This document shows positions 1-64,000 of a stretch of DNA of 64,000 nt, in pieces. This DNA is from Stentor roeselii (lineage: Eukaryota > Ciliophora > Heterotrichea > Heterotrichida > Stentoridae), in assembly GCA_006503475.1 (NCBI GenBank), contig RSEH01000026.1, positions 149,674-213,673 of the forward strand, given 5' to 3'. How positions within the stretch are numbered: the first letter of the stretch is position 1; each line of letters begins with the position of its first letter. The notes beneath the pieces are model-generated. The model ran no database searches. It worked only from the letters and a program-made list of their open reading frames with translations, and had not been told where the DNA came from. Position numbers and translations under genes: made by a program.

Positions 1-1060
1 TCATACTGCAGCATAGAATGAAGCAAATTTTTAATCCAGACCTTGCAATTAAGTTTTTGTACTTTTTGCAAAAGAACCTGATTATTCAATTTAATATTCA
101 TTCCTTGAACATTTTCACAGGTCAAAAGTTGGTAAAAAGTCAATCCTAAAGAAAAAACATCAGATTTTCCAGGTTTATAAAAAGCCACCCTGGAATTGTT
201 TTCAAGTGCTTCACAGAGTTCAGGAGCCATATATCCAAAAGCCCCCTGAATAGGAAACTCCATAGTTGTAGAAAAAGTTGAATCTCTCTCAATAAAATCT
301 CCAATTCCAAAGTCAATAATTTTCAAGGTCATATCCTTTTCATTCACAAGAATATTGTGTGGTTTGATGTCTCGATGAAAAATTTTCATATTGTAAAGAT
401 AAGCAAAGCTATTTAGAAGTATTTTAACCCATTCTTCTAAAACATTCGGAGGAAGGACCTGACCGTTTTTTTTAGTTTTTGTTAAAAAGTTCATCAAATT
501 TTCTCCTCCGTCTTCCATGAAAAGAGAAATTTCGTCTGGAGTTCTTTTGACATCATAAAGTCTGATAAATGTGTTTATGTTAGTCTTTTGGTTTGATAAT
601 AAAGTCATTATTTCAATTTCTTTCGAGATATGACTGGGGTCGAAATCTTGTGTAAATGAAAAATATTGCTTTTTTATTATCGGGATATTGTCTCGAGTGA
701 CTCCTCTTAAAATTTTGACATCAAAAGTAGGAAAAGTATGTGAATAAACAAGTCTTGTTTGAAAAACTATTGAATCTAAATCTAGAGATAAAGGAATAAG
801 TCCAGATATTGAATTTTCATTAGTATTTTCTGATGGTATAAAACAAAGTAATTTCCCAAAACTGGGTCGTTTTCGCCATTCATACTGCAGCATACATTCA
901 AGTAACTTTTTAACCCAAACCTTGCAACTTAACTCTTGTACTTTTTGTAATAAAAGCTTATTATTCAATTTTATATTCAGTCCTGAAATATTTTCAAAAG
1001 TGATAAGTTGATAAAAAGTCAATCCTAAAGAAAAAACATCAGATTTTCCAGGTTTATGAT
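1..1060. repeat. Intragenic duplication encoding the two kinase domains
   Basis: The stretch starting at 1 (tcatactgcagc...) recurs at 880 with an offset of 879 bp (293 codons). Most of the copies have diverged, but a block of about 45 bp near 135-180 is essentially identical to 1014-1059, including a CAGATTTTCCAGG core. Such a block inside otherwise diverged copies suggests recent gene conversion or strong constraint. Confidence 0.8.
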
Positions 1061-2489
1061 AATCAGAACTGAGATTCTTTTCAAGTGCTTCACAGAGTTC
1101 AGGGGCCATATATCCACTAGTACCCTGAATAGGAAACTCCATAGTTGGAGAATAAGTTGACTCTATCTCAGAAATATCTCCAACTCCAAAGTCAATAATC
1201 TTCAAGGTCATATCCTGCTCATTCACAAGAAGATTATGAGGTTTAATGTCTCGATGAAAAATTCCATTGTTTGCAAGCCAGGCAAAGTTTTCTAAAAGTA
1301 CCTTAATCCACATTTCTATAACATTTGAAGGAATTTTCTGACCCTTTTGTTTCATTTTAGTTATAAAATTCATTAAGTTTATTCCACCATCTTCCATCCA
1401 TATACAAATATTTTCGTGATCATTTAGAACGTAGTAAATTTTCAAATAGTTTTTGTGTGAATCTGAATGATTTGAAACAAAAGTAAGAATATCGATTTCT
1501 TTTTCAATGTGCTTGAAGTCGAATTCATCTGAAAAAGAATGATAATGTTTGAGGATTATAGTTTGGTTGTTTCTGTTAACTCCTTTTCGCACCACAATTG
1601 AAAAGTTTGAATAACTGTTAATGTATATCTTATGTTCGTAATTAAAGTCATTCAAGTCAATTGAATTTGAACTTAGTGACTCTTTTGGTGATCTTTTCTT
1701 TCGTTTTGGAGGATTTTTTAGTATGGGACTATCTATTATAATGTTCATGAGCTTTTTCGTGCTATTATTGAAAAATTCTTCGATTTCTAGAATTTTTTCG
1801 ATTATGTCTTTCATTTTTTGGTATTGGGATGTTTTTCCTCTGCCTGTTAGTCTGACTTTTCGAGTAAGATCATGATTTTCTATGAATTTTTCAAGCATTT
1901 TCTTGATGACTAGATTTAGGAATGTTTTGTAGTGATTATCTTGAACAATACACTGTTTTAGGATATTTATTATTATCTCGCAAGAGGTTATTTCTTCGAT
2001 TTGGATGAAATTTTGCATTTGGTTTAAGGCTTCCTGTTTAAGTCTTAAACTGATTAACTTTGCTATAGCAAAAAATTGATTTATTTTACTTAGAGAAAGT
2101 AATTTTGGAGTATAATGTATCAGTTGATGAGCAGAACATGAAGTGATTTCAAAACTTAGAGGTATTGAATATTCTTTATAAATACAGTCACAGATGCTAC
2201 TCGATTCAATACTCGCAAAGTAATAGATATAATCAAAGTATTCAAATGATGAAATCTGAATACTATGGTAGTCTTTCTTGATTCTGATTAGCAAGAGTGC
2301 AAGCCAGTACTTTAAGACTGTCATATTAGAACTGGCTTCATTGTATGTATCTGTGAGCATTTCGAATGTAGAATTAGTTCCATTAACAATAATTTTTTTT
2401 ATCTTACAAGAAAGTTCACTTACTTGACTTGCCTGTCGCCTTATATTTGGAAAATAGTCTCTTTCGAAGTCGATTATTTGATAATCCAT
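1..2489 (-). CDS. Tandem protein kinase (two kinase domains), 3' end cut by window
   Basis: The frame is open from an ATG at 2489 (TTAACATGG context) to the left edge, giving about 829 visible residues. Residues 1-260 are helical with no recognised domain. Two kinase domains follow exactly 293 codons apart. Domain 1 has HRDIKPHN at about residue 412, DFG at 433 and MAPE near 461. Domain 2 repeats HRDIKPHN at about 705 with its own DFG and MAPE. A lysine at the VAIK position is present in both (IILKHY, IIKKQY), but no glycine-rich loop is evident. Both domains keep the catalytic Asp and DFG, so both look active Ser/Thr-type kinases. The second domain is cut just before its last helices. Tandem kinases are known from plants and ciliates, but I cannot assign a pathway. 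The next gene upstream on this strand is the doubtful ORF at 2695. Confidence 0.88.
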   Translation of the reverse strand, partial: MDYQIIDFERDYFPNIRRQASQVSELSCKIKKIIVNGTNSTFEMLTDTYNEASSNMTVLKYWLALLLIRIKKDYHSIQISSFEYFDYIYYFASIESSSICDCIYKEYSIPLSFEITSCSAHQLIHYTPKLLSLSKINQFFAIAKLISLRLKQEALNQMQNFIQIEEITSCEIIINILKQCIVQDNHYKTFLNLVIKKMLEKFIENHDLTRKVRLTGRGKTSQYQKMKDIIEKILEIEEFFNNSTKKLMNIIIDSPILKNPPKRKKRSPKESLSSNSIDLNDFNYEHKIYINSYSNFSIVVRKGVNRNNQTIILKHYHSFSDEFDFKHIEKEIDILTFVSNHSDSHKNYLKIYYVLNDHENICIWMEDGGINLMNFITKMKQKGQKIPSNVIEMWIKVLLENFAWLANNGIFHRDIKPHNLLVNEQDMTLKIIDFGVGDISEIESTYSPTMEFPIQGTSGYMAPELCEALEKNLSSDYHKPGKSDVFSLGLTFYQLITFENISGLNIKLNNKLLLQKVQELSCKVWVKKLLECMLQYEWRKRPSFGKLLCFIPSENTNENSISGLIPLSLDLDSIVFQTRLVYSHTFPTFDVKILRGVTRDNIPIIKKQYFSFTQDFDPSHISKEIEIMTLLSNQKTNINTFIRLYDVKRTPDEISLFMEDGGENLMNFLTKTKKNGQVLPPNVLEEWVKILLNSFAYLYNMKIFHRDIKPHNILVNEKDMTLKIIDFGIGDFIERDSTFSTTMEFPIQGAFGYMAPELCEALENNSRVAFYKPGKSDVFSLGLTFYQLLTCENVQGMNIKLNNQVLLQKVQKLNCKVWIKNLLHSMLQY

Positions 2490-2694
2490 GTTAACAGTAA
2501 CTATTTATTAGGTAATTCTTATCATAGATTATTAAACATCAATCATGATTAAATAATAATGAATCAATTTAGTTTATACTTAAATATTCTTATAATAATA
2601 CTGTGGCTAAATATTCTGATATAGATATTGCAGTATTATTTATAAAAAAACTATAAATAATCGGTATTTGCTTCGTGAAACATAATTTCTGTAA

Positions 2695-2988
2695 TTATAA
2701 AATATTTATCATATAGTTTAACCTTCTAAGATGTTCAAAAATATTTGATAGTAATTCTCGATTTAGTCTCTGAATATTCTTCATATTTCGAAAAGACTTA
2801 ACCCTAAGCAAAACATAAAATTTTTCAGAGAGTTGAAGAACTTTGAAAATTTTTTTGAGTTCCATTTCAGTTGAGCAATAATTTTGATCACAATAAAATA
2901 TTTCTAACAAATACCATTCTTCTTCTTTAGCAATAGGATTACCAACCAAACTCAAAAGATAATCATACCAGAATTGGTCCCTTTGCAT
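2695..2988 (-). CDS. Small hypothetical protein, possibly the end of a decayed gene
   Basis: This is a 97-residue frame from ATG to TAA. It is acidic and aromatic in the first half and basic and leucine-rich at the end. LNRELLSNIFEHL near the C-terminus looks faintly F-box-like, which is not enough for a call. The same frame continues upstream to an ATG at 3147, interrupted only by TAG at 3118-3120 and TAA at 2992-2994. The short ORF may therefore be the intact tail of a decaying gene rather than a functional gene. No 15-nt intron removes either stop. Confidence 0.35.
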   Translation of the reverse strand: MQRDQFWYDYLLSLVGNPIAKEEEWYLLEIFYCDQNYCSTEMELKKIFKVLQLSEKFYVLLRVKSFRNMKNIQRLNRELLSNIFEHLRRLNYMINIL

Positions 2989-3266
2989 ATTTTAAAGAAT
3001 TGCGAATGGTTTCCTATTACAACATGAAATCAATTCATACCGTTTTTCTTTTATCGCGTCACTTCTGAATTTTGGCTTTCTTAATATCTGGGCATAGACT
3101 ATTATTGAATTAATAATCTAATATCTAAATTTAATGACTTCTTTCATAAATCTTACTCAATCAAAAACTCTATAATCAATCTATAAACTACCCTTAACAC
3201 CCTAAATAATTCCAACAAAATACTAAAACTAAATTAAACTAACTATAAATCTAATTACTTAAAAAT

Positions 3267-4082
3267 TCATCTATCAGCAATTTCGAGTTTATAATGTAAA
3301 AGTCTATGACCTTCTTCAATCTTATCATAAAATGCGAAACGGTTTATAATACTTTCCAAATCCATAATAACACACATTTTCTTCTCTCTTTCTTCTTCCA
3401 AACTAATATTAAGAGTCCTCACTCTTCCAGTGACACAAACAAATTCACTTATTTCACTTTCATTATTCCAGATCTTCAGAGAATACTTAATGTCCTTCAC
3501 CCCAAGGGTCCTAAACTGTGGGTAAAACAAATTTTTCCCTGAATCCATGAAAATGTAAGTCAAAATCGTCACTCTTCGAGCATCGCTCGCAAAAAATGTA
3601 TGCAGAAGTTTCACACAACCTGCTGTTGGAGGTAAGGATGAGGCTCTTAAACGAGAAGAGTATTCAGCTGAGCTGCCTGATATTTCGTAATGTGGGATGT
3701 TGTGTTTATTCATGAAATGGCTCAAGACTTCCATCTTTTCGCCTTTCCATCGACAATTTTGCAACAAACAGTGGGTTGATGGGTTAAAATTGCAACCAAT
3801 CTCGTGTATGTGTCTCATACTCATAGTAATAGTTGATGTGCATCCAGAGAAGCGGCACAAACATTCAATAGAGGTAAGTTGCTGCTCAAGCTGAAAGTTT
3901 CTTAATTTTTTCGAAATAGGAGACTTACAAGTAGGACATTTCGAGTTGTTGAAAGTACATTTTTCGCATATAGAATGGCCGAAGTCGCATTGGAAGATCG
4001 GCTGAGAAAAAAAGTCTGAGCATGAAGGACATTTCAGACTTGTGTAAAAGGAAGTGTCTGGTATCAGACTAGCGGAATTCAT
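3267..4082 (-). CDS. SIAH/SINA-type RING E3 ubiquitin ligase
   Basis: The protein has 271 residues. An N-terminal RING finger spans about residues 18-52 (CPSC, then C.FGHSIC..C, then CPTC). A second Cys/His region at about 75-130 matches the SINA zinc finger (C.C...GC, H...C, C...C.W.G, H....H). The C-terminal 120 residues fit the beta-sandwich substrate-binding domain of SINA proteins. SIAH proteins join E2 enzymes to substrates for degradation. Length and domain order match the family (about 280-320 aa). This is the only gene in the window that ends in TGA. It is divergent from eL24, with 167 bp between start codons. Confidence 0.85.
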   Translation of the reverse strand: MNSASLIPDTSFYTSLKCPSCSDFFSQPIFQCDFGHSICEKCTFNNSKCPTCKSPISKKLRNFQLEQQLTSIECLCRFSGCTSTITMSMRHIHEIGCNFNPSTHCLLQNCRWKGEKMEVLSHFMNKHNIPHYEISGSSAEYSSRLRASSLPPTAGCVKLLHTFFASDARRVTILTYIFMDSGKNLFYPQFRTLGVKDIKYSLKIWNNESEISEFVCVTGRVRTLNISLEEEREKKMCVIMDLESIINRFAFYDKIEEGHRLLHYKLEIADR

Positions 4083-4249
4083 TATTTTTAAATGAATTAT
4101 AACAATTCAAGCCCAAATTCCCCAAACTTCCAAATTCCTTTAAACCCATAAAAAATCCTAAAAGAATCCAAACATCTTCCAAACCAATTCAAAAAAAACT
4201 CTTTCCTTTCAAACCTTATTCCAATATTCCGAAGTGTCTCTTGATATAA

Positions 4250-4699
4250 ATGGTGATAAACACTGGAACTTGCTCCTTCAGCGACATGAAAGTTTGGCCT
4301 GGAAGAGGTAGCCGGTTTATTACCAAAGACGGGAAAATCCAGCTTTTCATTGGCTCCAAGGTCAGGTCGTTATACCACCAAAGAATCAAGCCAGTCAAGT
4401 TGACCTGGACTCAGGACTGGAGACGACTCAACAAAAAAGGAAGAGCCGAGGCGGTGAAGAAGAGAAGGGTCAGAAGAGTTGTCAGGACCCAAAAAGCCTA
4501 CGTCGGAGCCACTTTGGATGATATCAAGAAAAGAAGGGATGAAAAACCTGAAGTCAGACAACAGATGAGAGAGCAGGCTTTGAGAGAGATTAAAGAAAGA
4601 CAAAAGAAAAAAGCTACCCAGGCTCAAAAGTTTGATAAGGCTCAGTCTAAAGCTGCTCCGAAAGTCTCTAAGGCTAAAGGGAAGCAAAAGAATAAATAG
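4250..4699 (+). CDS. RPL24: 60S ribosomal protein eL24
   Basis: The protein has 149 residues. The N-terminus (CSFSDMKVWPGRGSRF) aligns with eL24 CSFSGYKIYPGHGRRY. The central part carries the eL24 signatures W...WRRLNKKG, KKRRVRRVVRTQKA, GATLDDIKKRR and KPEVRQQMREQA. The tail is Lys/Ala-rich. eL24 sits on the large-subunit face and forms an inter-subunit bridge through its C-terminal helix. Only one Cys of the archaeal zinc site remains, as usual in eukaryotes. The start at 4250 gives a normal length, with a few extra residues before the conserved CSFS. Codon use is richer in C and G than in neighbours, as expected for high expression. Confidence 0.95.
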   Translation: MVINTGTCSFSDMKVWPGRGSRFITKDGKIQLFIGSKVRSLYHQRIKPVKLTWTQDWRRLNKKGRAEAVKKRRVRRVVRTQKAYVGATLDDIKKRRDEKPEVRQQMREQALREIKERQKKKATQAQKFDKAQSKAAPKVSKAKGKQKNK

Positions 4700-5224
4700 A
4701 CTAAGTAGTTAGTTGAAGTATTATTTTTGAAGGGTTTTTTATGGGGTTTTTGTAATGGGTTTTTATGCTGTTTTGGGGAGATAGTCTTGGGATTATTTCA
4801 TTTTTGTATTTTAGAATGTTTTGGTAGTAGTTTTAAGTAGATTGGGTGGAAATTTTATTGACTTGTGTTAAGAAATGAAAATTAATGGGATTTGTTTTGA
4901 GGGAGAAAATTTGAGTTATGGAAATGTTATACATCAAAGGAGGTTCTTTTATGAAAAATTTCAAAGAACGAAACGCACTTAACCCAAATTTTCATTCAGA
5001 AATTATAGAAGAAAGGGAGGTTTTGATTAAAGCATAATTTTCAACTCTAGCATTACATCAAAGTCTTGAAAAATAATTTTATTTAGAAAATATTTTATCT
5101 GAGCGGGTCGAAATGCTAGTGAATTTTAAATATTCTGTATCAAGTAAAATTTATTAGGAATAGAGTTGGCATATTATTTTAAGAAAGTATCCTCAATACT
5201 CCCTTCACTCTAAATCCCCATAAA
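4700..5224. other. Intergenic region, 525 bp
   Basis: No complete gene is recognised. A 39-codon ORF runs from ATG 4918 to TAA 5035-5037. The same frame is fairly open on both sides, interrupted by two TGA and one further TAA until about 5155. It could be an old coding relic, but no motif supports this. The region must hold the eL24 3' end and the channel promoter. Confidence 0.5.
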
Positions 5225-7192
5225 ATGAACCATTTACGCAGCAGGATCTCCATAAAAGAATGTTCAGACACAACAAGAGCTTTAGATTCCCAATTAAAAT
5301 ACAAAGACGTATGGCTTCGAGTGAAATCAAAAATGCTCTGCAGTCTTCGAATCTCCAAATTCATGGACGAGTTAACAAACAAAAAGCTTTTAATCGACGG
5401 TAACTTCAAAAGATTCTTAAGTCACCGAGCGAAACTATTAAACCGTTTATCAATAATAAAGCCAAAGCAGCTTCCATGTGGTATTCTTCACCCGAACAGT
5501 AAATGCAAGCAGACCTGGAACATGATAATCGGAATTCTTCTTCTTTACACTGCAACAGTGACGCCTTTCGTGATTGCCTTTCTCGACACTGGGACCCTCG
5601 ACTACTGGTTTTTCCTCGACACAGTAATCGACCTTTGTTACATCATCGACGTGATCCTTAACTGCAACACAGCCTTTTTCGACAGTGACGCCCGGTTGAA
5701 GGTAACAAGAAAAGAAATCATTTTAAATTACTTGAAAGGGTGGCTCGTGATTGACGTCGCTGCCTGCATTCCAATCGGTTTAATCCCGACGATAATCAAC
5801 TCGACATCAGGCAGAAGTTACAATAAACTTGTTCGATTGTTTAAGTTAAGAAGTATTCCAAGGCTTTTTCGGTTTTCTAAAGCTTTGAAGTTGATAAAGA
5901 CTTACAAAACTAACTTTTTGTTGGAAAGGGTTCAGATCTTTTTGAGTTTAAATCATAGTATGATGAGACTTCTTGCGACTTTAGCTGGGATTCTTATTAG
6001 TTTGCATTTAGTTGCTTGTTTTTGGTACTTGTTTTCTACGTTTAGTGAGAAAGAGACTGAGACTTGGGTGTATCGATATGGGTATAGTGATGCTTCGGTT
6101 ATTACTTTGTATGTTACTTCTTTTTACTGGGCAATCACTACGTTGACGTCTGTGGGTTATGGCGATATTACGCCTTATTCTGATGCTGAGTTGATTTTTA
6201 CTGTTTTGTGGATTATCGCAACGATGTATTTCTTGTCTATCACTGTTAGCTCACTTTCTACTGTTATTACGATGATTGATATTAAAAAGAAAAATCTTGA
6301 CCTCAAACTTAATATGGTTGATGAATATGCAAGAGAAGCTAGAGTCAGTAAAACAACGAAAAGAAGAATGCAGAATAGAATAAGGCTTACTAATGAAAGA
6401 CTTCATCTTAGCATTGAAGATGAGGAAAAGTTTATGAAGGAAATTCCGAGAGACCTTAAGTTTGAGATTGCTTGCAATATGTATGATGGATTTTTTAATA
6501 CTATTCCCTTTTTTAAAAATAGGGATAAGGAATTTGTTACGAATATTGCACTTTTCTTGCAGCCGAGGTACTTTAGTAGAAAAGATTCAGTTATTGTTGT
6601 TGGAGAAGTTGCGAATGAGATTTATATTGTTTTGCATGGAGTTGTTAACTTTGTTAGTGATGAAGAACTTACTGTCTTCAAAGTAATCAACGAAGGGCTA
6701 GATTTCGGAGACATCGAGGTTTTACTAAGACTAAAAAGAATTTACGCTGCTGTCGCTGCATGTGAAACCACTCTACTAGTAATAAAAGAAACCTACATTC
6801 AAAAAATAAAAGAAGGCTTCCCCGGTATCTGGCAAGAAATGAAAGAAAAAGCCAGAAAAAAAATAATCTCCATGAACTACCTTCTCGCAGAAGTCACAGT
6901 AATAAAAAAACTCAGAGCTGAAAACCACATAATTCAAGTAAAACCAAAAGAATACCGTGAAAGAATCGAGCAAGAGCTAGAAGACATAAAAAATCGTTAC
7001 GAGCACAAAGTAAAAACCAGAACCAAAGAAGAAAACGACTTCACTCTCGAAGCCTACGCAAGAATCACTGAAAACTTTCACGCAGTTGAAGAAATCAGAA
7101 CAGAACTAAAGATGATCAACAAAACATTAGAACAACTAATCGGCGATCGTAAAGAAAAGAACGACTCTGGAAATACCAGTTTGAATGAATAG
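5225..7192 (+). CDS. Cyclic-nucleotide-binding voltage-gated K+ channel (EAG/HCN/CNG superfamily)
   Basis: The protein has 655 residues. Six membrane segments lie between about residues 98 and 350. S4 carries regularly spaced basic residues (KLVRLFKLRSIPRLFRF, about 201-217). The pore filter TSVGYGD is at 308-314, the canonical K+-selective motif. A C-linker follows, then a cyclic-nucleotide-binding fold at about 440-545 (IYIVLHGVVNF; phosphate-loop region DFGDIEVLL). The canonical phosphate-loop RTA motif is not obvious, so ligand binding is uncertain. A basic C-terminal coiled coil covers about 545-650. Such channels are numerous in ciliates and set membrane potential for ciliary control. 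It ends in TAG, 42 bp before the FYVE-like gene. Confidence 0.93.
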   Translation: MNHLRSRISIKECSDTTRALDSQLKYKDVWLRVKSKMLCSLRISKFMDELTNKKLLIDGNFKRFLSHRAKLLNRLSIIKPKQLPCGILHPNSKCKQTWNMIIGILLLYTATVTPFVIAFLDTGTLDYWFFLDTVIDLCYIIDVILNCNTAFFDSDARLKVTRKEIILNYLKGWLVIDVAACIPIGLIPTIINSTSGRSYNKLVRLFKLRSIPRLFRFSKALKLIKTYKTNFLLERVQIFLSLNHSMMRLLATLAGILISLHLVACFWYLFSTFSEKETETWVYRYGYSDASVITLYVTSFYWAITTLTSVGYGDITPYSDAELIFTVLWIIATMYFLSITVSSLSTVITMIDIKKKNLDLKLNMVDEYAREARVSKTTKRRMQNRIRLTNERLHLSIEDEEKFMKEIPRDLKFEIACNMYDGFFNTIPFFKNRDKEFVTNIALFLQPRYFSRKDSVIVVGEVANEIYIVLHGVVNFVSDEELTVFKVINEGLDFGDIEVLLRLKRIYAAVAACETTLLVIKETYIQKIKEGFPGIWQEMKEKARKKIISMNYLLAEVTVIKKLRAENHIIQVKPKEYRERIEQELEDIKNRYEHKVKTRTKEENDFTLEAYARITENFHAVEEIRTELKMINKTLEQLIGDRKEKNDSGNTSLNE

Positions 7193-7234
7193 TGTAAAAA
7201 CATTAAAAACACAACAATAACTCTTAATATCAAA

Positions 7235-7837
7235 ATGGAACTTGAGGAATTCGTATCTACAGTCGACTTGACAAGGATCAACATCGAAGTCCTGGAAATC
7301 GATGACTCAGTGGACCGAGCGCAGTACTCTGCAATGAAAGAGTGCCTTAAATGTAAAACTGCTCTGGGAAAAACAGGAGCCAAGAAGTACTTCTGCTATT
7401 TTTGCTATAGAGCCATTTGCATCGCTTGTTCACCTGCAGATGTTTTACACCCAGAAACCCGCAAGGCACAGAAAATGTGTTTTCCTTGCTTCATTCATCA
7501 TATTAAACTACAGGTCTTGAAAGTTGGAGCGGAATATGTCGTGTTTAGACTAAAAAAAGAAATTCAGGAAAAAGAAAAACTTATGAAAGAAAGACAAGAA
7601 CTTGAAAAAGTTGCTGGTTTGATTCAGATGGAAAGACAGGAAAAACAAGGGGAAAGGAATTTGAAGATTGTTGAGAAACAACAGGAGTTGAAAAGGGAAC
7701 AGGATAGATTTGAGAAGGTTTTAAAGGAGTTTGAGGATGTGAAGGGGCTTTATGATAAAAATTGTCAGGAACATGGGAATTCGGCTCCTGAGACTCATCA
7801 TCGAGGAGGGGATTGTATGAAGTGTGAGGTTTTTTAG
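7235..7837 (+). CDS. FYVE-like zinc-finger plus coiled-coil protein
   Basis: The protein has 200 residues. Four CxxC pairs at about residues 37-85 (CLKC, CYFC, CIAC, CFPC) match the spacing of a FYVE-related double zinc site. However, the WxxD and RR/KHHCR phosphoinositide signatures are absent, so PI3P binding should not be assumed. Residues 90-170 form a highly charged coiled coil, and the tail ends with another CxxC (CMKC). It follows the K+ channel by 42 bp and precedes the next gene by 35 bp on the same strand. A 16-nt GT...AG could remove the final stop, but it lacks the A10 of the other introns, so I keep the unspliced end. Confidence 0.7.
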   Translation: MELEEFVSTVDLTRINIEVLEIDDSVDRAQYSAMKECLKCKTALGKTGAKKYFCYFCYRAICIACSPADVLHPETRKAQKMCFPCFIHHIKLQVLKVGAEYVVFRLKKEIQEKEKLMKERQELEKVAGLIQMERQEKQGERNLKIVEKQQELKREQDRFEKVLKEFEDVKGLYDKNCQEHGNSAPETHHRGGDCMKCEVF

Positions 7838-7872
7838 GATTTTAATTAAGTTTTAGTCTTCAGTTGATTATA

Positions 7873-8784
7873 ATGAAATTAGCTCCTATTGTCACTGAGG
7901 TTGTTAGGCCGTATCCTTTATATAAAAACCCCACCTATTTGTTTCTCAAAAGTGAACTTGAAAGACTCACCGAAGAAAACCCAGAAAGTGAAGGCCTAAC
8001 AATGAAAAGCTTAATAACCCAAAACTTAAAATCATTGTTAAACGAAGTTAATTTCACCCAAGACTACAACCAACAACTATCCCTCCTAACTAAAATCCGT
8101 GCATGGTATCGTTCAAAGCTTCCTAAAACAACAGAAGACCTGCTAACACCCGACGAAATTCCATCAATAACATATTCCTCTAAAACCCCTCAACCAAGAG
8201 TGCGTTTAGAAGGTCTATCTCCTCAAAATCACCCAGTCAATCTAAACCAAACCTCAAATTCACCATCTCCAACTCCACAATTTTCTCACATGAAATCATT
8301 TCATTTTTCCAACATGAACTACTTGCAACACATAAAACGCTTAAGCCACAAGTTCAGCGAATGGGAAAGCAGCAGGTCAAAGTTCAACGAAGAGTTAAAC
8401 TTCAGAAGTTCCATCAAAAAAAGAGCTTCTAAAGTTAATATAAGTGGAGAAAAAGTCAAGCCTAGATGGAAAGAACCGATTTTTGACCTTCGGAATTACT
8501 CAACTTTTTCAAATGGAAAATTTGACTCTTCTCAAAGGTTAAAGGAGCAGATCTCAACAATAGAAAACATTAAAAGAACTCTAGCTCATAAAAGACTTGC
8601 AGTTTCTTCCAAATGCCTTGAAAACGGTATCAGTTTATATGAAGAAAAAAACTTAAAAATTCAACTTTTACCTGAAACTGGAGAAAATTTGTTGAAAATG
8701 GTAAAAGCTCAATCAGTTAAGCCAAAAACTGGAAAAAAGAGGAAAAAGTCTCCGAAACGTAAGAAAAAAAGTAAGAAAAATTAG
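7873..8784 (+). CDS. Basic low-complexity protein, unknown function
   Basis: The protein has 303 residues from the ATG at 7873 (TTATAATG context). I do not recognise it. The N-terminal 100 residues are helical. The middle is Ser/Pro/Asn-rich (about 110-145) and contains SP and TP sites. The C-terminus is a dense Lys/Arg tail (KKRKKSPKRKKKSKK), which could be a nuclear or microtubule-binding signal. It is embedded in a same-strand run, 35 bp after the FYVE-like gene and 23 bp before the MORN gene. The intact frame and gene-like codon use support a real gene. Confidence 0.65.
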   Translation: MKLAPIVTEVVRPYPLYKNPTYLFLKSELERLTEENPESEGLTMKSLITQNLKSLLNEVNFTQDYNQQLSLLTKIRAWYRSKLPKTTEDLLTPDEIPSITYSSKTPQPRVRLEGLSPQNHPVNLNQTSNSPSPTPQFSHMKSFHFSNMNYLQHIKRLSHKFSEWESSRSKFNEELNFRSSIKKRASKVNISGEKVKPRWKEPIFDLRNYSTFSNGKFDSSQRLKEQISTIENIKRTLAHKRLAVSSKCLENGISLYEEKNLKIQLLPETGENLLKMVKAQSVKPKTGKKRKKSPKRKKKSKKN

Positions 8785-8807
8785 TAGTTTAATTTTATTA
8801 TCTTTTC

Positions 8808-9800
8808 ATGGGAGCTAACTGTTTGTCATGCAATTGTGGAAGACAAGATACTGAGTGTATTTCAGAATTTGATTTAGATGACCAGACAACAGTGACTCAG
8901 AGGCTTCAAAACCAGGCACCGTCTACTGATCCAGGAGCTCAAAGTGTTGATATCAGCAAGTTAACTAAAATTCAAGCAGCGTGGAGAGGACACCGTTCTC
9001 GAAAGTTTCTTTCTTCTTATTTAAAATCGAAAAGCCACTTTGCCTTCGATGAAGCAAAAGAAAAGATCACACAAGAAACCCCCGAGCGTGAAACGCGAGG
9101 GCCTTATAAGTTCAAATCTGGAGCGATTTATTCAGGCGAATGGAAAAACGGAATGCGAGACGGTTTCGGCACTCAGACCTGGCCTGACCAAGCCCGTTAC
9201 GAAGGTCAATGGTTTCAAGGAAAAGCGAACGGCCTTGGAAAGTTCATTCATCCCGACGGGGACATTTACGAAGGAATGTGGAAAGATGATAGAGCGAACG
9301 GTTCAGGGACTTACACTTGTGCAAACGGCGCTTTTTATTCAGGCAACTGGGTAGATGATGTTCAAGACGGTCTGGGGAAAGAAGTCTGGAAAGACGCCAG
9401 CTGGTACGAAGGAAGTTACGTGAATGGCAAAAAACAAGGAACTGGAAGATACGAATGGAACGACGGCAGCCAGTATCAAGGCGAATGGAGAGAAAATAAA
9501 ATTCATGGAAAAGGAGTTTATACCTGGGCTGACGGAAGGGAATATGAAGGTTTGTGGTTCAGGGGAAAAATGCATGGATTTGGAGTTTATACCTGGAAAG
9601 ATGGCAGGAGGTATGAAGGGAACTACTTTAATGATAAGAAACATGGGCAAGGGACTTATGTTTGGAAGGATGGAAAGAAGTACAATGGCAACTGGAATAA
9701 CGGAAAACAACATGGAATAGGATCTCTTGTATACCCTGATGGCACTTCTCGTAAAGGCGAATGGCGCAATGGGCAGAGAATCAGGTGGATAGATAATTAA
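8808..9800 (+). CDS. IQ-motif and MORN-repeat protein with N-terminal lipidation motif
   Basis: The protein has 330 residues. It begins MGANCLSCNC: Gly2 followed by clustered cysteines, a classic pattern for N-myristoylation plus palmitoylation. An IQ motif (IQAAWRGHRSRKF, about 54-66) should bind calmodulin or centrin. From about residue 97 to the end run nearly ten MORN repeats (YxGxWxxxxxxGxG). MORN proteins act as membrane-associated scaffolds at the cortex and basal bodies of protists. I infer a calcium-sensing cortical scaffold. Its stop codon lies only 5 bp from the stop of the opposing gene. Confidence 0.88.
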   Translation: MGANCLSCNCGRQDTECISEFDLDDQTTVTQRLQNQAPSTDPGAQSVDISKLTKIQAAWRGHRSRKFLSSYLKSKSHFAFDEAKEKITQETPERETRGPYKFKSGAIYSGEWKNGMRDGFGTQTWPDQARYEGQWFQGKANGLGKFIHPDGDIYEGMWKDDRANGSGTYTCANGAFYSGNWVDDVQDGLGKEVWKDASWYEGSYVNGKKQGTGRYEWNDGSQYQGEWRENKIHGKGVYTWADGREYEGLWFRGKMHGFGVYTWKDGRRYEGNYFNDKKHGQGTYVWKDGKKYNGNWNNGKQHGIGSLVYPDGTSRKGEWRNGQRIRWIDN

Positions 9801-9805
9801 TGTAA

Positions 9806-10840
9806 TTAACAGCTAATCATCCAGAGTGTCACACTTAAAATCACAGAAAAACTACTGCTACTACTACTGCTCCCCTCTACTCTTATATACGCCTCGTAAT
9901 ACTCAGGCATGTACACCTCCAACACACAGTCCTCAGCATCAACAAGCCAAGGATAGTACTCAGCTTTCCAGTACTCATAAATAAACTCATAATACTTCTC
10001 ACCCCACCAAGTTTTCATACAACTTTCCTCAAACCTCACCATTGTATTACACTTTTCCGCTAAACTTCCTTGACTCCATTCTTTCAACTTCTCAATCAAC
10101 TTCAACATTTCAGGGTCACCTGGAAAAAGTCCACAAAAAGCTTCACCATTTTTGCTTAACCCACAAAGACATTCAGTTTCTAGTTGAAGACCTGAAAGAT
10201 TTTCTGGAGTTGATTTACATGTTGATCCTTTTTCACATTTAAAAGGAGGATTTAACTTGTTTTTTACTTTTTCAAGGCAAATGGTTTTTGAGTCTTTTTT
10301 TCCGCAGATGCCTGAAGAACAGAGAAGGTTTTTGTGAGAAGCTGGGCAAGAATCGACTGATGATCCTGGAAGTAATGAGAAGTAAGGAATGCATTTTGAA
10401 GAGTTGCAACCTGATGAGGGCGAACAGGAGAAGTCTGATAAACAACCTGAAGAACCGGCAGGAAGAAGAGGCTCGCAGAGAAAGGAAGAACTGCAGAAAA
10501 GTCCTCCGTCACAGTCGTAGGAACTTGAACATTTTTCACCTTTTTCTTTACCTTTGCAGACTTTTTTGTAGCAGTAGTTGGAAAAGCAGTCAGATGATGA
10601 TGAACAGGATGTTCCTGGAAAGTTTATTAATAGTCTCTCATCGGATGGCAGATTGCAGGTTGAGTTCGATGATCCGAAGACTGGAGAACAAAAACCTTTC
10701 TTGCAAGAGGAGACATAATAATTCCCATCGATCGAAGCCACACAAGTATTTTCCGAAAAGTGCATTTTGGATGACTTGCATTGATATCGAGGACAAGTGG
10801 CTTCCACAAGACAAGTCTCGATTAACAGAAAGAATAACAT
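9806..10840 (-). CDS. Secreted Cys-rich protein, probably GPI-anchored
   Basis: The protein has 344 residues. An N-terminal signal peptide (MLFFLLIETCLVEA) is followed by about 30 cysteines in small disulfide modules (CSSSSDCFSNYC, CSSSYDCDGGLFC), similar to Dickkopf-type or protozoan surface Cys-rich repeats. The last part is aromatic and acidic. It then ends in a run of serines and a short hydrophobic tail (FSVILSVTLWMISC), which fits a GPI-attachment signal. The exact role is unknown; a cell-surface or extracellular function is inferred. Its ATG is 6 bp after the stop of the DHHC gene on the same strand. Confidence 0.75.
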   Translation of the reverse strand: MLFFLLIETCLVEATCPRYQCKSSKMHFSENTCVASIDGNYYVSSCKKGFCSPVFGSSNSTCNLPSDERLLINFPGTSCSSSSDCFSNYCYKKVCKGKEKGEKCSSSYDCDGGLFCSSSFLCEPLLPAGSSGCLSDFSCSPSSGCNSSKCIPYFSLLPGSSVDSCPASHKNLLCSSGICGKKDSKTICLEKVKNKLNPPFKCEKGSTCKSTPENLSGLQLETECLCGLSKNGEAFCGLFPGDPEMLKLIEKLKEWSQGSLAEKCNTMVRFEESCMKTWWGEKYYEFIYEYWKAEYYPWLVDAEDCVLEVYMPEYYEAYIRVEGSSSSSSSFSVILSVTLWMISC

Positions 10841-10846
10841 TTATTA

Positions 10847-11827
10847 TTAAGGATTTTCAGATGCTATCGGCGAATGAGGACGACTGGAAGAGGATTTGTG
10901 AGGCATTGTAAGTATTTTGCTATCATTTTCTTCATGTTGTTTGCCTATTTTCTTGATTTTCACATTTCGAAGCAAAAAGTTTGGGTCTGAATCGCTTGCG
11001 ACTCTTCTTCTCTGCAAAAACTGAGGATGAGTCTTTTGCCCTCTGATCTTCATAAGACAGTTTATAAGAGAGGAGCGATTTGAGTAAGGGTTGAAGTGCT
11101 TATTCGGCCACAAGTCCTTGATTTTTTCGTTCGTGGTTGTGCCAGTAACAATAAGATAACTATGAAAAACAAGTAACCCAACAACAAAAACAAGTACCAA
11201 AAACAACAGCAATGTCAAAACAAAAGAAATCACCATTCCAACCCCTTTCTCCTGCTCATACCTCGATATATAAGCAAGACTAACCGTAAAAGTAGTAAAA
11301 ACCAGTAGGTTAATACTAAAAAGAAACTTATAAAAAAACACATAATTTCTTTTCCCCACACAATTTCCAATCCAAGGGCAATGATGATCGAATTCTTCAA
11401 CACACAAGTCACAAATAGAACAATGTGAAGTCCTAGGCGGTCGATACAAAAGGCATGTTTTACAAAACTTCATCTTGACTAAAGACCCCTTATGTTGCAC
11501 AATAAGAGGTTTGGGACTTACAATGTATTCATTAAGAGCGTCATCTGATTTTGTGGCGAATGGAAAAGTCTGCTTCGGGATGTACCCCGGCTCTTTTGTT
11601 GACACTCGCGTCAGGTAATACACGCTTGGAGGCACGAATAAGGAAACCAACACTGTCGGGGCGTACGTCGAACGATTGAAGTAAGAAAGAGGGTAAATGT
11701 AAACCAATGCACTTATCAGAAAAGTCAACATACAGGTCATTAAGCCTTTGTACCAGTCTGGACCTATTATTATCTTTCCTTTACAGATGAACTTGTTTCG
11801 TCCTGGCCAGTGCTCTAAAACTTTCAT
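10847..11827 (-). CDS. DHHC palmitoyltransferase
   Basis: The protein has 326 residues. It transfers palmitate from acyl-CoA to cysteines of membrane proteins. The Cys-rich domain at about 121-165 has the full CxxC...HC..C..C...DHHCPWIGNC pattern, with DHHC at 147-150. Four membrane segments are visible (about 29-49, 57-75, 168-188, 200-228). A TTxE-type motif follows the last one (GTTTNE). The N-terminal WPGRNKF...GPD block is typical of family members with this topology, so the start at 11827 looks right. That ATG shares its A with the TAA of INTS9 (sequence TAATG). Confidence 0.93.
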   Translation of the reverse strand: MKVLEHWPGRNKFICKGKIIIGPDWYKGLMTCMLTFLISALVYIYPLSYFNRSTYAPTVLVSLFVPPSVYYLTRVSTKEPGYIPKQTFPFATKSDDALNEYIVSPKPLIVQHKGSLVKMKFCKTCLLYRPPRTSHCSICDLCVEEFDHHCPWIGNCVGKRNYVFFYKFLFSINLLVFTTFTVSLAYISRYEQEKGVGMVISFVLTLLLFLVLVFVVGLLVFHSYLIVTGTTTNEKIKDLWPNKHFNPYSNRSSLINCLMKIRGQKTHPQFLQRRRVASDSDPNFLLRNVKIKKIGKQHEENDSKILTMPHKSSSSRPHSPIASENP

Positions 11828-13422
11828 TATTTATTTTTTAAGAGTTTTTTTAATGCTTTTCGCAACTCCGAGGACTGTGAGTGGATCAGGATTTTGTTGT
11901 TTAGGAAGGTTATGGATGCTTGGTGAAGCTTTAGAATTGTTTTGAACTCGGTTTCGTGGATTTCTGATGGAAAACCGTGAATTTCTAGCTTTTCTTTTAG
12001 TTTTGATGGCCAACTGTCGAAACGGCCTTGATAGTCGTAGTTTTTTAAGGATATGAAACCGGAGACTGGACCTTGTCCCTGATCAATACGAGTCTTAATC
12101 GAAAGAAACTTCGGTAAAAGCAAATCAAATTCCCTTTTCCAATCCTTATCCATAAAAACCATCTTCTCACAAGCAACAACTCCATCAAACGCCCTAGGAA
12201 CAACAACAGTCTCAGCATCAACCCCCTGCAAAAACGTCTGAATTTCCGCCGCAGTTAAACTGACATTCAAATAAGCATTCCTAACAACAAAAGCTTCTAA
12301 AACCGGTCTATAAGGACTTAAAACTTCATCACCAAAATCCTCATCAATTAAAACAATGCAATGTTTATTGTTTTTCTTGGCAAACCTAGAAATAATATAA
12401 TCAGCTTCTCCAAGTCTTAAGCTAGAATCAGCCATCAATAGAATATTTTGATTTTTCAATACACTTCCAAACCCGTCCTTCAAATTTTGCATTACGTGAA
12501 ACATGCCCTTGTCTTTGGCTTGCTCGAACATGAAGCAATTCTGAGGAATGTAAACTTTTTGACGTAAGGCTTGGCTTAACCACTCCACGGAACCTGCAGC
12601 GTATGAAGTAAAAGCACGGGCAGAAGGCGACATGCAAATTGTTTGAATGTTAAAAGCGGCTCCGGCGGAAATGACTGAAGACTCTAGGTCTAGGATTTGC
12701 CAGGATTGGATTGGGATTATTATGCTGCAGTTGAAAGGTAATGAACGACAGGCTTCTAAGATTGTTGAGTAGATTCTTTTTGAAGAGTAACCTTCTTGTG
12801 ATGGACGTGTGTGAGGACTGAATATTATTGCTTTTGATTTTAGCACTACTGGGTTGAATGGAGTTGGGTAACGAGTCTTGTCTAGGCAGGATACGGAGAT
12901 GTAGGAAATGCTTAAGGAACCCCACTCAATAACCCAATTCGCCGACCCAAGACTATGTCCCGAGCTAACAGCAGCAATAGAAATTTCACGAAACTTGAAT
13001 ATCTGATGATAACTAAGCTGCACGACCTGTCTCCAGACCTCTTTCACCGACTCAGAACTATAAAGAAGACTAGTCTCCGCGATACTTCTCTGATACTCCT
13101 CATCCATTTCAATCAACTCCTCACAAATGCTTTGCCCGAGTCGTGAAACAGGGTCAGTCATCAAAATTTTTCCAAAAAACTTTCCTCTCAAAAAAGGCAA
13201 GGCTCTTAAAGTCATGCAAGACGAGATTAAAATCAAGTCAATCTGAGACATGTCTAAAGACGACATCCAGGAGATGTCGTAATTTAACACCTGAGGACTT
13301 GGATTCAGACTTCGTGGCAATAACGACGAGAAATCATCGAAGTTTATCGGGCACTCAAATAAAATTTTCACTCCTGACAGTGTCAGAAGGATGCTCTTGT
13401 CGCTGAGGTTTCGGACTTCCAT
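11827..13422 (-). CDS. INTS9: Integrator complex subunit 9 (MBL/beta-CASP fold)
   Basis: The protein has 531 residues. INTS9 is the catalytically inactive partner of the INTS11 endonuclease in the Integrator complex, which cleaves nascent snRNA and other RNA polymerase II transcripts. Matches to animal INTS9 include DLILISSCMTLRALPF (about residue 60), TDPVSRLGQSICEEL and SSGHSLGSANWVIEW. A C-terminal KLEIHGF... module resembles the INTS11-binding domain. The HxHxDH zinc motif of active relatives is absent, as expected for INTS9. It is shorter than the human protein (658 aa). I choose the ATG at 13422; the longer frame starts at a TTG inside the divergent neighbour. The stop overlaps the DHHC start. 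Confidence 0.85.
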   Translation of the reverse strand: MEVRNLSDKSILLTLSGVKILFECPINFDDFSSLLPRSLNPSPQVLNYDISWMSSLDMSQIDLILISSCMTLRALPFLRGKFFGKILMTDPVSRLGQSICEELIEMDEEYQRSIAETSLLYSSESVKEVWRQVVQLSYHQIFKFREISIAAVSSGHSLGSANWVIEWGSLSISYISVSCLDKTRYPTPFNPVVLKSKAIIFSPHTRPSQEGYSSKRIYSTILEACRSLPFNCSIIIPIQSWQILDLESSVISAGAAFNIQTICMSPSARAFTSYAAGSVEWLSQALRQKVYIPQNCFMFEQAKDKGMFHVMQNLKDGFGSVLKNQNILLMADSSLRLGEADYIISRFAKKNNKHCIVLIDEDFGDEVLSPYRPVLEAFVVRNAYLNVSLTAAEIQTFLQGVDAETVVVPRAFDGVVACEKMVFMDKDWKREFDLLLPKFLSIKTRIDQGQGPVSGFISLKNYDYQGRFDSWPSKLKEKLEIHGFPSEIHETEFKTILKLHQASITFLNNKILIHSQSSELRKALKKLLKNK

Positions 13423-13431
13423 CGAGTTATA
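13423..13431. promoter_or_regulatory. 9-bp interval between divergent start codons
   Basis: Only cgagttata separates the start codon of INTS9 (minus strand) from that of the coiled-coil gene (plus strand). Any bidirectional promoter must therefore overlap coding sequence, unless the plus-strand gene starts at a later Met. Confidence 0.55.
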
Positions 13432-13884
13432 ATGGCTTTTATACCTGTCAGAGAAATTATTTACAAGGACCGCCTGCAACGTGCGAAGGAGGTGAAAGAC
13501 TTTAAAGAAAGTTTTAAGGTGTTTAAAGCAGTTTCTAGGGATAGGATGAAAGAATCACTTGACAGGTCTTTAGAACATATTAAGATTTTAGAAAGTTCTT
13601 TGAGACAGGTTCACTTTTTAAGGGAAAAGAAAAAGATTATCAAGCTGGAACTAGAGGATAATAAAAGAGCTTTGGAAAGAATCGCTGCAAGAAATCGCAT
13701 CAAGGACATCACTGCTGACCAGGACAGGAAAATCAAGCTAAGGAAAAAAATTAACACCCTGGGCAGATATGAAGGTGACTCCAGTCGTTCACCTTTATCA
13801 GAGTCCATCAGTCCAAAGCTGATTTCTCTAAGGAACAAGAGCTACTTATCTTCTCATTTCCTGAAAAACCTCAACTTTTTTTAA
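13432..13884 (+). CDS. Basic coiled-coil protein, unknown
   Basis: The protein has 150 residues. It is strongly helical and charged from about 10 to 110, with heptad-like leucines, and has a Ser-rich stretch with SP sites (SPLSESISPK) at about 120-131. No family is recognised; small basic coiled coils like this are common among ciliate cytoskeletal proteins. The frame opens at ATG 13432, 9 bp from the INTS9 start. A downstream Met around residue 38 is an alternative start that would leave more room for a promoter. Confidence 0.6.
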   Translation: MAFIPVREIIYKDRLQRAKEVKDFKESFKVFKAVSRDRMKESLDRSLEHIKILESSLRQVHFLREKKKIIKLELEDNKRALERIAARNRIKDITADQDRKIKLRKKINTLGRYEGDSSRSPLSESISPKLISLRNKSYLSSHFLKNLNFF

Positions 13885-13957
13885 GCTTTGTTTAAACCCC
13901 TTTTATCTAAGAAATCATTGAAAAATTTATGGTTTCTTCTTGTTTTTATTATAATAA

Positions 13958-14833
13958 ATGTCTTCCGATGATTCTACAAACATCGAAAAACCATTCGTCA
14001 ACTTCTCTCAGCCGATACTTCAGATAGATAATCAGGTGGCTGAATCTTTCACGATAAATGTTCAGGGTGTTAATGTCCTATTCAAGCATAAAGATCAGAA
14101 TCTGCTTCCAATATCGATTTCAGAAATACCTGAACAGATGTTAATGAAAATCAGTACAAAACTAACGTTTTTTCATTTGACTTTCAGTAACAAACAGTTT
14201 CAAGGACTTAAGTCTCCTGATACTTACACGGTTTTCGTCCTTGGAAAAAACATTTTGTTTGATGGAAGCCTTTTCGCATTTAACGAATTGAATATGACTG
14301 GACTGGACTTCGGTGAAGGAGTTTATTATGGCCAGGTGATGAATGAAGTGCCTCATGGATTTGGAGTTCTTAAGATGAAAGGGTGCAAATTTGTTGGAGA
14401 GTTTTTTGATGGAAGTCCTGTCAATAAAGGATTTTTTATTGGACAGTATCGATTGAGTAGTGGACTTTTGTATCAAGGAGAAACTTTTAATCAAAGTTTG
14501 AATGGATATGGAAAGGTTACTTTTCCTAATCAGGATACTTATGAAGGTTATTTATTTGATAATCATTTGCATGGAAATGGGATTTATGTGTTTTCTGAAG
14601 GAAGAGAAGATGAACAGAGAAGATGGTATGAAGGAGATTTCAAAAAAAGTCGTAAGGATGGAGAAGGGACTTATCATTGGAGTGAAAATTGTTACTTTAA
14701 AGGTACCTGGAAAGATGATTTTCCGGAAGGGAGAGGAATTTTCTTTAAAGAAGATGGATCTTGTGTGGAAGGGGTTTGGAAAGAAGGGCAGCTTATTAGC
14801 ATAATCAGTAAAAAAAAGATTGTTAAGGTATAA
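13958..14833 (+). CDS. MORN-repeat protein
   Basis: The protein has 291 residues. The N-terminal 110 residues are of unknown fold. From about 118 to 280 there are roughly six MORN-type repeats (YYGQVMNEVPHGFG, YEGYLFDNHLHGNG, YEGDFKKSRKDGEG, FKGTWKDDFPEGRG). It lacks the IQ motif and N-terminal lipidation motif of the MORN protein at 8808. A membrane or cytoskeletal scaffold role is inferred. It lies 73 bp downstream of the coiled-coil gene on the same strand. Confidence 0.85.
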   Translation: MSSDDSTNIEKPFVNFSQPILQIDNQVAESFTINVQGVNVLFKHKDQNLLPISISEIPEQMLMKISTKLTFFHLTFSNKQFQGLKSPDTYTVFVLGKNILFDGSLFAFNELNMTGLDFGEGVYYGQVMNEVPHGFGVLKMKGCKFVGEFFDGSPVNKGFFIGQYRLSSGLLYQGETFNQSLNGYGKVTFPNQDTYEGYLFDNHLHGNGIYVFSEGREDEQRRWYEGDFKKSRKDGEGTYHWSENCYFKGTWKDDFPEGRGIFFKEDGSCVEGVWKEGQLISIISKKKIVKV

Positions 14834-15364
14834 TAAATATGATTTGAATAGGGATGTTGAAAATTACTGGATAATAGGGTTTGTTTGTTTTTTGTAGATT
14901 ATTTGTTTGATAAACTCTTATGTTTTAAGTTCATAAGTGTTCCTCAAGCTTTATTTGACACTAAAAATAATCGAAAAGTTAAAATATTGAATTCTACATA
15001 GATGTTGGGGAATTTCGTGAAAAAAGTGAATCTTAATTTAATTAGATGATGATAAACTAGACCCCTTGAAATATACGCTAGTAATCAATTATTGTAATTT
15101 TAGATCACAGGTATAATTGAAAATCATCAAAACCATATGGATATTTTGGATTATTAAATTCCATTGGTTTTATTGAATTTTTTGAATCATTTTATAGAGA
15201 TTGGAAAGATTTCAGTGTTAAACCTTACATGATATAGGAAAGATTAATACTGTGAGATATAATCAAAATTCTTATAAAAAATATGTATTTCAACAGGTTT
15301 CTAATTCAGCTGGCTGGATTAACTGGAGTTATCATTTTGATTTAATTAATATTTTTGTTTACTT
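14834..15364. other. Intergenic region, about 530 bp
   Basis: This stretch is AT-rich with no recognised gene. It includes a candidate upstream exon for the next gene: ATG at 15283 followed by about 20 hydrophobic codons ending in TAA at 15343. No 15- or 16-nt GT...AG intron joins it to the downstream frame. Confidence 0.5.
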
Positions 15365-17329
15365 TTGATTTACATAATTATTTACTTTTCTGATGATTAT
15401 GAAGCTCAGTACTCACTCTTAAAACTGCCTAAAGATCTCATCAATTATCCAGTGAATTCTAATCTTTCTGAAACTTCTCTAATCTACAAAGAGAGACACA
15501 AAGCCTCAAAGCTAAAAATCCCAAAAAAATGTTTACCTATTTCATTAGGAATCCTTCCAGAGCAAGACACCGACTATTTTATATCAAAAAAAGTTGAATG
15601 TTACAATAAATTTAACCCAAAATATTTTAAAATCGAAGATGACTTGCTTCAAATCACTTGTTACGGTGAAGCTGAGTACTTTATTGATGATAAGACTTCC
15701 GAAAGGATGATCGGCGAGTACCCAGCTGTATCAAAGTGGAAAAAATATAATTCTCCAGTTAAAATAAAAGGATCCGAATTCGCTTTCGCTAAATGTAACA
15801 ATCAACACTATTCTTTATTAAAAAATCAATTTGATTACTCAAAGTTTAAACAATCACTTGATACTTCTGCAGAGATCTACAACAAAACAGGAACTCGACC
15901 AAAAAAAATAATTTTTATCTATTTGCTGATTGATTCTTTATCAAGGCAAAATTTTTTTAGAAATTTGAATCAAACAGCTACTTTTTTACTTTCTAACCTT
16001 TCTTATTCAGGCCACTTACTGTATGATTTTTTTATGAATAATATAGAGAACTTTGATACGGTCTCGAATTTTGCTCCAATGTTTCTAGGAATGAAACTTG
16101 AAGCGCTTAAAAAAACTTTGAATGCATCGGTTAAAGAAGAAAAAGATAGGGAAAAATTTTTAAAGTATCAAAATCAGTCTGCACTTTGGTCTGAATTTAA
16201 ACGAAAAGGATTTGTGACCCTATTTTCAACAGAAAGTTCAAAAGACTTCATAAGTTCCATAACCGGGCGAGAAATCCTAACAGACCACATAATCGGCGGT
16301 TTCTGGAGAGAAGCATCAAGATCCTTAAAATTCACCGAATTCACAACCTCAGCTCAATGCATAGCAGGTAAGATGCCGCATGAATACTCATTAAACTACT
16401 TAAAAGACTTTTTATCCAACTACAAAGACACAAATCGTGCAGTTTTTTTACACATAAACACAGCTCATGAAGAGACCTGCAGCAGAGTCAAGCAACTTGA
16501 CGTGCCTTTATTGAGATTTTTGAAGTGGCTTATGAAAGACGATACAGAAAAATTATTAATAATAGCAGGAGACCACGGCAGGTATTTAAACCCAGTGAAT
16601 CTCGAGTCGAACAGTGAAAGGTCTTCTCCAGCTCATTTCGTTGCAGCTTCAGCGAGTTTGATGGAAAGGTTAGACCTGCATCAGACTTTTCAAGCAAATC
16701 AAGACAAGTTGCTGAGTCGACTTGACTGGTACGAGACAGTTAAGTCTGTTAGTCTTTTTCCTTATGTTGAAGGAAGAAAGGAACTGGAAAGTGAAGATCA
16801 AAAGGAAGGATTTAACCTTTTTTATCAAAATGTTAGTAAATACAGAGATTGCAGTCATATTCGAGTTCCTAGAGAAACTTGTATTTGTCATAATCAAGTT
16901 ATTAGAAATTTGGAAAAGAAGGGATTTTTTGATTTGGTTTCTATGAGTATTATGATGATTAATTCTTATTTCTCTGAAAAGGAAAAGGAAATTCAATGTG
17001 AAGTAATTAGGAAGTATGAGATTTCTACTGTGATTCAATATGGACCTTTTAATGACTTGAAAGAAACTATAAAAATTTTAGTGTTTTTTGAAAGTGATTC
17101 GAAAAATGCTAGTTTGGTTATTTCTTTGTTGAATAGATATGCGATGACTGCACAAAAGTTGAATAAAAACTTGGGGCTTACTTCGAGTTCAGAAATTATT
17201 AGGCGGATTAATGGAAAGTTGAAAGGGGATCATCGATTGTATAGCATTCGGTCGAGTTTTCCTGAGGATCTTTTGATTGCAGATAAGGATTTGAGGAAAA
17301 TTTGCATAAGAATACAACAATTTAACTAA
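15365..17329 (+). CDS. Sulfatase-fold membrane protein (DUF229-like), N-terminus unresolved
   Basis: About 650 residues are visible. The start of the frame is hydrophobic (LLLIYIIIYF), suggesting a type II membrane anchor. The core has IYLLIDSLSRQNFFR near residue 180, AMFLG-like and HINTAHEE blocks, and IIAGDHGRYL near 400. These are the hallmarks of the DUF229 branch of the alkaline-phosphatase/sulfatase superfamily. The active-site Ser of LIDSLSR and the DHG motif are present. No ATG exists in this frame upstream of about residue 113, so the true start is missing from simple translation. A plausible signal-anchor ATG at 15283 is in another frame. An assembly error, an unrecognised intron or gene decay are all possible. 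Confidence 0.7.
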   Translation: MIYIIIYFSDDYEAQYSLLKLPKDLINYPVNSNLSETSLIYKERHKASKLKIPKKCLPISLGILPEQDTDYFISKKVECYNKFNPKYFKIEDDLLQITCYGEAEYFIDDKTSERMIGEYPAVSKWKKYNSPVKIKGSEFAFAKCNNQHYSLLKNQFDYSKFKQSLDTSAEIYNKTGTRPKKIIFIYLLIDSLSRQNFFRNLNQTATFLLSNLSYSGHLLYDFFMNNIENFDTVSNFAPMFLGMKLEALKKTLNASVKEEKDREKFLKYQNQSALWSEFKRKGFVTLFSTESSKDFISSITGREILTDHIIGGFWREASRSLKFTEFTTSAQCIAGKMPHEYSLNYLKDFLSNYKDTNRAVFLHINTAHEETCSRVKQLDVPLLRFLKWLMKDDTEKLLIIAGDHGRYLNPVNLESNSERSSPAHFVAASASLMERLDLHQTFQANQDKLLSRLDWYETVKSVSLFPYVEGRKELESEDQKEGFNLFYQNVSKYRDCSHIRVPRETCICHNQVIRNLEKKGFFDLVSMSIMMINSYFSEKEKEIQCEVIRKYEISTVIQYGPFNDLKETIKILVFFESDSKNASLVISLLNRYAMTAQKLNKNLGLTSSSEIIRRINGKLKGDHRLYSIRSSFPEDLLIADKDLRKICIRIQQFN

Positions 17330-17346
17330 GAGTATTATTAAAATAC

Positions 17347-18276
17347 TTACTCTCTTAAAGCTTGTCTAGCTTTATATATTTTATACTCTTTACCTACGTA
17401 GTCTTTGTAAGCTTCCCAAGTCAAAAACATGACCGTGCACCAAGGTCCAATTCTCATCCAAAGGAACCAAAACCCATTATAAAGTGCAAGAAACCCTTCA
17501 TTCTTAACAATCTTCTTAAAGCAATCCAAAGGTCCAGTAAACCTCATTTCATTTCCCTTGACCTCATTCGGATTAGCCCTAGTAGAGTTCATATACCTAG
17601 TTTTCACCACATCAATCGGAGAACTAGCAACAGAGGCAAAAAACCCTGCAGTGATACTCGCAAAAAACCTTAACCAAACAGAACTTTCCTCAAATCCAAA
17701 CCAATCCATGAACAATTTCTTCGAATTATCATAAGTTCCCAGTTCCGCCGAGTTAACAACAACTGCTCTGTAGATATTCGGAGAACTTCCTCGATAAAAA
17801 CCCTGAACAAAGCCTTCATTCGTGTAGATCTTCTTCAGACAGTCCAAAAGTCCTGAGTACTTCAATTGTGCCTCGTCGTTTATGATCCGAATCTTGCAGA
17901 CGTCTAAAGGAGTGCAAAGAAAACTTGAGAAACCTCCACTTAAGGCACCAAGAAGGAACCTTTGAAAGACTCCTGCTGATGATGCGTCGATTCCTAGTGC
18001 GGCTTTCGCCTTGTCGTATATGGCGATACGCACTCCTGAGTACTGGAATTGTCGGAAAAAGGCTGGAATTATTCCCCAGTAAAAACCTTTGATACCTGAT
18101 TTTGAATAGTTCACACGGATTGCATCGAGTGGGCCGGAGTACTTCACACTTCCTTGGGTTCCTCCGAGTTGCATTTTGGTCTTCAGCTGGTCCATTGGGA
18201 ATGTCACGAACTCCGCTATGCATGATGATAGACTGCCTCCCAAGAATGAGAGGGAAATAGGAAGTTCATCAGCCAT
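17347..18276 (-). CDS. Mitochondrial carrier family (SLC25) transporter
   Basis: The protein has 309 residues from ATG 18276 (MADELPISLSFLGG); the longer frame only adds an unlikely leader. It has three repeats of about 100 residues, each with the Px[DE]xx[KR] signature: FPMDQLKTKM (about 26-35), TPLDVCKIRI and SPIDVVKTRY. Each is followed by a G-rich loop and an aromatic-glycine (YRG/YNG) element. Six membrane helices are expected in the inner mitochondrial membrane. The pattern resembles the dicarboxylate/oxoglutarate/UCP group, but substrate contact residues cannot be judged here. It converges with the sulfatase-like gene, with 17 bp between stop codons. Confidence 0.93.
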   Translation of the reverse strand: MADELPISLSFLGGSLSSCIAEFVTFPMDQLKTKMQLGGTQGSVKYSGPLDAIRVNYSKSGIKGFYWGIIPAFFRQFQYSGVRIAIYDKAKAALGIDASSAGVFQRFLLGALSGGFSSFLCTPLDVCKIRIINDEAQLKYSGLLDCLKKIYTNEGFVQGFYRGSSPNIYRAVVVNSAELGTYDNSKKLFMDWFGFEESSVWLRFFASITAGFFASVASSPIDVVKTRYMNSTRANPNEVKGNEMRFTGPLDCFKKIVKNEGFLALYNGFWFLWMRIGPWCTVMFLTWEAYKDYVGKEYKIYKARQALRE

Positions 18277-18486
18277 CTTAAATTGTAAAAGTTGTTGCCA
18301 AATTAAGCTCAACAAGTTGTGGTGAATATGGTGAAAGGGTTCAAGCAAAAGTATAGCAATATCAAAATGGTAATAAAACAAATTCTACCGTTGAATGAAG
18401 ATTGTTGTTCTTTTGTCAATTCAAATATAATTTAAATCTTTCTCTTCCCTAAAATATCCTTCTTAAAATCATCTATTATCTAATAT

Positions 18487-19968
18487 TTAATTATCCTCTG
18501 AAGGAATATCAGATAAAGGAGTTTCCTTCAACTCAAAAGTATCAAGATTCAAGCACCAAAGATTTCTCACGAAATATTTAATGAAATAGGCACAATTATT
18601 AAAAACAACAGGTTTGCTATAGCTCCACCAGTCGCGATCAATAATATCCCTACTCTTCCAACAATCAAGTTCCCCAGCAGGTGCGAAATAAACCTTATCA
18701 CCACACATGCAATAAACAAAATCATTATGACAAAACAAGATTTTATTCTTAGTCCTGCCAAGGTCCAAGTTGAGATTTTGATATTCATTAATTTCAGGAG
18801 AAAACAGAAAAATCTTCTCATAATCATTACCTGCCAATAAAATCCCTGAAGAAGTTAAACAAGCAGAGATTCTTGAAATTTTAACAGGTAGTTCATTTAA
18901 GTTTTCCCATTCGCCTGTGGCAAAAGTGAATTTTTCAGCGAATTTCCCTTTGTTGCCTCCGAATACGTAAATAATTCCGTCTTTTTGGACTATGCAGTGA
19001 CCGGAGCGACCGTTGAACTCTTTTTTATTTTCGACTACACCTCGTTCGAAGTCAATCATTAAGACTTCTGAGTTGTTCATACCGTTTCCCCCACAAAAGA
19101 AAACTTGGCCGTTGTCCATTTCTAGCCAAGATGCTTCAAAGGTCCAGTTTCTGTCGAATGTGATTTCTTTTTTTTTTAGCTTTTCAAGGTTTACCCTGGT
19201 GGCGTTGCTCTTGCCAGGATGAAATAAGAATAAATAATGTCCGCAGTGCTCTGGGACGATCCTAATCTGCTCTAAAAATATCCTCAAATTGATTAAAATA
19301 TCATCAGCTGGAATAACCACAGGTGGTGGAGGACGTAAATTAGAATGTCCATAAGTAAGTATCGAATTAACAACTTTTCCAGCTTCAGTATTACAATCAG
19401 GTATTTTTTTCAATACCTGAGCCGCGACCTCTTTTTTCAACACCTTAAACCTTTCATTTTCGACAAGATTTTTCGCAGTAAGAAGTTCTCTCTGCTCTTC
19501 AATCCAAGTGGCAATAAGACTTTCCAGCTGATATTTAAGTACTTCTAAAACCTCACAAGAGCTATTAGCCTGCACAGCTCTATCAATCTCATCATGTGCT
19601 TGTCTCAAACAATTATTTCGAAGTTGAATTTCCGGAAGTTCCTTGGTACTTTTAACGATTTCTTTCCATTTGATAGGAATAAAGATATGGTCTTCATCTC
19701 TTTGTAACCGTTTGCAAGGTTTACAAACAGGAAGCGCATTATCAGAGGAAATTTGTAAAAACTCAGCAATACCTGAAGGGCAGAACAAGCAAGAAAATTC
19801 ACTTGTCTTGAAGAGACCTCTGGTTTGTGTGTTCATTGATTGAAAACTGTCCTCAGGGTTGTTAAAAGCGTGCTTGTTCATGCAGTTTATGCAAACAAAG
19901 ACCCGCGGACTACAAAGAGTGCATCTGTGAGTTGCTGGCGACCCGCATGAGCAGAAGACTTGCTCCAT
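18487..19968 (-). CDS. Zinc-binding and Kelch-type beta-propeller protein
   Basis: The protein has 493 residues. A Cys-rich N-terminus (about 7-110) has CxC, CxxC, CINC, CLFC and CKPC pairs, B-box-like but not standard. A helical linker follows (about 110-210). The C-terminal 240 residues contain Kelch-like blades (FFCGGNGMNNSEVLMID, IYVFGGNKGKFAEKF, CMCGDKVYF). Such proteins are abundant in ciliates and may be E3 adaptors or scaffolds. The N-terminal half resembles the protein at 29181, which shares a xxIKWxxxxKSxxxL element but lacks the propeller. Its start is 10 bp after the stop of the next gene upstream. Confidence 0.78.
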   Translation of the reverse strand: MEQVFCSCGSPATHRCTLCSPRVFVCINCMNKHAFNNPEDSFQSMNTQTRGLFKTSEFSCLFCPSGIAEFLQISSDNALPVCKPCKRLQRDEDHIFIPIKWKEIVKSTKELPEIQLRNNCLRQAHDEIDRAVQANSSCEVLEVLKYQLESLIATWIEEQRELLTAKNLVENERFKVLKKEVAAQVLKKIPDCNTEAGKVVNSILTYGHSNLRPPPPVVIPADDILINLRIFLEQIRIVPEHCGHYLFLFHPGKSNATRVNLEKLKKKEITFDRNWTFEASWLEMDNGQVFFCGGNGMNNSEVLMIDFERGVVENKKEFNGRSGHCIVQKDGIIYVFGGNKGKFAEKFTFATGEWENLNELPVKISRISACLTSSGILLAGNDYEKIFLFSPEINEYQNLNLDLGRTKNKILFCHNDFVYCMCGDKVYFAPAGELDCWKSRDIIDRDWWSYSKPVVFNNCAYFIKYFVRNLWCLNLDTFELKETPLSDIPSEDN

Positions 19969-19978
19969 TTATAGAAAA

Positions 19979-20608
19979 TTAGGGAAAGTTCTGTTTAGTT
20001 AACCATTTATCGTAGATTCTTTTCAGTTCTTCTTTAATTAGCTTCTTTGGCACGTAGTTTCCTTTCACGGAGATGGTTTTTTTATTGTCGTAGTCAGGCT
20101 TTGATATTATCTCTAATTGGATGTCGTCTTCGAATGACCGGAAAAGGATCATGAAGGGGTCGTTGTATAACTCGTAAAACTCGACATCGAAAAATTTTTT
20201 AAACTTTTCGAAAGAGTCGATTATGAAAATTAACTGATCGTTATTGAAAAGTTCTGATTTTAACTCTTTTTGGTCTATTAAAATCTCTAGATTTTCTATA
20301 ATTTTCAGTGATTTATGAAGGATTTTTTGGGAAAGGAGATGTGAGTCGATTTCGATGTCGTATTCTTTCATTAGATGGACTTTTTCATCAAGGGGTCTTT
20401 TGATGTGGGAATTTGAGAAGAGCTCTGGGAAGTCTGATAAGGAAGAGTTTAAATCTTTCAGAAAAAGTTTGAGTTTTTCATCGGCTTGGGTGAGAATGAG
20501 TTGCACATGATGAGAGTTTTTAGAGAAATCAAGTAAAGTGATAGAATCATTCCAGATTTTCACGAAATTTCCTTGATTTTCAAAGATTTTCTTTAGACTT
20601 TCTATCAT
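19979..20608 (-). CDS. Unknown acidic protein
   Basis: The protein has 209 residues and no recognised domain. The first 140 residues are predicted mostly helical. The last 70 look alpha/beta (FYELYNDPFMILFRSF, LEIISKPDYDNKKTI) and end in a basic helix. It is wedged between the coiled-coil gene at 20622 (13 bp upstream) and the Kelch gene (10 bp downstream), all on the minus strand. Intact frame, ATG in TTAATAATG context, and tight packing support a real gene. Confidence 0.6.
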   Translation of the reverse strand: MIESLKKIFENQGNFVKIWNDSITLLDFSKNSHHVQLILTQADEKLKLFLKDLNSSLSDFPELFSNSHIKRPLDEKVHLMKEYDIEIDSHLLSQKILHKSLKIIENLEILIDQKELKSELFNNDQLIFIIDSFEKFKKFFDVEFYELYNDPFMILFRSFEDDIQLEIISKPDYDNKKTISVKGNYVPKKLIKEELKRIYDKWLTKQNFP

Positions 20609-20621
20609 TATTAATTAGATA

Positions 20622-21485
20622 TTAGGTCGAGTATAGAGCTTTCACGGAAGGTTTATACAAAAAAGAGACATCAGGATGGTAGATGTCAGGATTATCTCCT
20701 AAGTGCGCACCTGAATTCTTTAAGTTAAACATGTCGTCATGACTCATGTCAAGTAGTCTCCTCTGCTGGTCCTGTTTAAAAATCTTCGAATTAATCTGAG
20801 TCTTTTGCTCTTGAAGGAGCTTTAGCTGCCCTTCCTTTTCCTTTATGATATTTTCCATCTTTAAAACATTACTTTTCCAGGAACTTGTGAGAATTTTCAA
20901 TTTTTTGCTTAAGTCTTCAAAAGGTTTGGAATCAGATTCGGCTTTGCAATCACCTACTAAATTTTTTAGCTTTTCGTATTCTTTTTCTAGTTCTTGTGAT
21001 TTTGAAATGTCGTTGTTGGTCTTTTCTTGAATGTTTTTCAGATTTTCTTCGATTGTTGACAGGTTTTTCTTGTGAAATTTCAGGTCTCTTGTTAGAGACT
21101 CTTCTGTGTCAGTCGATTTTGAAAGAGGAGGAAGACCGTGGCCACCGTTTAAGTTTAGTCTTTTGTTTTCTTTTACGAGAAGTTCTAGTTTTTCTTTCAG
21201 TTTTTCTACCTTTTCGGATAGTTGGATCTCATTTTCGACTGAGATTGAAGACATCTTCTGGCGAAGAGATTTTTCTTCTGCTGCGTAGATTAGGCATTGC
21301 TTGCTCAGGTTTTCTAATGCTGGCCTTGATGATGACATTGGACTTTTCGAAACGGCTCTTGGACCTCGGCTCGTTATGTCTTGATAGCGTTTGTAAAGTT
21401 CATTATAAGCTTCTTTTTTCGATGCAATTTGGCTTTTAAGCCTCTCTATCGTTCTGAGTAGGAGTTACTCTTGAGCTGAAGACAT
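20622..21485 (-). CDS. Coiled-coil protein with one 15-nt intron
   Basis: The protein has 282 residues after splicing. Exon 1 is 21485-21469 (MSSAQE) and exon 2 is 21453-20622. Removing GTAACTCCTACTCAG restores one frame into the long downstream ORF; retaining it gives an immediate TAA. The protein is coiled coil from about 1-35 and 65-235, with a short low-complexity break (NLNGGHGLPPL). The C-terminus is not helical (NPDIYHPDVSFLYKPS). I infer a structural or cytoskeletal protein; no family is recognised. Confidence 0.75.
21454..21468 (-). other. 15-nt intron
   Basis: The sequence is GTAACTCCTACTCAG on the minus strand. It splits a GA/A codon, has an A at intron position 10, and creates TAA if retained. 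Confidence 0.85.
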
Positions 21486-21675
21486 TTAGAATGATATTAA
21501 ATGATTGATTTAAAAACTTAAAATCGCCTTCAAGAAAATGGATACAACAAAAACACCAACATATAAAATAAACCTATAAAAATCAATAAAAACATAAAAT
21601 TTCCCTAAAAAAAATTTAACCCAAAACTTTTCAAAAAAAAAGTTCTACATTTCCCAATTAACTACTTTACTACTT

Positions 21676-21849
21676 CTAACATTTCTTCAAAAGATTCAAG
21701 TCACTTCCCTGAGGAAACCTGCATTCAGGACACAATCCTTTTTTCCCAAGTGCATCCCGAATACATTCAAAACAAAAGCGATGTCCACAATTCAGTACCC
21801 TTGGGTCTTTAAGAAAATCAATACAAATACTACACTCATTTCTTTCCAT
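21676..21849 (-). CDS. Small stand-alone RING-finger protein (57 aa)
   Basis: ATG at 21849, TAG at 21678-21676. Almost the whole 57-residue protein is one RING-HC domain: C6 x2 C9, C21 x H23 x2 C26 x2 C29, C40 x2 C43 (ECSICIDFL, LNCGHRFCFEC, LCPECR). All eight zinc ligands are present with classical spacing, so it is probably functional, presumably as a minimal E3 ubiquitin ligase. The E2-contact Ile after the first Cys pair is present (CSIC). It is divergent from VDAC with 19 bp between start codons. Confidence 0.8.
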   Translation of the reverse strand: MERNECSICIDFLKDPRVLNCGHRFCFECIRDALGKKGLCPECRFPQGSDLNLLKKC

Positions 21850-21868
21850 TTATACCTTCCAATAAAAC
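21850..21868. promoter_or_regulatory. 19-bp interval between divergent start codons
   Basis: Only ttataccttccaataaaac separates the start codons of the small RING gene (minus) and VDAC (plus). It must hold both 5' UTRs and any shared promoter, or these extend into coding sequence. Confidence 0.5.
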
Positions 21869-22729
21869 ATGGCAAAGCTGGACAACTTCAGTGGTTTGAC
21901 AAGGCCTCAAGAAGACCTTCTGAAAAAGTACTACTGTTTCGGAAGTCTCGCCCTTCTCAACTTGAACCTGTCCCGTGACAACTTCACCTTCCATACAAGG
22001 GTCAGTGAACGTCAAGGGCAGCAATCACGAGCATCTGCCTGGCTTCAATACAAGACCGACTTATTCCTCTTAAAAGCGAAAAGAAGAAACGACCGTCTTT
22101 CTCATTACAAACTTGAAGTCACTCCCCAAAAATTCATTCCTAACTTCAAAGCCGTATTTGAATGCAAGTTAGAAGAAGGCAAAGAAGTCGACTCCTCAGC
22201 TAATTTCGAGTACAGCCATGAAAAGGTCAAGGGAAAGCTTTCATATCTCACTGCAAGTAAAACTCTTAGACTACAGGGAACTGCTGGAAAGGCTGAAAAT
22301 GGATTCGGACTTGATACAAAGGTCAACACTGAAAGCTGGACCGTCTCTAGTCATGTTGAAGCTCTTTGGCTCTTTAAAAATAGTGCAAGACTTGTCTTGA
22401 AGCACGTCGGAAAAGACTTGGCATCGATTGGGTCGTTTGAAGCGAGTTATTTACACGCGGTGAACAATTCAGCTAATATTGGGTCAAAGGTGACGAGTGA
22501 CTGGCAAAGTAGAAAAACGTCTTTGGAAGTAGGAGGAGACTTCGCGTATGATTCAAGCACCTGGGTGAAAGGAAAAGTGAATTCTGATGGAAAACTTGCA
22601 CTTGCACTTACAAGACTTGTTGCTAACAATCTTAGGACTTCTGTGGCTACTGAAGTCACTGTTGCAAGTCTTTTAAGCAACAATTCTGATTCGTTTAAAC
22701 TTGGAGTGAGGGTTGACTTTAGTGATTAA
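21869..22729 (+). CDS. VDAC-type mitochondrial outer-membrane porin
   Basis: The protein has 286 residues, the normal size for VDAC (about 283). It begins with a short amphipathic segment and then consists of alternating amphipathic beta strands throughout, as in the 19-strand eukaryotic porin barrel. The C-terminal strand SFKLGVRVDFSD fits the beta-signal of outer-membrane barrels. VDAC passes ATP, ADP and small anions across the outer membrane. The call rests on length, strand pattern and ends rather than a single motif. It is the first gene of a plus-strand run reaching 29,942. Confidence 0.8.
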   Translation: MAKLDNFSGLTRPQEDLLKKYYCFGSLALLNLNLSRDNFTFHTRVSERQGQQSRASAWLQYKTDLFLLKAKRRNDRLSHYKLEVTPQKFIPNFKAVFECKLEEGKEVDSSANFEYSHEKVKGKLSYLTASKTLRLQGTAGKAENGFGLDTKVNTESWTVSSHVEALWLFKNSARLVLKHVGKDLASIGSFEASYLHAVNNSANIGSKVTSDWQSRKTSLEVGGDFAYDSSTWVKGKVNSDGKLALALTRLVANNLRTSVATEVTVASLLSNNSDSFKLGVRVDFSD

Positions 22730-22861
22730 GTAGATTAGGAGTTATAAATGTCAAGTTTGGCTGGGGTATGCTTTTGGGTTACTATTCATTTTGTTTGCTT
22801 TTTGTGCAATTTGGAGTTCTACTCGATGAAATTGTAAAATTAATGCAGACTTAGTAGCCCT

Positions 22862-23278
22862 ATGAGGTTTGTGTTGCCTCTCTCGTGGTTGGTTGGATTG
22901 GCTTTTTCGACTACTAGTCTTGCTTTGGGTCCGGAATATTTGTCTTCGACGCTACTGGCTTTGATGTTTTTGTTTAGCTTCACCTTTAGCAATAAAGTTC
23001 TTTTGTTCTACAAACGTACTGGGTAGGAGTTATGTAGACTCGCTATGGTATGCAGCCTTGCAGTATGTGCTCAAGGCCTAATCCTAAATATATTACTTGG
23101 AATAAGAGATCCCTTATCAGGAGGTCTTTTCACTCTAATGCTATCAACAGTCTGCATATTCCAATTCATTTACGGATACACATTGCATCGAAAAGGAACC
23201 CTACGAGAAGAGTCAAGAAAAGACATTGACTTAGGTTTAAACGAGGAGAATATTCTAAGCGAGTTCATTAATAACTAG
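22862..23278 (+). CDS. Small four-TM membrane protein with one 15-nt intron
   Basis: The protein has 133 residues after removing the intron at 23023-23037: exon 1 22862-23022, exon 2 23038-23278. Without splicing the frame stops at TAG inside the intron. Hydrophobic segments lie at about 7-24, 29-45, 54-71 and 78-97, and the last 35 residues are charged. No family is recognised. It sits 132 bp after VDAC and only 7 bp before the 7TM gene. Confidence 0.75.
23023..23037 (+). other. 15-nt intron
   Basis: The sequence is GTAGGAGTTATGTAG. It splits a GG/A glycine codon, has A at position 10, and gives an in-frame TAG if retained. Confidence 0.88.
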
Positions 23279-23285
23279 ATATAAA

Positions 23286-24407
23286 ATGTTATGCCTATTT
23301 ATTCTCAGTGTTTCCGCTAAGTTCATAGAAACTCGTGTAGACCTGGCAGTTCCAGTTTATTTAGGAAGATTCTCAGGCCATGATGTGACAGTTTTAGCCT
23401 CTGCAAGGGTAGACACTGAAGCTTCTATTGAAGACCCTGTCATGTTGCAAGTCTGGATCTTCAGCAAGCAGGTGGAATTTCAATGTGGTCGAGAATATTC
23501 TGAAAAAATCGCTAAAATCGACTTGCCTGTCACTGATGAATGGGGAGAGGACTTAAAAGAGAATTATGATGGAAGTCTTCAGTACTTTTTTTATGTTTCT
23601 GACTGTGAAAACCGCTTGAGTCATAGAGACCCGGTCATTGTTCAGCTGGATTTACAAGATGAGCATTTGGAACACTACCCAGTCGAGTTTGCTTATGAAC
23701 AATATGTACTTGCAGGGTTTTTAGCTGTGCATATTCTTATCATTTTCATCGCGATTTATGGGATTTATCAAGAAACTCATGATGAGATACCTTTGGTGTT
23801 TATTTTCATCATCTCTATTGTTTATGTTGTTTCTATCATGTTTCAGTTCCTTGATTTCTGGATTTATGGCATGGATGGGACTAGTTTCAAGCTTATCATG
23901 ATTTTTTGTAAGTTCTTTGAATGTTTTTCACGGTGCAGTATTTTTTGTATTCTTTTATTGGTGACGTCTGCTTCTTTTGACCCTAAAGAGTTCAATATAA
24001 CCGGTTCGCAATTTTTATCTTACGTCAGTATACTCCTCTACGAGTTCCTGATAGAGACTCTCTCCATAATAAACAACGACGTCTCTGAGCTATTCGAGTC
24101 CTTCGCAGGATGGGGTGTATGGTGCTTGTTACTCGGAAGAATCTCTCTCTATCTCCTCCACAATAAAAAAACCCAATCCAATCTCCAAAAAGGTACAATC
24201 CTAAAAACCCCTCTTTGCCTTTACCTTCTAACCCTTCTCCCCCTTCTCAACTTCTCAATCTATCTACTATCTCCGATTAAAGGAAAAGCTTCAACCCTTT
24301 ACCTGATCGAAAACTTATTCCCAGTCTTTAGTCAATTTTACCTTCTTGTTCTTTTCATGAGTACTAAATTGACCGGAGTCCTTCCAACGAAGTCTCACGA
24401 TTTCTAA
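23286..24407 (+). CDS. Seven-TM protein with luminal domain (GOST / GPR180-TMEM145-like)
   Basis: The protein has 373 residues. A signal peptide (MLCLFILSVSA) precedes a beta-rich extracellular or luminal domain to about residue 135, which holds two cysteines (FQCG, SDCEN). Seven hydrophobic segments follow from about 140 to 365. This is the architecture of the GOST/intimal-thickness-receptor family, whose members function in Golgi or surface trafficking. The assignment is by architecture; sequence signatures are weak. It lies 7 bp after the four-TM gene and 16 bp before VPS18. Confidence 0.65.
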   Translation: MLCLFILSVSAKFIETRVDLAVPVYLGRFSGHDVTVLASARVDTEASIEDPVMLQVWIFSKQVEFQCGREYSEKIAKIDLPVTDEWGEDLKENYDGSLQYFFYVSDCENRLSHRDPVIVQLDLQDEHLEHYPVEFAYEQYVLAGFLAVHILIIFIAIYGIYQETHDEIPLVFIFIISIVYVVSIMFQFLDFWIYGMDGTSFKLIMIFCKFFECFSRCSIFCILLLVTSASFDPKEFNITGSQFLSYVSILLYEFLIETLSIINNDVSELFESFAGWGVWCLLLGRISLYLLHNKKTQSNLQKGTILKTPLCLYLLTLLPLLNFSIYLLSPIKGKASTLYLIENLFPVFSQFYLLVLFMSTKLTGVLPTKSHDF

Positions 24408-24423
24408 TTAGTTCTAATAGATT

Positions 24424-27417
24424 ATGTCAAAAGGCGCAAACGTTGACTGGCTCAGCGGCGACATGGCCGAGCAACCCGACGAAGACATTGTAAGAAAAAC
24501 TTAGCTTGACGAGGCCTACGAGTTCAAAGGCATCGAGGAGGACCAGTCGAAGGTAGAGATCTTCAGATCGACAGTCTTAAACAGCATTCGCGTCAGGTCA
24601 TCGAATATTCTCTATGTCGCTGTTTCTTGTAGAGCTATTTACGCAACTACCAGTGATAAGCAAGTCCTTCGGTGGCTTGTTAGTGAAAAGGACCAGATCA
24701 AAGAAGCGAAAAGAGATGGAATGTCTGAACTTGTTATTCGTGCACTTAATAAAGATATCCCGAAACCTGAAAGAGTCTTCATTGATCAGAATGGATGGCA
24801 TGCTTTAGTTAACTTCAGCACTGAGGACTCGCATTACTTTCATTTAACTGCTAGTCAGTCGTTGTTGGTTAACAAGTTGCATGGGTTCAAGATTTTAAGT
24901 GTTGGGTGGTCGAAAAATACTGAAAGGTACTTGAGTAAAGAGTTTCTTGTTGGGACTAGCAAAGGACTTATCCTGGAGATGTCAATTGAATACGACGCTT
25001 CTGCAGATACAATAAAACATTCATTCAACAAAGTCTTCGACATCGGTCACCCCATCCACGGAATAGACTACGTTCTTTTCTCAGGACTAGCCTGCAAGAT
25101 AACAGTATTCATCGCCTGCCCCAACCACTTCTTCCAAATCTTAGGCGATCCAAACGAAAGCGGTCGTCCAGCATTTCTCGATTTTTTCCAAGAATACCGT
25201 AAAAATCCATCTCTTCTCCAAAAGTGCACAATAGAATTTCCAGGTTCAAATTCAAAAAATCATCTTCAAGTATACTACAACAATTTTTCACCAGATAGTC
25301 TCGCAGTGATGAGTGGTGCAGGAATGTTCTTCGCGAACATGCCTTCAAGTTTCTCTGAAAAACTCTACGTCGACCAATTAACACCTCTTGAAATCTCCAA
25401 TCGCCCGATGGACCTCCTCGTTGGGCCCGCGTCAACGCGGGCGACTTTTGAAGTGAGTCGAGAAAGTGAGGTACTTGTAGGGATTGGAATAACAAAAGAA
25501 CACGTTTATTTCTTCACTGCTCATAAAATGAGTGTTGTTTCGAAAATCACTCAGAAAGTGGTTCATACTATTGAGTTTGAAAAAAGGCAGGGATATGAAA
25601 TTATTGGAGTTTATTTTGAACCTATTTCACATTCTTTCTTTGCTTGGTCTAACAGGTTTATTTACCAGGTGCTTGTTGAGAATGAGGAAAGTGATGTTTG
25701 GAAGTATTATATCGAAGTCAATAATTATGTTGAAGCCATTCGCTTCTGTGAAGCTACTTCTTCACCTGCTTATGGAAAAGTGAATGGCATGTATGCTGAA
25801 TACTTGTTTCGTAATAAGAAATTCAAAGAAGCTGCCCAAACTTTCGTGAAAAGTGAGAAGTCTTTTGAAGATATCGCTTTAAAACTAAGCAAAAATCCTG
25901 AAGCACTTGAATATTTCTTGGAATTAAAATTAGAAAATCTTGGAAGTGAGATGAAATCTCAAAAATGCCTGATTTCCACCTGGCTTCTAGAGATTTATCT
26001 GGAAAATATCAACCAAGAGTGTCTTGACGAGGAAAAAATGGCTAAGGCAGAAGGAAAACTTCATAAATTCTTACAAAATCATAAAAGTGACTTGGATGAA
26101 GACACTACTTGTTTCATTTTACAAAGTCATGGAAATATCGACTACTGGGTATTTTACGCAGACTTGATAAAAAAGCCAGAAATTGTAATCCTGCATCATA
26201 TAAATCAATCAGAGTTCAAAAAAGCTCTGACTAAACTAGAACAACTCGATCCTAACGGCAAAGAAGCCCTACTCTGCAAGTACGCACCTATCTTCATGAA
26301 GTCCGAACCCAAGCGAGTCGTTGAAATGTTGATCGAAATCACGAAAAGTAAGAAAGGTGAAATCGATTTCAAGAAATTCATCCCGACACTTATGAACGTT
26401 GACCAGTTTTCTAGAACTGAAGCAATTAAACTAGAGAAGTTCTTAATCAACGAGATTAGAATTGAAGATAAAGCGATTCATAACCTTTTCTTGTTTCATT
26501 TGTCGGAATCTGACCAAGAACGTGATTTGGTTGAATATCTTCGAAATCAAAGTAACTTAAAGAGAATTTCATTTGACTCTGAATACGCCTTGTCAGTTTT
26601 AAAGAGAAATGGAAAAATAGAAAGTTTGATTTATTTGTACAGCTTGCTTCAAATGCACTCAGAAGCCGTGACAACTGCTCTGGAAATCAGGAAAATCGAC
26701 CTGGCAAAACAAAATGCTAACAATGTCATGAAATTCGATGAAAAACTGGCAAGAAAACTTTGGTTGCAAATTGCGAATTACCACATTCGCAGTAACAACG
26801 TGAAAGAAGCATTGACTGTGATGAATGAAAGTCGTGTGATTAAAATGGAAGAACTTTTACCTTTTTTTAATGAACAAGAAAGTATTTCTACATTTAAAGA
26901 AGATATCTGTAAATCGTTGTCGTCTTATAAGGCAAGAATCGATGACTTGAACAATGAACTGAATGAATCGAGACAGTCTCAAGAAATGGTGAAAAGAGAA
27001 TTGAAGACTATTAAAGAGCGATGCATTGAAATTGAAGGAATGCAGGCTTGTGACATCTGCTCAAAGCCAGTCATGAAAAGCGCTTTTTATGTCTTTCCTT
27101 GCGCTCATACCTTTCATCGTGATTGTCTCTTGAAAATCATTCTGCCTGTGCTTAAGGTCAAGGACTCGGTTAGACATTCGAAGATTTCTGCAACTCTTAT
27201 TGAAATCGCACAGAAGGAAGGAAAAACACCTGCTGGAAAAGGATTGATTATGGAAAGTAGAGAAAGTATTCGTGATATGTATAAGAGGCTTAACTCTTTG
27301 TTGGCACCTAGATGTTACTTCTGCTCGAATGACTTTATTGATACTGTTAAGGATGACTTAGCCGAAGACCCAGAAGAAGAAAAGATGTGGGCAATCGAGC
27401 CAATAGATGATTATTAA
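24424..27417 (+). CDS. VPS18: VPS18, HOPS/CORVET core subunit with RING domain
   Basis: The protein has 992 residues after removing the 15-nt intron at 24490-24504; human VPS18 has 973. The N-terminal half is a beta-propeller (VGWSKNTE, LVGTSKGLILEM, FIACPNHFFQILG match VPS18). The C-terminal half is an alpha-solenoid (clathrin repeat-like, about 340-830), followed by a short coiled coil. A RING-type zinc site lies at about 870-955 (CDIC, FPCAHTFHRDC, CYFC), with a long insert between zinc pairs as in VPS18. The protein acts in membrane tethering at endosomes and lysosomes; the RING binds other core subunits. MEMO1 begins 5 bp after its stop. Confidence 0.92.
24490..24504 (+). other. 15-nt intron
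   Basis: The sequence is GTAAGAAAAACTTAG, phase 0, after codon 22 of VPS18. It has A at position 10 and an in-frame TAG if retained. Confidence 0.92.
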
Positions 27418-27422
27418 TAATT

Positions 27423-28304
27423 ATGCAGAAAATCAGAAAAGCCACCCACGCGGGTTCATGGTACACAGACTCATCCTCTCTCCTCACACATGAACTGAAC
27501 TCCTACCTTCAACCAGCCTCCATTCACCAATCCAGCGAAAACTTAAAAATTCTAATCGGCCCTCACGCCGGGTACTCATTTTCCGGGCCCACAGCAGGTT
27601 GGGCCTACAAAAGCATCAACCCAAACAACTACTCCACAATTTTTATCCTGGGCCCTTCACATCACGCTTATTTTCAAGGATGTTCCCTTCCATTCTCCAC
27701 TTCTTATTCAACTCCTCTTGGAGACCTTCCTGTTGACTCTTCCATTATCGAGACTTTAAGAAAATCAGGAGGATTTGGAGAGTTAAGTAAAAAAGTAGAG
27801 GAAAAAGAACATTCATTAGAAATGCATTTGCCTTTCATTCGACATGTCTTTCTAGGAAAAGATGTGAAAATCGTTCCTATCATGGTAGGCGATGTGACTT
27901 TAGACAGTGTCACTCGTTATGGAAGGACTTTAGAGAGATACTTGAAAGATAACAGGACTTTATTCGTGGTGTCTTCGGACTTCTGTCACTGGGGTGAAAA
28001 CTTCGAATACATGCCTTATGACAGGAGCAAAGGAAAGATCTTTCAGTCCATAGAGTCCCTAGACCGTGAAGGGATGAGGCTGATAGAACAACACGATTTA
28101 CCAGGTTTTAAAAGGTACCTGGAAATGACTGAAAACACCATCTGCGGGTGCAATCCAATCATGATCGCTCTTGCAACAATCCGTGAAAGTTCCTTGAACC
28201 TTCGAACTGAATTCGTCAGATACGCTCAAAGTAACCAGGTGGAAACCTCTGACGATTTTTCAGTCTCTTACGCGTCTTCACTCACTTATTCCCTGATTAA
28301 TTAG
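27423..28304 (+). CDS. MEMO1: MEMO1 family protein
   Basis: The protein has 293 residues, the same size as human MEMO1 (297). Conserved blocks run throughout: ATHAGSWYT, GPHAGYSFSGP, IFILGPSHHAYF, EHSLEMHLPFI, FVVSSDFCHWGENF, NTICGCNPI and the C-terminal VSYASSLTYS. MEMO proteins share the fold of class III extradiol dioxygenases, with His residues (here in PHAGY, HSLEMH and DFCHWG) lining a metal site; a copper-linked redox role is proposed in animals. The ATG is 5 bp after the VPS18 stop, leaving practically no 5' leader of its own. Confidence 0.95.
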   Translation: MQKIRKATHAGSWYTDSSSLLTHELNSYLQPASIHQSSENLKILIGPHAGYSFSGPTAGWAYKSINPNNYSTIFILGPSHHAYFQGCSLPFSTSYSTPLGDLPVDSSIIETLRKSGGFGELSKKVEEKEHSLEMHLPFIRHVFLGKDVKIVPIMVGDVTLDSVTRYGRTLERYLKDNRTLFVVSSDFCHWGENFEYMPYDRSKGKIFQSIESLDREGMRLIEQHDLPGFKRYLEMTENTICGCNPIMIALATIRESSLNLRTEFVRYAQSNQVETSDDFSVSYASSLTYSLIN

Positions 28305-28331
28305 TCCAGTATCTCGAAGTTAATAATCTTA

Positions 28332-29033
28332 ATGCAATCTGCCAAATCAGGCAATCCGTTCATATGGAAATCATCAATCGCCACCCAGTCAAACTTTAGA
28401 AATATTGGAAAAGTACCTAAAGCCCAAACTCGAAAATCACTGTCATTTGTGATGAAGTCGAAAGTTAACTCAAGTTTCGAAAAGACCTGCCCTGAGTACT
28501 CTTCAGCGAACTACTACTCTATTAAATATTTAGGAGTCACTAATGGACAAATCGGGATCTTATCAAAAAGAACTAAAATTCCACAACTTTCACCGATGGA
28601 AACATGTAAAGATGTACCTCTTGCTGTGATTAATGGAACTGTTTTTGGACTGGAGAAGGAATTTTCAGTGAAAAAGATGAAAAAATACTCGAATGAGAGT
28701 AGTCCTAATAAAAAAGAATCTTTGGAGAAGGGAGATTTCGTGGTTCATAATTATGCAAGGCCTAGAGGACTTAGTACTTCTTATAAAAAAATAAGGAGAG
28801 GGGGTCTTGTTACTAAAGTACTTGCGAGGCCTATTCAGACTAGGGCTGTTTCTGGATGGAAGTTATCAAGGCCTCGAAGTAATAGTCCTTGTAAGGACAG
28901 GTCGAGAAAGGATATTGAAGCTCCTGATAGGAATGACTTAATGGTTTATTCGAGTCAAGTTAGAGAAAAAGGGGAATATGCTGAACCGTATCTTGGGTAC
29001 TTGACTAGTGGGAAAAGGTTGAAAAATGTTTAA
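28332..29033 (+). CDS. Basic protein, unknown
   Basis: The protein has 233 residues. It is rich in Ser, Lys and Arg with little predicted structure in the C-terminal half. Repeated Arg-Pro elements (ARPRGLSTSYKK, ARPIQTRAV, SRPRSNSP) could be phosphorylation or binding sites. No family is recognised. It starts 27 bp after MEMO1. Its last 12 codons (GYLTSGKRLKNV) plus stop form part of the tandem duplication that spans the border to the next gene. Confidence 0.6.
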   Translation: MQSAKSGNPFIWKSSIATQSNFRNIGKVPKAQTRKSLSFVMKSKVNSSFEKTCPEYSSANYYSIKYLGVTNGQIGILSKRTKIPQLSPMETCKDVPLAVINGTVFGLEKEFSVKKMKKYSNESSPNKKESLEKGDFVVHNYARPRGLSTSYKKIRRGGLVTKVLARPIQTRAVSGWKLSRPRSNSPCKDRSRKDIEAPDRNDLMVYSSQVREKGEYAEPYLGYLTSGKRLKNV

Positions 29034-29234
29034 TTTAAGTATATAGATAAAGGTCTTTATTATGGAAGTGCTTGTTTGTGGTAAAAGGCATAAAACTATC
29101 TCTTTTGTGTAGTGGGTATTTGACTACTTGGAAAAAGTTGAAAAATGTTTAATTTAAGTATATATACAAAGGTCTTTATAATGGAAAAATGCTCGTTTTG
29201 TGATAAGAGTCATAAAACTATCTCTATTGTGCAG
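28995..29234 (+). repeat. Tandem duplication of a gene-gene junction (two copies of about 120 bp)
   Basis: Copy 1 (28995-29112) holds the 3' end of the gene at 28332, a spacer of about 30 bp, and a broken start of the zinc-finger gene: ATG 29062, then MEVLVCGKRHKTISFV and TAG. Copy 2 (29114-29234) repeats the whole block with offset 119-122 bp. It contains a decayed gene end (GYLTTWKKLKNV, TAA) and then the functional start MEKCSFC at 29181. The unit therefore duplicated the stop-to-start border of two neighbouring genes. Confidence 0.88.
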
Positions 29235-29942
29235 GTTGTTAACCTTATCTTCATTTGTGAAGACTGCATCTCGTTGCTTAAAACTCACATCAATACCATC
29301 GACAGGTACTCAAAACCTCAAGTCTCTCAAAAAAACAACATCTGTGAAAAGTGCTTTGAAAGACCTCCTGATTTTTTCCAAGTCACCTCGAAATACATGA
29401 AAAAAGTTTGTGAATTTTGCAGAACTTTTACTCGAAAGATCACATGTGACTGTCCAATGGCTTTATTCTGTGAAAGTCACTTCATGAAAGGAAAGTCCGT
29501 AGTTTTTATCAAGATTAAATGGCAGAATTACCTAAAATCTCGAGAAAGTCTCAGAGACTACAATCAAGTCAAGTATGAACTTTCGAAGTTGAAAAAAAAA
29601 TTTAAGAAAAAAGATCAAGAAATTGAAAATGAAATCAGAAAAATGACTGAATTCCAAAACTTGATCAAAATGGGAATAAGTGAATGCATCACTGAAAAAG
29701 AAAGAAAAATTTCTGTTTATAAAGAAGAGTTGAATGGGATTATGAGTAACATACCTAAACAGATTAAAGATCATGAACTCGCTGGGAAGTACTCGAAATA
29801 TAATGCTTTACTTGAGAGTACTGATATCAGAGAGAGTTTTTTTCAACAAGAAATCTTTTGGCAGGACAGGTTGGATGATATAACGAAGCTAATTGATTTG
29901 AAATTCCAATTAGAGCTGCTTCCTTTAGATAAGTATTTTTAG
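29181..29942 (+). CDS. Zinc-finger and coiled-coil protein related to the Kelch protein at 18487
   Basis: The protein has 253 residues from ATG 29181; an in-frame ATG at 29145 lies within the duplicated junction and is less likely. CxxC/CxxH pairs (CSFC, CEDC, CEKC, CEFC) run to about residue 95. They are followed by a VFIKIKWQNYLKSRESL element similar to FIPIKWKEIVKSTKEL of the gene at 18487. A coiled coil covers about 115-175. It stops without a propeller, so it is either a short family member or a truncated one. The preceding tandem duplication contains a broken copy of its first 16 codons. Confidence 0.7.
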   Translation: MEKCSFCDKSHKTISIVQVVNLIFICEDCISLLKTHINTIDRYSKPQVSQKNNICEKCFERPPDFFQVTSKYMKKVCEFCRTFTRKITCDCPMALFCESHFMKGKSVVFIKIKWQNYLKSRESLRDYNQVKYELSKLKKKFKKKDQEIENEIRKMTEFQNLIKMGISECITEKERKISVYKEELNGIMSNIPKQIKDHELAGKYSKYNALLESTDIRESFFQQEIFWQDRLDDITKLIDLKFQLELLPLDKYF

Positions 29943-30221
29943 TGGGATAAATGGAAGGATATTTATTTGGGTTTAGACATATTTACTAGCTTTTCTGCTG
30001 GCTTTACAATTAAATTCTAAAGTTTAACTTTTTCATCTCTGTGCTTCTTAACCCTTTCGCTCTTTAAGTATATCTAACCTCTAAAGACATAATCAAACCT
30101 TTACCTAAAAGCCACCTTCTCAAGAATAAAGTCATCAAACATACAACTTCCTCAAATCATTAAAAAAAAACCTTAACTATTAGTTGATATTTATCTTTAT
30201 ACTTAAATTATTTGCCTTATA

Positions 30222-33200
30222 ATGATTGTTTTCTTAATGGTGGTTAATACAGTTCATTCTCAATGCAACCCTTCATGCAACTCAACCTGGATAAACAATA
30301 CTGTTTGCAACCTCGAATGCATGAATGAAGCCTGCGGTTTCGACGGCGGAGACTGTGACTGGAGATGCTCTCTGACACCCTGTTCCAAAAACGCCTCAGA
30401 TGGCATTTGTGATACCGACTGTGACACAAATGTTTGTGGCTTTGATTTCGGAGACTGCGGATTTTGCGGAAGAGGCTGCAACTCCTCGAAGCTTCAGAAT
30501 TCAGTTTGTGATCAAGAATGCAATTCCTTTGAATGTCAATTCGATAATTATAAATGCGTAAGTTTCATTCAGGGATATTGTTCCAAGACCTGCACTTATA
30601 GCATGTATAGTAATGGAGGATGTGATCCTCTATGCAACAGCTTTGAATGCGATTGGGACAAATGGAAATGCTCCAGATATGACTGTGATCCTGGATGTAC
30701 GGATTCTAGAAAAGTTGGAGATGGATCTTGTAATTCTTATTGTAATAAATCAGCTTGCAGTTATGATGGAGGCGACTGTGATTGCTCTCCAGGATGCTCT
30801 CCGAACATGCTATTGAATGGGGTATGTGATACTTTATGCAATAATTCTAAATGTTATTATGACTATCAAGATTGTTATTGTGCTCCTGGATGTTCTCCTA
30901 GTATGTTATTGAATGATATTTGTGATGATGCTTGTAATAAAACTGAATGTTACTTTGATATGGGAATGTGTATTTGTCCTTTGAATTGCACAGATGATTT
31001 ACTTGCGAATTATGTTTGTGATAGTGAGTGCAACTTTTCATCCTGTGGTTATGATAACGGAACATGCACCTGTGCACCAGGATGCTTACCTGAATATATT
31101 GGTGATAAAACTTGTCAACCTGAATGTAAAAATGAAAACTGCACTTATGACTCAGGAGACTGTGACTGTAATCTTGGTTGTAATTACACAATGCAATTTG
31201 ACTCTAAATGTGACGTTGCCTGCAATACTAGCTCTTGTAATTATGATAATGAATCATGTTATTGCTCTCCAGGGTGTAAACCTTCAATGATTCATGATGA
31301 TGTTTGTGATCCATTGTGCAATAATCAACAATGTTTTTATGATGGAGGAGATTGCAATTGTATGCCTGGGTGTTTTCCTGATATGCTTGGGAATGGAGTG
31401 TGTGATCCTATGTGCAAATTTAGTAATTGCTCTTATGATGTTCCTGATTGTTACTGTGCTCCTGGGTGCAGTTCAGAAAAGCTTGAGAATAACGTTTGTG
31501 ATAGTGAATGTAATAATGCAGACTGCAAACTTGATAACCATAAGTGTGGAGATTGTGCATCTGGATGTTTTAATGCAAGTATCGATAATAATGTTTGTGA
31601 ACCAGCATGCAAAGTATTTGATTGCGACTATGATTATAATGATTGTGCTGATATTTTTTACTATTGGCCTAACCAATGTGAATTCGCAGTTGGGAACTAT
31701 GCATTGATTCAACCGACAGATTGCAATAAGTACTTTATTTTCGCTAAGGACTCTTTTAATGCAAGAATATATATGGTTGGAGGAAATTTCACATTTAACA
31801 ATCAGGATTTCAACCTTTTTATGTATTTAAAAGCGAGGATTCTTATCATTGAGCCTTGGTACTGTGCAGATGGACTAGCGAGAGGTTGTTATGATGCTGG
31901 TGTGAAGCCATTATTCCAAATAGCAATTCCTATGTACATGAAAATCAACTCAAATGTTCAACTGAAAAATTTGATGTTCAGTAGTTTTCAAACAAATTCT
32001 GCATATTCTAGTTACTCTTACTGCAGGTATGTTGAAGAGCAGGGGTACTTATTTATTGATGATCGAAATGAAATAATTACTGATTTCATCGATGGATCTA
32101 TTTGTGAAATAAGCTCTAACACTAACTTCATGCATATGACTGGATCATCTAAGCTAGTTCTCACGGTAATTTTAAATTAGGGAATCGTCTTCACTGACAT
32201 GAGGTTCAAGTATAACTCGATTATTTATATTGAAAAAGGAAATGCGATTTTGAAAGATGTTGATTTTTATAATATTGTCACGCAGAATAAATCTTATGTG
32301 ATTAAAATAGCGGATAGTACTTGCAACTTGAAAGCATTTGATGTTCAGTTTAGTTATAATGGAGGAAAAATCATGTTTGTTAATAATGGTTATGAAGTTA
32401 TTGACAAAAATCCTCTTGCAGGATTTTTGAGTCTTTGTAACATGAAATCAGTGATTTTGACGAATTTAAACTTTTCTATGAATTTGTTTTCAGGGCCGAA
32501 TTCTCATGCTATGAAAATTTATGATTTTTTTGAATTTTCATTGGAGAATATTCAGTTCGAATACACTTATTCGAATTCTGAACTGATTCTTCTTGATCAG
32601 TCATCAATATCATCGATTGTGAATGTTGATCCAACATTTTTAAACTCAAAGCATATAAAATTTCAAAATGTTGATTTTAAGAACAATGTTGCAAAAACTA
32701 TGGTTTCTATTAAATATGTATCGGAGTGTCATAATATCTTGTTCACTCAGATATTATTTGACAACAATGAGGTAAAGTTCAGCTTGATAAGCTACAACCT
32801 CACAACTTTAGATCCTATATGCATATATGGAGGTTCAATAGAAAACATTGAAAATATAAAATACCCCAAGTCCAATAGGATTTTCGAAATATCAGAATCA
32901 GAATTTTTATTCAACTATGCCCAAAAACTAATCTCAATCGAAAACGCAGGAATATTGAAAATAACTAACATACTATTGAAAAGTAACATGAACAGCTCAA
33001 TCCTCATAGGTGCAACAATAGTCTCCACAATGCAAAAGAACTCAGGGTACATGCAAAAATCGCAAGTATCAGTAGCTGATTCATGCATTAACCTGTTAAA
33101 CATCATTAGAGGTTTCTTTGTAAATATTTCAACCTCCAAGTTTATAAGTAACTTTTGTGTGCTAAGTGATTTTTTTAAAACAAACAAACAATTCGAGTTC

Positions 33201-36200
33201 AAATCTAACGAAATAAGTTCAAATGAGGTTTATTCAGATGATCATTTAATATACATGGAGGTAGAAGATGATGGGAATTATACAGTGATTAATGGAGATT
33301 CAGATTATGTTTTCAGTGACTTGTCGTTTAGCAAGAATATTTTATCTAATTCAAGTAAAGGAATTTTATCTTTTCCTAAACTTCTCTTCAATAAAATCAC
33401 TTTGCTTGATATTGACTTCGAAAGTTGTGACTCTGCAATTTTTGCTGATCAAATCAAAAGTTTATCTATAGAAAATGTTATAATATATTCAAGTGTTTCT
33501 TTAACTACTGCTTTTCTAGATTTTAATCCTGTTACTAATTCAACTCTAATCATCACAAGTTGCACTTGTGAAAGTTCTCAATCTCAACTGATAGAAATCA
33601 CTGGCACAGGACTTACTAAAATAACAATAAAAATGGAAAAAAGCTTTTTTAAGTTTAATAAAGGACCTTACCTTGTCCTGGTTGACAACCGAATAGTTTT
33701 TTCTAATGAAAGTTTTATATCTGAGAACTCTTTTGAAGAAAATGAAGGACTTATCTTGAAAATTTCAAGTTTAGGTCCTTTGCTAGTTCAAAACTGTAAA
33801 TTTTACAAGAATTTCCATGAAGGAGTTTCAATATTAGAAGCAGATGGAGACATTCTTTTATCATTTTTAGGAAATGATTTGATTTCTAATAAAGGAGAAT
33901 CTTTGATATCTGTAACAAGCTTTAAAAATTCAAGTAAAATAGAAGCATCAAGCAACACCTTCAAAGAAAATCAAGGATCATCATTACGAATATCAAACAT
34001 CCTTTACACAGACAACAACTCTTCATTTATCAGCAACAACCACACATCAGGTTCAGTAATCTACTCAAGTACTCAATCAGTAGTAGTGGTGAAAGACTCA
34101 ACAGTAGTAAACAACTCAGTAATAGGAAATGGAGTGATTTCAAATATATTAAACTCAGAAATTTACTTATTTAATCTGCAGTTTAAAGGTAATTCAGCAA
34201 AAGGTAAAGGAGGTGTTTTATTTAATGACCAGAACTCGACATACTTAATAACAGACAGTCTCTTTACCAAGAACTCTGCATATCAAGGCTCTTGCATTTA
34301 CTCTCACTATTCCTACACAGAAAACATTATTAAAAACTCAGAGTTTAACTTAAACTCAGCAACTACAAATGCAGCGATAAGTCTTCTTGAGTCTTATCTT
34401 AGCACTTTTTCTTCTAAGTTCAACTCGAACAGAGGAGGGGCTTTTTCAGGATTTGAACTTTCTTACTACTCGAAAATTACACTGAAAGACTGCTCTTTCA
34501 ATAATAAAGATGGGTTTGGGGGAAGTATCATTGCAGAAAGTAAAAGTGTTGCTAAGTTATTTAATTGCTCTTTTGCTGAAAGCTCGACAGATAATATTTT
34601 TAGTTTCTTTGGGATCTACTCAAGTGAGTTGTTATGTCAAGATTGCATTGTAAAACAAGGTTTTGCAAATAAATCCAGTTCAATTTATTGTGACAACTCG
34701 TAAGAAACATTCAGAATCTGCTCTTTTACCAAGTCCTCCTTCGATTCCTTCCAACATTCAGAAGACGGTGCTGTTTTCGAAGTTGAGAACTCTTCCCTTA
34801 TCCTCACTCGCTGTTCAATAAAAAATTCAACAGGTTCAGCGATTTTTCTAGGAAGAAAAGCTTCTTTGCTTATATCTAACTCAGAAATTTCAAGTACTTT
34901 TTATTTAGATTCAATAGCAAGATATGGAGCTGGTATAAAATGTGTTGATTGCAAGTATTTTGCAGCATTTTTCACAAAATTCCAATTTCTTGAAAGTTTA
35001 TCTTATGGAGGAGCTATTTTTTCAAGTACTACAAAAGACTTACCAATTGGAAATCTCAGAAATTCTAGTTTTTTGAATTGTTCTGCACAGTCAGGAGGTG
35101 CGATTTCCTCGTTTAATTCAAATTACACGATATCAGGATGTGAATTTTTCAATAATTCAGCGAATATCGGTGAAGAGAAAGAAGCAGGGAAAGGAGGAGC
35201 GATTTATTTAGAATCATCTTCGATTTTTGCTGTGACATCTGTGAATTTTACTGAGTTTGTCAACAACTCAGCGAGTATCAGTGGAGGTGCCATTCAATGG
35301 TATGACAGGAAGCCGTTATTAAATGGGGTGAAATTCGGTAACAATTCAGCTTATTACGGCCCTAACCTTGCTTCTTTTCCAGACCACTTGACTGTAGTAT
35401 CTTCAGGAAGGCATTTGAAAGACTTTACATTCGCACCTGGGCAGCTTTCCACATACCCGATCCTTCTAAATTCCATCGACCACCACAAGCAAATAGTCCT
35501 AACTGACAACTCAAGTTCAATTGAAATCATCGTAAACGACACTAAAACCTTTTCCATTTCATCCAACCCTAAACAATTCTCCATCTCAGGGACTTTCAAC
35601 TTCTCTGAAATAATCATCAAAGGTCCTCCAGAAACTAACTTGACCTTAATTTTTTCCAGTGACTATTCATTAGCTCGAGGTTCTTCTTCAGTAGTTTTTA
35701 AGTTACTTGCTACTTTGAGAAATTGCATAAATGGTGAAACTTTAGTCGGAAATGACAGTTGTTTCGAATGTCCAAAGGGAAAATATAACTTAAAACCGAG
35801 GACTCCTTGTAAAAAATGTCCAACAGGCGCTATTTGTTATGGAGGGTCGAATATCGTTTCAGCTGCGGGGTATTGGAGAAATGATAATAAAAGTGATGTG
35901 TTTTATGAGTGTCCTAATCCTGCCGCTTGTTTAGAAGAAAAATTAGGAGAGTTTTATGAGAAATGCGCTGAGGGGTACCATGGAAAACTATGCCAGTCAT
36001 GTGAAGCAGGGTATTCAAGAAGTAAAGAAAATGAATGCGCGCCTTGCATGAATCAAGATAAAAATATCATGATTTTAAGTCTTCTCTCTGTTGTTGCTGT
36101 CGTTGTCGTCATCGGCTTAACTGCTTCAAATATCAACGGGGCTTACAAGGAGCAGTCGATTACTTCTATTTACTTTAAAATCCTTACAAATCACTCTCAA

Positions 36201-37406
36201 ATTATCGCATTGACCATCACATTTAACTTAGACTGGCCGAAGATGGTAGTTGACATGTTTAAAGTTCAAAATCAAGGAACTGGAGGACCTGAGCGACTTT
36301 TTTCACTTGATTGTTTCCTTGCAGATCAAATGGAGCCTTACTACGCGAAACTTATCATGCTCAATACGATTCCTGTCGCTTGTTTTGTGATGTCTGTTCT
36401 TTTCTGGGCAATTAAAGCACTTTGCAAGCCATGTGAAAATGTGAAGTCTAAAATAATCGGATCGATTATTGTTCAGTTATTTTTTTTCCAGCCTTCAATC
36501 ATGAAGATGAATTTCTCGATGTTCAGTTGTTATAAGATTTCTGATGGAAATTATTATATGACTGGAGATATGTCGATTCAGTGCTGGAAAGGCGATCATT
36601 TGTTTTATGGACTTGTTATTGGTTTGCCTGGAATCGTGATTTGGTGCATTTTGATTCCGATTGTTTTGGCTTTGATTTTACTGAAAAGTAAACCGAAACT
36701 TGGAATGATACAAAAGAAGTTGAAATATGGATTTTTGTATAAAGGGTATGAAAATGATCATTTTTATTGGGAATTTTTTATTCTTTTTAGGAAAGTTGGA
36801 ATTATTTCATGTTCTGTTTTTCTTAGGAATATTTCTGTGCATATTCAAGCTTTAAGTGTTTTTTTTATTATTTTGCTTACTTTGATTGTTCAAATAAAGG
36901 TGAAACCTTATACTTATAATCATTTGAATAATATGGATAGTTGGTCTATGGTTGTTTCTGCTGTTACAATATATTCTGGGCTTTATTTTATGACGAAGGA
37001 ATTGAATAGTAATTATCAACTCATGTTTTTCTGCTTTATGGTTTTATCGAATTTCATTTTTGCTGTATATTGGATTTATTATACATTTGGATTTTATATT
37101 GCGAAATGTTTGCTTAAGATCAATTGCTGCAAAAAGATTTTAACGTCTGGGGATAAGAAATGGCTTCAAAGGATTGTACCTGATTATGATACTACTGTGG
37201 AAAATAAAGAAACTTTAGATGTTTCATCAGGGAATAAAAAATCTAGTTGTAGTAATGTCTCTTCACCCTCTGTAATCAATATTTAGGTTTTAGACAACTT
37301 CACTGCTGATCAAACTATGGATATGAATCCTTCTCCTGAAATTATTACGAAACCGAAATCAAGCAAATTGAAATTACAATGGGTTAGGAAAATAGATGAT
37401 AATTAA
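30222..37406 (+). CDS. Giant surface protein: 14 LNR repeats, beta-helix, Cys-rich hinge, multipass C-terminus (three 15-nt introns)
   Basis: Spliced exons are 30222-32165, 32181-34699, 34715-37271 and 37287-37406, giving 2,379 residues. A signal peptide (MIVFLMVVNTVHSQ) precedes 14 Notch/LNR-type repeats (about 15-475; pattern C...C......C...C....C.YDGGDC). A long Ser/Asn-rich beta-helix follows (about 500-1790), with Pmp-like GGAI...N.A elements near its end. A GCC2/GCC3-type Cys-rich segment (CPKGKYN, CPTGAICYGG) lies at about 1825-1930, and six to eight TM segments from about 1936 to 2290. The last exon gives a 39-residue charged tail. Large beta-helix/multipass proteins are a ciliate speciality, possibly adhesion or sensing; the LNR array at the tip is unusual. 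Function unknown. Confidence 0.87.
32166..32180 (+). other. 15-nt intron
   Basis: The sequence is GTAATTTTAAATTAG, phase 0, with A at position 10. Retention ends translation at the TAG. Confidence 0.9.
34700..34714 (+). other. 15-nt intron
   Basis: The sequence is GTAAGAAACATTCAG. It splits a TC/A serine codon, has A at position 10, and gives TCG TAA if retained. Confidence 0.9.
37272..37286 (+). other. 15-nt intron
   Basis: The sequence is GTAATCAATATTTAG, phase 0, with A at position 10. Splicing extends the protein by 39 codons to TAA at 37404-37406. Confidence 0.82.
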
Positions 37407-38615
37407 TTTTTAGTTATTAGGTTTATAGCGTATTTATCTGCTTTTATCACTCCAATTGTTTTTTCATTTAGTTTTTTATAATTTACATGTGGATTATACT
37501 CAACAAGTGTTTTAATATGAGATTTATCGACTTTTATCTATATTCTATTCTCTTGAGGCATTTAAAGTATATTCTAATAAGAAAAAATTTTCACTACTAA
37601 ATACTATTAAGAATCAAATATTCATATTGTGAAAAACCTGTTTTTCGACACCAGTGAAAACATAATGATTGATAAAATTATAATTTTAAACTATGTTTAA
37701 TTGTATCTAAGGAAATTCACAACACTAATAATTAGCCTGATTTCAAATGGAACTTGGGAGTTTGGGCTTCTAGAGAAAAAATATTATGAAGTTCATTCAG
37801 TTGATCTTACTGTTCCAAACTAAAGTTAATATGCGAAAATCCAAGAATCTAGTAAATTCCTTTGAAAACTATATATCCGCTACCAATTATATTATGATAG
37901 TCTGTCCCTTCTTAAAAGCTACAATTAATTTTCTTTCTGTTTTCGATTATTGAGCCAACTGCCCTCATTTCTGCATCCCCTTCACCTCTGGGCTAATTGT
38001 ATACGGTTTTTGATAGTTGATCTATTGATTCCATTCTTGAATTATTAGAGAAAATATAGAAATATGGAATAAGGATATTTCAAAAATAGATAATTTGGAA
38101 TGTAGACAATATGAAACATAGATAGTTGATTTGAAAATATATAAAAACCTTGGAATTAATTAGCTTTATAGTTTAACTCACTCAAGAAGTTGTCGATGAT
38201 TGCATTGAAGATCTTCTAAAGAAATTTAGTAAATTAATATACACTTAAACTGTAGTGCCAAATTGATTAAAAATAGTCAAATATAAACTTCTGACGAAGT
38301 GAGAAATTATAAGTTTTCACGAAAGAGTGCATCAACAAGTTGATTCCATTCGGAACAAGACCCCAAAATATTCAAATACGATTATGAAAATACACTTGAT
38401 ATGCAGGTGAAATGTAAAAGTGTGATACCATTTAAATAACTGAATTCGGCGTATTTAAAATTCTTATCATATAATGATTATTTAAAAACTTTATCGCTAT
38501 CATCATCTATTACCTATAAATTAGCTTAACCATAAAATAATTACCTCTATAAAGAATCTAATAAATCAATCTCCAGAATTCACTCAAAATAATGAATATT
38601 TAACCTAAAATTTCC
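37407..38615. other. Gene-poor region, 1.2 kb
   Basis: AT-rich, with no recognised gene, tRNA or repeat. One plus-strand frame at about 38020-38250 reads as protein-like between stops (for example LTQEVVDDCIEDLLKKF), but it has five nonsense codons and no identifiable motif. Confidence 0.5.
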
Positions 38616-39386
38616 TTAATCATCTTCATCCTCTCTTTTAAAAGTAGGGGATGGACATTCAGTAAGTCCACTATCAATTCTGTCTCTCATTTTACAAACA
38701 ACTTCATTAGTCCTCGCCGTAATTTCCTGCACAACATGAGAACCCTTCCCCTTTTCTTCACTTCCCTCTTCACCCTGAACACCCCCAGAACCTTTTTCTC
38801 CGATTTCATTAAAAACCGTGTATTCAAGTCCCTCATTACAATTTTTTTCTAAAATCTTCCAAGAAATGATTTTCCTTTGAAAGCATCCGTTTTTAAGAGC
38901 TTCAAAAAATTTCCAAAAAACAGTGACTTCAATAGTAACACAAGAAATCAAAACAATGAGTACATAAAACTTGACATAAACTGAAATCTTGCCGTTTGTC
39001 AAAGACTTACACAAGAAAATCATGATCAGAATGGTAAAATTGAAGAACATGAGAAAAATGACTGGAAATAACAAAATTTTTAAAATTTCGTATTTGAGTC
39101 TTTTACATGAAAAGACTATCTTCGAGTTTAATTCCATGTTCAGAGGGTTTTTACATAAATCACATTTGAAATTTTTTGGATTTTCTTCTGTTATAAGAAT
39201 CCACTTCTTTAGACATTCGTCGTGAATGTATTTGATGGAACCGCTACATGAACATGGAGATGTCAATGGGTTGTTTGGAGATGAGACATCTAGGCAAATA
39301 CGACAGAATTCTTGGAGTTCTAAAGAAGTTTTTTCAGAGTTTTGGAATTTTGATGGGAAGTTTTTGGATTCGCTTTTAGATTCCAT
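38616..39386 (-). CDS. RING-CH (MARCH-type) membrane E3 ubiquitin ligase
   Basis: The protein has 256 residues. A RING-CH (C4HC3) zinc finger lies at about 28-76: CRIC, then PC.CSGSIKYIHDECLKKW, then CDLC. The order Cys-His-Cys and the conserved IHxxCLxxW distinguish it from classical RING. Two TM segments follow (about 105-127 and 138-160), as in MARCH proteins, which ubiquitinate membrane proteins and drive their turnover. The C-terminal tail is charged (EGEEGSEEKGKGS). It is isolated, with about 1 kb of gene-free DNA on each side. Confidence 0.87.
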   Translation of the reverse strand: MESKSESKNFPSKFQNSEKTSLELQEFCRICLDVSSPNNPLTSPCSCSGSIKYIHDECLKKWILITEENPKNFKCDLCKNPLNMELNSKIVFSCKRLKYEILKILLFPVIFLMFFNFTILIMIFLCKSLTNGKISVYVKFYVLIVLISCVTIEVTVFWKFFEALKNGCFQRKIISWKILEKNCNEGLEYTVFNEIGEKGSGGVQGEEGSEEKGKGSHVVQEITARTNEVVCKMRDRIDSGLTECPSPTFKREDEDD

Positions 39387-40368
39387 GATTTTTATTATTG
39401 GATCAGGCTGGCTTTGATGGATATTTTAATTTAGTTTTTTAGATTAGAAGAAGAATCTTGTAAGAAATAATCAATATAGTGATTTAAGTATATAAAGATA
39501 ATTCGAAGTCTTATAAAATTAGATAAAGTTTGCAATTTAATTGCATATTTTATTAGAATGATAGTAGAGATAGTTTTTTATTAAAGATGTATTAACTTCT
39601 ACTGTTTTAACTTTTAGAAGAGAAAAATAAATCAATTAAATGCAAAACAAAAAATTTCTGCTAGATTAGGCTAAATTAAAAGTATGTTTCAGTTGGCAAG
39701 GCTAATATTGAGAATATTTTAATAATTAAACTTTTTTAAATCGAATAGAGCTAATAATTGATGATTATGTTCAAAATCTGAAGAAAAATATATATTATTT
39801 TCATGTGGTTATCATAATTTCATATCTAAGAAATTAATCAAAGTTTAACTTTAAGTAATCAGGAAAAGAAGGTAATTATTAAGTGAAAGTCATTCAAAGA
39901 AGCTAATCTTACTTTTTTTATTTACATGAACTACCTTACATTGTAAAGTTCAATATAAAAACCTTAAAAAGTTTGTTATTAGAAACAAACGAAGATAGTA
40001 TACGAAATATTTAAATTTTTCTTTATTTGCAATACTCTCAAATATAAACCCTTTGCAATCTTTTAATCTGTTAAACCTTCAAAAAAATTTTTTACATAAA
40101 TCTTAAATTCTGGAATCCTTCAATAATTTTGATTATTTCAGAAATATTCGAAGGGGATTAAAAACTCAAACTTTCGAAGTGAAACCAATTTCAAAATTAG
40201 ATCATTTTCCAAATAAATATCAGAGTTCTAAAAGAAACTTAAAACATCATAAAACTCTCAATCTCTCACTAAGTCCCTTTAAAATTTATTAAATTAACTA
40301 CATATGTCAGAAATCATAAATTATCGAAAATCCCAAAATAAGTAATTTCCTAAAATCTAATTAACTAT
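39387..40368. other. Gene-poor region, about 1 kb
   Basis: Very AT-rich with frequent stops in all frames. No gene, RNA or repeat is recognised. Confidence 0.5.
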
Positions 40369-43300
40369 CTAATAAAGTTTTGGCGCACAAGCTCCTTTTC
40401 CTTTCACAAGAACATAGCCGTCTATGCATTTAGAGCACGAAGTCAAAGTACATTCTAAACATGATTCAGGACAGCAAATATTGCCCCTTAAAACAAATCC
40501 AACATTGCAGTCTGAACAAACAGAAGAATCAGTACATTTTTTACATTTTGAGTGGCAAGCGATACAACTTCCATTTGAATTTTTGTAATAACCATCCATG
40601 CAATTATCACAGACAACTAACGAAGTTTGACAATCTTTGCATTTATTTGGACAAGGGTTGGTTGAAGCGTCACAGGCTCCAGCCACACAATTATAACAGG
40701 TTTTAGGGCAAGGTTTGCAATTAGTTCCATCATATGTGTATCCATCAGCACACTCTAAGCATTTCAAAGTATCACATTTAACACACCCTGCAGTACAACA
40801 AAGGTTATCGATAAGTCCAAAAGGATTCAAACAAGACGTGCAAACTCCATCTGAACTGCAAGTCGCACATCTTGAAGGACATGCAAAACAAGTGCCACCA
40901 GCAAGATAATACCCATAAACACAAATCAAGCACGAGCTATCCGAAACACAAGAATAACACCCAACAGAGCAAGACGAGCAACACCCAGTTGAATCCAAGT
41001 AAAAAGAAGTCTTGCAAGTATTGCACCATCTGTCAAAGTCGAATGCTAAACAATTTGAATCTACGCAGACAGGCTTACAACAGCCAACTGAAGATAATAC
41101 ATATCCTGAGGAACACTCAGTACAACTGCCGAATTGACTCAGGGTCTTGCAGGCAAATGATCTTAAACACTTTGGAGCACAGCAGCCATTGATAAGGTCG
41201 TAATTCGTCTTGCATTGAAGGCACCAGCTGTCTAGTCCTTTTTTAGAACATCCGATCGGGTATTCGCATTTTGGTGAACAGCAGTTGATGGAATTCAGAG
41301 AATAACCGTCGGAACATTCGAGACACCAGCCATCTGTGTCTAGAATATTGCAGCCTCCATTTGGACAGAGTGGTACACAACACCAATCAACTAATCCATA
41401 CCCAGCCAAACATTTAGTACACAAGCCATTGAAAGCAACAGTAGCGCATTTCCCTTTAGGACATTCTTTAGCACAGCATGAGTTACTAGTAAGTAAATAC
41501 GGTGAAAAGCACTTAGTACACCAATGATCCTTATTAAAAACATCACAAAATTCATCATGACACAAAGGACTGCAACACCCAGTAGAGTAAAGAAAATAGC
41601 CAGTTTTACAAGTGATACAAAGTCCATAAGAATCATATTTCAAGCAAGTGCTTTCTTGACAATCAGGTGCACAACATCCGAAGTTATTCAAATGACTTCC
41701 ACTCAAGCACTTAACGCACCACCCTTGAGAGTCTTTAACTTCACATCCTCCCTTTGGACAGGTCGGCACACAGCATCCATTCAAAAGAGAAAAAAAAGAA
41801 TTACATCTTGTGCAGATGCCAGCAGAGGAAATAACAGCACAATTCAGGTTTAATGAACAATCATGAATACAACAACCATCTTGCCTTAAGATGAAGTTTG
41901 GCTTGCATAAGGAACATTCACCGTTAGGGGCTTTTTTCTGGCAGTAATCTCCAAGACATTCAAGATAACAGCAGCCGTAAAGGTTTACGGAATATCCTGC
42001 CTCACAAGTATTGCAATAACCGTCGTTGTACTTTATCAAACAATGATCGGGATCTGGGCATTTCTTGCAGACTCCTGTTGAATCAAGGTAGTTACCGTTT
42101 TGGCAGTATAAACATTGGTTTTTATCTGCACATGTGTCACAGTTTTCAACGCAAGGGATGCAGGTTTTTTGGGCAGTTAGAAAATAACCCGGTGAGCAGG
42201 AGTAGCAAGTATTTTCATTTATGCAATAATTACAGTTTTCAGTGCAAGGAAGACAACTTTCATCATAAGCTAAATAGTAACCAGATTTACAATAAGAGCA
42301 TGAACCTTCACGCTGGCAATAATCACAGTTGCATGGACAACTTAAGCAAACTCCATCTGAAGTAAGATAATATCTGGAATCACAAAAAGTGCACTTCTTT
42401 GGACTGTTGCAAATTGAGCAGTGAGGGGAACATTCGATACAATATCCATTTGGGCCTACATAATATCCATTGTTACAATATATGCAATTCCCAATATCAC
42501 CACAATTATTACAGTTATCTGGACATTTTAAGCAGTAGCCTTCGAATGTCAAGTAATAAAGCCAAGTACAATAGCGACAAGATCCGAATGCATCACATTG
42601 ATCACACCCAGAAGAGCATCGACGACAATGTCCATCCGCACCTAAATAATAATTATAATTGCATTCAATGCAATTATCTAGACTTTCACAAAGATTGCAA
42701 CCTTCTGAACATTTCATGCAGCCTCCTTCCTCTGTTATAAAGTAATTCCAGTAGCAATTTGAACACTTACCGTCTGAATTACAACTTTGACAATTTTCTG
42801 AGCATAAAATGCATCTTCCATCTGATGTTAGAGAATAAGGCCAATTACAATAGATGCAAGAATCAAAACTATCGCAATAGTAACAGTTAAGAGGACAATG
42901 ATTGCACAGTCCATCTGAAGTAATGAAGAATTGATAGGCGCATTGATAACAAAATCCATTTTCACACTGCTCACAGTTGACTGGACACCTTTCGCATGAG
43001 CCTTCTGAAGACAAATAGTATCTCCAAAGGCATTGGTAGCAAACACCAGGATCTTCACATATTTCGCAAAAGATAGGGCAATGTCTGCAATTCCCGTCCT
43101 GTGAAAGATAGAAGAGATATTCACATTGAAAGCAATTTCCTTCGGAATCAGATGATTCGCAACCATTTGAATTAGGAAGACAGGCTCTATCAGCGGTCAT
43201 ATAATATTTCCAGGTGCACTGGAAACAGTTTTCTGAAGAGTCGCAATAATCACAGTTTTCTGGGCATTTACTGCAAGTACCATCAGCATCTATGTAATAT

Positions 43301-44973
43301 TTTTGAAAGCATGATATACATCTACCTTCATTATTGCAAACGTTACAATGTCGTGGACAATTAAAGCAACGTCCATCAGACAGGTAGTACTGCCATATAC
43401 ACTGAATGCATTGATCGAAATTGCAGTAGTAACAGTTAGATGGACACGCTGAGCATGTACCATCTGATGATACAGAGTAAAGCTGATAACAATTATTGCA
43501 TCTCCCTTGATTATCACAATTGTTACAATTTGAAGGGCATTTCGAGCAGGTGCCTCTTTCAGTAAGGTAATAATTATAATAACATTGATTGCAATATCCT
43601 GAACTATTGCAACTATCGCATTTTAATGGACATCTAAAACAATGCCCGCTTAAATCCAATGAAAAGCCCCAGCTGCATTGATAGCAAATCCCATTATTAC
43701 AACCATCACAATTTAATGGACATTTGAGGCAATTTCCATCTTCACTAAGATAGTGCCTCCAATAACAGTTAATACATCTTCCAGTATAAGTCTCGCAGTA
43801 GCTGCATTGACTTGGGCATCTTGAGCATTGTCCATCAGAATTTAAATAGAAGTTATAGTAACAGTAATAACACTTACCATCTATATTAGAGCATTGATAG
43901 CAGTTACTAGGGCATTTTAAACATGTATTATCTTGTGCCAGATAATATTGCGATATGCATTGGTTGCATTGTTGACTATCACAAGCCTGACAATTGTTCG
44001 GGCATTTTGAGCAATATCCATCTGAGTTTAAAGTATAGAGCCAAAAACATCTCAAGCATTTTCCCTCTCTATTGCATTCTTCACAATTTTTTGGGCAGTG
44101 ATCACAATTATTACTGTAGTCCAAATAATATCTATATGGACATGAAGTGCACACTCCTTCTCCATTGCATTGATTACAGTTATTAGGGCAGGACTTACAT
44201 TGGCCATCTGATGAAACATAATACCTCCAATAGCATTCGGCACATTGATTTTCAGAATTACATCTTTGGCAATTAGCTGGGCAATTATCACATAATCCAC
44301 TTGAAGTAACAAAGAATTTCCATGAGCAGCGAGTGCACTTGCCTTCTCCATCGCATTCGTCACAATTTACAGGGCAATGTATGCATTCCCCATCCGAATT
44401 TTTATAAAATCTCCAATAGCAACTCAAGCAGTTAAAATTACCATCACATTGATAACAAGAACTAGGGCAATTCTGCAGCATTCGATGATTCTTCGAGTTG
44501 ATAAGAACAACCACTTGATACTTTGGCTCTGAAATGGACTGAATAATATTTCTAATTATTTCAAAGCCTCTCGTAAGAATACTCGGATCTATTCTGATGT
44601 TGTAAAAGTCTGAACTGCCTTCTAAACAGATGGTAATCGACTCGGATTCACCTTGTTCAAGACTCAAGAAGACATAATTATTTGATTGAGGAAGGTGGCT
44701 TTAAGAGCCAGTCTCGTAACAAGTTGAAGTTAAAGTTAAATGCTCAGTGAAGGTCTTTGGGGCCTTCAAGATGCTTGACAGAATCTCTTTGTCGATTCTT
44801 TCCAAGTCTCCTGAACAATAGACACTAATTTTGATTTCATTCGACCTGATCATCAAAGTCTCTTCTAAGAAAAGTTTAGACTCAACCTGACTTGAGGAAG
44901 TCTGAAGAGCTAGAAACAGCAAAACCATGAGAAAAGGAAGCTTTTTCTCTACTACGGCCTCGCAAAAAAACAT
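40369..44973 (-). CDS. Giant secreted furin/VSP-like Cys-rich repeat protein with one in-frame TAA
   Basis: The frame starts at ATG 44973 with a signal peptide (LPFLMVLLFLALQTSSS). It runs 90 codons to TAA at 44703-44701 and then continues in the same frame for about 1,440 codons to TAG at 40369. Beyond the stop there is no ATG for some 70 codons and no signal peptide, so both parts must belong together. After an N-terminal domain of about 165 residues come some 26 repeats of about 42 residues (CPxxCxxC.....CxxCxxxxYLxxDGxC), then about 11 repeats with a CC pair (GCCxPxCxxxxC), then about five of the first type. No C-terminal TM is seen. No 15- or 16-nt GT-AG intron removes the TAA. A matrix or surface protein is inferred. 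Confidence 0.8.
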
Positions 44974-46536
44974 TTATATTAGTACCATTGAATTTTAAAT
45001 CAAATATGTAAAATTTTGTGAAAATTTTGAAATTATTCTTTTTAAATTTTCGAGGGTTTTGAGAAAGAAATTGAAAATTTTGATTGAAGATGGTTTAAAT
45101 TTGATCTTAGGAGTATTCGGGCTTTTATTAGGCTTATAATTCTTTTGAAACTGTGAAATTCAAATAAGGTTCGAGAAATTTTAGATATGTCAGAAGTGAT
45201 GAGAAAAATATTCTTTTTATAGGATTTTTTTCTATTATTTGGTTTAAGTTGTCGAATATCAACTATTATCTTGATTATATAGACGATTATGAGGATTACT
45301 TAGAGCTCTTGATAGAATGGAATTATTGTTTGTAAATTATTATACTCGATCCATGCAATAAGAAGCTTATTCTTGAGAGCAGTTATTCATATTTGCAATT
45401 TTTTGTGTATACAAGAAAATTTAATATAATATTTTAATATTTTATTTCAATAGATGGAACTATATATAAATTATCATATTTGAATAAGCTTGTTGAATAT
45501 TATCATAACAAATATGTAAAGTTTATGTATATTGATTATCTATAAGTATAAAAGTAAGACGTAAATTAAAATTTGTATTGTTTGTGAAGAATTGTCTATA
45601 GATTTCTTTATCAAGAACTTATTATTGAGGAAAATCTTTGAAATTGTAAAAGGTATTTAAGTCTTAAAAAAAGAGATCATATGAGATAAATTTGGTAAAT
45701 TTAGCAAAAATTACTTGAATTATTTCATTAGAATAAAATTTAGTTGCTTATTGATACGAAAAAGTTTACTTTTTGTTGACTGATCCTGAAATTGAGGTCT
45801 CATAGTTTAGATAATTCTTTAGTTTTATAATTTTTAATAACTTTTTAATAGAAGAGACGAGTCTTATTTTATTGAATATTAAGCATTTAAGATTTGAATA
45901 CCCAGAGAAACATATATTTTTGAAAACGTGGATTTAACTTGTAAAGTAAATTAGAAAACTGCTTGTATTGGCTTTTAATTCAGAAAATAGAAATGATCAT
46001 TAATAGTAGAGTGAGTTCTAATGTTTAAATTGATAAAAATCGAATAGAAGCAGGAAATTTAATTCTTTTGTATTGGTGGATATCTTAGGATTTTATATAA
46101 ATATTTTCAGGTAAAGGTACAAATTTAAATCATGGAATATTATTGTTTTGATACAAAAATTAATTTTATACTTTAAAGAATTCTTTTTGTGAGCTTTCGT
46201 CTTTTGAAGTCAGTCGAAGAACTTCAATAATATTAGAGAGAATTTAAAGAGATTCAGAAATTGGAAGTTTTTGGAATGAAAGATGATGATCTCTAATCAG
46301 CATTATCTGATTCATTTTAACAATCCTCAAATTTTCACATGATAAAATCTATAAAGAATTTATCTTTCTATAAATCTTATAATCCCCAAAATATATATTT
46401 GATCTAATAAGTTTCCCTTGAAATCTCAGTCTATAATAAATAAGCCTCTTTACACCTTAAACTCTCCAATATTTGATTAATGCTGAAAAAATATTTAAAG
46501 TTAGATATCATTTAATTTTTCTTAATAAACTAAAAT
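44974..46536. other. Gene-poor region, about 1.6 kb
   Basis: No intact gene. A plus-strand frame from about 45049 contains a channel-like stretch (RSIRAFIRLIILLKL, then SEVMRKIFFL) interrupted by seven stops. A second protein-like stretch lies at about 46200-46320. These may be relics, but the stop density is near that expected for AT-rich random DNA. Confidence 0.4.
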
Positions 46537-47358
46537 CTAAGTAGGGTTAACTAATTCACAAAGGACAAGGCCCGACATACTAAAGACTTTCAAATCTTTC
46601 CATTTTCCTACGCAGCAATCATCCAAAGCTAACTTACAGCATCTAAAACCAAATTTTTCTATCAATATAGAAGGTCTAGCCTCAAAAAGATAGTCTATGA
46701 AGGCTTTGTACACTCCTCTAACTACTGGATCTCCAAATATATAATAAATGCAGTCGTTATTATAGGTCATGTATTTTTTTAGTTGTGATTTATGTCTCGG
46801 ATTCGTTTTAAAAGTTGTGCTGCGAGTTGTTTTTCCTTCAGTTTGAGGACCATTATCACACATGCTGAACTCTTTCATTTTATCAGAGTATTTAAAACAG
46901 ATTTCTTTTATTATATCTAATGCCTTGACTTGCTCAGCATTTTCACTGTTCAATTTGATTTTAAAGTCTTTAAATCTACTGCTCATAATTTTCTTGATTA
47001 AATTCTTCAGTAGCCTTATCAAAAACAATCGAAAATACTCAATCTTCGGATAACAACCTTCACCCTTTATGAACAATTGAAGCTGATTGCTTCCATTTTT
47101 CATTTTTGGTCTACGATGATGTAGTAACGGAGTCCTTCTGAGATATTTGAATATCAAAGGGTCTGAATATATTAATAGCTCAAGTGGCATGATTAGATCT
47201 AATTCAAGAACCTGTAGAGATCCTTGTGCATCAAAGTTCCGATATTCTATGAAGTCCTCTCTTCCTTCTTTATTCTCGTTGTCAAAGCTTATCGACCCTG
47301 AATCGTTACTTGAAATAAGGTCGTGAAAATCCACAGAATTTTCATGGTCTGACTCCAT
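46537..47358 (-). CDS. Orphan protein, unknown
   Basis: The protein has 273 residues from ATG 47358 (TATAATAATGG context); the seven upstream codons begin with TTG. The N-terminus is acidic (about 1-50), the middle basic and helical (FRLFLIRLLKNLIKKI). The C-terminus has a small cluster of cysteines (FGFRCCKLALDDCC). A DPVVRGVYKAFIDYLFEARP block suggests a folded domain. No family is recognised. It stands alone among gene-poor DNA, so it may be lineage-specific. Confidence 0.55.
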   Translation of the reverse strand: MESDHENSVDFHDLISSNDSGSISFDNENKEGREDFIEYRNFDAQGSLQVLELDLIMPLELLIYSDPLIFKYLRRTPLLHHRRPKMKNGSNQLQLFIKGEGCYPKIEYFRLFLIRLLKNLIKKIMSSRFKDFKIKLNSENAEQVKALDIIKEICFKYSDKMKEFSMCDNGPQTEGKTTRSTTFKTNPRHKSQLKKYMTYNNDCIYYIFGDPVVRGVYKAFIDYLFEARPSILIEKFGFRCCKLALDDCCVGKWKDLKVFSMSGLVLCELVNPT

Positions 47359-48966
47359 TATTATAGAAAGGTTCAACAAAGGTCTGTTAATTGATTCACT
47401 ATATATTTAATGTTATAATCAAAGCCTGTAGATAATAATTTAATACAAATAATAGTAGATTTTAATTGAAAAAACTTTCAAATGAGCCATAAACAACGAT
47501 AAAATCATTTAAGAATCAAAAACAAGCTAGTAAAAAAATCACATGATGTTTATAGATAATTTAAATAATTAATTTCCTTGTTTAAACGAGATTAAGTAAT
47601 AAATAAAATAAGTTTGAATATAGTAAAGATATCGAAATTGACTACTATAGGATTGCATAGCTATTTTATAAAAATAATCTAGTGTAGTTGTAATAATGTG
47701 AAAAAATCCAAAAACGTTGAACAAGATAAATTTTAAACTATATGTGATCATTTAAATCCAGTTTTTTTAAATTATTCTTAAACTTAGAGTCATTTAATGA
47801 TAAGGCTGAAAATTTAATCTATTAAAATATATATTTTTTTGCCTTCATATTTGCATTCATTTGATAAATCCTCATATACAAATTAATATAGTTACTCCAC
47901 AAACATCAGGTTGTTTAGGCTATTCGCATGTTACAGTTAACTAATTCAAAGTAAAAAACCAAAAATTTTAAAATTATCTTTTTTATTATTTTTAAGATTA
48001 TCTAAATTTTTGATTTTTTTTCCCAGGTCAATAAACTAAAAATCAAAGTATTTACCTAAAGAACTACTTTGAAATTAAATGCAGTTTTTCTGATTTTATA
48101 TTTTTTTCGTTAAAAATATTTTTTGACTATCAAAATCAAAACATTCATCATAAAACTTAGAGAATATAAACACACATTAAAAACACCTTCAAGAATTTTC
48201 ATCATAAAATTATCTTTAAATTCAATTTAATATCAATAAACTTGATTCCTAAATAGTAAATTCTAACTAAGCAATTGCTCTCATAGATCAATCAATATCT
48301 TAATATTTAACTTTTCATCAATATGCATAATCAATCCAATCCACTTCAATTATTCTCATTCTTATTAAAAATAATTATAGGACTTAAAAATCGCTTCAAA
48401 CACTAAAGATAGATAAAGTGAATCACTCTTGATGATGTAATTGATCAAATTTTAAACTTTGGAAAAAATCATTTTCAAGTTCGTTGAATCGACAATATTT
48501 ACTAAGAAATAAAAACTAATTGAAACTTCTCCAATATCCTCACTCGAATTAATTGATATAATTTTTTTATATATGAAAGCCCCATCGTTAAGGACTTCAT
48601 AGTTAATTTGGATTTGTAATTGAAAAGGTATAATAGAGACTCAAGTTCTATATGAATGAGGGTTACAATATGATTAAATCCAGTGAATCAATTTTCTTGA
48701 TTATTTGGTTAAATTAAATCATCTACCTTGAAATTTCTCTTCGATTTCAGTCAAATAAAAAATTCTCTTAAATAAAGTCCTATAAAATTTAATTAAAATT
48801 TATTCTAAGGAATAAAAAACATAAAATATCAAATCATATAAATCTTTAATTTTCAAATATTCATCTGAGCTACTATTATAATCTTTTCAAGATGTTCAAC
48901 AGAGATACATTGAAAATTTAAAAAATTGTATGAATTTCAGAACTTTTATAGGTCAAATAATATTTA
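47359..48966. other. Gene-poor region, 1.6 kb
   Basis: Strongly AT-rich, with no ORF of note on either strand and no RNA gene or repeat seen. Confidence 0.5.
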
Positions 48967-49615
48967 ATGAAATGCCAAGTTAGCTAAACTCCAGCTTTCT
49001 TTATCTGTTACTGCTCCAATTCTTATATCTCTGAATTCCACATTAGTGAACACTTAGCAAACAAAGCCAAACATCATCATGAACAATTATTTGAACAACT
49101 AGACCCAATAAAAAATCGATGCTAAACAAAAACTGTATTACTGTCTCCAATCTTTAAAAACTTAAAGAAAAAAGCCCATCTTTAAACTAAGAAAACATTA
49201 AAAACTATTAAAAGCTGCACCAAGCTTTATTTCTAGCTAATTTCATGTCAGCATATGAAAAATCAATATTTCCTCAGAAAAAATCATTAATTAACTTAAT
49301 CTGAATCATTTTGAGCAAACTAGTATGAAAGAATATTCTCATCACTTGTATTCTTTCATCAAAACCCTGTAGAGGTGAAGCGATGAAGAAACAAGAAATT
49401 CCTTAAGACTCACAACGAAAGATTAGGTTTCTTTTACTTCCAGTGATGGACGGACTCTTGTCATTGCTCGCAGGATACTTCTGTGAGGGTCTGGGACTAC
49501 AAGTCAATTTTCTCGTCTCTCCAACTTAAATCAGATGTTTACTGTATAATCATCTCTAAATATGAATAAATTGATTTCTGGGTCTTTTGATAAGATTCTT
49601 GCTAGTGAGACATTA
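48967..49615 (+). pseudogene. Decayed B-box / WD40 gene
   Basis: From ATG 48967 the frame reads MKCQVS, TAA, then TPAFFICYCSNSY and HISEHLANKAKHHHEQL, with the spacing of a B-box-like zinc finger. Further stops and shifts follow through a helical stretch. At 49436-49465 comes TSSDGRTLVIA; at 49474 DTSVRVWDYKS; and at 49562 NKLISGSFDK. These are WD40 strand motifs in order (SxDG..L.IA / D.SVRVWD / LxSGSFDK), in three different frames. The gene is clearly broken. It lies 150 bp upstream of the intact WD40-channel gene on the same strand. Confidence 0.6.
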
Positions 49616-49766
49616 AAAAAATGCTTTATCATCAAAATTTCTTTCAACCTCTCCAACCAGAAAAAAAAAACCAAACAACTAAGAAAGTCACAATTCTATA
49701 AAAATCTTTATTTATCCTTCAAAAATTCTAAAAATTCCCTAATCCGAGTTAAAAACGCATATATAA

Positions 49767-52700
49767 ATGAATTCTGAGAAATTCAAACCTGGAGAAATCC
49801 AAAAAAGCAAGATCGCGCCAGGAGGTCAATTCTCAAAAATCGACTCTTCTCAAAAGCCAAAGAAAAAGCTTCAAAAGCGAAAAATCGACGACTACCTTCT
49901 CGACTGCATCAACAGAAAACTTCTAGAAATCCGAACCTGTCCCTACATCGACATAAAGCACGTCGGAAGAGTGAACTCGATAGCATTCTCCAAATGTGGT
50001 GCCTTTGTTGCCAGCGGGTCAGAAGACAGGTTCGTGAAAGTCTGGAATCTTTACGACAACAAAGAATTATTCTGTGACAGTCACGACGATGAAGTCTTTT
50101 CTGTGAGTTTTTCCCCTGAAGCCAAATACATCGCTTCAGGGTCAAAAGACCGAAAGGTGAAGGTTTGGAAGATTTCTAAAGACAAGGAAGTCTTTTCAGG
50201 AGAACATGAAGGAATCGTCTGGACTGTTGCTTTTTCTCCGAATGGAAAACTTGTCGCTTCTGGAGGAGATGATCATGTAATAAAGATTTGGGATATGAAA
50301 GGAAATTTAAAAAGAAACATTTTGAATCATAAAGAACCTGTCTTTGAAGTCCTTTTTTCAGGTGATGGAAAATTTTTAGCCTCGAGGTCTAAAGATAAAA
50401 CTGTTGCAATCTGGAGTTTTAAGTCAAAATCAAAACTTTTTCAAATCGTTCATTCAAAACCAGTGACTTCTATTTGTTTTTCTCTTGACAACCAATTTCT
50501 AGCTTCAGGGTCAGAAGACTGTTTAGTGAAAGTTTTCAGCATGTTAACAAAAGACGAGTTGTTTTGTGCGAAACATGCAGATCAAGTGAAATCTGTTTCT
50601 TTTTCACCCAATTCAAACTTTTTAGCTTCTGGGTCTTTTGACAAAAATGTGAAAGTCTGGAACATAAAAAAAAAACAAGAAGAATTTTCAGGGTTTCATG
50701 ATGATAAAGTCTATTCAGTTAATTTCGCTCCAGATGGGAATCTTCTCGCTTCAGGGTCTTATGATAAAACAGTAAAAGTGTGGAACATCAAAGAAAATCG
50801 CATCGAGTTCAGTGAAAATCATTCAGGAACTGTTTACGCGGTGTGCTTCTCACCTGATGGGTCGTTTCTCGCTTCAGGGTCCTGGGATAAAACAGTGAAA
50901 GTTTGGAATATCAAAGAGCGACAAGAGGAGTTCATCGGAAATCATTCAGGGACTGTTTGGTCCGTTTCTTTTTCATTTGACGGAAAACTGGTCGCAACTG
51001 GGACTGAAGACTGTCGAGTGACTGTTTGGAACACGAAAGGAAAACGACAAGAAATGTTTTTTTCTCATTCAAAAATCGTCAGGTCCGTATCTTTCGCGAA
51101 CAAAAGCAATGCCTTGGCTTCAGCCTCTGAAGACGGAACAGTAAAAATCTGGGATCTTTCAACGAAAACAGAAGAATTCACAGTGAATCATCTTTTAGGT
51201 GTTTTTTCATTAGTCTTTTCAGCAGATGACAGTCACTTTGCATCAGGGTCTTTAGATAAAACAGCAAAAATCTGGAATCGAAAAGGAGTGCAAATCGCTT
51301 CAGTCCAACATGGAGGACTTGTGAGAAGTCTTCACTTTTCACCTGATGGGCAAAACTTGATTTCAGGGTCAACTGACAACAGTATTAAAATCTTTGATAT
51401 TGTAAAAAAAACTGAGTCATTCACAGTCACTTCCACAAGGACTATTCGTTCAGTTTGCTTTTCACCTGACGGGAACTTCTTCGGTGCAGGTTCTGAAGAC
51501 TGTACTGCGAAAGTCTGGAAAACATCAGATCATAAAGAATTCGTTATTTTAAAACACTCTAAAGCAGTGCGTTCAGTTTCCTTCTCACCAGACAACAAGT
51601 TCTTCGCGTCAGGCTCAGATGATAAAAGAGTGAAAATCTGGAATCTTAAAGAAAATCGTTTAGAATTCAAAGCAGATCACTTGGGACCTGTTTGGATTCT
51701 CAGTTTTTCAGCTGATTGTGCTTTTTTAGCTACAGGATCTGAAAATAAACTGGTGAAGATCTGGAACTTGGCTGATAAAAGAGAAGAACTGACTGGACAT
51801 CACTCAGGAACTGTTACATCTATTTGTTTCTCTCCAGATTCTACAAGTCTTGCCTCTGGCTCTGAAGACAACACTTTAAAAATATGGAAAATTAAAGGAA
51901 AACCTGGAGAAATCAACTCAAACGGCTCTGGAAAGATCTTATCAGTCGCTTTTTCTCCAAATAACGCCTTTCTCGCTTATGGTTCTGAAGATAATAAAGT
52001 CAGGGTTTGGAATATTTCCGAAAATAGAGAAGAGTTCGTTCGAAATCATTTAGGAAGTGTAAAATCTCTCGAGTTCTCATTTGATAGCAAGTTGTTGGCT
52101 TCAGGGTCCTTTGATAACACAGTTAAAGTATGGGATATCAGAGACAAAAGAGAAATTTTTCATGGAAAACATACAGCGAATGTAAATTCAGTCTCTTTTA
52201 GTATCGAATCGAAAGACTTGATTGCCTCTGCCAGTGATGACTGGACTGCAAAGCTCTGGAAAATCAGTGATATGTCTGTTGTTGCTAATGTTTGTCATTC
52301 AGGAAAAGTCTATTCTGTGTCCTTTGCAAATGATAGCAAATTCTTGGCTTCTGGCTCTGAAGATAACACTTTAAAGGTCTGGAATGTTGAGAAAAATAAA
52401 GAAGAGTTCAACGGGGTTCATGCTGGGACTGTCTGGATTGTTTCTTTTTCACCGAATTCGAAATTTGTAGCTTCAGGGTCTGAGGATAACACGATTAAAC
52501 TATGGAGTCTTGATTTGAAAATCAATGTTTTTACTGGAAGACATTTGAATACTGTTACAACTTGCTTTTTCTCCAGTGATTCAATGTTTTTGGCATCAGG
52601 AAGTGAAGATAATACGGTAAGGGTCTGGAATCTTGAAGCGAAACGTGAAGAATTCAGTGGAAAACATTTGGATACTGTAAGAGCCGTTTGCTTTTCAAGT

Positions 52701-55700
52701 GATAATAATTTTTTAGCTTCTGGTGGAGATGATAAAACTGTTCAGGTCTGGAACTTGAGAGAAAAACGGGTCGAGTTTAATGAAAAGCTTGAAGGAGTTG
52801 TTTATTCAGTTTGTTTTTCTTCTGATTTTAACTATTTAGCTGCAGGGTCAGAAGAAAAAAAGGTTAAAATCTGGAATGTTAAAGATAGAGCTGAATTCGT
52901 GATTGAGGATTCGTCGGATATCAGATCGTCTTTTATTATCAATGGGAAGATACCTGAAAGTGGAAGTGGGATGAATTGTGAAAAGAATATTAATCCAACG
53001 AAAATTGAACCTTATTTAAATTTGGGTTATTCAGGACAAGTTTCATCAATTTTTTACTCACCTGATGGTAATTATTTAGCTTCAGGGCTCAAAGATAATA
53101 AGGCTATTATTTGGGATATAAAACAAAACACCGAGGTTCTTCAGGTGGTGCATGAAAATGAGGTCACAGCAGTTTGTTTTTCACCTGATGGGAGACTCTT
53201 GTGTTCAGGATCAAAGGATAAAAAAGTGAGAGTTTGGAACATAAAAGAAAACAGAAAGGAATTTATTGGATTTCATAAAGATTCTGTAAACTCATTATCT
53301 TTTTCAAGTGACGGTAATTTCCTGGCATCAAGTTCAAATGACAAGACTGTGAAAATCTGGAATATTCAAGACAAACGAGAGGAGTTCCAAGGAGGGCATT
53401 CCGATATAGTATCAATAGTCGTTTTCTCACCAAACGGTAGCTTCTTAGCATCAGGTTCATTAGACAAAACAGTCTCCGTTTGGAACATAAAAGAAAAAAT
53501 CGAAGAATTCAGCGGTGATCACAAAGGAAGAATCAACGAAGTCTGTTTTTCCCCAGACGGCTCTTTGGTCGCTTCAGCCTCAGATGATAAAACAGTAAAA
53601 GTCTGGAACTTTTTAGAAGGCACTTTAAAATTTGATAAAGAACACAGCGGAAAAGTAAAATCAGTGGCATTTGCACCAAATAGTTGCTTTTTAGTCTCAG
53701 GTACTTCTGATGGAAAAGTGACGATTTGGAGGATTGAGGACGGTAGTCAAGTTTATATTCGAGATCATTTAGGAATTGTGAAATCTGTTTGTTTTTCACC
53801 TGATGGCTTTTTTTGTGCATCTGGGTCAAGCATCGGGACTGTTCTCATTTGGAACTTGAAAGAAGGAAAAGACCCTTTTATCGGAATTCATTCGGATGAA
53901 GTCCAAAGTCTTACTTTTTCACCTCATGGAAATTATGTCGCTTCTGGGTCTTTTGATAAAACTGTTAAAATTTGGAGTTTAAGAGGAATTAATCAAGAAA
54001 AAAACAGTGAGTCTAGCAATTTTACAAGATTTGATCAATGGCCAGGTTTAAAACCAAAAGAAATTGATTTCATTTGTTTTTCGGCTGATATGAATGTAGC
54101 TGCTTCTGGATGCACTGAAGCGAAAACAATAAAACTTAAGAATTTGAAACAAGCGAGTTATTTGAATCACTTGAGAGGAAATCCTCGATCTTTATCATTA
54201 TCGAGCAGAGGAGATCTTCTAGCTTATGAGCTTCATAATAAAGGACTTATTTTGTGGGATGTGATAAATAATCAAGAGTTTCGAACTTTCAAGTATTTTA
54301 AAGAAGTAACATCTACTTGTTTTTCTAATTTTGGAACTTATTTAGCGGCAGGTACAGAAAAATCAGTGATTTTGATAAATTTAAATGAAGAAAAATCAAA
54401 ATATAACTTTACAATTCACAGTGAAGCAGTTTTAGCACTTTGTTTTTCTAATGATGAATGTTTTTTAGCTTCTGGTTCATGGGATGGTGAAATACAAATC
54501 TTTGACGTTCAAGAAAAAAAATATCTCTACAGGTTAGATAAACGTGAAGGATGCATAACATCAATGGTTTTTTCACCTACAAAGGACTACTTGGTCTCTG
54601 GATCTTCAGATGGCTTTATCAAAATCTGGAATGTAAGGACTCCAGAAGAAATATACAGTTTAGTCCTTGATAAATTAGAATTCATCTCAGTTTCTATGTC
54701 AAGAGATGGAAAACTGGTTGCTATTGGAGGAACTGATAAATCTTTTATTATTTTAGATATTGAGGATAAAAGTAGAGTTTTTAGTGAAGGATTAAAAGAA
54801 GCGATCATGAGTGTTTCTTTTTCATCTGTTGAGGATTCAATCGTTGTTGCTTTAAGCTCTGGAATCGCGAAGATTTGGAAATATGAAGTTGAAAAAAAGG
54901 AGGAAGAGGATGAAGAAGATGCGATAAGACAATCGATTAAAAAAAATAAAGAAATTGAATTAACAAGCTTAACAAATAGAATATCAAAAGATGGAGAAAT
55001 AAGCCTTGGTAATAAAATTCCTAGCGAATACATTTATGAAAATTCTCCGATGAATAAATCAAAAGAAATGTTTATTTATAAGTTTACAAAAGGTCTTTCG
55101 TATAAAATCAATGAGAGTACCACAGGAAATGCATTGAATCAAAGAACAGAAATAATCGACTCTTTGAATGCTATTGATTTAGCAATAAAATACACCTACG
55201 GGTACCGAATTTCAACAAGTAACTTTGGCTTCGATTTGATGAAAAAAGATCAAAAATTAAACAAGTTCAAAATTATAAGTTTTATAGGTTCGCAACTTAA
55301 ACTGGAAATAGATTCCAAAACCTTTACATTCGCATTAGAACAAGAGTTAAAATTCAATCAGTTATATTTAGATTTGATGGAATATCAAAAGAAAGAAAAC
55401 TGCATCGTGAGCATCGATACTGAAGTGATTCCATCTAAAACAATGGTTTTAAGGCCAGCATCAGTAAGTGACCCATTTTTAAACAGTCCTCTTACTTACT
55501 ACTACGCCCTTGAAGCCATTCAAAAAGGAGTCTTCGACAAAATCACTTCAAAGCACTGCAACATCTTAATTTCTCAGTATAAATACACTGTTTTGCACTT
55601 CGCATCTTACACAGGTCAATCAAAATCTCTTGAAACTCTTCTCAACGAAGATCAAAATGATGTTGACATCCAGGCTGACATTTTCGGCAAGTCACCTCTT

Positions 55701-57218
55701 TATTATTCGTGGATGAAAAAAGAGTTAAGTTGTTTTGAAATAGTTCTTCAGTACCTGATAAGGATAGATGCAAGTGATCGACTTATCAGTAACTTGCATT
55801 CAACTAGAAATGACTTTTTACTAATCATAGAAAGCTCATCAGCGAATCTTGCAGTGTACTTGTCGAAAGTTCTAATGAAAGATGAAAGTGACATCAGGAT
55901 ATCGATTCCTGCTAAGCTTCCTAATCATTTAATAAAGGATACAATCAACCCGATGTTCAGTGATTTCGATGGAGTGCTTGAAAAAAATAAAGATTCGAAA
56001 TTCATCAGCGGAATTTTGAAATTTAGTGCTTTTGCCTTGCCAATCGAGCCTTATTCCAAGAAGAACATAAAACTGTTAAGGACTTTATACGAATGCACTA
56101 ATAGAAAAGTTTATGATGACATCCTTATTCAGTACTTGATTGATCATAACTGGAATTCAGTGTTTCGATGGTCATTTGGATATTCAATCCTCATTTGGGT
56201 TCATATTTTGTTTTTCTTTTTAACGTATATCAAACCAAATGATATGAACACGATGATTCCTTTATGGACTACCTACACTTTGATACTCATTTGGGAAGTT
56301 GTTCATTTAGTGCTGGATTTTAAGATATATTTGAGGAGTACTTGGAATATGATTGATATTTTACTCATCTTGTTGACACCTTTTTGGAGTTATCTGAGAT
56401 TTTACAGTCTTGACTCTTTGTACACTGACCTCGCTTTGGCTTGGCTTTTGATGATTAGAGGAGTCGCCCCTTTCAAAACATTCCACGGGACACGACATTA
56501 CATTCGTCTTATATTGCAATCACTGAACAACATCAAGTATTTCTTAATCATTTTCCTGTACTTAACCTTATTTTTCTCAGTTCTGATTTTCATAGTCCTC
56601 AGAAATGATGAAGACCATAACACGAATTTCTTTGAAATGGTGAAAATGTCTTGGTATTTGAGTGCTACTGGGAACACTGCAATAGAAAGCAACTATGAAA
56701 TCATTTCTTTGGTTATTTTCATGTCAACGATTTTGAATCTGATTTTGATGCTTAACATGCTGATTTCAAATCTTGGAGACAGTTATGATCAGTTCTGCTT
56801 CGATAAGAACATCATCGACTACCGTGAAAGGATTTCTCTTACTCTTGAAGTCCAAACTGCTCTGTTTTGGAGAACTCATATTGACAGGACTCACTTTGTT
56901 CATATCTTGACTAGAAAATATGAAAGCAAGTTGGAAGATGATGACGACTGGCAAGGGAGGATCATGTTTACTGAGCTGAAACAGGAGAGAAGGATTGAAA
57001 ATCTAGAAAGACTCATGAATGGACTTGATCTTAAGATCTCTGGAGTTGAAAAAAAAATTGATTTAAAGAATAAAGGAGATCCTGATGAGATTGATGCGAA
57101 AATCAACGGAATTTATGAAAAAATCTCTAGACTTGAAAATAAAATTGATAGTGGATTCAAGAGTATGCAATCCCATTCATCAGCTGCTTCTCTGCCAGTA
57201 AAAAAATCTAAAGTCTAG
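49767..57218 (+). CDS. WD40-array / TRPV-like channel fusion (2,483 aa)
   Basis: A single uninterrupted frame. Residues 1-60 are basic. Residues about 63-1710 hold roughly 39 WD40 repeats of 41-42 residues (H..xVxSVxFSPDGxxLASGSxDKTVKVWN), enough for five or more propellers, with one linker after repeat 24. An acidic stretch (EEEDEED) and an intermediate domain follow. An ankyrin-like pair lies near 1940 (TVLHFASYTGQSKSLETLL). Six TM segments span about 2128-2341, with a pore helix before TM6. TM6 ends ILMLNMLISNLGDSYDQF, the NxLIAxxGDTY-type signature of TRP channels. The tail has a coiled coil (about 2400-2460), suggesting multimerisation. A cation channel with a huge cytosolic scaffold is inferred. 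The ATG follows TATATAA. Confidence 0.9.
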   Translation: MNSEKFKPGEIQKSKIAPGGQFSKIDSSQKPKKKLQKRKIDDYLLDCINRKLLEIRTCPYIDIKHVGRVNSIAFSKCGAFVASGSEDRFVKVWNLYDNKELFCDSHDDEVFSVSFSPEAKYIASGSKDRKVKVWKISKDKEVFSGEHEGIVWTVAFSPNGKLVASGGDDHVIKIWDMKGNLKRNILNHKEPVFEVLFSGDGKFLASRSKDKTVAIWSFKSKSKLFQIVHSKPVTSICFSLDNQFLASGSEDCLVKVFSMLTKDELFCAKHADQVKSVSFSPNSNFLASGSFDKNVKVWNIKKKQEEFSGFHDDKVYSVNFAPDGNLLASGSYDKTVKVWNIKENRIEFSENHSGTVYAVCFSPDGSFLASGSWDKTVKVWNIKERQEEFIGNHSGTVWSVSFSFDGKLVATGTEDCRVTVWNTKGKRQEMFFSHSKIVRSVSFANKSNALASASEDGTVKIWDLSTKTEEFTVNHLLGVFSLVFSADDSHFASGSLDKTAKIWNRKGVQIASVQHGGLVRSLHFSPDGQNLISGSTDNSIKIFDIVKKTESFTVTSTRTIRSVCFSPDGNFFGAGSEDCTAKVWKTSDHKEFVILKHSKAVRSVSFSPDNKFFASGSDDKRVKIWNLKENRLEFKADHLGPVWILSFSADCAFLATGSENKLVKIWNLADKREELTGHHSGTVTSICFSPDSTSLASGSEDNTLKIWKIKGKPGEINSNGSGKILSVAFSPNNAFLAYGSEDNKVRVWNISENREEFVRNHLGSVKSLEFSFDSKLLASGSFDNTVKVWDIRDKREIFHGKHTANVNSVSFSIESKDLIASASDDWTAKLWKISDMSVVANVCHSGKVYSVSFANDSKFLASGSEDNTLKVWNVEKNKEEFNGVHAGTVWIVSFSPNSKFVASGSEDNTIKLWSLDLKINVFTGRHLNTVTTCFFSSDSMFLASGSEDNTVRVWNLEAKREEFSGKHLDTVRAVCFSSDNNFLASGGDDKTVQVWNLREKRVEFNEKLEGVVYSVCFSSDFNYLAAGSEEKKVKIWNVKDRAEFVIEDSSDIRSSFIINGKIPESGSGMNCEKNINPTKIEPYLNLGYSGQVSSIFYSPDGNYLASGLKDNKAIIWDIKQNTEVLQVVHENEVTAVCFSPDGRLLCSGSKDKKVRVWNIKENRKEFIGFHKDSVNSLSFSSDGNFLASSSNDKTVKIWNIQDKREEFQGGHSDIVSIVVFSPNGSFLASGSLDKTVSVWNIKEKIEEFSGDHKGRINEVCFSPDGSLVASASDDKTVKVWNFLEGTLKFDKEHSGKVKSVAFAPNSCFLVSGTSDGKVTIWRIEDGSQVYIRDHLGIVKSVCFSPDGFFCASGSSIGTVLIWNLKEGKDPFIGIHSDEVQSLTFSPHGNYVASGSFDKTVKIWSLRGINQEKNSESSNFTRFDQWPGLKPKEIDFICFSADMNVAASGCTEAKTIKLKNLKQASYLNHLRGNPRSLSLSSRGDLLAYELHNKGLILWDVINNQEFRTFKYFKEVTSTCFSNFGTYLAAGTEKSVILINLNEEKSKYNFTIHSEAVLALCFSNDECFLASGSWDGEIQIFDVQEKKYLYRLDKREGCITSMVFSPTKDYLVSGSSDGFIKIWNVRTPEEIYSLVLDKLEFISVSMSRDGKLVAIGGTDKSFIILDIEDKSRVFSEGLKEAIMSVSFSSVEDSIVVALSSGIAKIWKYEVEKKEEEDEEDAIRQSIKKNKEIELTSLTNRISKDGEISLGNKIPSEYIYENSPMNKSKEMFIYKFTKGLSYKINESTTGNALNQRTEIIDSLNAIDLAIKYTYGYRISTSNFGFDLMKKDQKLNKFKIISFIGSQLKLEIDSKTFTFALEQELKFNQLYLDLMEYQKKENCIVSIDTEVIPSKTMVLRPASVSDPFLNSPLTYYYALEAIQKGVFDKITSKHCNILISQYKYTVLHFASYTGQSKSLETLLNEDQNDVDIQADIFGKSPLYYSWMKKELSCFEIVLQYLIRIDASDRLISNLHSTRNDFLLIIESSSANLAVYLSKVLMKDESDIRISIPAKLPNHLIKDTINPMFSDFDGVLEKNKDSKFISGILKFSAFALPIEPYSKKNIKLLRTLYECTNRKVYDDILIQYLIDHNWNSVFRWSFGYSILIWVHILFFFLTYIKPNDMNTMIPLWTTYTLILIWEVVHLVLDFKIYLRSTWNMIDILLILLTPFWSYLRFYSLDSLYTDLALAWLLMIRGVAPFKTFHGTRHYIRLILQSLNNIKYFLIIFLYLTLFFSVLIFIVLRNDEDHNTNFFEMVKMSWYLSATGNTAIESNYEIISLVIFMSTILNLILMLNMLISNLGDSYDQFCFDKNIIDYRERISLTLEVQTALFWRTHIDRTHFVHILTRKYESKLEDDDDWQGRIMFTELKQERRIENLERLMNGLDLKISGVEKKIDLKNKGDPDEIDAKINGIYEKISRLENKIDSGFKSMQSHSSAASLPVKKSKV
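49960..54890 (+). repeat. Array of about 39 WD40-encoding repeats, unit about 123-126 bp
   Basis: Each unit encodes 41-42 residues and many share near-identical cores such as GCTTCAGGGTCT...GATAAAAC. The order of conserved strands is maintained throughout. Repeats 33-35 and 38-39 are the most diverged. The array suggests growth by unequal exchange of one to several units. Confidence 0.88.
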
Positions 57219-57349
57219 TTGATATTAGGTTAGAATAAATATTGGAGATGAGTAGGCTTAAAAGTATCCTCTGTGAAGAAAAAATTTAAAAGATATATAT
57301 TGTTTACGCTATTATTCATCAATTTGCTTCAAACTATTTAAAAAGAGTA

Positions 57350-57735
57350 TCAATTGAATTTTATCTTACTTCGAGTAAATTTTTCACTCATCCACTCAGT
57401 GCTCTTAACTTGCCTTGCAGGATCTAATCTTTTACCATAGAGAACATTAACGAACCTCTCAACATTTTAAAAAGTTCTATTTGATATTGTTGATATCTCT
57501 CTTGCAACATATGTAAGGAAGGATAGCATTTACTATTTCTTCAGAATAGTGCAAGTTTTAGGCTGGAAATGTTAATGAGTATCTTGATGCTAATAGTGAT
57601 CAGCTTAGAATTATCATTATTCGCGAAGGTTTTCTGGAAATACTTATCCCTATTGGGGATTAGTTTAGGTTTATTAGGATTGAGGGTAGTTTCGGAGTTG
57701 TTATTTCATTTAATTAAATTGTTAATAAATTATTG
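57350..57735 (-). pseudogene. Kinesin motor-domain relic
   Basis: On the minus strand, pieces in three frames give the order of the kinesin motor C-terminal half. FINNLIK is followed by TGA and then NSETTLNPNKPKLIPNRDK, matching (V)I..L.....HIPYRDSK. Next come NNDNSKLITI (GGNSKTxMI), then NLHYSEEIVNAI, and LTYVAREISTISNR (ETLxTLRYAxRAxxIxN). An in-frame TAA at 57467-57469 precedes the terminal open stretch ending at TGA 57350. No start, P-loop or intact frame remains. It overlaps and discredits the plus-strand ORF at 57569-57880. Confidence 0.5.
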
Positions 57736-58118
57736 CTGTGGTGTTCAATGTGCTAGTAATATAAAACAAAACCAAATAACTGGACTTCCCAATTTTACGA
57801 CGCTAGTAACTTCTCATTCCTACAATGAACTCAAAATAATAATTAAAGAATCATATTTAATCTCTTCTATTTTATATTAATTTATACTTTTTAATTTTAG
57901 TTTATATAATTGAAAGAATTCTGAAAATAAATTGAATTCTATAAATAATTTACAGTAATATTCTTCATGCTTTAAAACTTATTGTTAGAAAACCCTAACT
58001 TTATAAAACTTTATAAATATTCTCTATGATATGCCCTAAATTTGTAACTCTGTATTCTCCCTATTTAATTAATCTTTGCAGAAATGCATTTTTTCTATAA
58101 AATCTATTCCTAAAGTTA
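57736..58118. other. Intergenic region, about 380 bp
   Basis: AT-rich; no feature recognised beyond the edge of the kinesin relic. The 3' end of the minus-strand DUF3638-like gene lies at its right border. Confidence 0.45.
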
Positions 58119-61100
58119 TTATGATTCTTTACTCTTAAAACTAGGCCTTCTTCCACATTGAAGAATCTCAAAATAATCCGAAAATCTGCTGACAATTCCA
58201 TAATTCCTGAATTCCGAAATTTTGATGATAAGTTTTTCAGGACACGCTATAAACAAACATTTTTCACATCCTAAAACTCTTAAACGATTTTCTTTCTTGA
58301 CATACCCAGTTGATTCGATGAAACCTGAATTAAAAAACTCATCTTGACTTAAAGACCTGGGAATCGGACAGTAGCCAATAAAGTTCAAGTAGTCTTCAAG
58401 TTCAGAGCTATCCACAAACATAGATCCTGCAAAAACAGCGAGCTGCTGAAGTAGATCTTTCGGGAATTCAAATTCAAACCTTGAGAAAAATAAACTCTGG
58501 TCCGTTCTAGTTCTCGGCATCAGCATGCTTAGAGTAGTGGAATCTTGCGAAAAATAGTTAAAATGATTATGTGCTTCAAATGCACTAATAATCACAACAT
58601 GGCCATCTGATATATTTGGATTGAAGCAAATCCACCTGGGAGGTTTTAAGTAACTATCTCCGTAGTACTGTTTTGTCACAGTATTCAAAAAGTCAGAAGT
58701 TAAAAAAATTCTTTTACTCCAAGCTTCAGGCTGTGAGTCGTTTTTTACTGATGATTGAGAAAAACCTTGCCCGATATTAATGAAATCTTGAGAATCCTCC
58801 GGAATAAAACCTGTTTTTATAAATAAATATAGTCCTTTAGCATTTTTTGGACAAAGAGGAATCGCTGATTTAGGTTTCTCGATTTGCACTTCTTCTTCTA
58901 TCTCAATTTCAAGTTCAATTTCTCGTTCTTCATCAGAACGGTGAGAAAGCATTTTGAGATCGCCTGCGATTTTCCTTATAAAATTAATGATTTTTTTAGA
59001 TTTCTCATCGAAAAGTGCTGATGGTACTGAATTCTTTTTTAAGTATGAAGCGATCCCTTGAGAGATTCCATCCAAAATATGTTTGGCTGAAAATTCATCT
59101 CGATCAGGATCATACAACGAAGCAACATCAGTATTTTCCTTTTCTTCATATAAATTCGAGTATTTTTTAATATCATTACATTTCTCATAATCTTCACAAA
59201 TCTGCATCCGTCGATAAAAGCTAAGTCCTTGAACAGCCCAATACATTAGTTGGCTTAGTATCATGTTTTTTGTATTTTTTATCGCCCATTCAAGGATTTC
59301 TTTTGTTCCTATATTTGAATTATTTTGGCGAATCTCATTGTCAACTTCGTGACTAGCGAAAAAACAAACCTGATGTCCGTTTCCAAGCATCCTCATCCTC
59401 ATACAGGCCTGCATTAATCGATCCTTAGTCAGATCTTTACCTAGTGTGACGGCTCCAATTGTTCCCTTAGGAATTTTCAAATCAGTTCCTCTCGTATGTG
59501 TGTCGTCCAAATAAATAACACAAGATTGCAAATGAGTCTTATAAGGCGACATTTCAAAAGCAACAATATGACCTTGTCGGTCGATAACTTTGATTTCGTT
59601 GTTTTCATCAAAATACACTCCAGCTTCGATATCAGATCTTAATTTAAGCCACTCCTTGACCAGTTCTTCGTTTGTCAGGTCAAGCATCAGAGCTCCTGCA
59701 TCAAGAAGCAGTCTGAGATTAGAATTTTTCTCTGAAATATCTTTTAGTAGTTGATTGCTACTGACTCCAAGTTTAATAGATATGTAAGAATTGTTCTCTG
59801 GATGAAGTAAACTTTCGATAAGACTTCCGTTTGTTCCTGATAGGTTAGTAACACCTGAAAAAGAAGTGTTTAAAGGAAGGAGAAATTTTGAATCATTTGT
59901 CCCACTGAAGCCTGTTGTTATAGTTTTTTCTGGACATAGATCCCAGGATGAGTTGCAAAGTTTTGAACTGAATTCTTTCATTTCTTTTGGATATACACAA
60001 GTATTCAACCAGAAATTAATAACGATTGTGTGCTTGCGAAGTAAGGGATAGAGGATATTGTATTTTTGGTGGATTTCTGATAAATTTACTCCTTTCAACA
60101 TTCTTATCGAGTCATCTATTTCTTTATTCGGAGGAATACTTTTTATCCAGCTCTCATATTCACTTTCAGGGAATGGGTTGTTCTTCAGTTTTTCAAAGAC
60201 CTGATCAAGTTGGTTATTATTGAGTCCACTGTAAAAGTAACTTAATTGCGTCAATAAAATAGAAATATCAGGGTGTGCGAATTGTGCTCTTTCTGCTGGT
60301 ACATCCTTAGCTCTAAAAGGTACAGCTTGTTGAAGATAATTTGTATTAACTCCATAATTAACCCTCCATCTTTTGCTCAAAACACTAAAAAGAATTTCAT
60401 AAGAAAAAATACCCCTCAAAATAATGATAATTTCATGCCTTTCACCTAAACTCGGAAGAATATCTTTAAGTTCTTTTCTAATTTCTGGCGGAACTACTTG
60501 GCTCAAGATGTAATCTAAGACGACTTTTTTTACTTTATCCTTCAAAGGTAAAAATTTAATGAAATTCGCATTTCCATTCAGTATATCTAAACAAATATTC
60601 TTACACAAATCGCCATAAGCATCTTTATTCAACAATCTAAAATGAGGGTATGCGATCGGATCTTCTTGCTGTTGAAAAAAAACACTTTTATCACCAAAAG
60701 TTTTTTCTAGTTCTGAAAAGTGGTTTTTAGCTAAATCTAAAACTGCTTGACAAACTTGCCATCTGAGTTGTCCACAAGAGATCTGCGACTGTTTCCCAAC
60801 AGTGTAGACAAGTTGATACTTCGGACTTAGAATTTCATCAGATTCATCAATCACATCTCTACAGTATTTTCCCAGCCAATTTTGAATTTCAACCATTTTG
60901 AGTCCAAGATTTTCATTATTTCTGCAAAGTTCTAAGCCTTTCAAATTAAAAGAAAGTCTGAATTCAGGCAAAGTTATAAAAATTCCTTTTTTTCTTCTAC
61001 ATTCTTTTAATAGTGTTTTAATAGTTAAAATTTTGTCATAATCAAATTCAGTATCACGCCTGCAAGGAACAACATAGACTCGTTTATTTATCACTCCTCC

Positions 61101-64000
61101 AACTTTATGCATTAAAGAACTTCTATTCATGTTGAATAGTGACTTCAAAACAGTAAACCTCATCAAATTATTTCCATCTGCTAAAACAATTGCAATCATA
61201 GGCAAAATTAAAGAAGTTTTACCTTCCCCCATATTAAGCTGAGTGACAAGGTTTTTATTTTTTGAGAACATCATTGTCTTAGCTACATCCACCTGAACTG
61301 GTCTAATCATCAAGTCAAGTTCAATTTGAAGTACCAGCCATCCAGGGTATTCAGCTGGTGACCAGTTCGCATATGGAATATTTTCAAGTTCTCTTGATAA
61401 TGCAAGACTTTGTGAATCATTATTAAAGTAACCCAAGCAACGCTCAAGCCTTTGCTCGAGGGTCCAGAGTACACAAATCGCTCCACATATAATCAAATGA
61501 TCATTTTTTAAGATAAAACTGGGATTGGAAAAATGTAAAAGTTGCCTTTGGATTTCAGTAGGAGTGAGTTCAGGGAAATATTGAGAGATTTGGAGGATTC
61601 GGTTTTGCTTGTTGTTTTTAAAAAGTGAAGATTCAAGGCTATTTTGGAACTTTTTCAATAGTTTACTGTATTTATGATGATGGGATATTAATTTTCCCTC
61701 TAAATCTTGCACTTTATTAGTGGAAATTGTTGTGTTTTTAGATTCTTGATGCTCTTTCCAACTTTTGATTAGGTCCTTAATTAATATGTCATCAAGATTT
61801 GAATTGCAAGGATAATCTAGAGGGAATTTTTGTTCATTTTCATTTTTTTCTTTGTTAAGTATTTCGAAAAGATTTTCAGGTTTGAAAAGCCTTTTATTAA
61901 AAATCAATTCAGCTTTACTTACAATATTTTCCGGAATAATTTCACTGCAATCTAAAACAGGTTGAAATTGATTGAAACTGATAGGGTCATTAACTCTTAG
62001 TAACACTTTTTTTAAATCTATTATTTTCGGAGATAGAAAATTATTAAAGACATTCTCAACTTTTCTAAAAAATTTCCAAAATTCCACATTTTTAAACCAT
62101 TTGAAAATCTCTTCAGAAACAATATAATTAAGGTTTTGATTAAAAAATGGATCGTTTATATATTGAATTTTCTCACAAGGCCACTGCCTTTCAAAATATT
62201 TAAGAGCTTCAAGTATTTTTTGATTTTTTTCAATAAGATATTTGTTTCTAATTTCTTCTGTTATTAAATAAAAACCCAATCTTTGTGAGTACTGATTAAG
62301 AGAAATGATTTGCGAAGAAATGAAATCTTTTATAACATCGACTTTAAAAAGAACTTCAGAAACTTGATCATACTCATGGTATTCAGGGGCTTCAATTTCA
62401 TAAAATTTTGATTGGTTATCAAGTACAGTCACTAAAAATAATAAAAAGTCAATATCCACTCCTCTATATGCTGCTAACGCGAGACCGAATCGAAGTCCCA
62501 ATTTATCATTTTCAGAACAACATCTGCAGTATTCATATAGGTTTATCCAATTATCTAAAAAATTATCAGGTTTCCACATTGACTCAGGCACAGAACAACT
62601 TACTGAAATTTGTGAATTTTTACCAATTAATTTTTTAAGTTGAACTAACTTCCGTTCTATCGAATTTAAATTAGTACGTTGCAATTCCCGGTTCATGACT
62701 TTTCTAACATTAAGAATATTTTCTGAATCCCAATTTATATCGATTCCAAAACAAGGAAGATTTTCAGAAGAAGTTTTGTTAGGATATATCAAATATTCGT
62801 TTTCTTCAAATAATCTGAAATTCAGAGGTAAGAGTTTTCTGTACGCTTTTTCATGAAGAAGTCTTTTATTCTCGTTTAGTTCCTTTTTTTCTGTTTTCTC
62901 AAAAAGGAGAGAGTTTTCCTCAATCTGATGTGCAAGAAATAAAAAACAGTCACTTGATGCATAACTGGAATTAAGATCTGGCCATTTAACATTTTCCACA
63001 GTTTTTTTACTCGGAGGAACGAAAATTCTTTCAGGACTTAGCCTCGAGATTTTTTTCAAGATTTCATATGATTCATCAGGTAGTTTTGTGCATGAAAATA
63101 CGTGCGGGCTCTGAAGAATTTCTAAAGCTCTTGCAGTTCCTGATATTTTCAGAAATGGGTCAGGAAGGATATTAGATGTGAATGCGTGCAGATAAGCCAG
63201 GTAGAGCCAGGCAGTAGTTGATTCTCCTGCCCGTAGAATTCCGATTCGGTCATCAATTTCATAGATAAAGAAAGAAGGATTTTGCAATTCTTTTGTGTCG
63301 ATATCGACTAATTCGCCTTTAGAGTTGTTGGAACTTTTCAAATTGCCATGTGGAACAATAAATTTCTTTTTAGCAAGACGTGAGTTAATACTATTCTCTG
63401 AGCTGTTTCTATTCCTTGAGTCATTTTTCATTTCGAGAACTAGTCCTTTCTCAAGGCCAATTAAAGTGCCAAGACTTTGATCAAGTGAAAGTTTGAGTCC
63501 TCTAAATTGCTTCGAAATAATTTCATTTTCTTCATTTAAAATTTCGAAACTAAGATTGTACCTTTTAAAATCGATGACAAATTTTGGTGATGAATTTTTA
63601 TCTATAAACATTTGAATATTTTCTCGAGAATCCATTCGAAATCCTACTTTTGTGTAAACTTCATCAAAGGATTTACTTTGAATATTGATAAGCAAACATT
63701 CCGTTGCATCATCAGTAACTGTATTGTCATTTAAATTCAAAGTAAAGAATCTATCACGACTGAATGAATTCTGTTTTAGATTTTTTACCCTGAAGTATAT
63801 TTTGTTGGCTTTAGTGTCTAGCCAGTGGCTATAGTCTTCAACTAATGCTTTAGGAAGTAAATAATCGAACTTTTCATGAGGAATCAGCTCAAGCTCTGTT
63901 GTTTTCCCATCTTCTTCACATAACTCTTTCACTAAAAGATTAGAATTTTCTCTCGGAGAATACGCAAATTTATAACTAAATTTCAATTTTTCGGTTATAT
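58119..64000 (-). CDS. DUF3638/DUF3645-type giant P-loop protein, 5' end outside the window
   Basis: The frame is open from the right edge to TAA at 58119, giving about 1,960 residues. No ATG lies near the edge, so the N-terminus is missing; family members often reach about 3,000 aa. A P-loop (QLNMGEGKTSLILPM) lies near visible residue 918, and a DESDE motif resembling Walker B near 1045. A helicase-like block follows at about 1490 (YLDDTHTRGTDL) with DRLMQACMRMRMLGNGHQV shortly after, similar to an arginine-finger motif. These match the DUF3638/DUF3645 proteins of fungi, plants and protists, often labelled ubiquitin hydrolases without strong evidence. An ATP-driven remodelling role is inferred. 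Confidence 0.82.
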   Translation of the reverse strand, partial: ITEKLKFSYKFAYSPRENSNLLVKELCEEDGKTTELELIPHEKFDYLLPKALVEDYSHWLDTKANKIYFRVKNLKQNSFSRDRFFTLNLNDNTVTDDATECLLINIQSKSFDEVYTKVGFRMDSRENIQMFIDKNSSPKFVIDFKRYNLSFEILNEENEIISKQFRGLKLSLDQSLGTLIGLEKGLVLEMKNDSRNRNSSENSINSRLAKKKFIVPHGNLKSSNNSKGELVDIDTKELQNPSFFIYEIDDRIGILRAGESTTAWLYLAYLHAFTSNILPDPFLKISGTARALEILQSPHVFSCTKLPDESYEILKKISRLSPERIFVPPSKKTVENVKWPDLNSSYASSDCFLFLAHQIEENSLLFEKTEKKELNENKRLLHEKAYRKLLPLNFRLFEENEYLIYPNKTSSENLPCFGIDINWDSENILNVRKVMNRELQRTNLNSIERKLVQLKKLIGKNSQISVSCSVPESMWKPDNFLDNWINLYEYCRCCSENDKLGLRFGLALAAYRGVDIDFLLFLVTVLDNQSKFYEIEAPEYHEYDQVSEVLFKVDVIKDFISSQIISLNQYSQRLGFYLITEEIRNKYLIEKNQKILEALKYFERQWPCEKIQYINDPFFNQNLNYIVSEEIFKWFKNVEFWKFFRKVENVFNNFLSPKIIDLKKVLLRVNDPISFNQFQPVLDCSEIIPENIVSKAELIFNKRLFKPENLFEILNKEKNENEQKFPLDYPCNSNLDDILIKDLIKSWKEHQESKNTTISTNKVQDLEGKLISHHHKYSKLLKKFQNSLESSLFKNNKQNRILQISQYFPELTPTEIQRQLLHFSNPSFILKNDHLIICGAICVLWTLEQRLERCLGYFNNDSQSLALSRELENIPYANWSPAEYPGWLVLQIELDLMIRPVQVDVAKTMMFSKNKNLVTQLNMGEGKTSLILPMIAIVLADGNNLMRFTVLKSLFNMNRSSLMHKVGGVINKRVYVVPCRRDTEFDYDKILTIKTLLKECRRKKGIFITLPEFRLSFNLKGLELCRNNENLGLKMVEIQNWLGKYCRDVIDESDEILSPKYQLVYTVGKQSQISCGQLRWQVCQAVLDLAKNHFSELEKTFGDKSVFFQQQEDPIAYPHFRLLNKDAYGDLCKNICLDILNGNANFIKFLPLKDKVKKVVLDYILSQVVPPEIRKELKDILPSLGERHEIIIILRGIFSYEILFSVLSKRWRVNYGVNTNYLQQAVPFRAKDVPAERAQFAHPDISILLTQLSYFYSGLNNNQLDQVFEKLKNNPFPESEYESWIKSIPPNKEIDDSIRMLKGVNLSEIHQKYNILYPLLRKHTIVINFWLNTCVYPKEMKEFSSKLCNSSWDLCPEKTITTGFSGTNDSKFLLPLNTSFSGVTNLSGTNGSLIESLLHPENNSYISIKLGVSSNQLLKDISEKNSNLRLLLDAGALMLDLTNEELVKEWLKLRSDIEAGVYFDENNEIKVIDRQGHIVAFEMSPYKTHLQSCVIYLDDTHTRGTDLKIPKGTIGAVTLGKDLTKDRLMQACMRMRMLGNGHQVCFFASHEVDNEIRQNNSNIGTKEILEWAIKNTKNMILSQLMYWAVQGLSFYRRMQICEDYEKCNDIKKYSNLYEEKENTDVASLYDPDRDEFSAKHILDGISQGIASYLKKNSVPSALFDEKSKKIINFIRKIAGDLKMLSHRSDEEREIELEIEIEEEVQIEKPKSAIPLCPKNAKGLYLFIKTGFIPEDSQDFINIGQGFSQSSVKNDSQPEAWSKRIFLTSDFLNTVTKQYYGDSYLKPPRWICFNPNISDGHVVIISAFEAHNHFNYFSQDSTTLSMLMPRTRTDQSLFFSRFEFEFPKDLLQQLAVFAGSMFVDSSELEDYLNFIGYCPIPRSLSQDEFFNSGFIESTGYVKKENRLRVLGCEKCLFIACPEKLIIKISEFRNYGIVSRFSDYFEILQCGRRPSFKSKES

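Follow-up and report, generated by a model that had tools for sequence, protein, structure and literature searches.

We found that a single open reading frame (ORF) of Stentor roeselii, at positions 49767-57218 of the forward strand of the window (the whole 64,000-nt stretch of DNA analyzed here), encodes 39 WD40 blades and, downstream of them, an Ion_trans domain of six helices that is preceded by a weak ankyrin-like stretch and followed by a coiled coil, an architecture that is well supported. In our assessment, the chances are roughly evenly balanced that the product is a cation channel similar to those of the TRP superfamily, with the WD40 array serving as a cytosolic docking or tether scaffold. 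The features of the ORF are listed below (positions in the window, strand, description).

49767..57218, +, complete ORF of 2483 aa, ending in TAG; without an internal stop in the standard code; codon bias of the reading frame above zero in 25/25 bins
49767..49943, +, polar N terminus, residues 1-59; no window resembling a blade (highest blade score -42.7 bits)
49944..52895, +, WD40 block A (residues 60-1043), 24 repeats spaced by 41 residues (once by 40, once by 42)
52896..53012, +, spacer of 39 residues (1044-1082); unreported by the repeat hidden Markov model (HMM); possibly a decayed blade
53013..53996, +, WD40 block B, 8 repeats, residues 1083-1410; repeat pattern and HMM
53997..54038, +, insert of 14 residues (1411-1424); break in register
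54039..54899, +, WD40 block C, 7 divergent repeats, residues 1425-1711; HMM i-Evalues 9e-15 to 0.34
54900..55514, +, linker, residues 1712-1916; without a Pfam family above cut-off
55515..55775, +, ankyrin-like stretch, residues 1917-2003 (87 residues); Ank_2 at 25.4-25.9 bits, below the cut-off of 27.3; designed ankyrin proteins top the PDB list
56169..56792, +, Ion_trans domain, S1-S6, residues 2135-2342; PF00520 at 29.9-32.3 bits; controls 0/10
56661..56678, +, putative selectivity filter region SATGNT, residues 2299-2304; placed by a weak TRPV1 alignment
56745..56786, +, S6 end LMLNMLISNLGDSY, residues 2327-2340; TRPV1 alignment
56811..56867, +, post-S6 segment at the place of the TRP helix, residues 2349-2367; inspection against the TRPV1 row; tryptophan replaced
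56976..57185, +, coiled coil at the C terminus (residues 2404-2473) with two heptad runs; heptad scoring

One reading frame spans both halves

The ORF, whose coordinates had been given exactly in the earlier note, starts with an ATG directly preceded by a stop codon and continues for 2483 aa in the standard code without an internal stop. At the GC content of the window (0.345), an open run as long as this one has a chance probability of p ~10^-82. Codon bias was scored in 300-nt bins with ten other ORFs of the window as the reference, the last bin extending beyond the stop and containing three stops. Frame 0 gave 0.06-0.33 bits per codon and was positive in 25/25 bins, while the other two forward frames were negative in all bins and the reverse frames reached up to 0.17 in single bins, in some frames only. 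Both the reading frame and the codon bias continue across the junction between the WD40 and channel halves, where 432 codons remain open from the last blade to S1 (chance ~10^-14). The proposal that the two halves form one polypeptide is supported by a single standard-code frame with codon bias unbroken over both.

A soluble WD40 gene and a neighboring channel gene could also have been joined artificially, by an assembly error or a missed gene boundary, and the failure to find a relative of the channel half among prokaryotic and viral contigs would be in line with this. There, a single-sequence query, which detects close relatives only, gave 12 pattern matches in prokaryotic contigs and 2 in viral contigs, none of them related, and a degenerate DNA pattern of the S6 end hit one locus plus four loci, of which 0/5 were a channel with the motif in the matching frame. 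However, given the 432 open codons at the junction and the positive codon bias in each bin over it, misassembly of the fusion gene is unlikely, and we assign an artifact of either kind a very low probability.

The WD40 array comprises 39 blades in three blocks

The estimate of about 39 WD40 repeats made from inspection was matched exactly by two approaches, a curated blade-end pattern and a repeat HMM. For the former, blade ends were marked by a regular expression with 47 matches, from which 8 overlapping or out-of-register ones were removed by eye, leaving 39. The HMM, built on 31 of the repeats, reported exactly 39 domains; only the 8 repeats left out of the training set constitute an independent test of it, and among these, 7/8 had an i-Evalue of ≤0.0083 and repeat 34 one of 0.34 (all i-Evalues refer to a one-sequence database). 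The Pfam WD40 model (PF00400) matched 34 stretches in the ORF. As is typical of this family, the array is built of tandem repeats about 40 residues long that share an H...S/T...D...W framework. Repeats 1-32 follow one another at an interval of 41 residues in 28 of 31 cases, the other three steps measuring 40, 42, and 80 residues, and in the ungapped comparison of all 39 repeats the framework H is kept in 28, the S/T in 31, the D in 31, the W in 33, and all four in 23.

The spacer between blocks A and B might be counted as a further blade. Its ungapped blade score was reached by 9.4% of 5,000 shuffles; with one gap allowed, in a post hoc test, only 1/2000 shuffles scored as well, yet the log-odds were negative (-19.8 bits). 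A decayed 40th blade is therefore suggestive at most.

The solved sequence nearest to block A is PDB 2ymu (E 2e-128), a WD-40 repeat protein that we take to be from Nostoc. Its 577-residue chain is listed as a WD-40 repeat protein only, and we know of no channel linked to it.

Compared in pairs, the 39 repeats are on average only 35% identical, which suggests an old array and not one produced by recent slippage. When identity was averaged by offset over the first 32 repeats, the means ranged from 0.37 to 0.43, and no clear period of 7 or 8 repeats emerged that would point to block duplication within these repeats; the ring boundaries therefore cannot be read from the identity pattern. β-Propellers of the WD40 type close into rings that commonly have 7 or 8 blades. 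The blocks of 24, 8, and 7 repeats would fit rings of these sizes, and by arithmetic 39 blades would make five or more propellers.

AlphaFold models computed without an alignment were unusable both for the channel half (mean pLDDT 35) and for WD40 block A (mean pLDDT 51). Foldseek returned 26 matches at E≤10 for the block A model and 0 at E≤0.001, the top one being the circular LRR protein CroV588 (TMq 0.11). No propeller was among these matches, which, for a model with a pLDDT of 51, we read as a probable artifact of single-sequence modeling and not as an argument against propellers.

Variable repeat columns are compatible with many contacts

To describe the surface of the array, we computed column entropies for the 41-residue repeat unit from repeats 1-32, repeat 19 being one residue out of register in this count. 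Columns 5, 9, 11, and 3 are the most variable (3.54, 3.34, 3.19, and 3.14 bits), column 27 has 2.77 bits, and framework columns 6, 10, 15, 28, and 34 have 0.34-0.99. Columns 9, 11, and 27 are presumably the contact positions of the top face, and their variability is weakly suggestive of, and compatible with, many different contacts on one face. Given that columns 3, 4, 5, 20, and 40 vary as much as column 27 or more, this surface argument is nonspecific.

The same columns would also suit a signaling hub, in which the channel is the same but its array gathers kinases or partners of the G-protein or ubiquitin type, or senses a ligand, with no force involved. WD40 domains generally act as sites of protein-protein interaction, according to an excerpt of PMC5068960. 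A length of 39 blades would exceed the need of a hub with few partners, and we regard the signaling hub as possible but somewhat unlikely.

The channel half contains an Ion_trans domain

In fragments free of WD40 repeats, the Pfam model Ion_trans (PF00520; cut-off 25) matched residues 2135-2342 with 29.9 bits (772-aa fragment) and 32.3 bits (300-aa fragment). In the scan of the full-length protein, WD40 and propeller models fill the best 25 of 62 families, and Ion_trans lies outside these. Ten controls, comprising the reversed sequence and nine versions shuffled in blocks of 20 residues so that the approximate hydropathy profile is preserved, gave no Ion_trans match at E≤1. The lack of an ion-transport domain at residues 2128-2341 had been named in advance as a result that would refute the fusion, and the claim passed this test, the detected domain being offset from the span by at most 7 residues.

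As in TRP channels, the Ion_trans domain has six helices with a pore loop between S5 and S6, and its S4 is without the regular arginines of voltage sensors: residues 2223-2239, assigned to S4 by inspection, contain one Arg and one Lys. This lack of an arginine ladder argues against primary voltage gating. The filter reads ATGN opposite the GMGD of TRPV1 in a weak alignment, and the loss of the filter aspartate relative to TRPV1 suggests that calcium selectivity would be weak. S6 terminates in LNMLISNLGDSY, and the TRP-type end of this helix described in the earlier note was recovered as LMLNMLISNLGDSY at residues 2327-2340. The coiled coil noted there was located as well, with the best 12 heptad windows of the whole ORF all starting at residues 2404-2446 and 1/1000 shuffles of the tail scoring as well. 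The cautious label "ankyrin-like" was apt for the stretch upstream of S1, since its Ank_2 scores (25.4-25.9 bits) are under the cut-off of 27.3.

The six-helix domain might also be degenerate and nonconducting, merely holding the WD40 array at the membrane. Its Ion_trans score is modest (29.9-32.3 bits versus 60 bits for the other channel of the window, described below), and the ATGN in place of GMGD could likewise be a sign of decay. Against such an anchor, S5, a pore-loop-like stretch, and the TRP-type S6 end are all retained, and behind the channel domain comes a coiled coil that could serve assembly. We consider it improbable that the domain is an anchor rather than a conducting channel.

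A tentative lean of the channel toward TRPV

The channel half had been called TRPV-like, and this held in part. Searched against PDB sequences, a 168-aa query covering S4-S6 returned TRPV1 alone (7/7 rows, E 0.03-0.06), the 17.4-bit score of the match carrying a bias correction of 8.7 bits. A 389-aa query returned Kv3.1 at the top (E 0.076) and TRP channels in 0/6 rows. With the 772-aa query, the best 60 of 151 rows were nearly all designed ankyrin proteins, matched via the ankyrin-like stretch, and no TRP channel was among these 60; the best E value of 8.6e-11 is a sum over three stretches of 0.12-0.19 each. TRPV1 thus appeared only with the shortest of the three query spans, and a scan with NCBIfam gave no channel family.

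TRP channels have a TRP box with a conserved tryptophan after S6, although some TRP families are without this box, and TRPV channels carry six N-terminal ankyrin repeats ahead of the pore module. Compared with the TRPV1 row, residues 2349-2367 lack the TRP-box tryptophan, and the 87-residue Ank_2 stretch, itself under the cut-off, amounts to about two weak repeats. We describe the protein as a divergent six-helix channel that appears to lean toward TRPV, a lean that is not statistically secure.

Its likeness to TRPV1 and the TRP superfamily (PDB 8u3j, 3j5q, and 7l2p, among others) lies in the six-helix domain, the missing S4 arginine ladder, the ankyrin-like stretch before S1, and an S6 ending in L-N-M-L-I plus G-(D/E). 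In contrast to TRPV1, the Stentor protein adds 39 WD40 blades at its N terminus and a coiled coil at its C terminus, is without the TRP-box tryptophan, has ATGN for GMGD, and contains about two weak ankyrin repeats versus six.

Neighboring genes and candidate tiny introns

The genes of the window are read in the standard code, and the same code is given for Stentor coeruleus in an excerpt of PMC9505925. According to that excerpt, 8173/8806 annotated introns of S. coeruleus (92.81%) are 15 nt long, and their branch adenosine is almost always at position 10. No excess of intron-like 15-mers over other lengths was seen in the 64-kb window, and only one 15-mer candidate joined two long open runs under the filter used. 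This is the 15-nt GT...AG stretch GTAATTTTAAATTAG at 32166, with A at position 10, which joins runs of 1959 and 2520 nt and fits the tiny-intron pattern of Stentor. Taken from the sequence alone, the genetic code and this stretch suggest Stentor or a close heterotrich as the source. The 15-nt stretch lies in a long gene for a cysteine-rich membrane protein (30207-37286, forward strand; by inspection), whose in-frame stop at 34701 is accounted for by no intron with the usual branch adenosine.

Within the ORF at 49767-57218, six 15- or 16-mers pass the length, GT-AG, branch-A, and AT filters of the tiny-intron scan. The four 16-mers were rejected because they would shift the open frame, and so was the 15-mer at 51402, which sits in a blade and whose removal would break the 41-residue step. 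The 15-mer at 55729, within the ankyrin-like stretch, would leave the frame intact if spliced out and may be a tiny intron.

A second channel gene, at 5225-7192 on the forward strand, encodes a six-helix, cyclic-nucleotide-binding protein (Ion_trans at 60 bits plus cNMP_binding), an ordinary member of the Ion_trans superfamily near the structures of SthK, SKOR, and HCN (E down to 4e-37). On the reverse strand, an ORF at 3-2504, open at the window edge, contains two tandem protein-kinase stretches, and a 1432-aa ORF at 40369-44667 is, on inspection, composed of numerous cysteine-rich repeats that seem to be of two types, one following the other. A large protein with DUF3638 and DUF3645 is encoded at 58119-63986, also on the reverse strand, open at the window edge and convergent with the WD40-channel gene.

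Proposed working and biological meaning

Under the reading that we favor, a TRP-like cation channel with a docking or tether scaffold, four subunits would surround one pore, with the coiled coil aiding assembly, giving 4 x 39 = 156 blades per channel. The N-terminal array would lie in the cytosol, which fits the distribution of strongly hydrophobic windows: no such window precedes residue 1214, and those at 1214-1232 and 1679-1697 both fall within blades. Folded as several propellers, the blades would offer their variable surface positions as a multisite docking surface, which could tie the pore to the ciliate cortex, whether to microtubules, contractile fibers, or associated proteins. Binding to the array, or tension on it, might then be relayed via the ankyrin-like linker to the pore.

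A known channel with a comparable layout is NOMPC/TRPN, with 29 ankyrin repeats. The likeness is that in both a very long array of cytosolic repeats precedes a TRP-type pore, which suggests the logic of a tether; unlike NOMPC, the Stentor protein has WD40 propellers and not an ankyrin spring, and microtubule binding or mechanical gating would be attributed to it by analogy only. Carried to its end, the analogy would have the propeller arrays act as NOMPC's spring does, four of them (156 blades) tethering the TRP-like pore to cortical microtubule ribbons or contractile fibers and making it a candidate for the mechanoreceptor current of a giant contractile ciliate, a specific version that we consider improbable.

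Both halves of the protein are familiar, but no description of their combination, with a WD40 array joined to a TRP-type channel, or of its scale was found among the open-access literature matches listed. WD40-channel combinations may occur among uncharacterized ciliate proteins in domain databases. For the micronucleus-enriched proteins of Oxytricha, the InterPro counts in Table 1 of PMC9958989 include 6 TRPV-family and 26 WD40/YVTN-like entries; these are possible relatives, the table counting domains and not their co-occurrence per protein. Uncharacterized relatives may well exist in ciliates.

Mechanoreceptor potentials have reportedly been recorded in Stentor. RNA interference is workable in this genus by feeding and by injected double-stranded RNA, according to an excerpt of PMC10762896 and the abstract of a further paper. 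If it is transcribed as one protein, the ORF would give a defined gene with which to ask what channel underlies mechanoreception in cells like Stentor, and it would represent a new kind of cytosolic module on a TRP-type pore.
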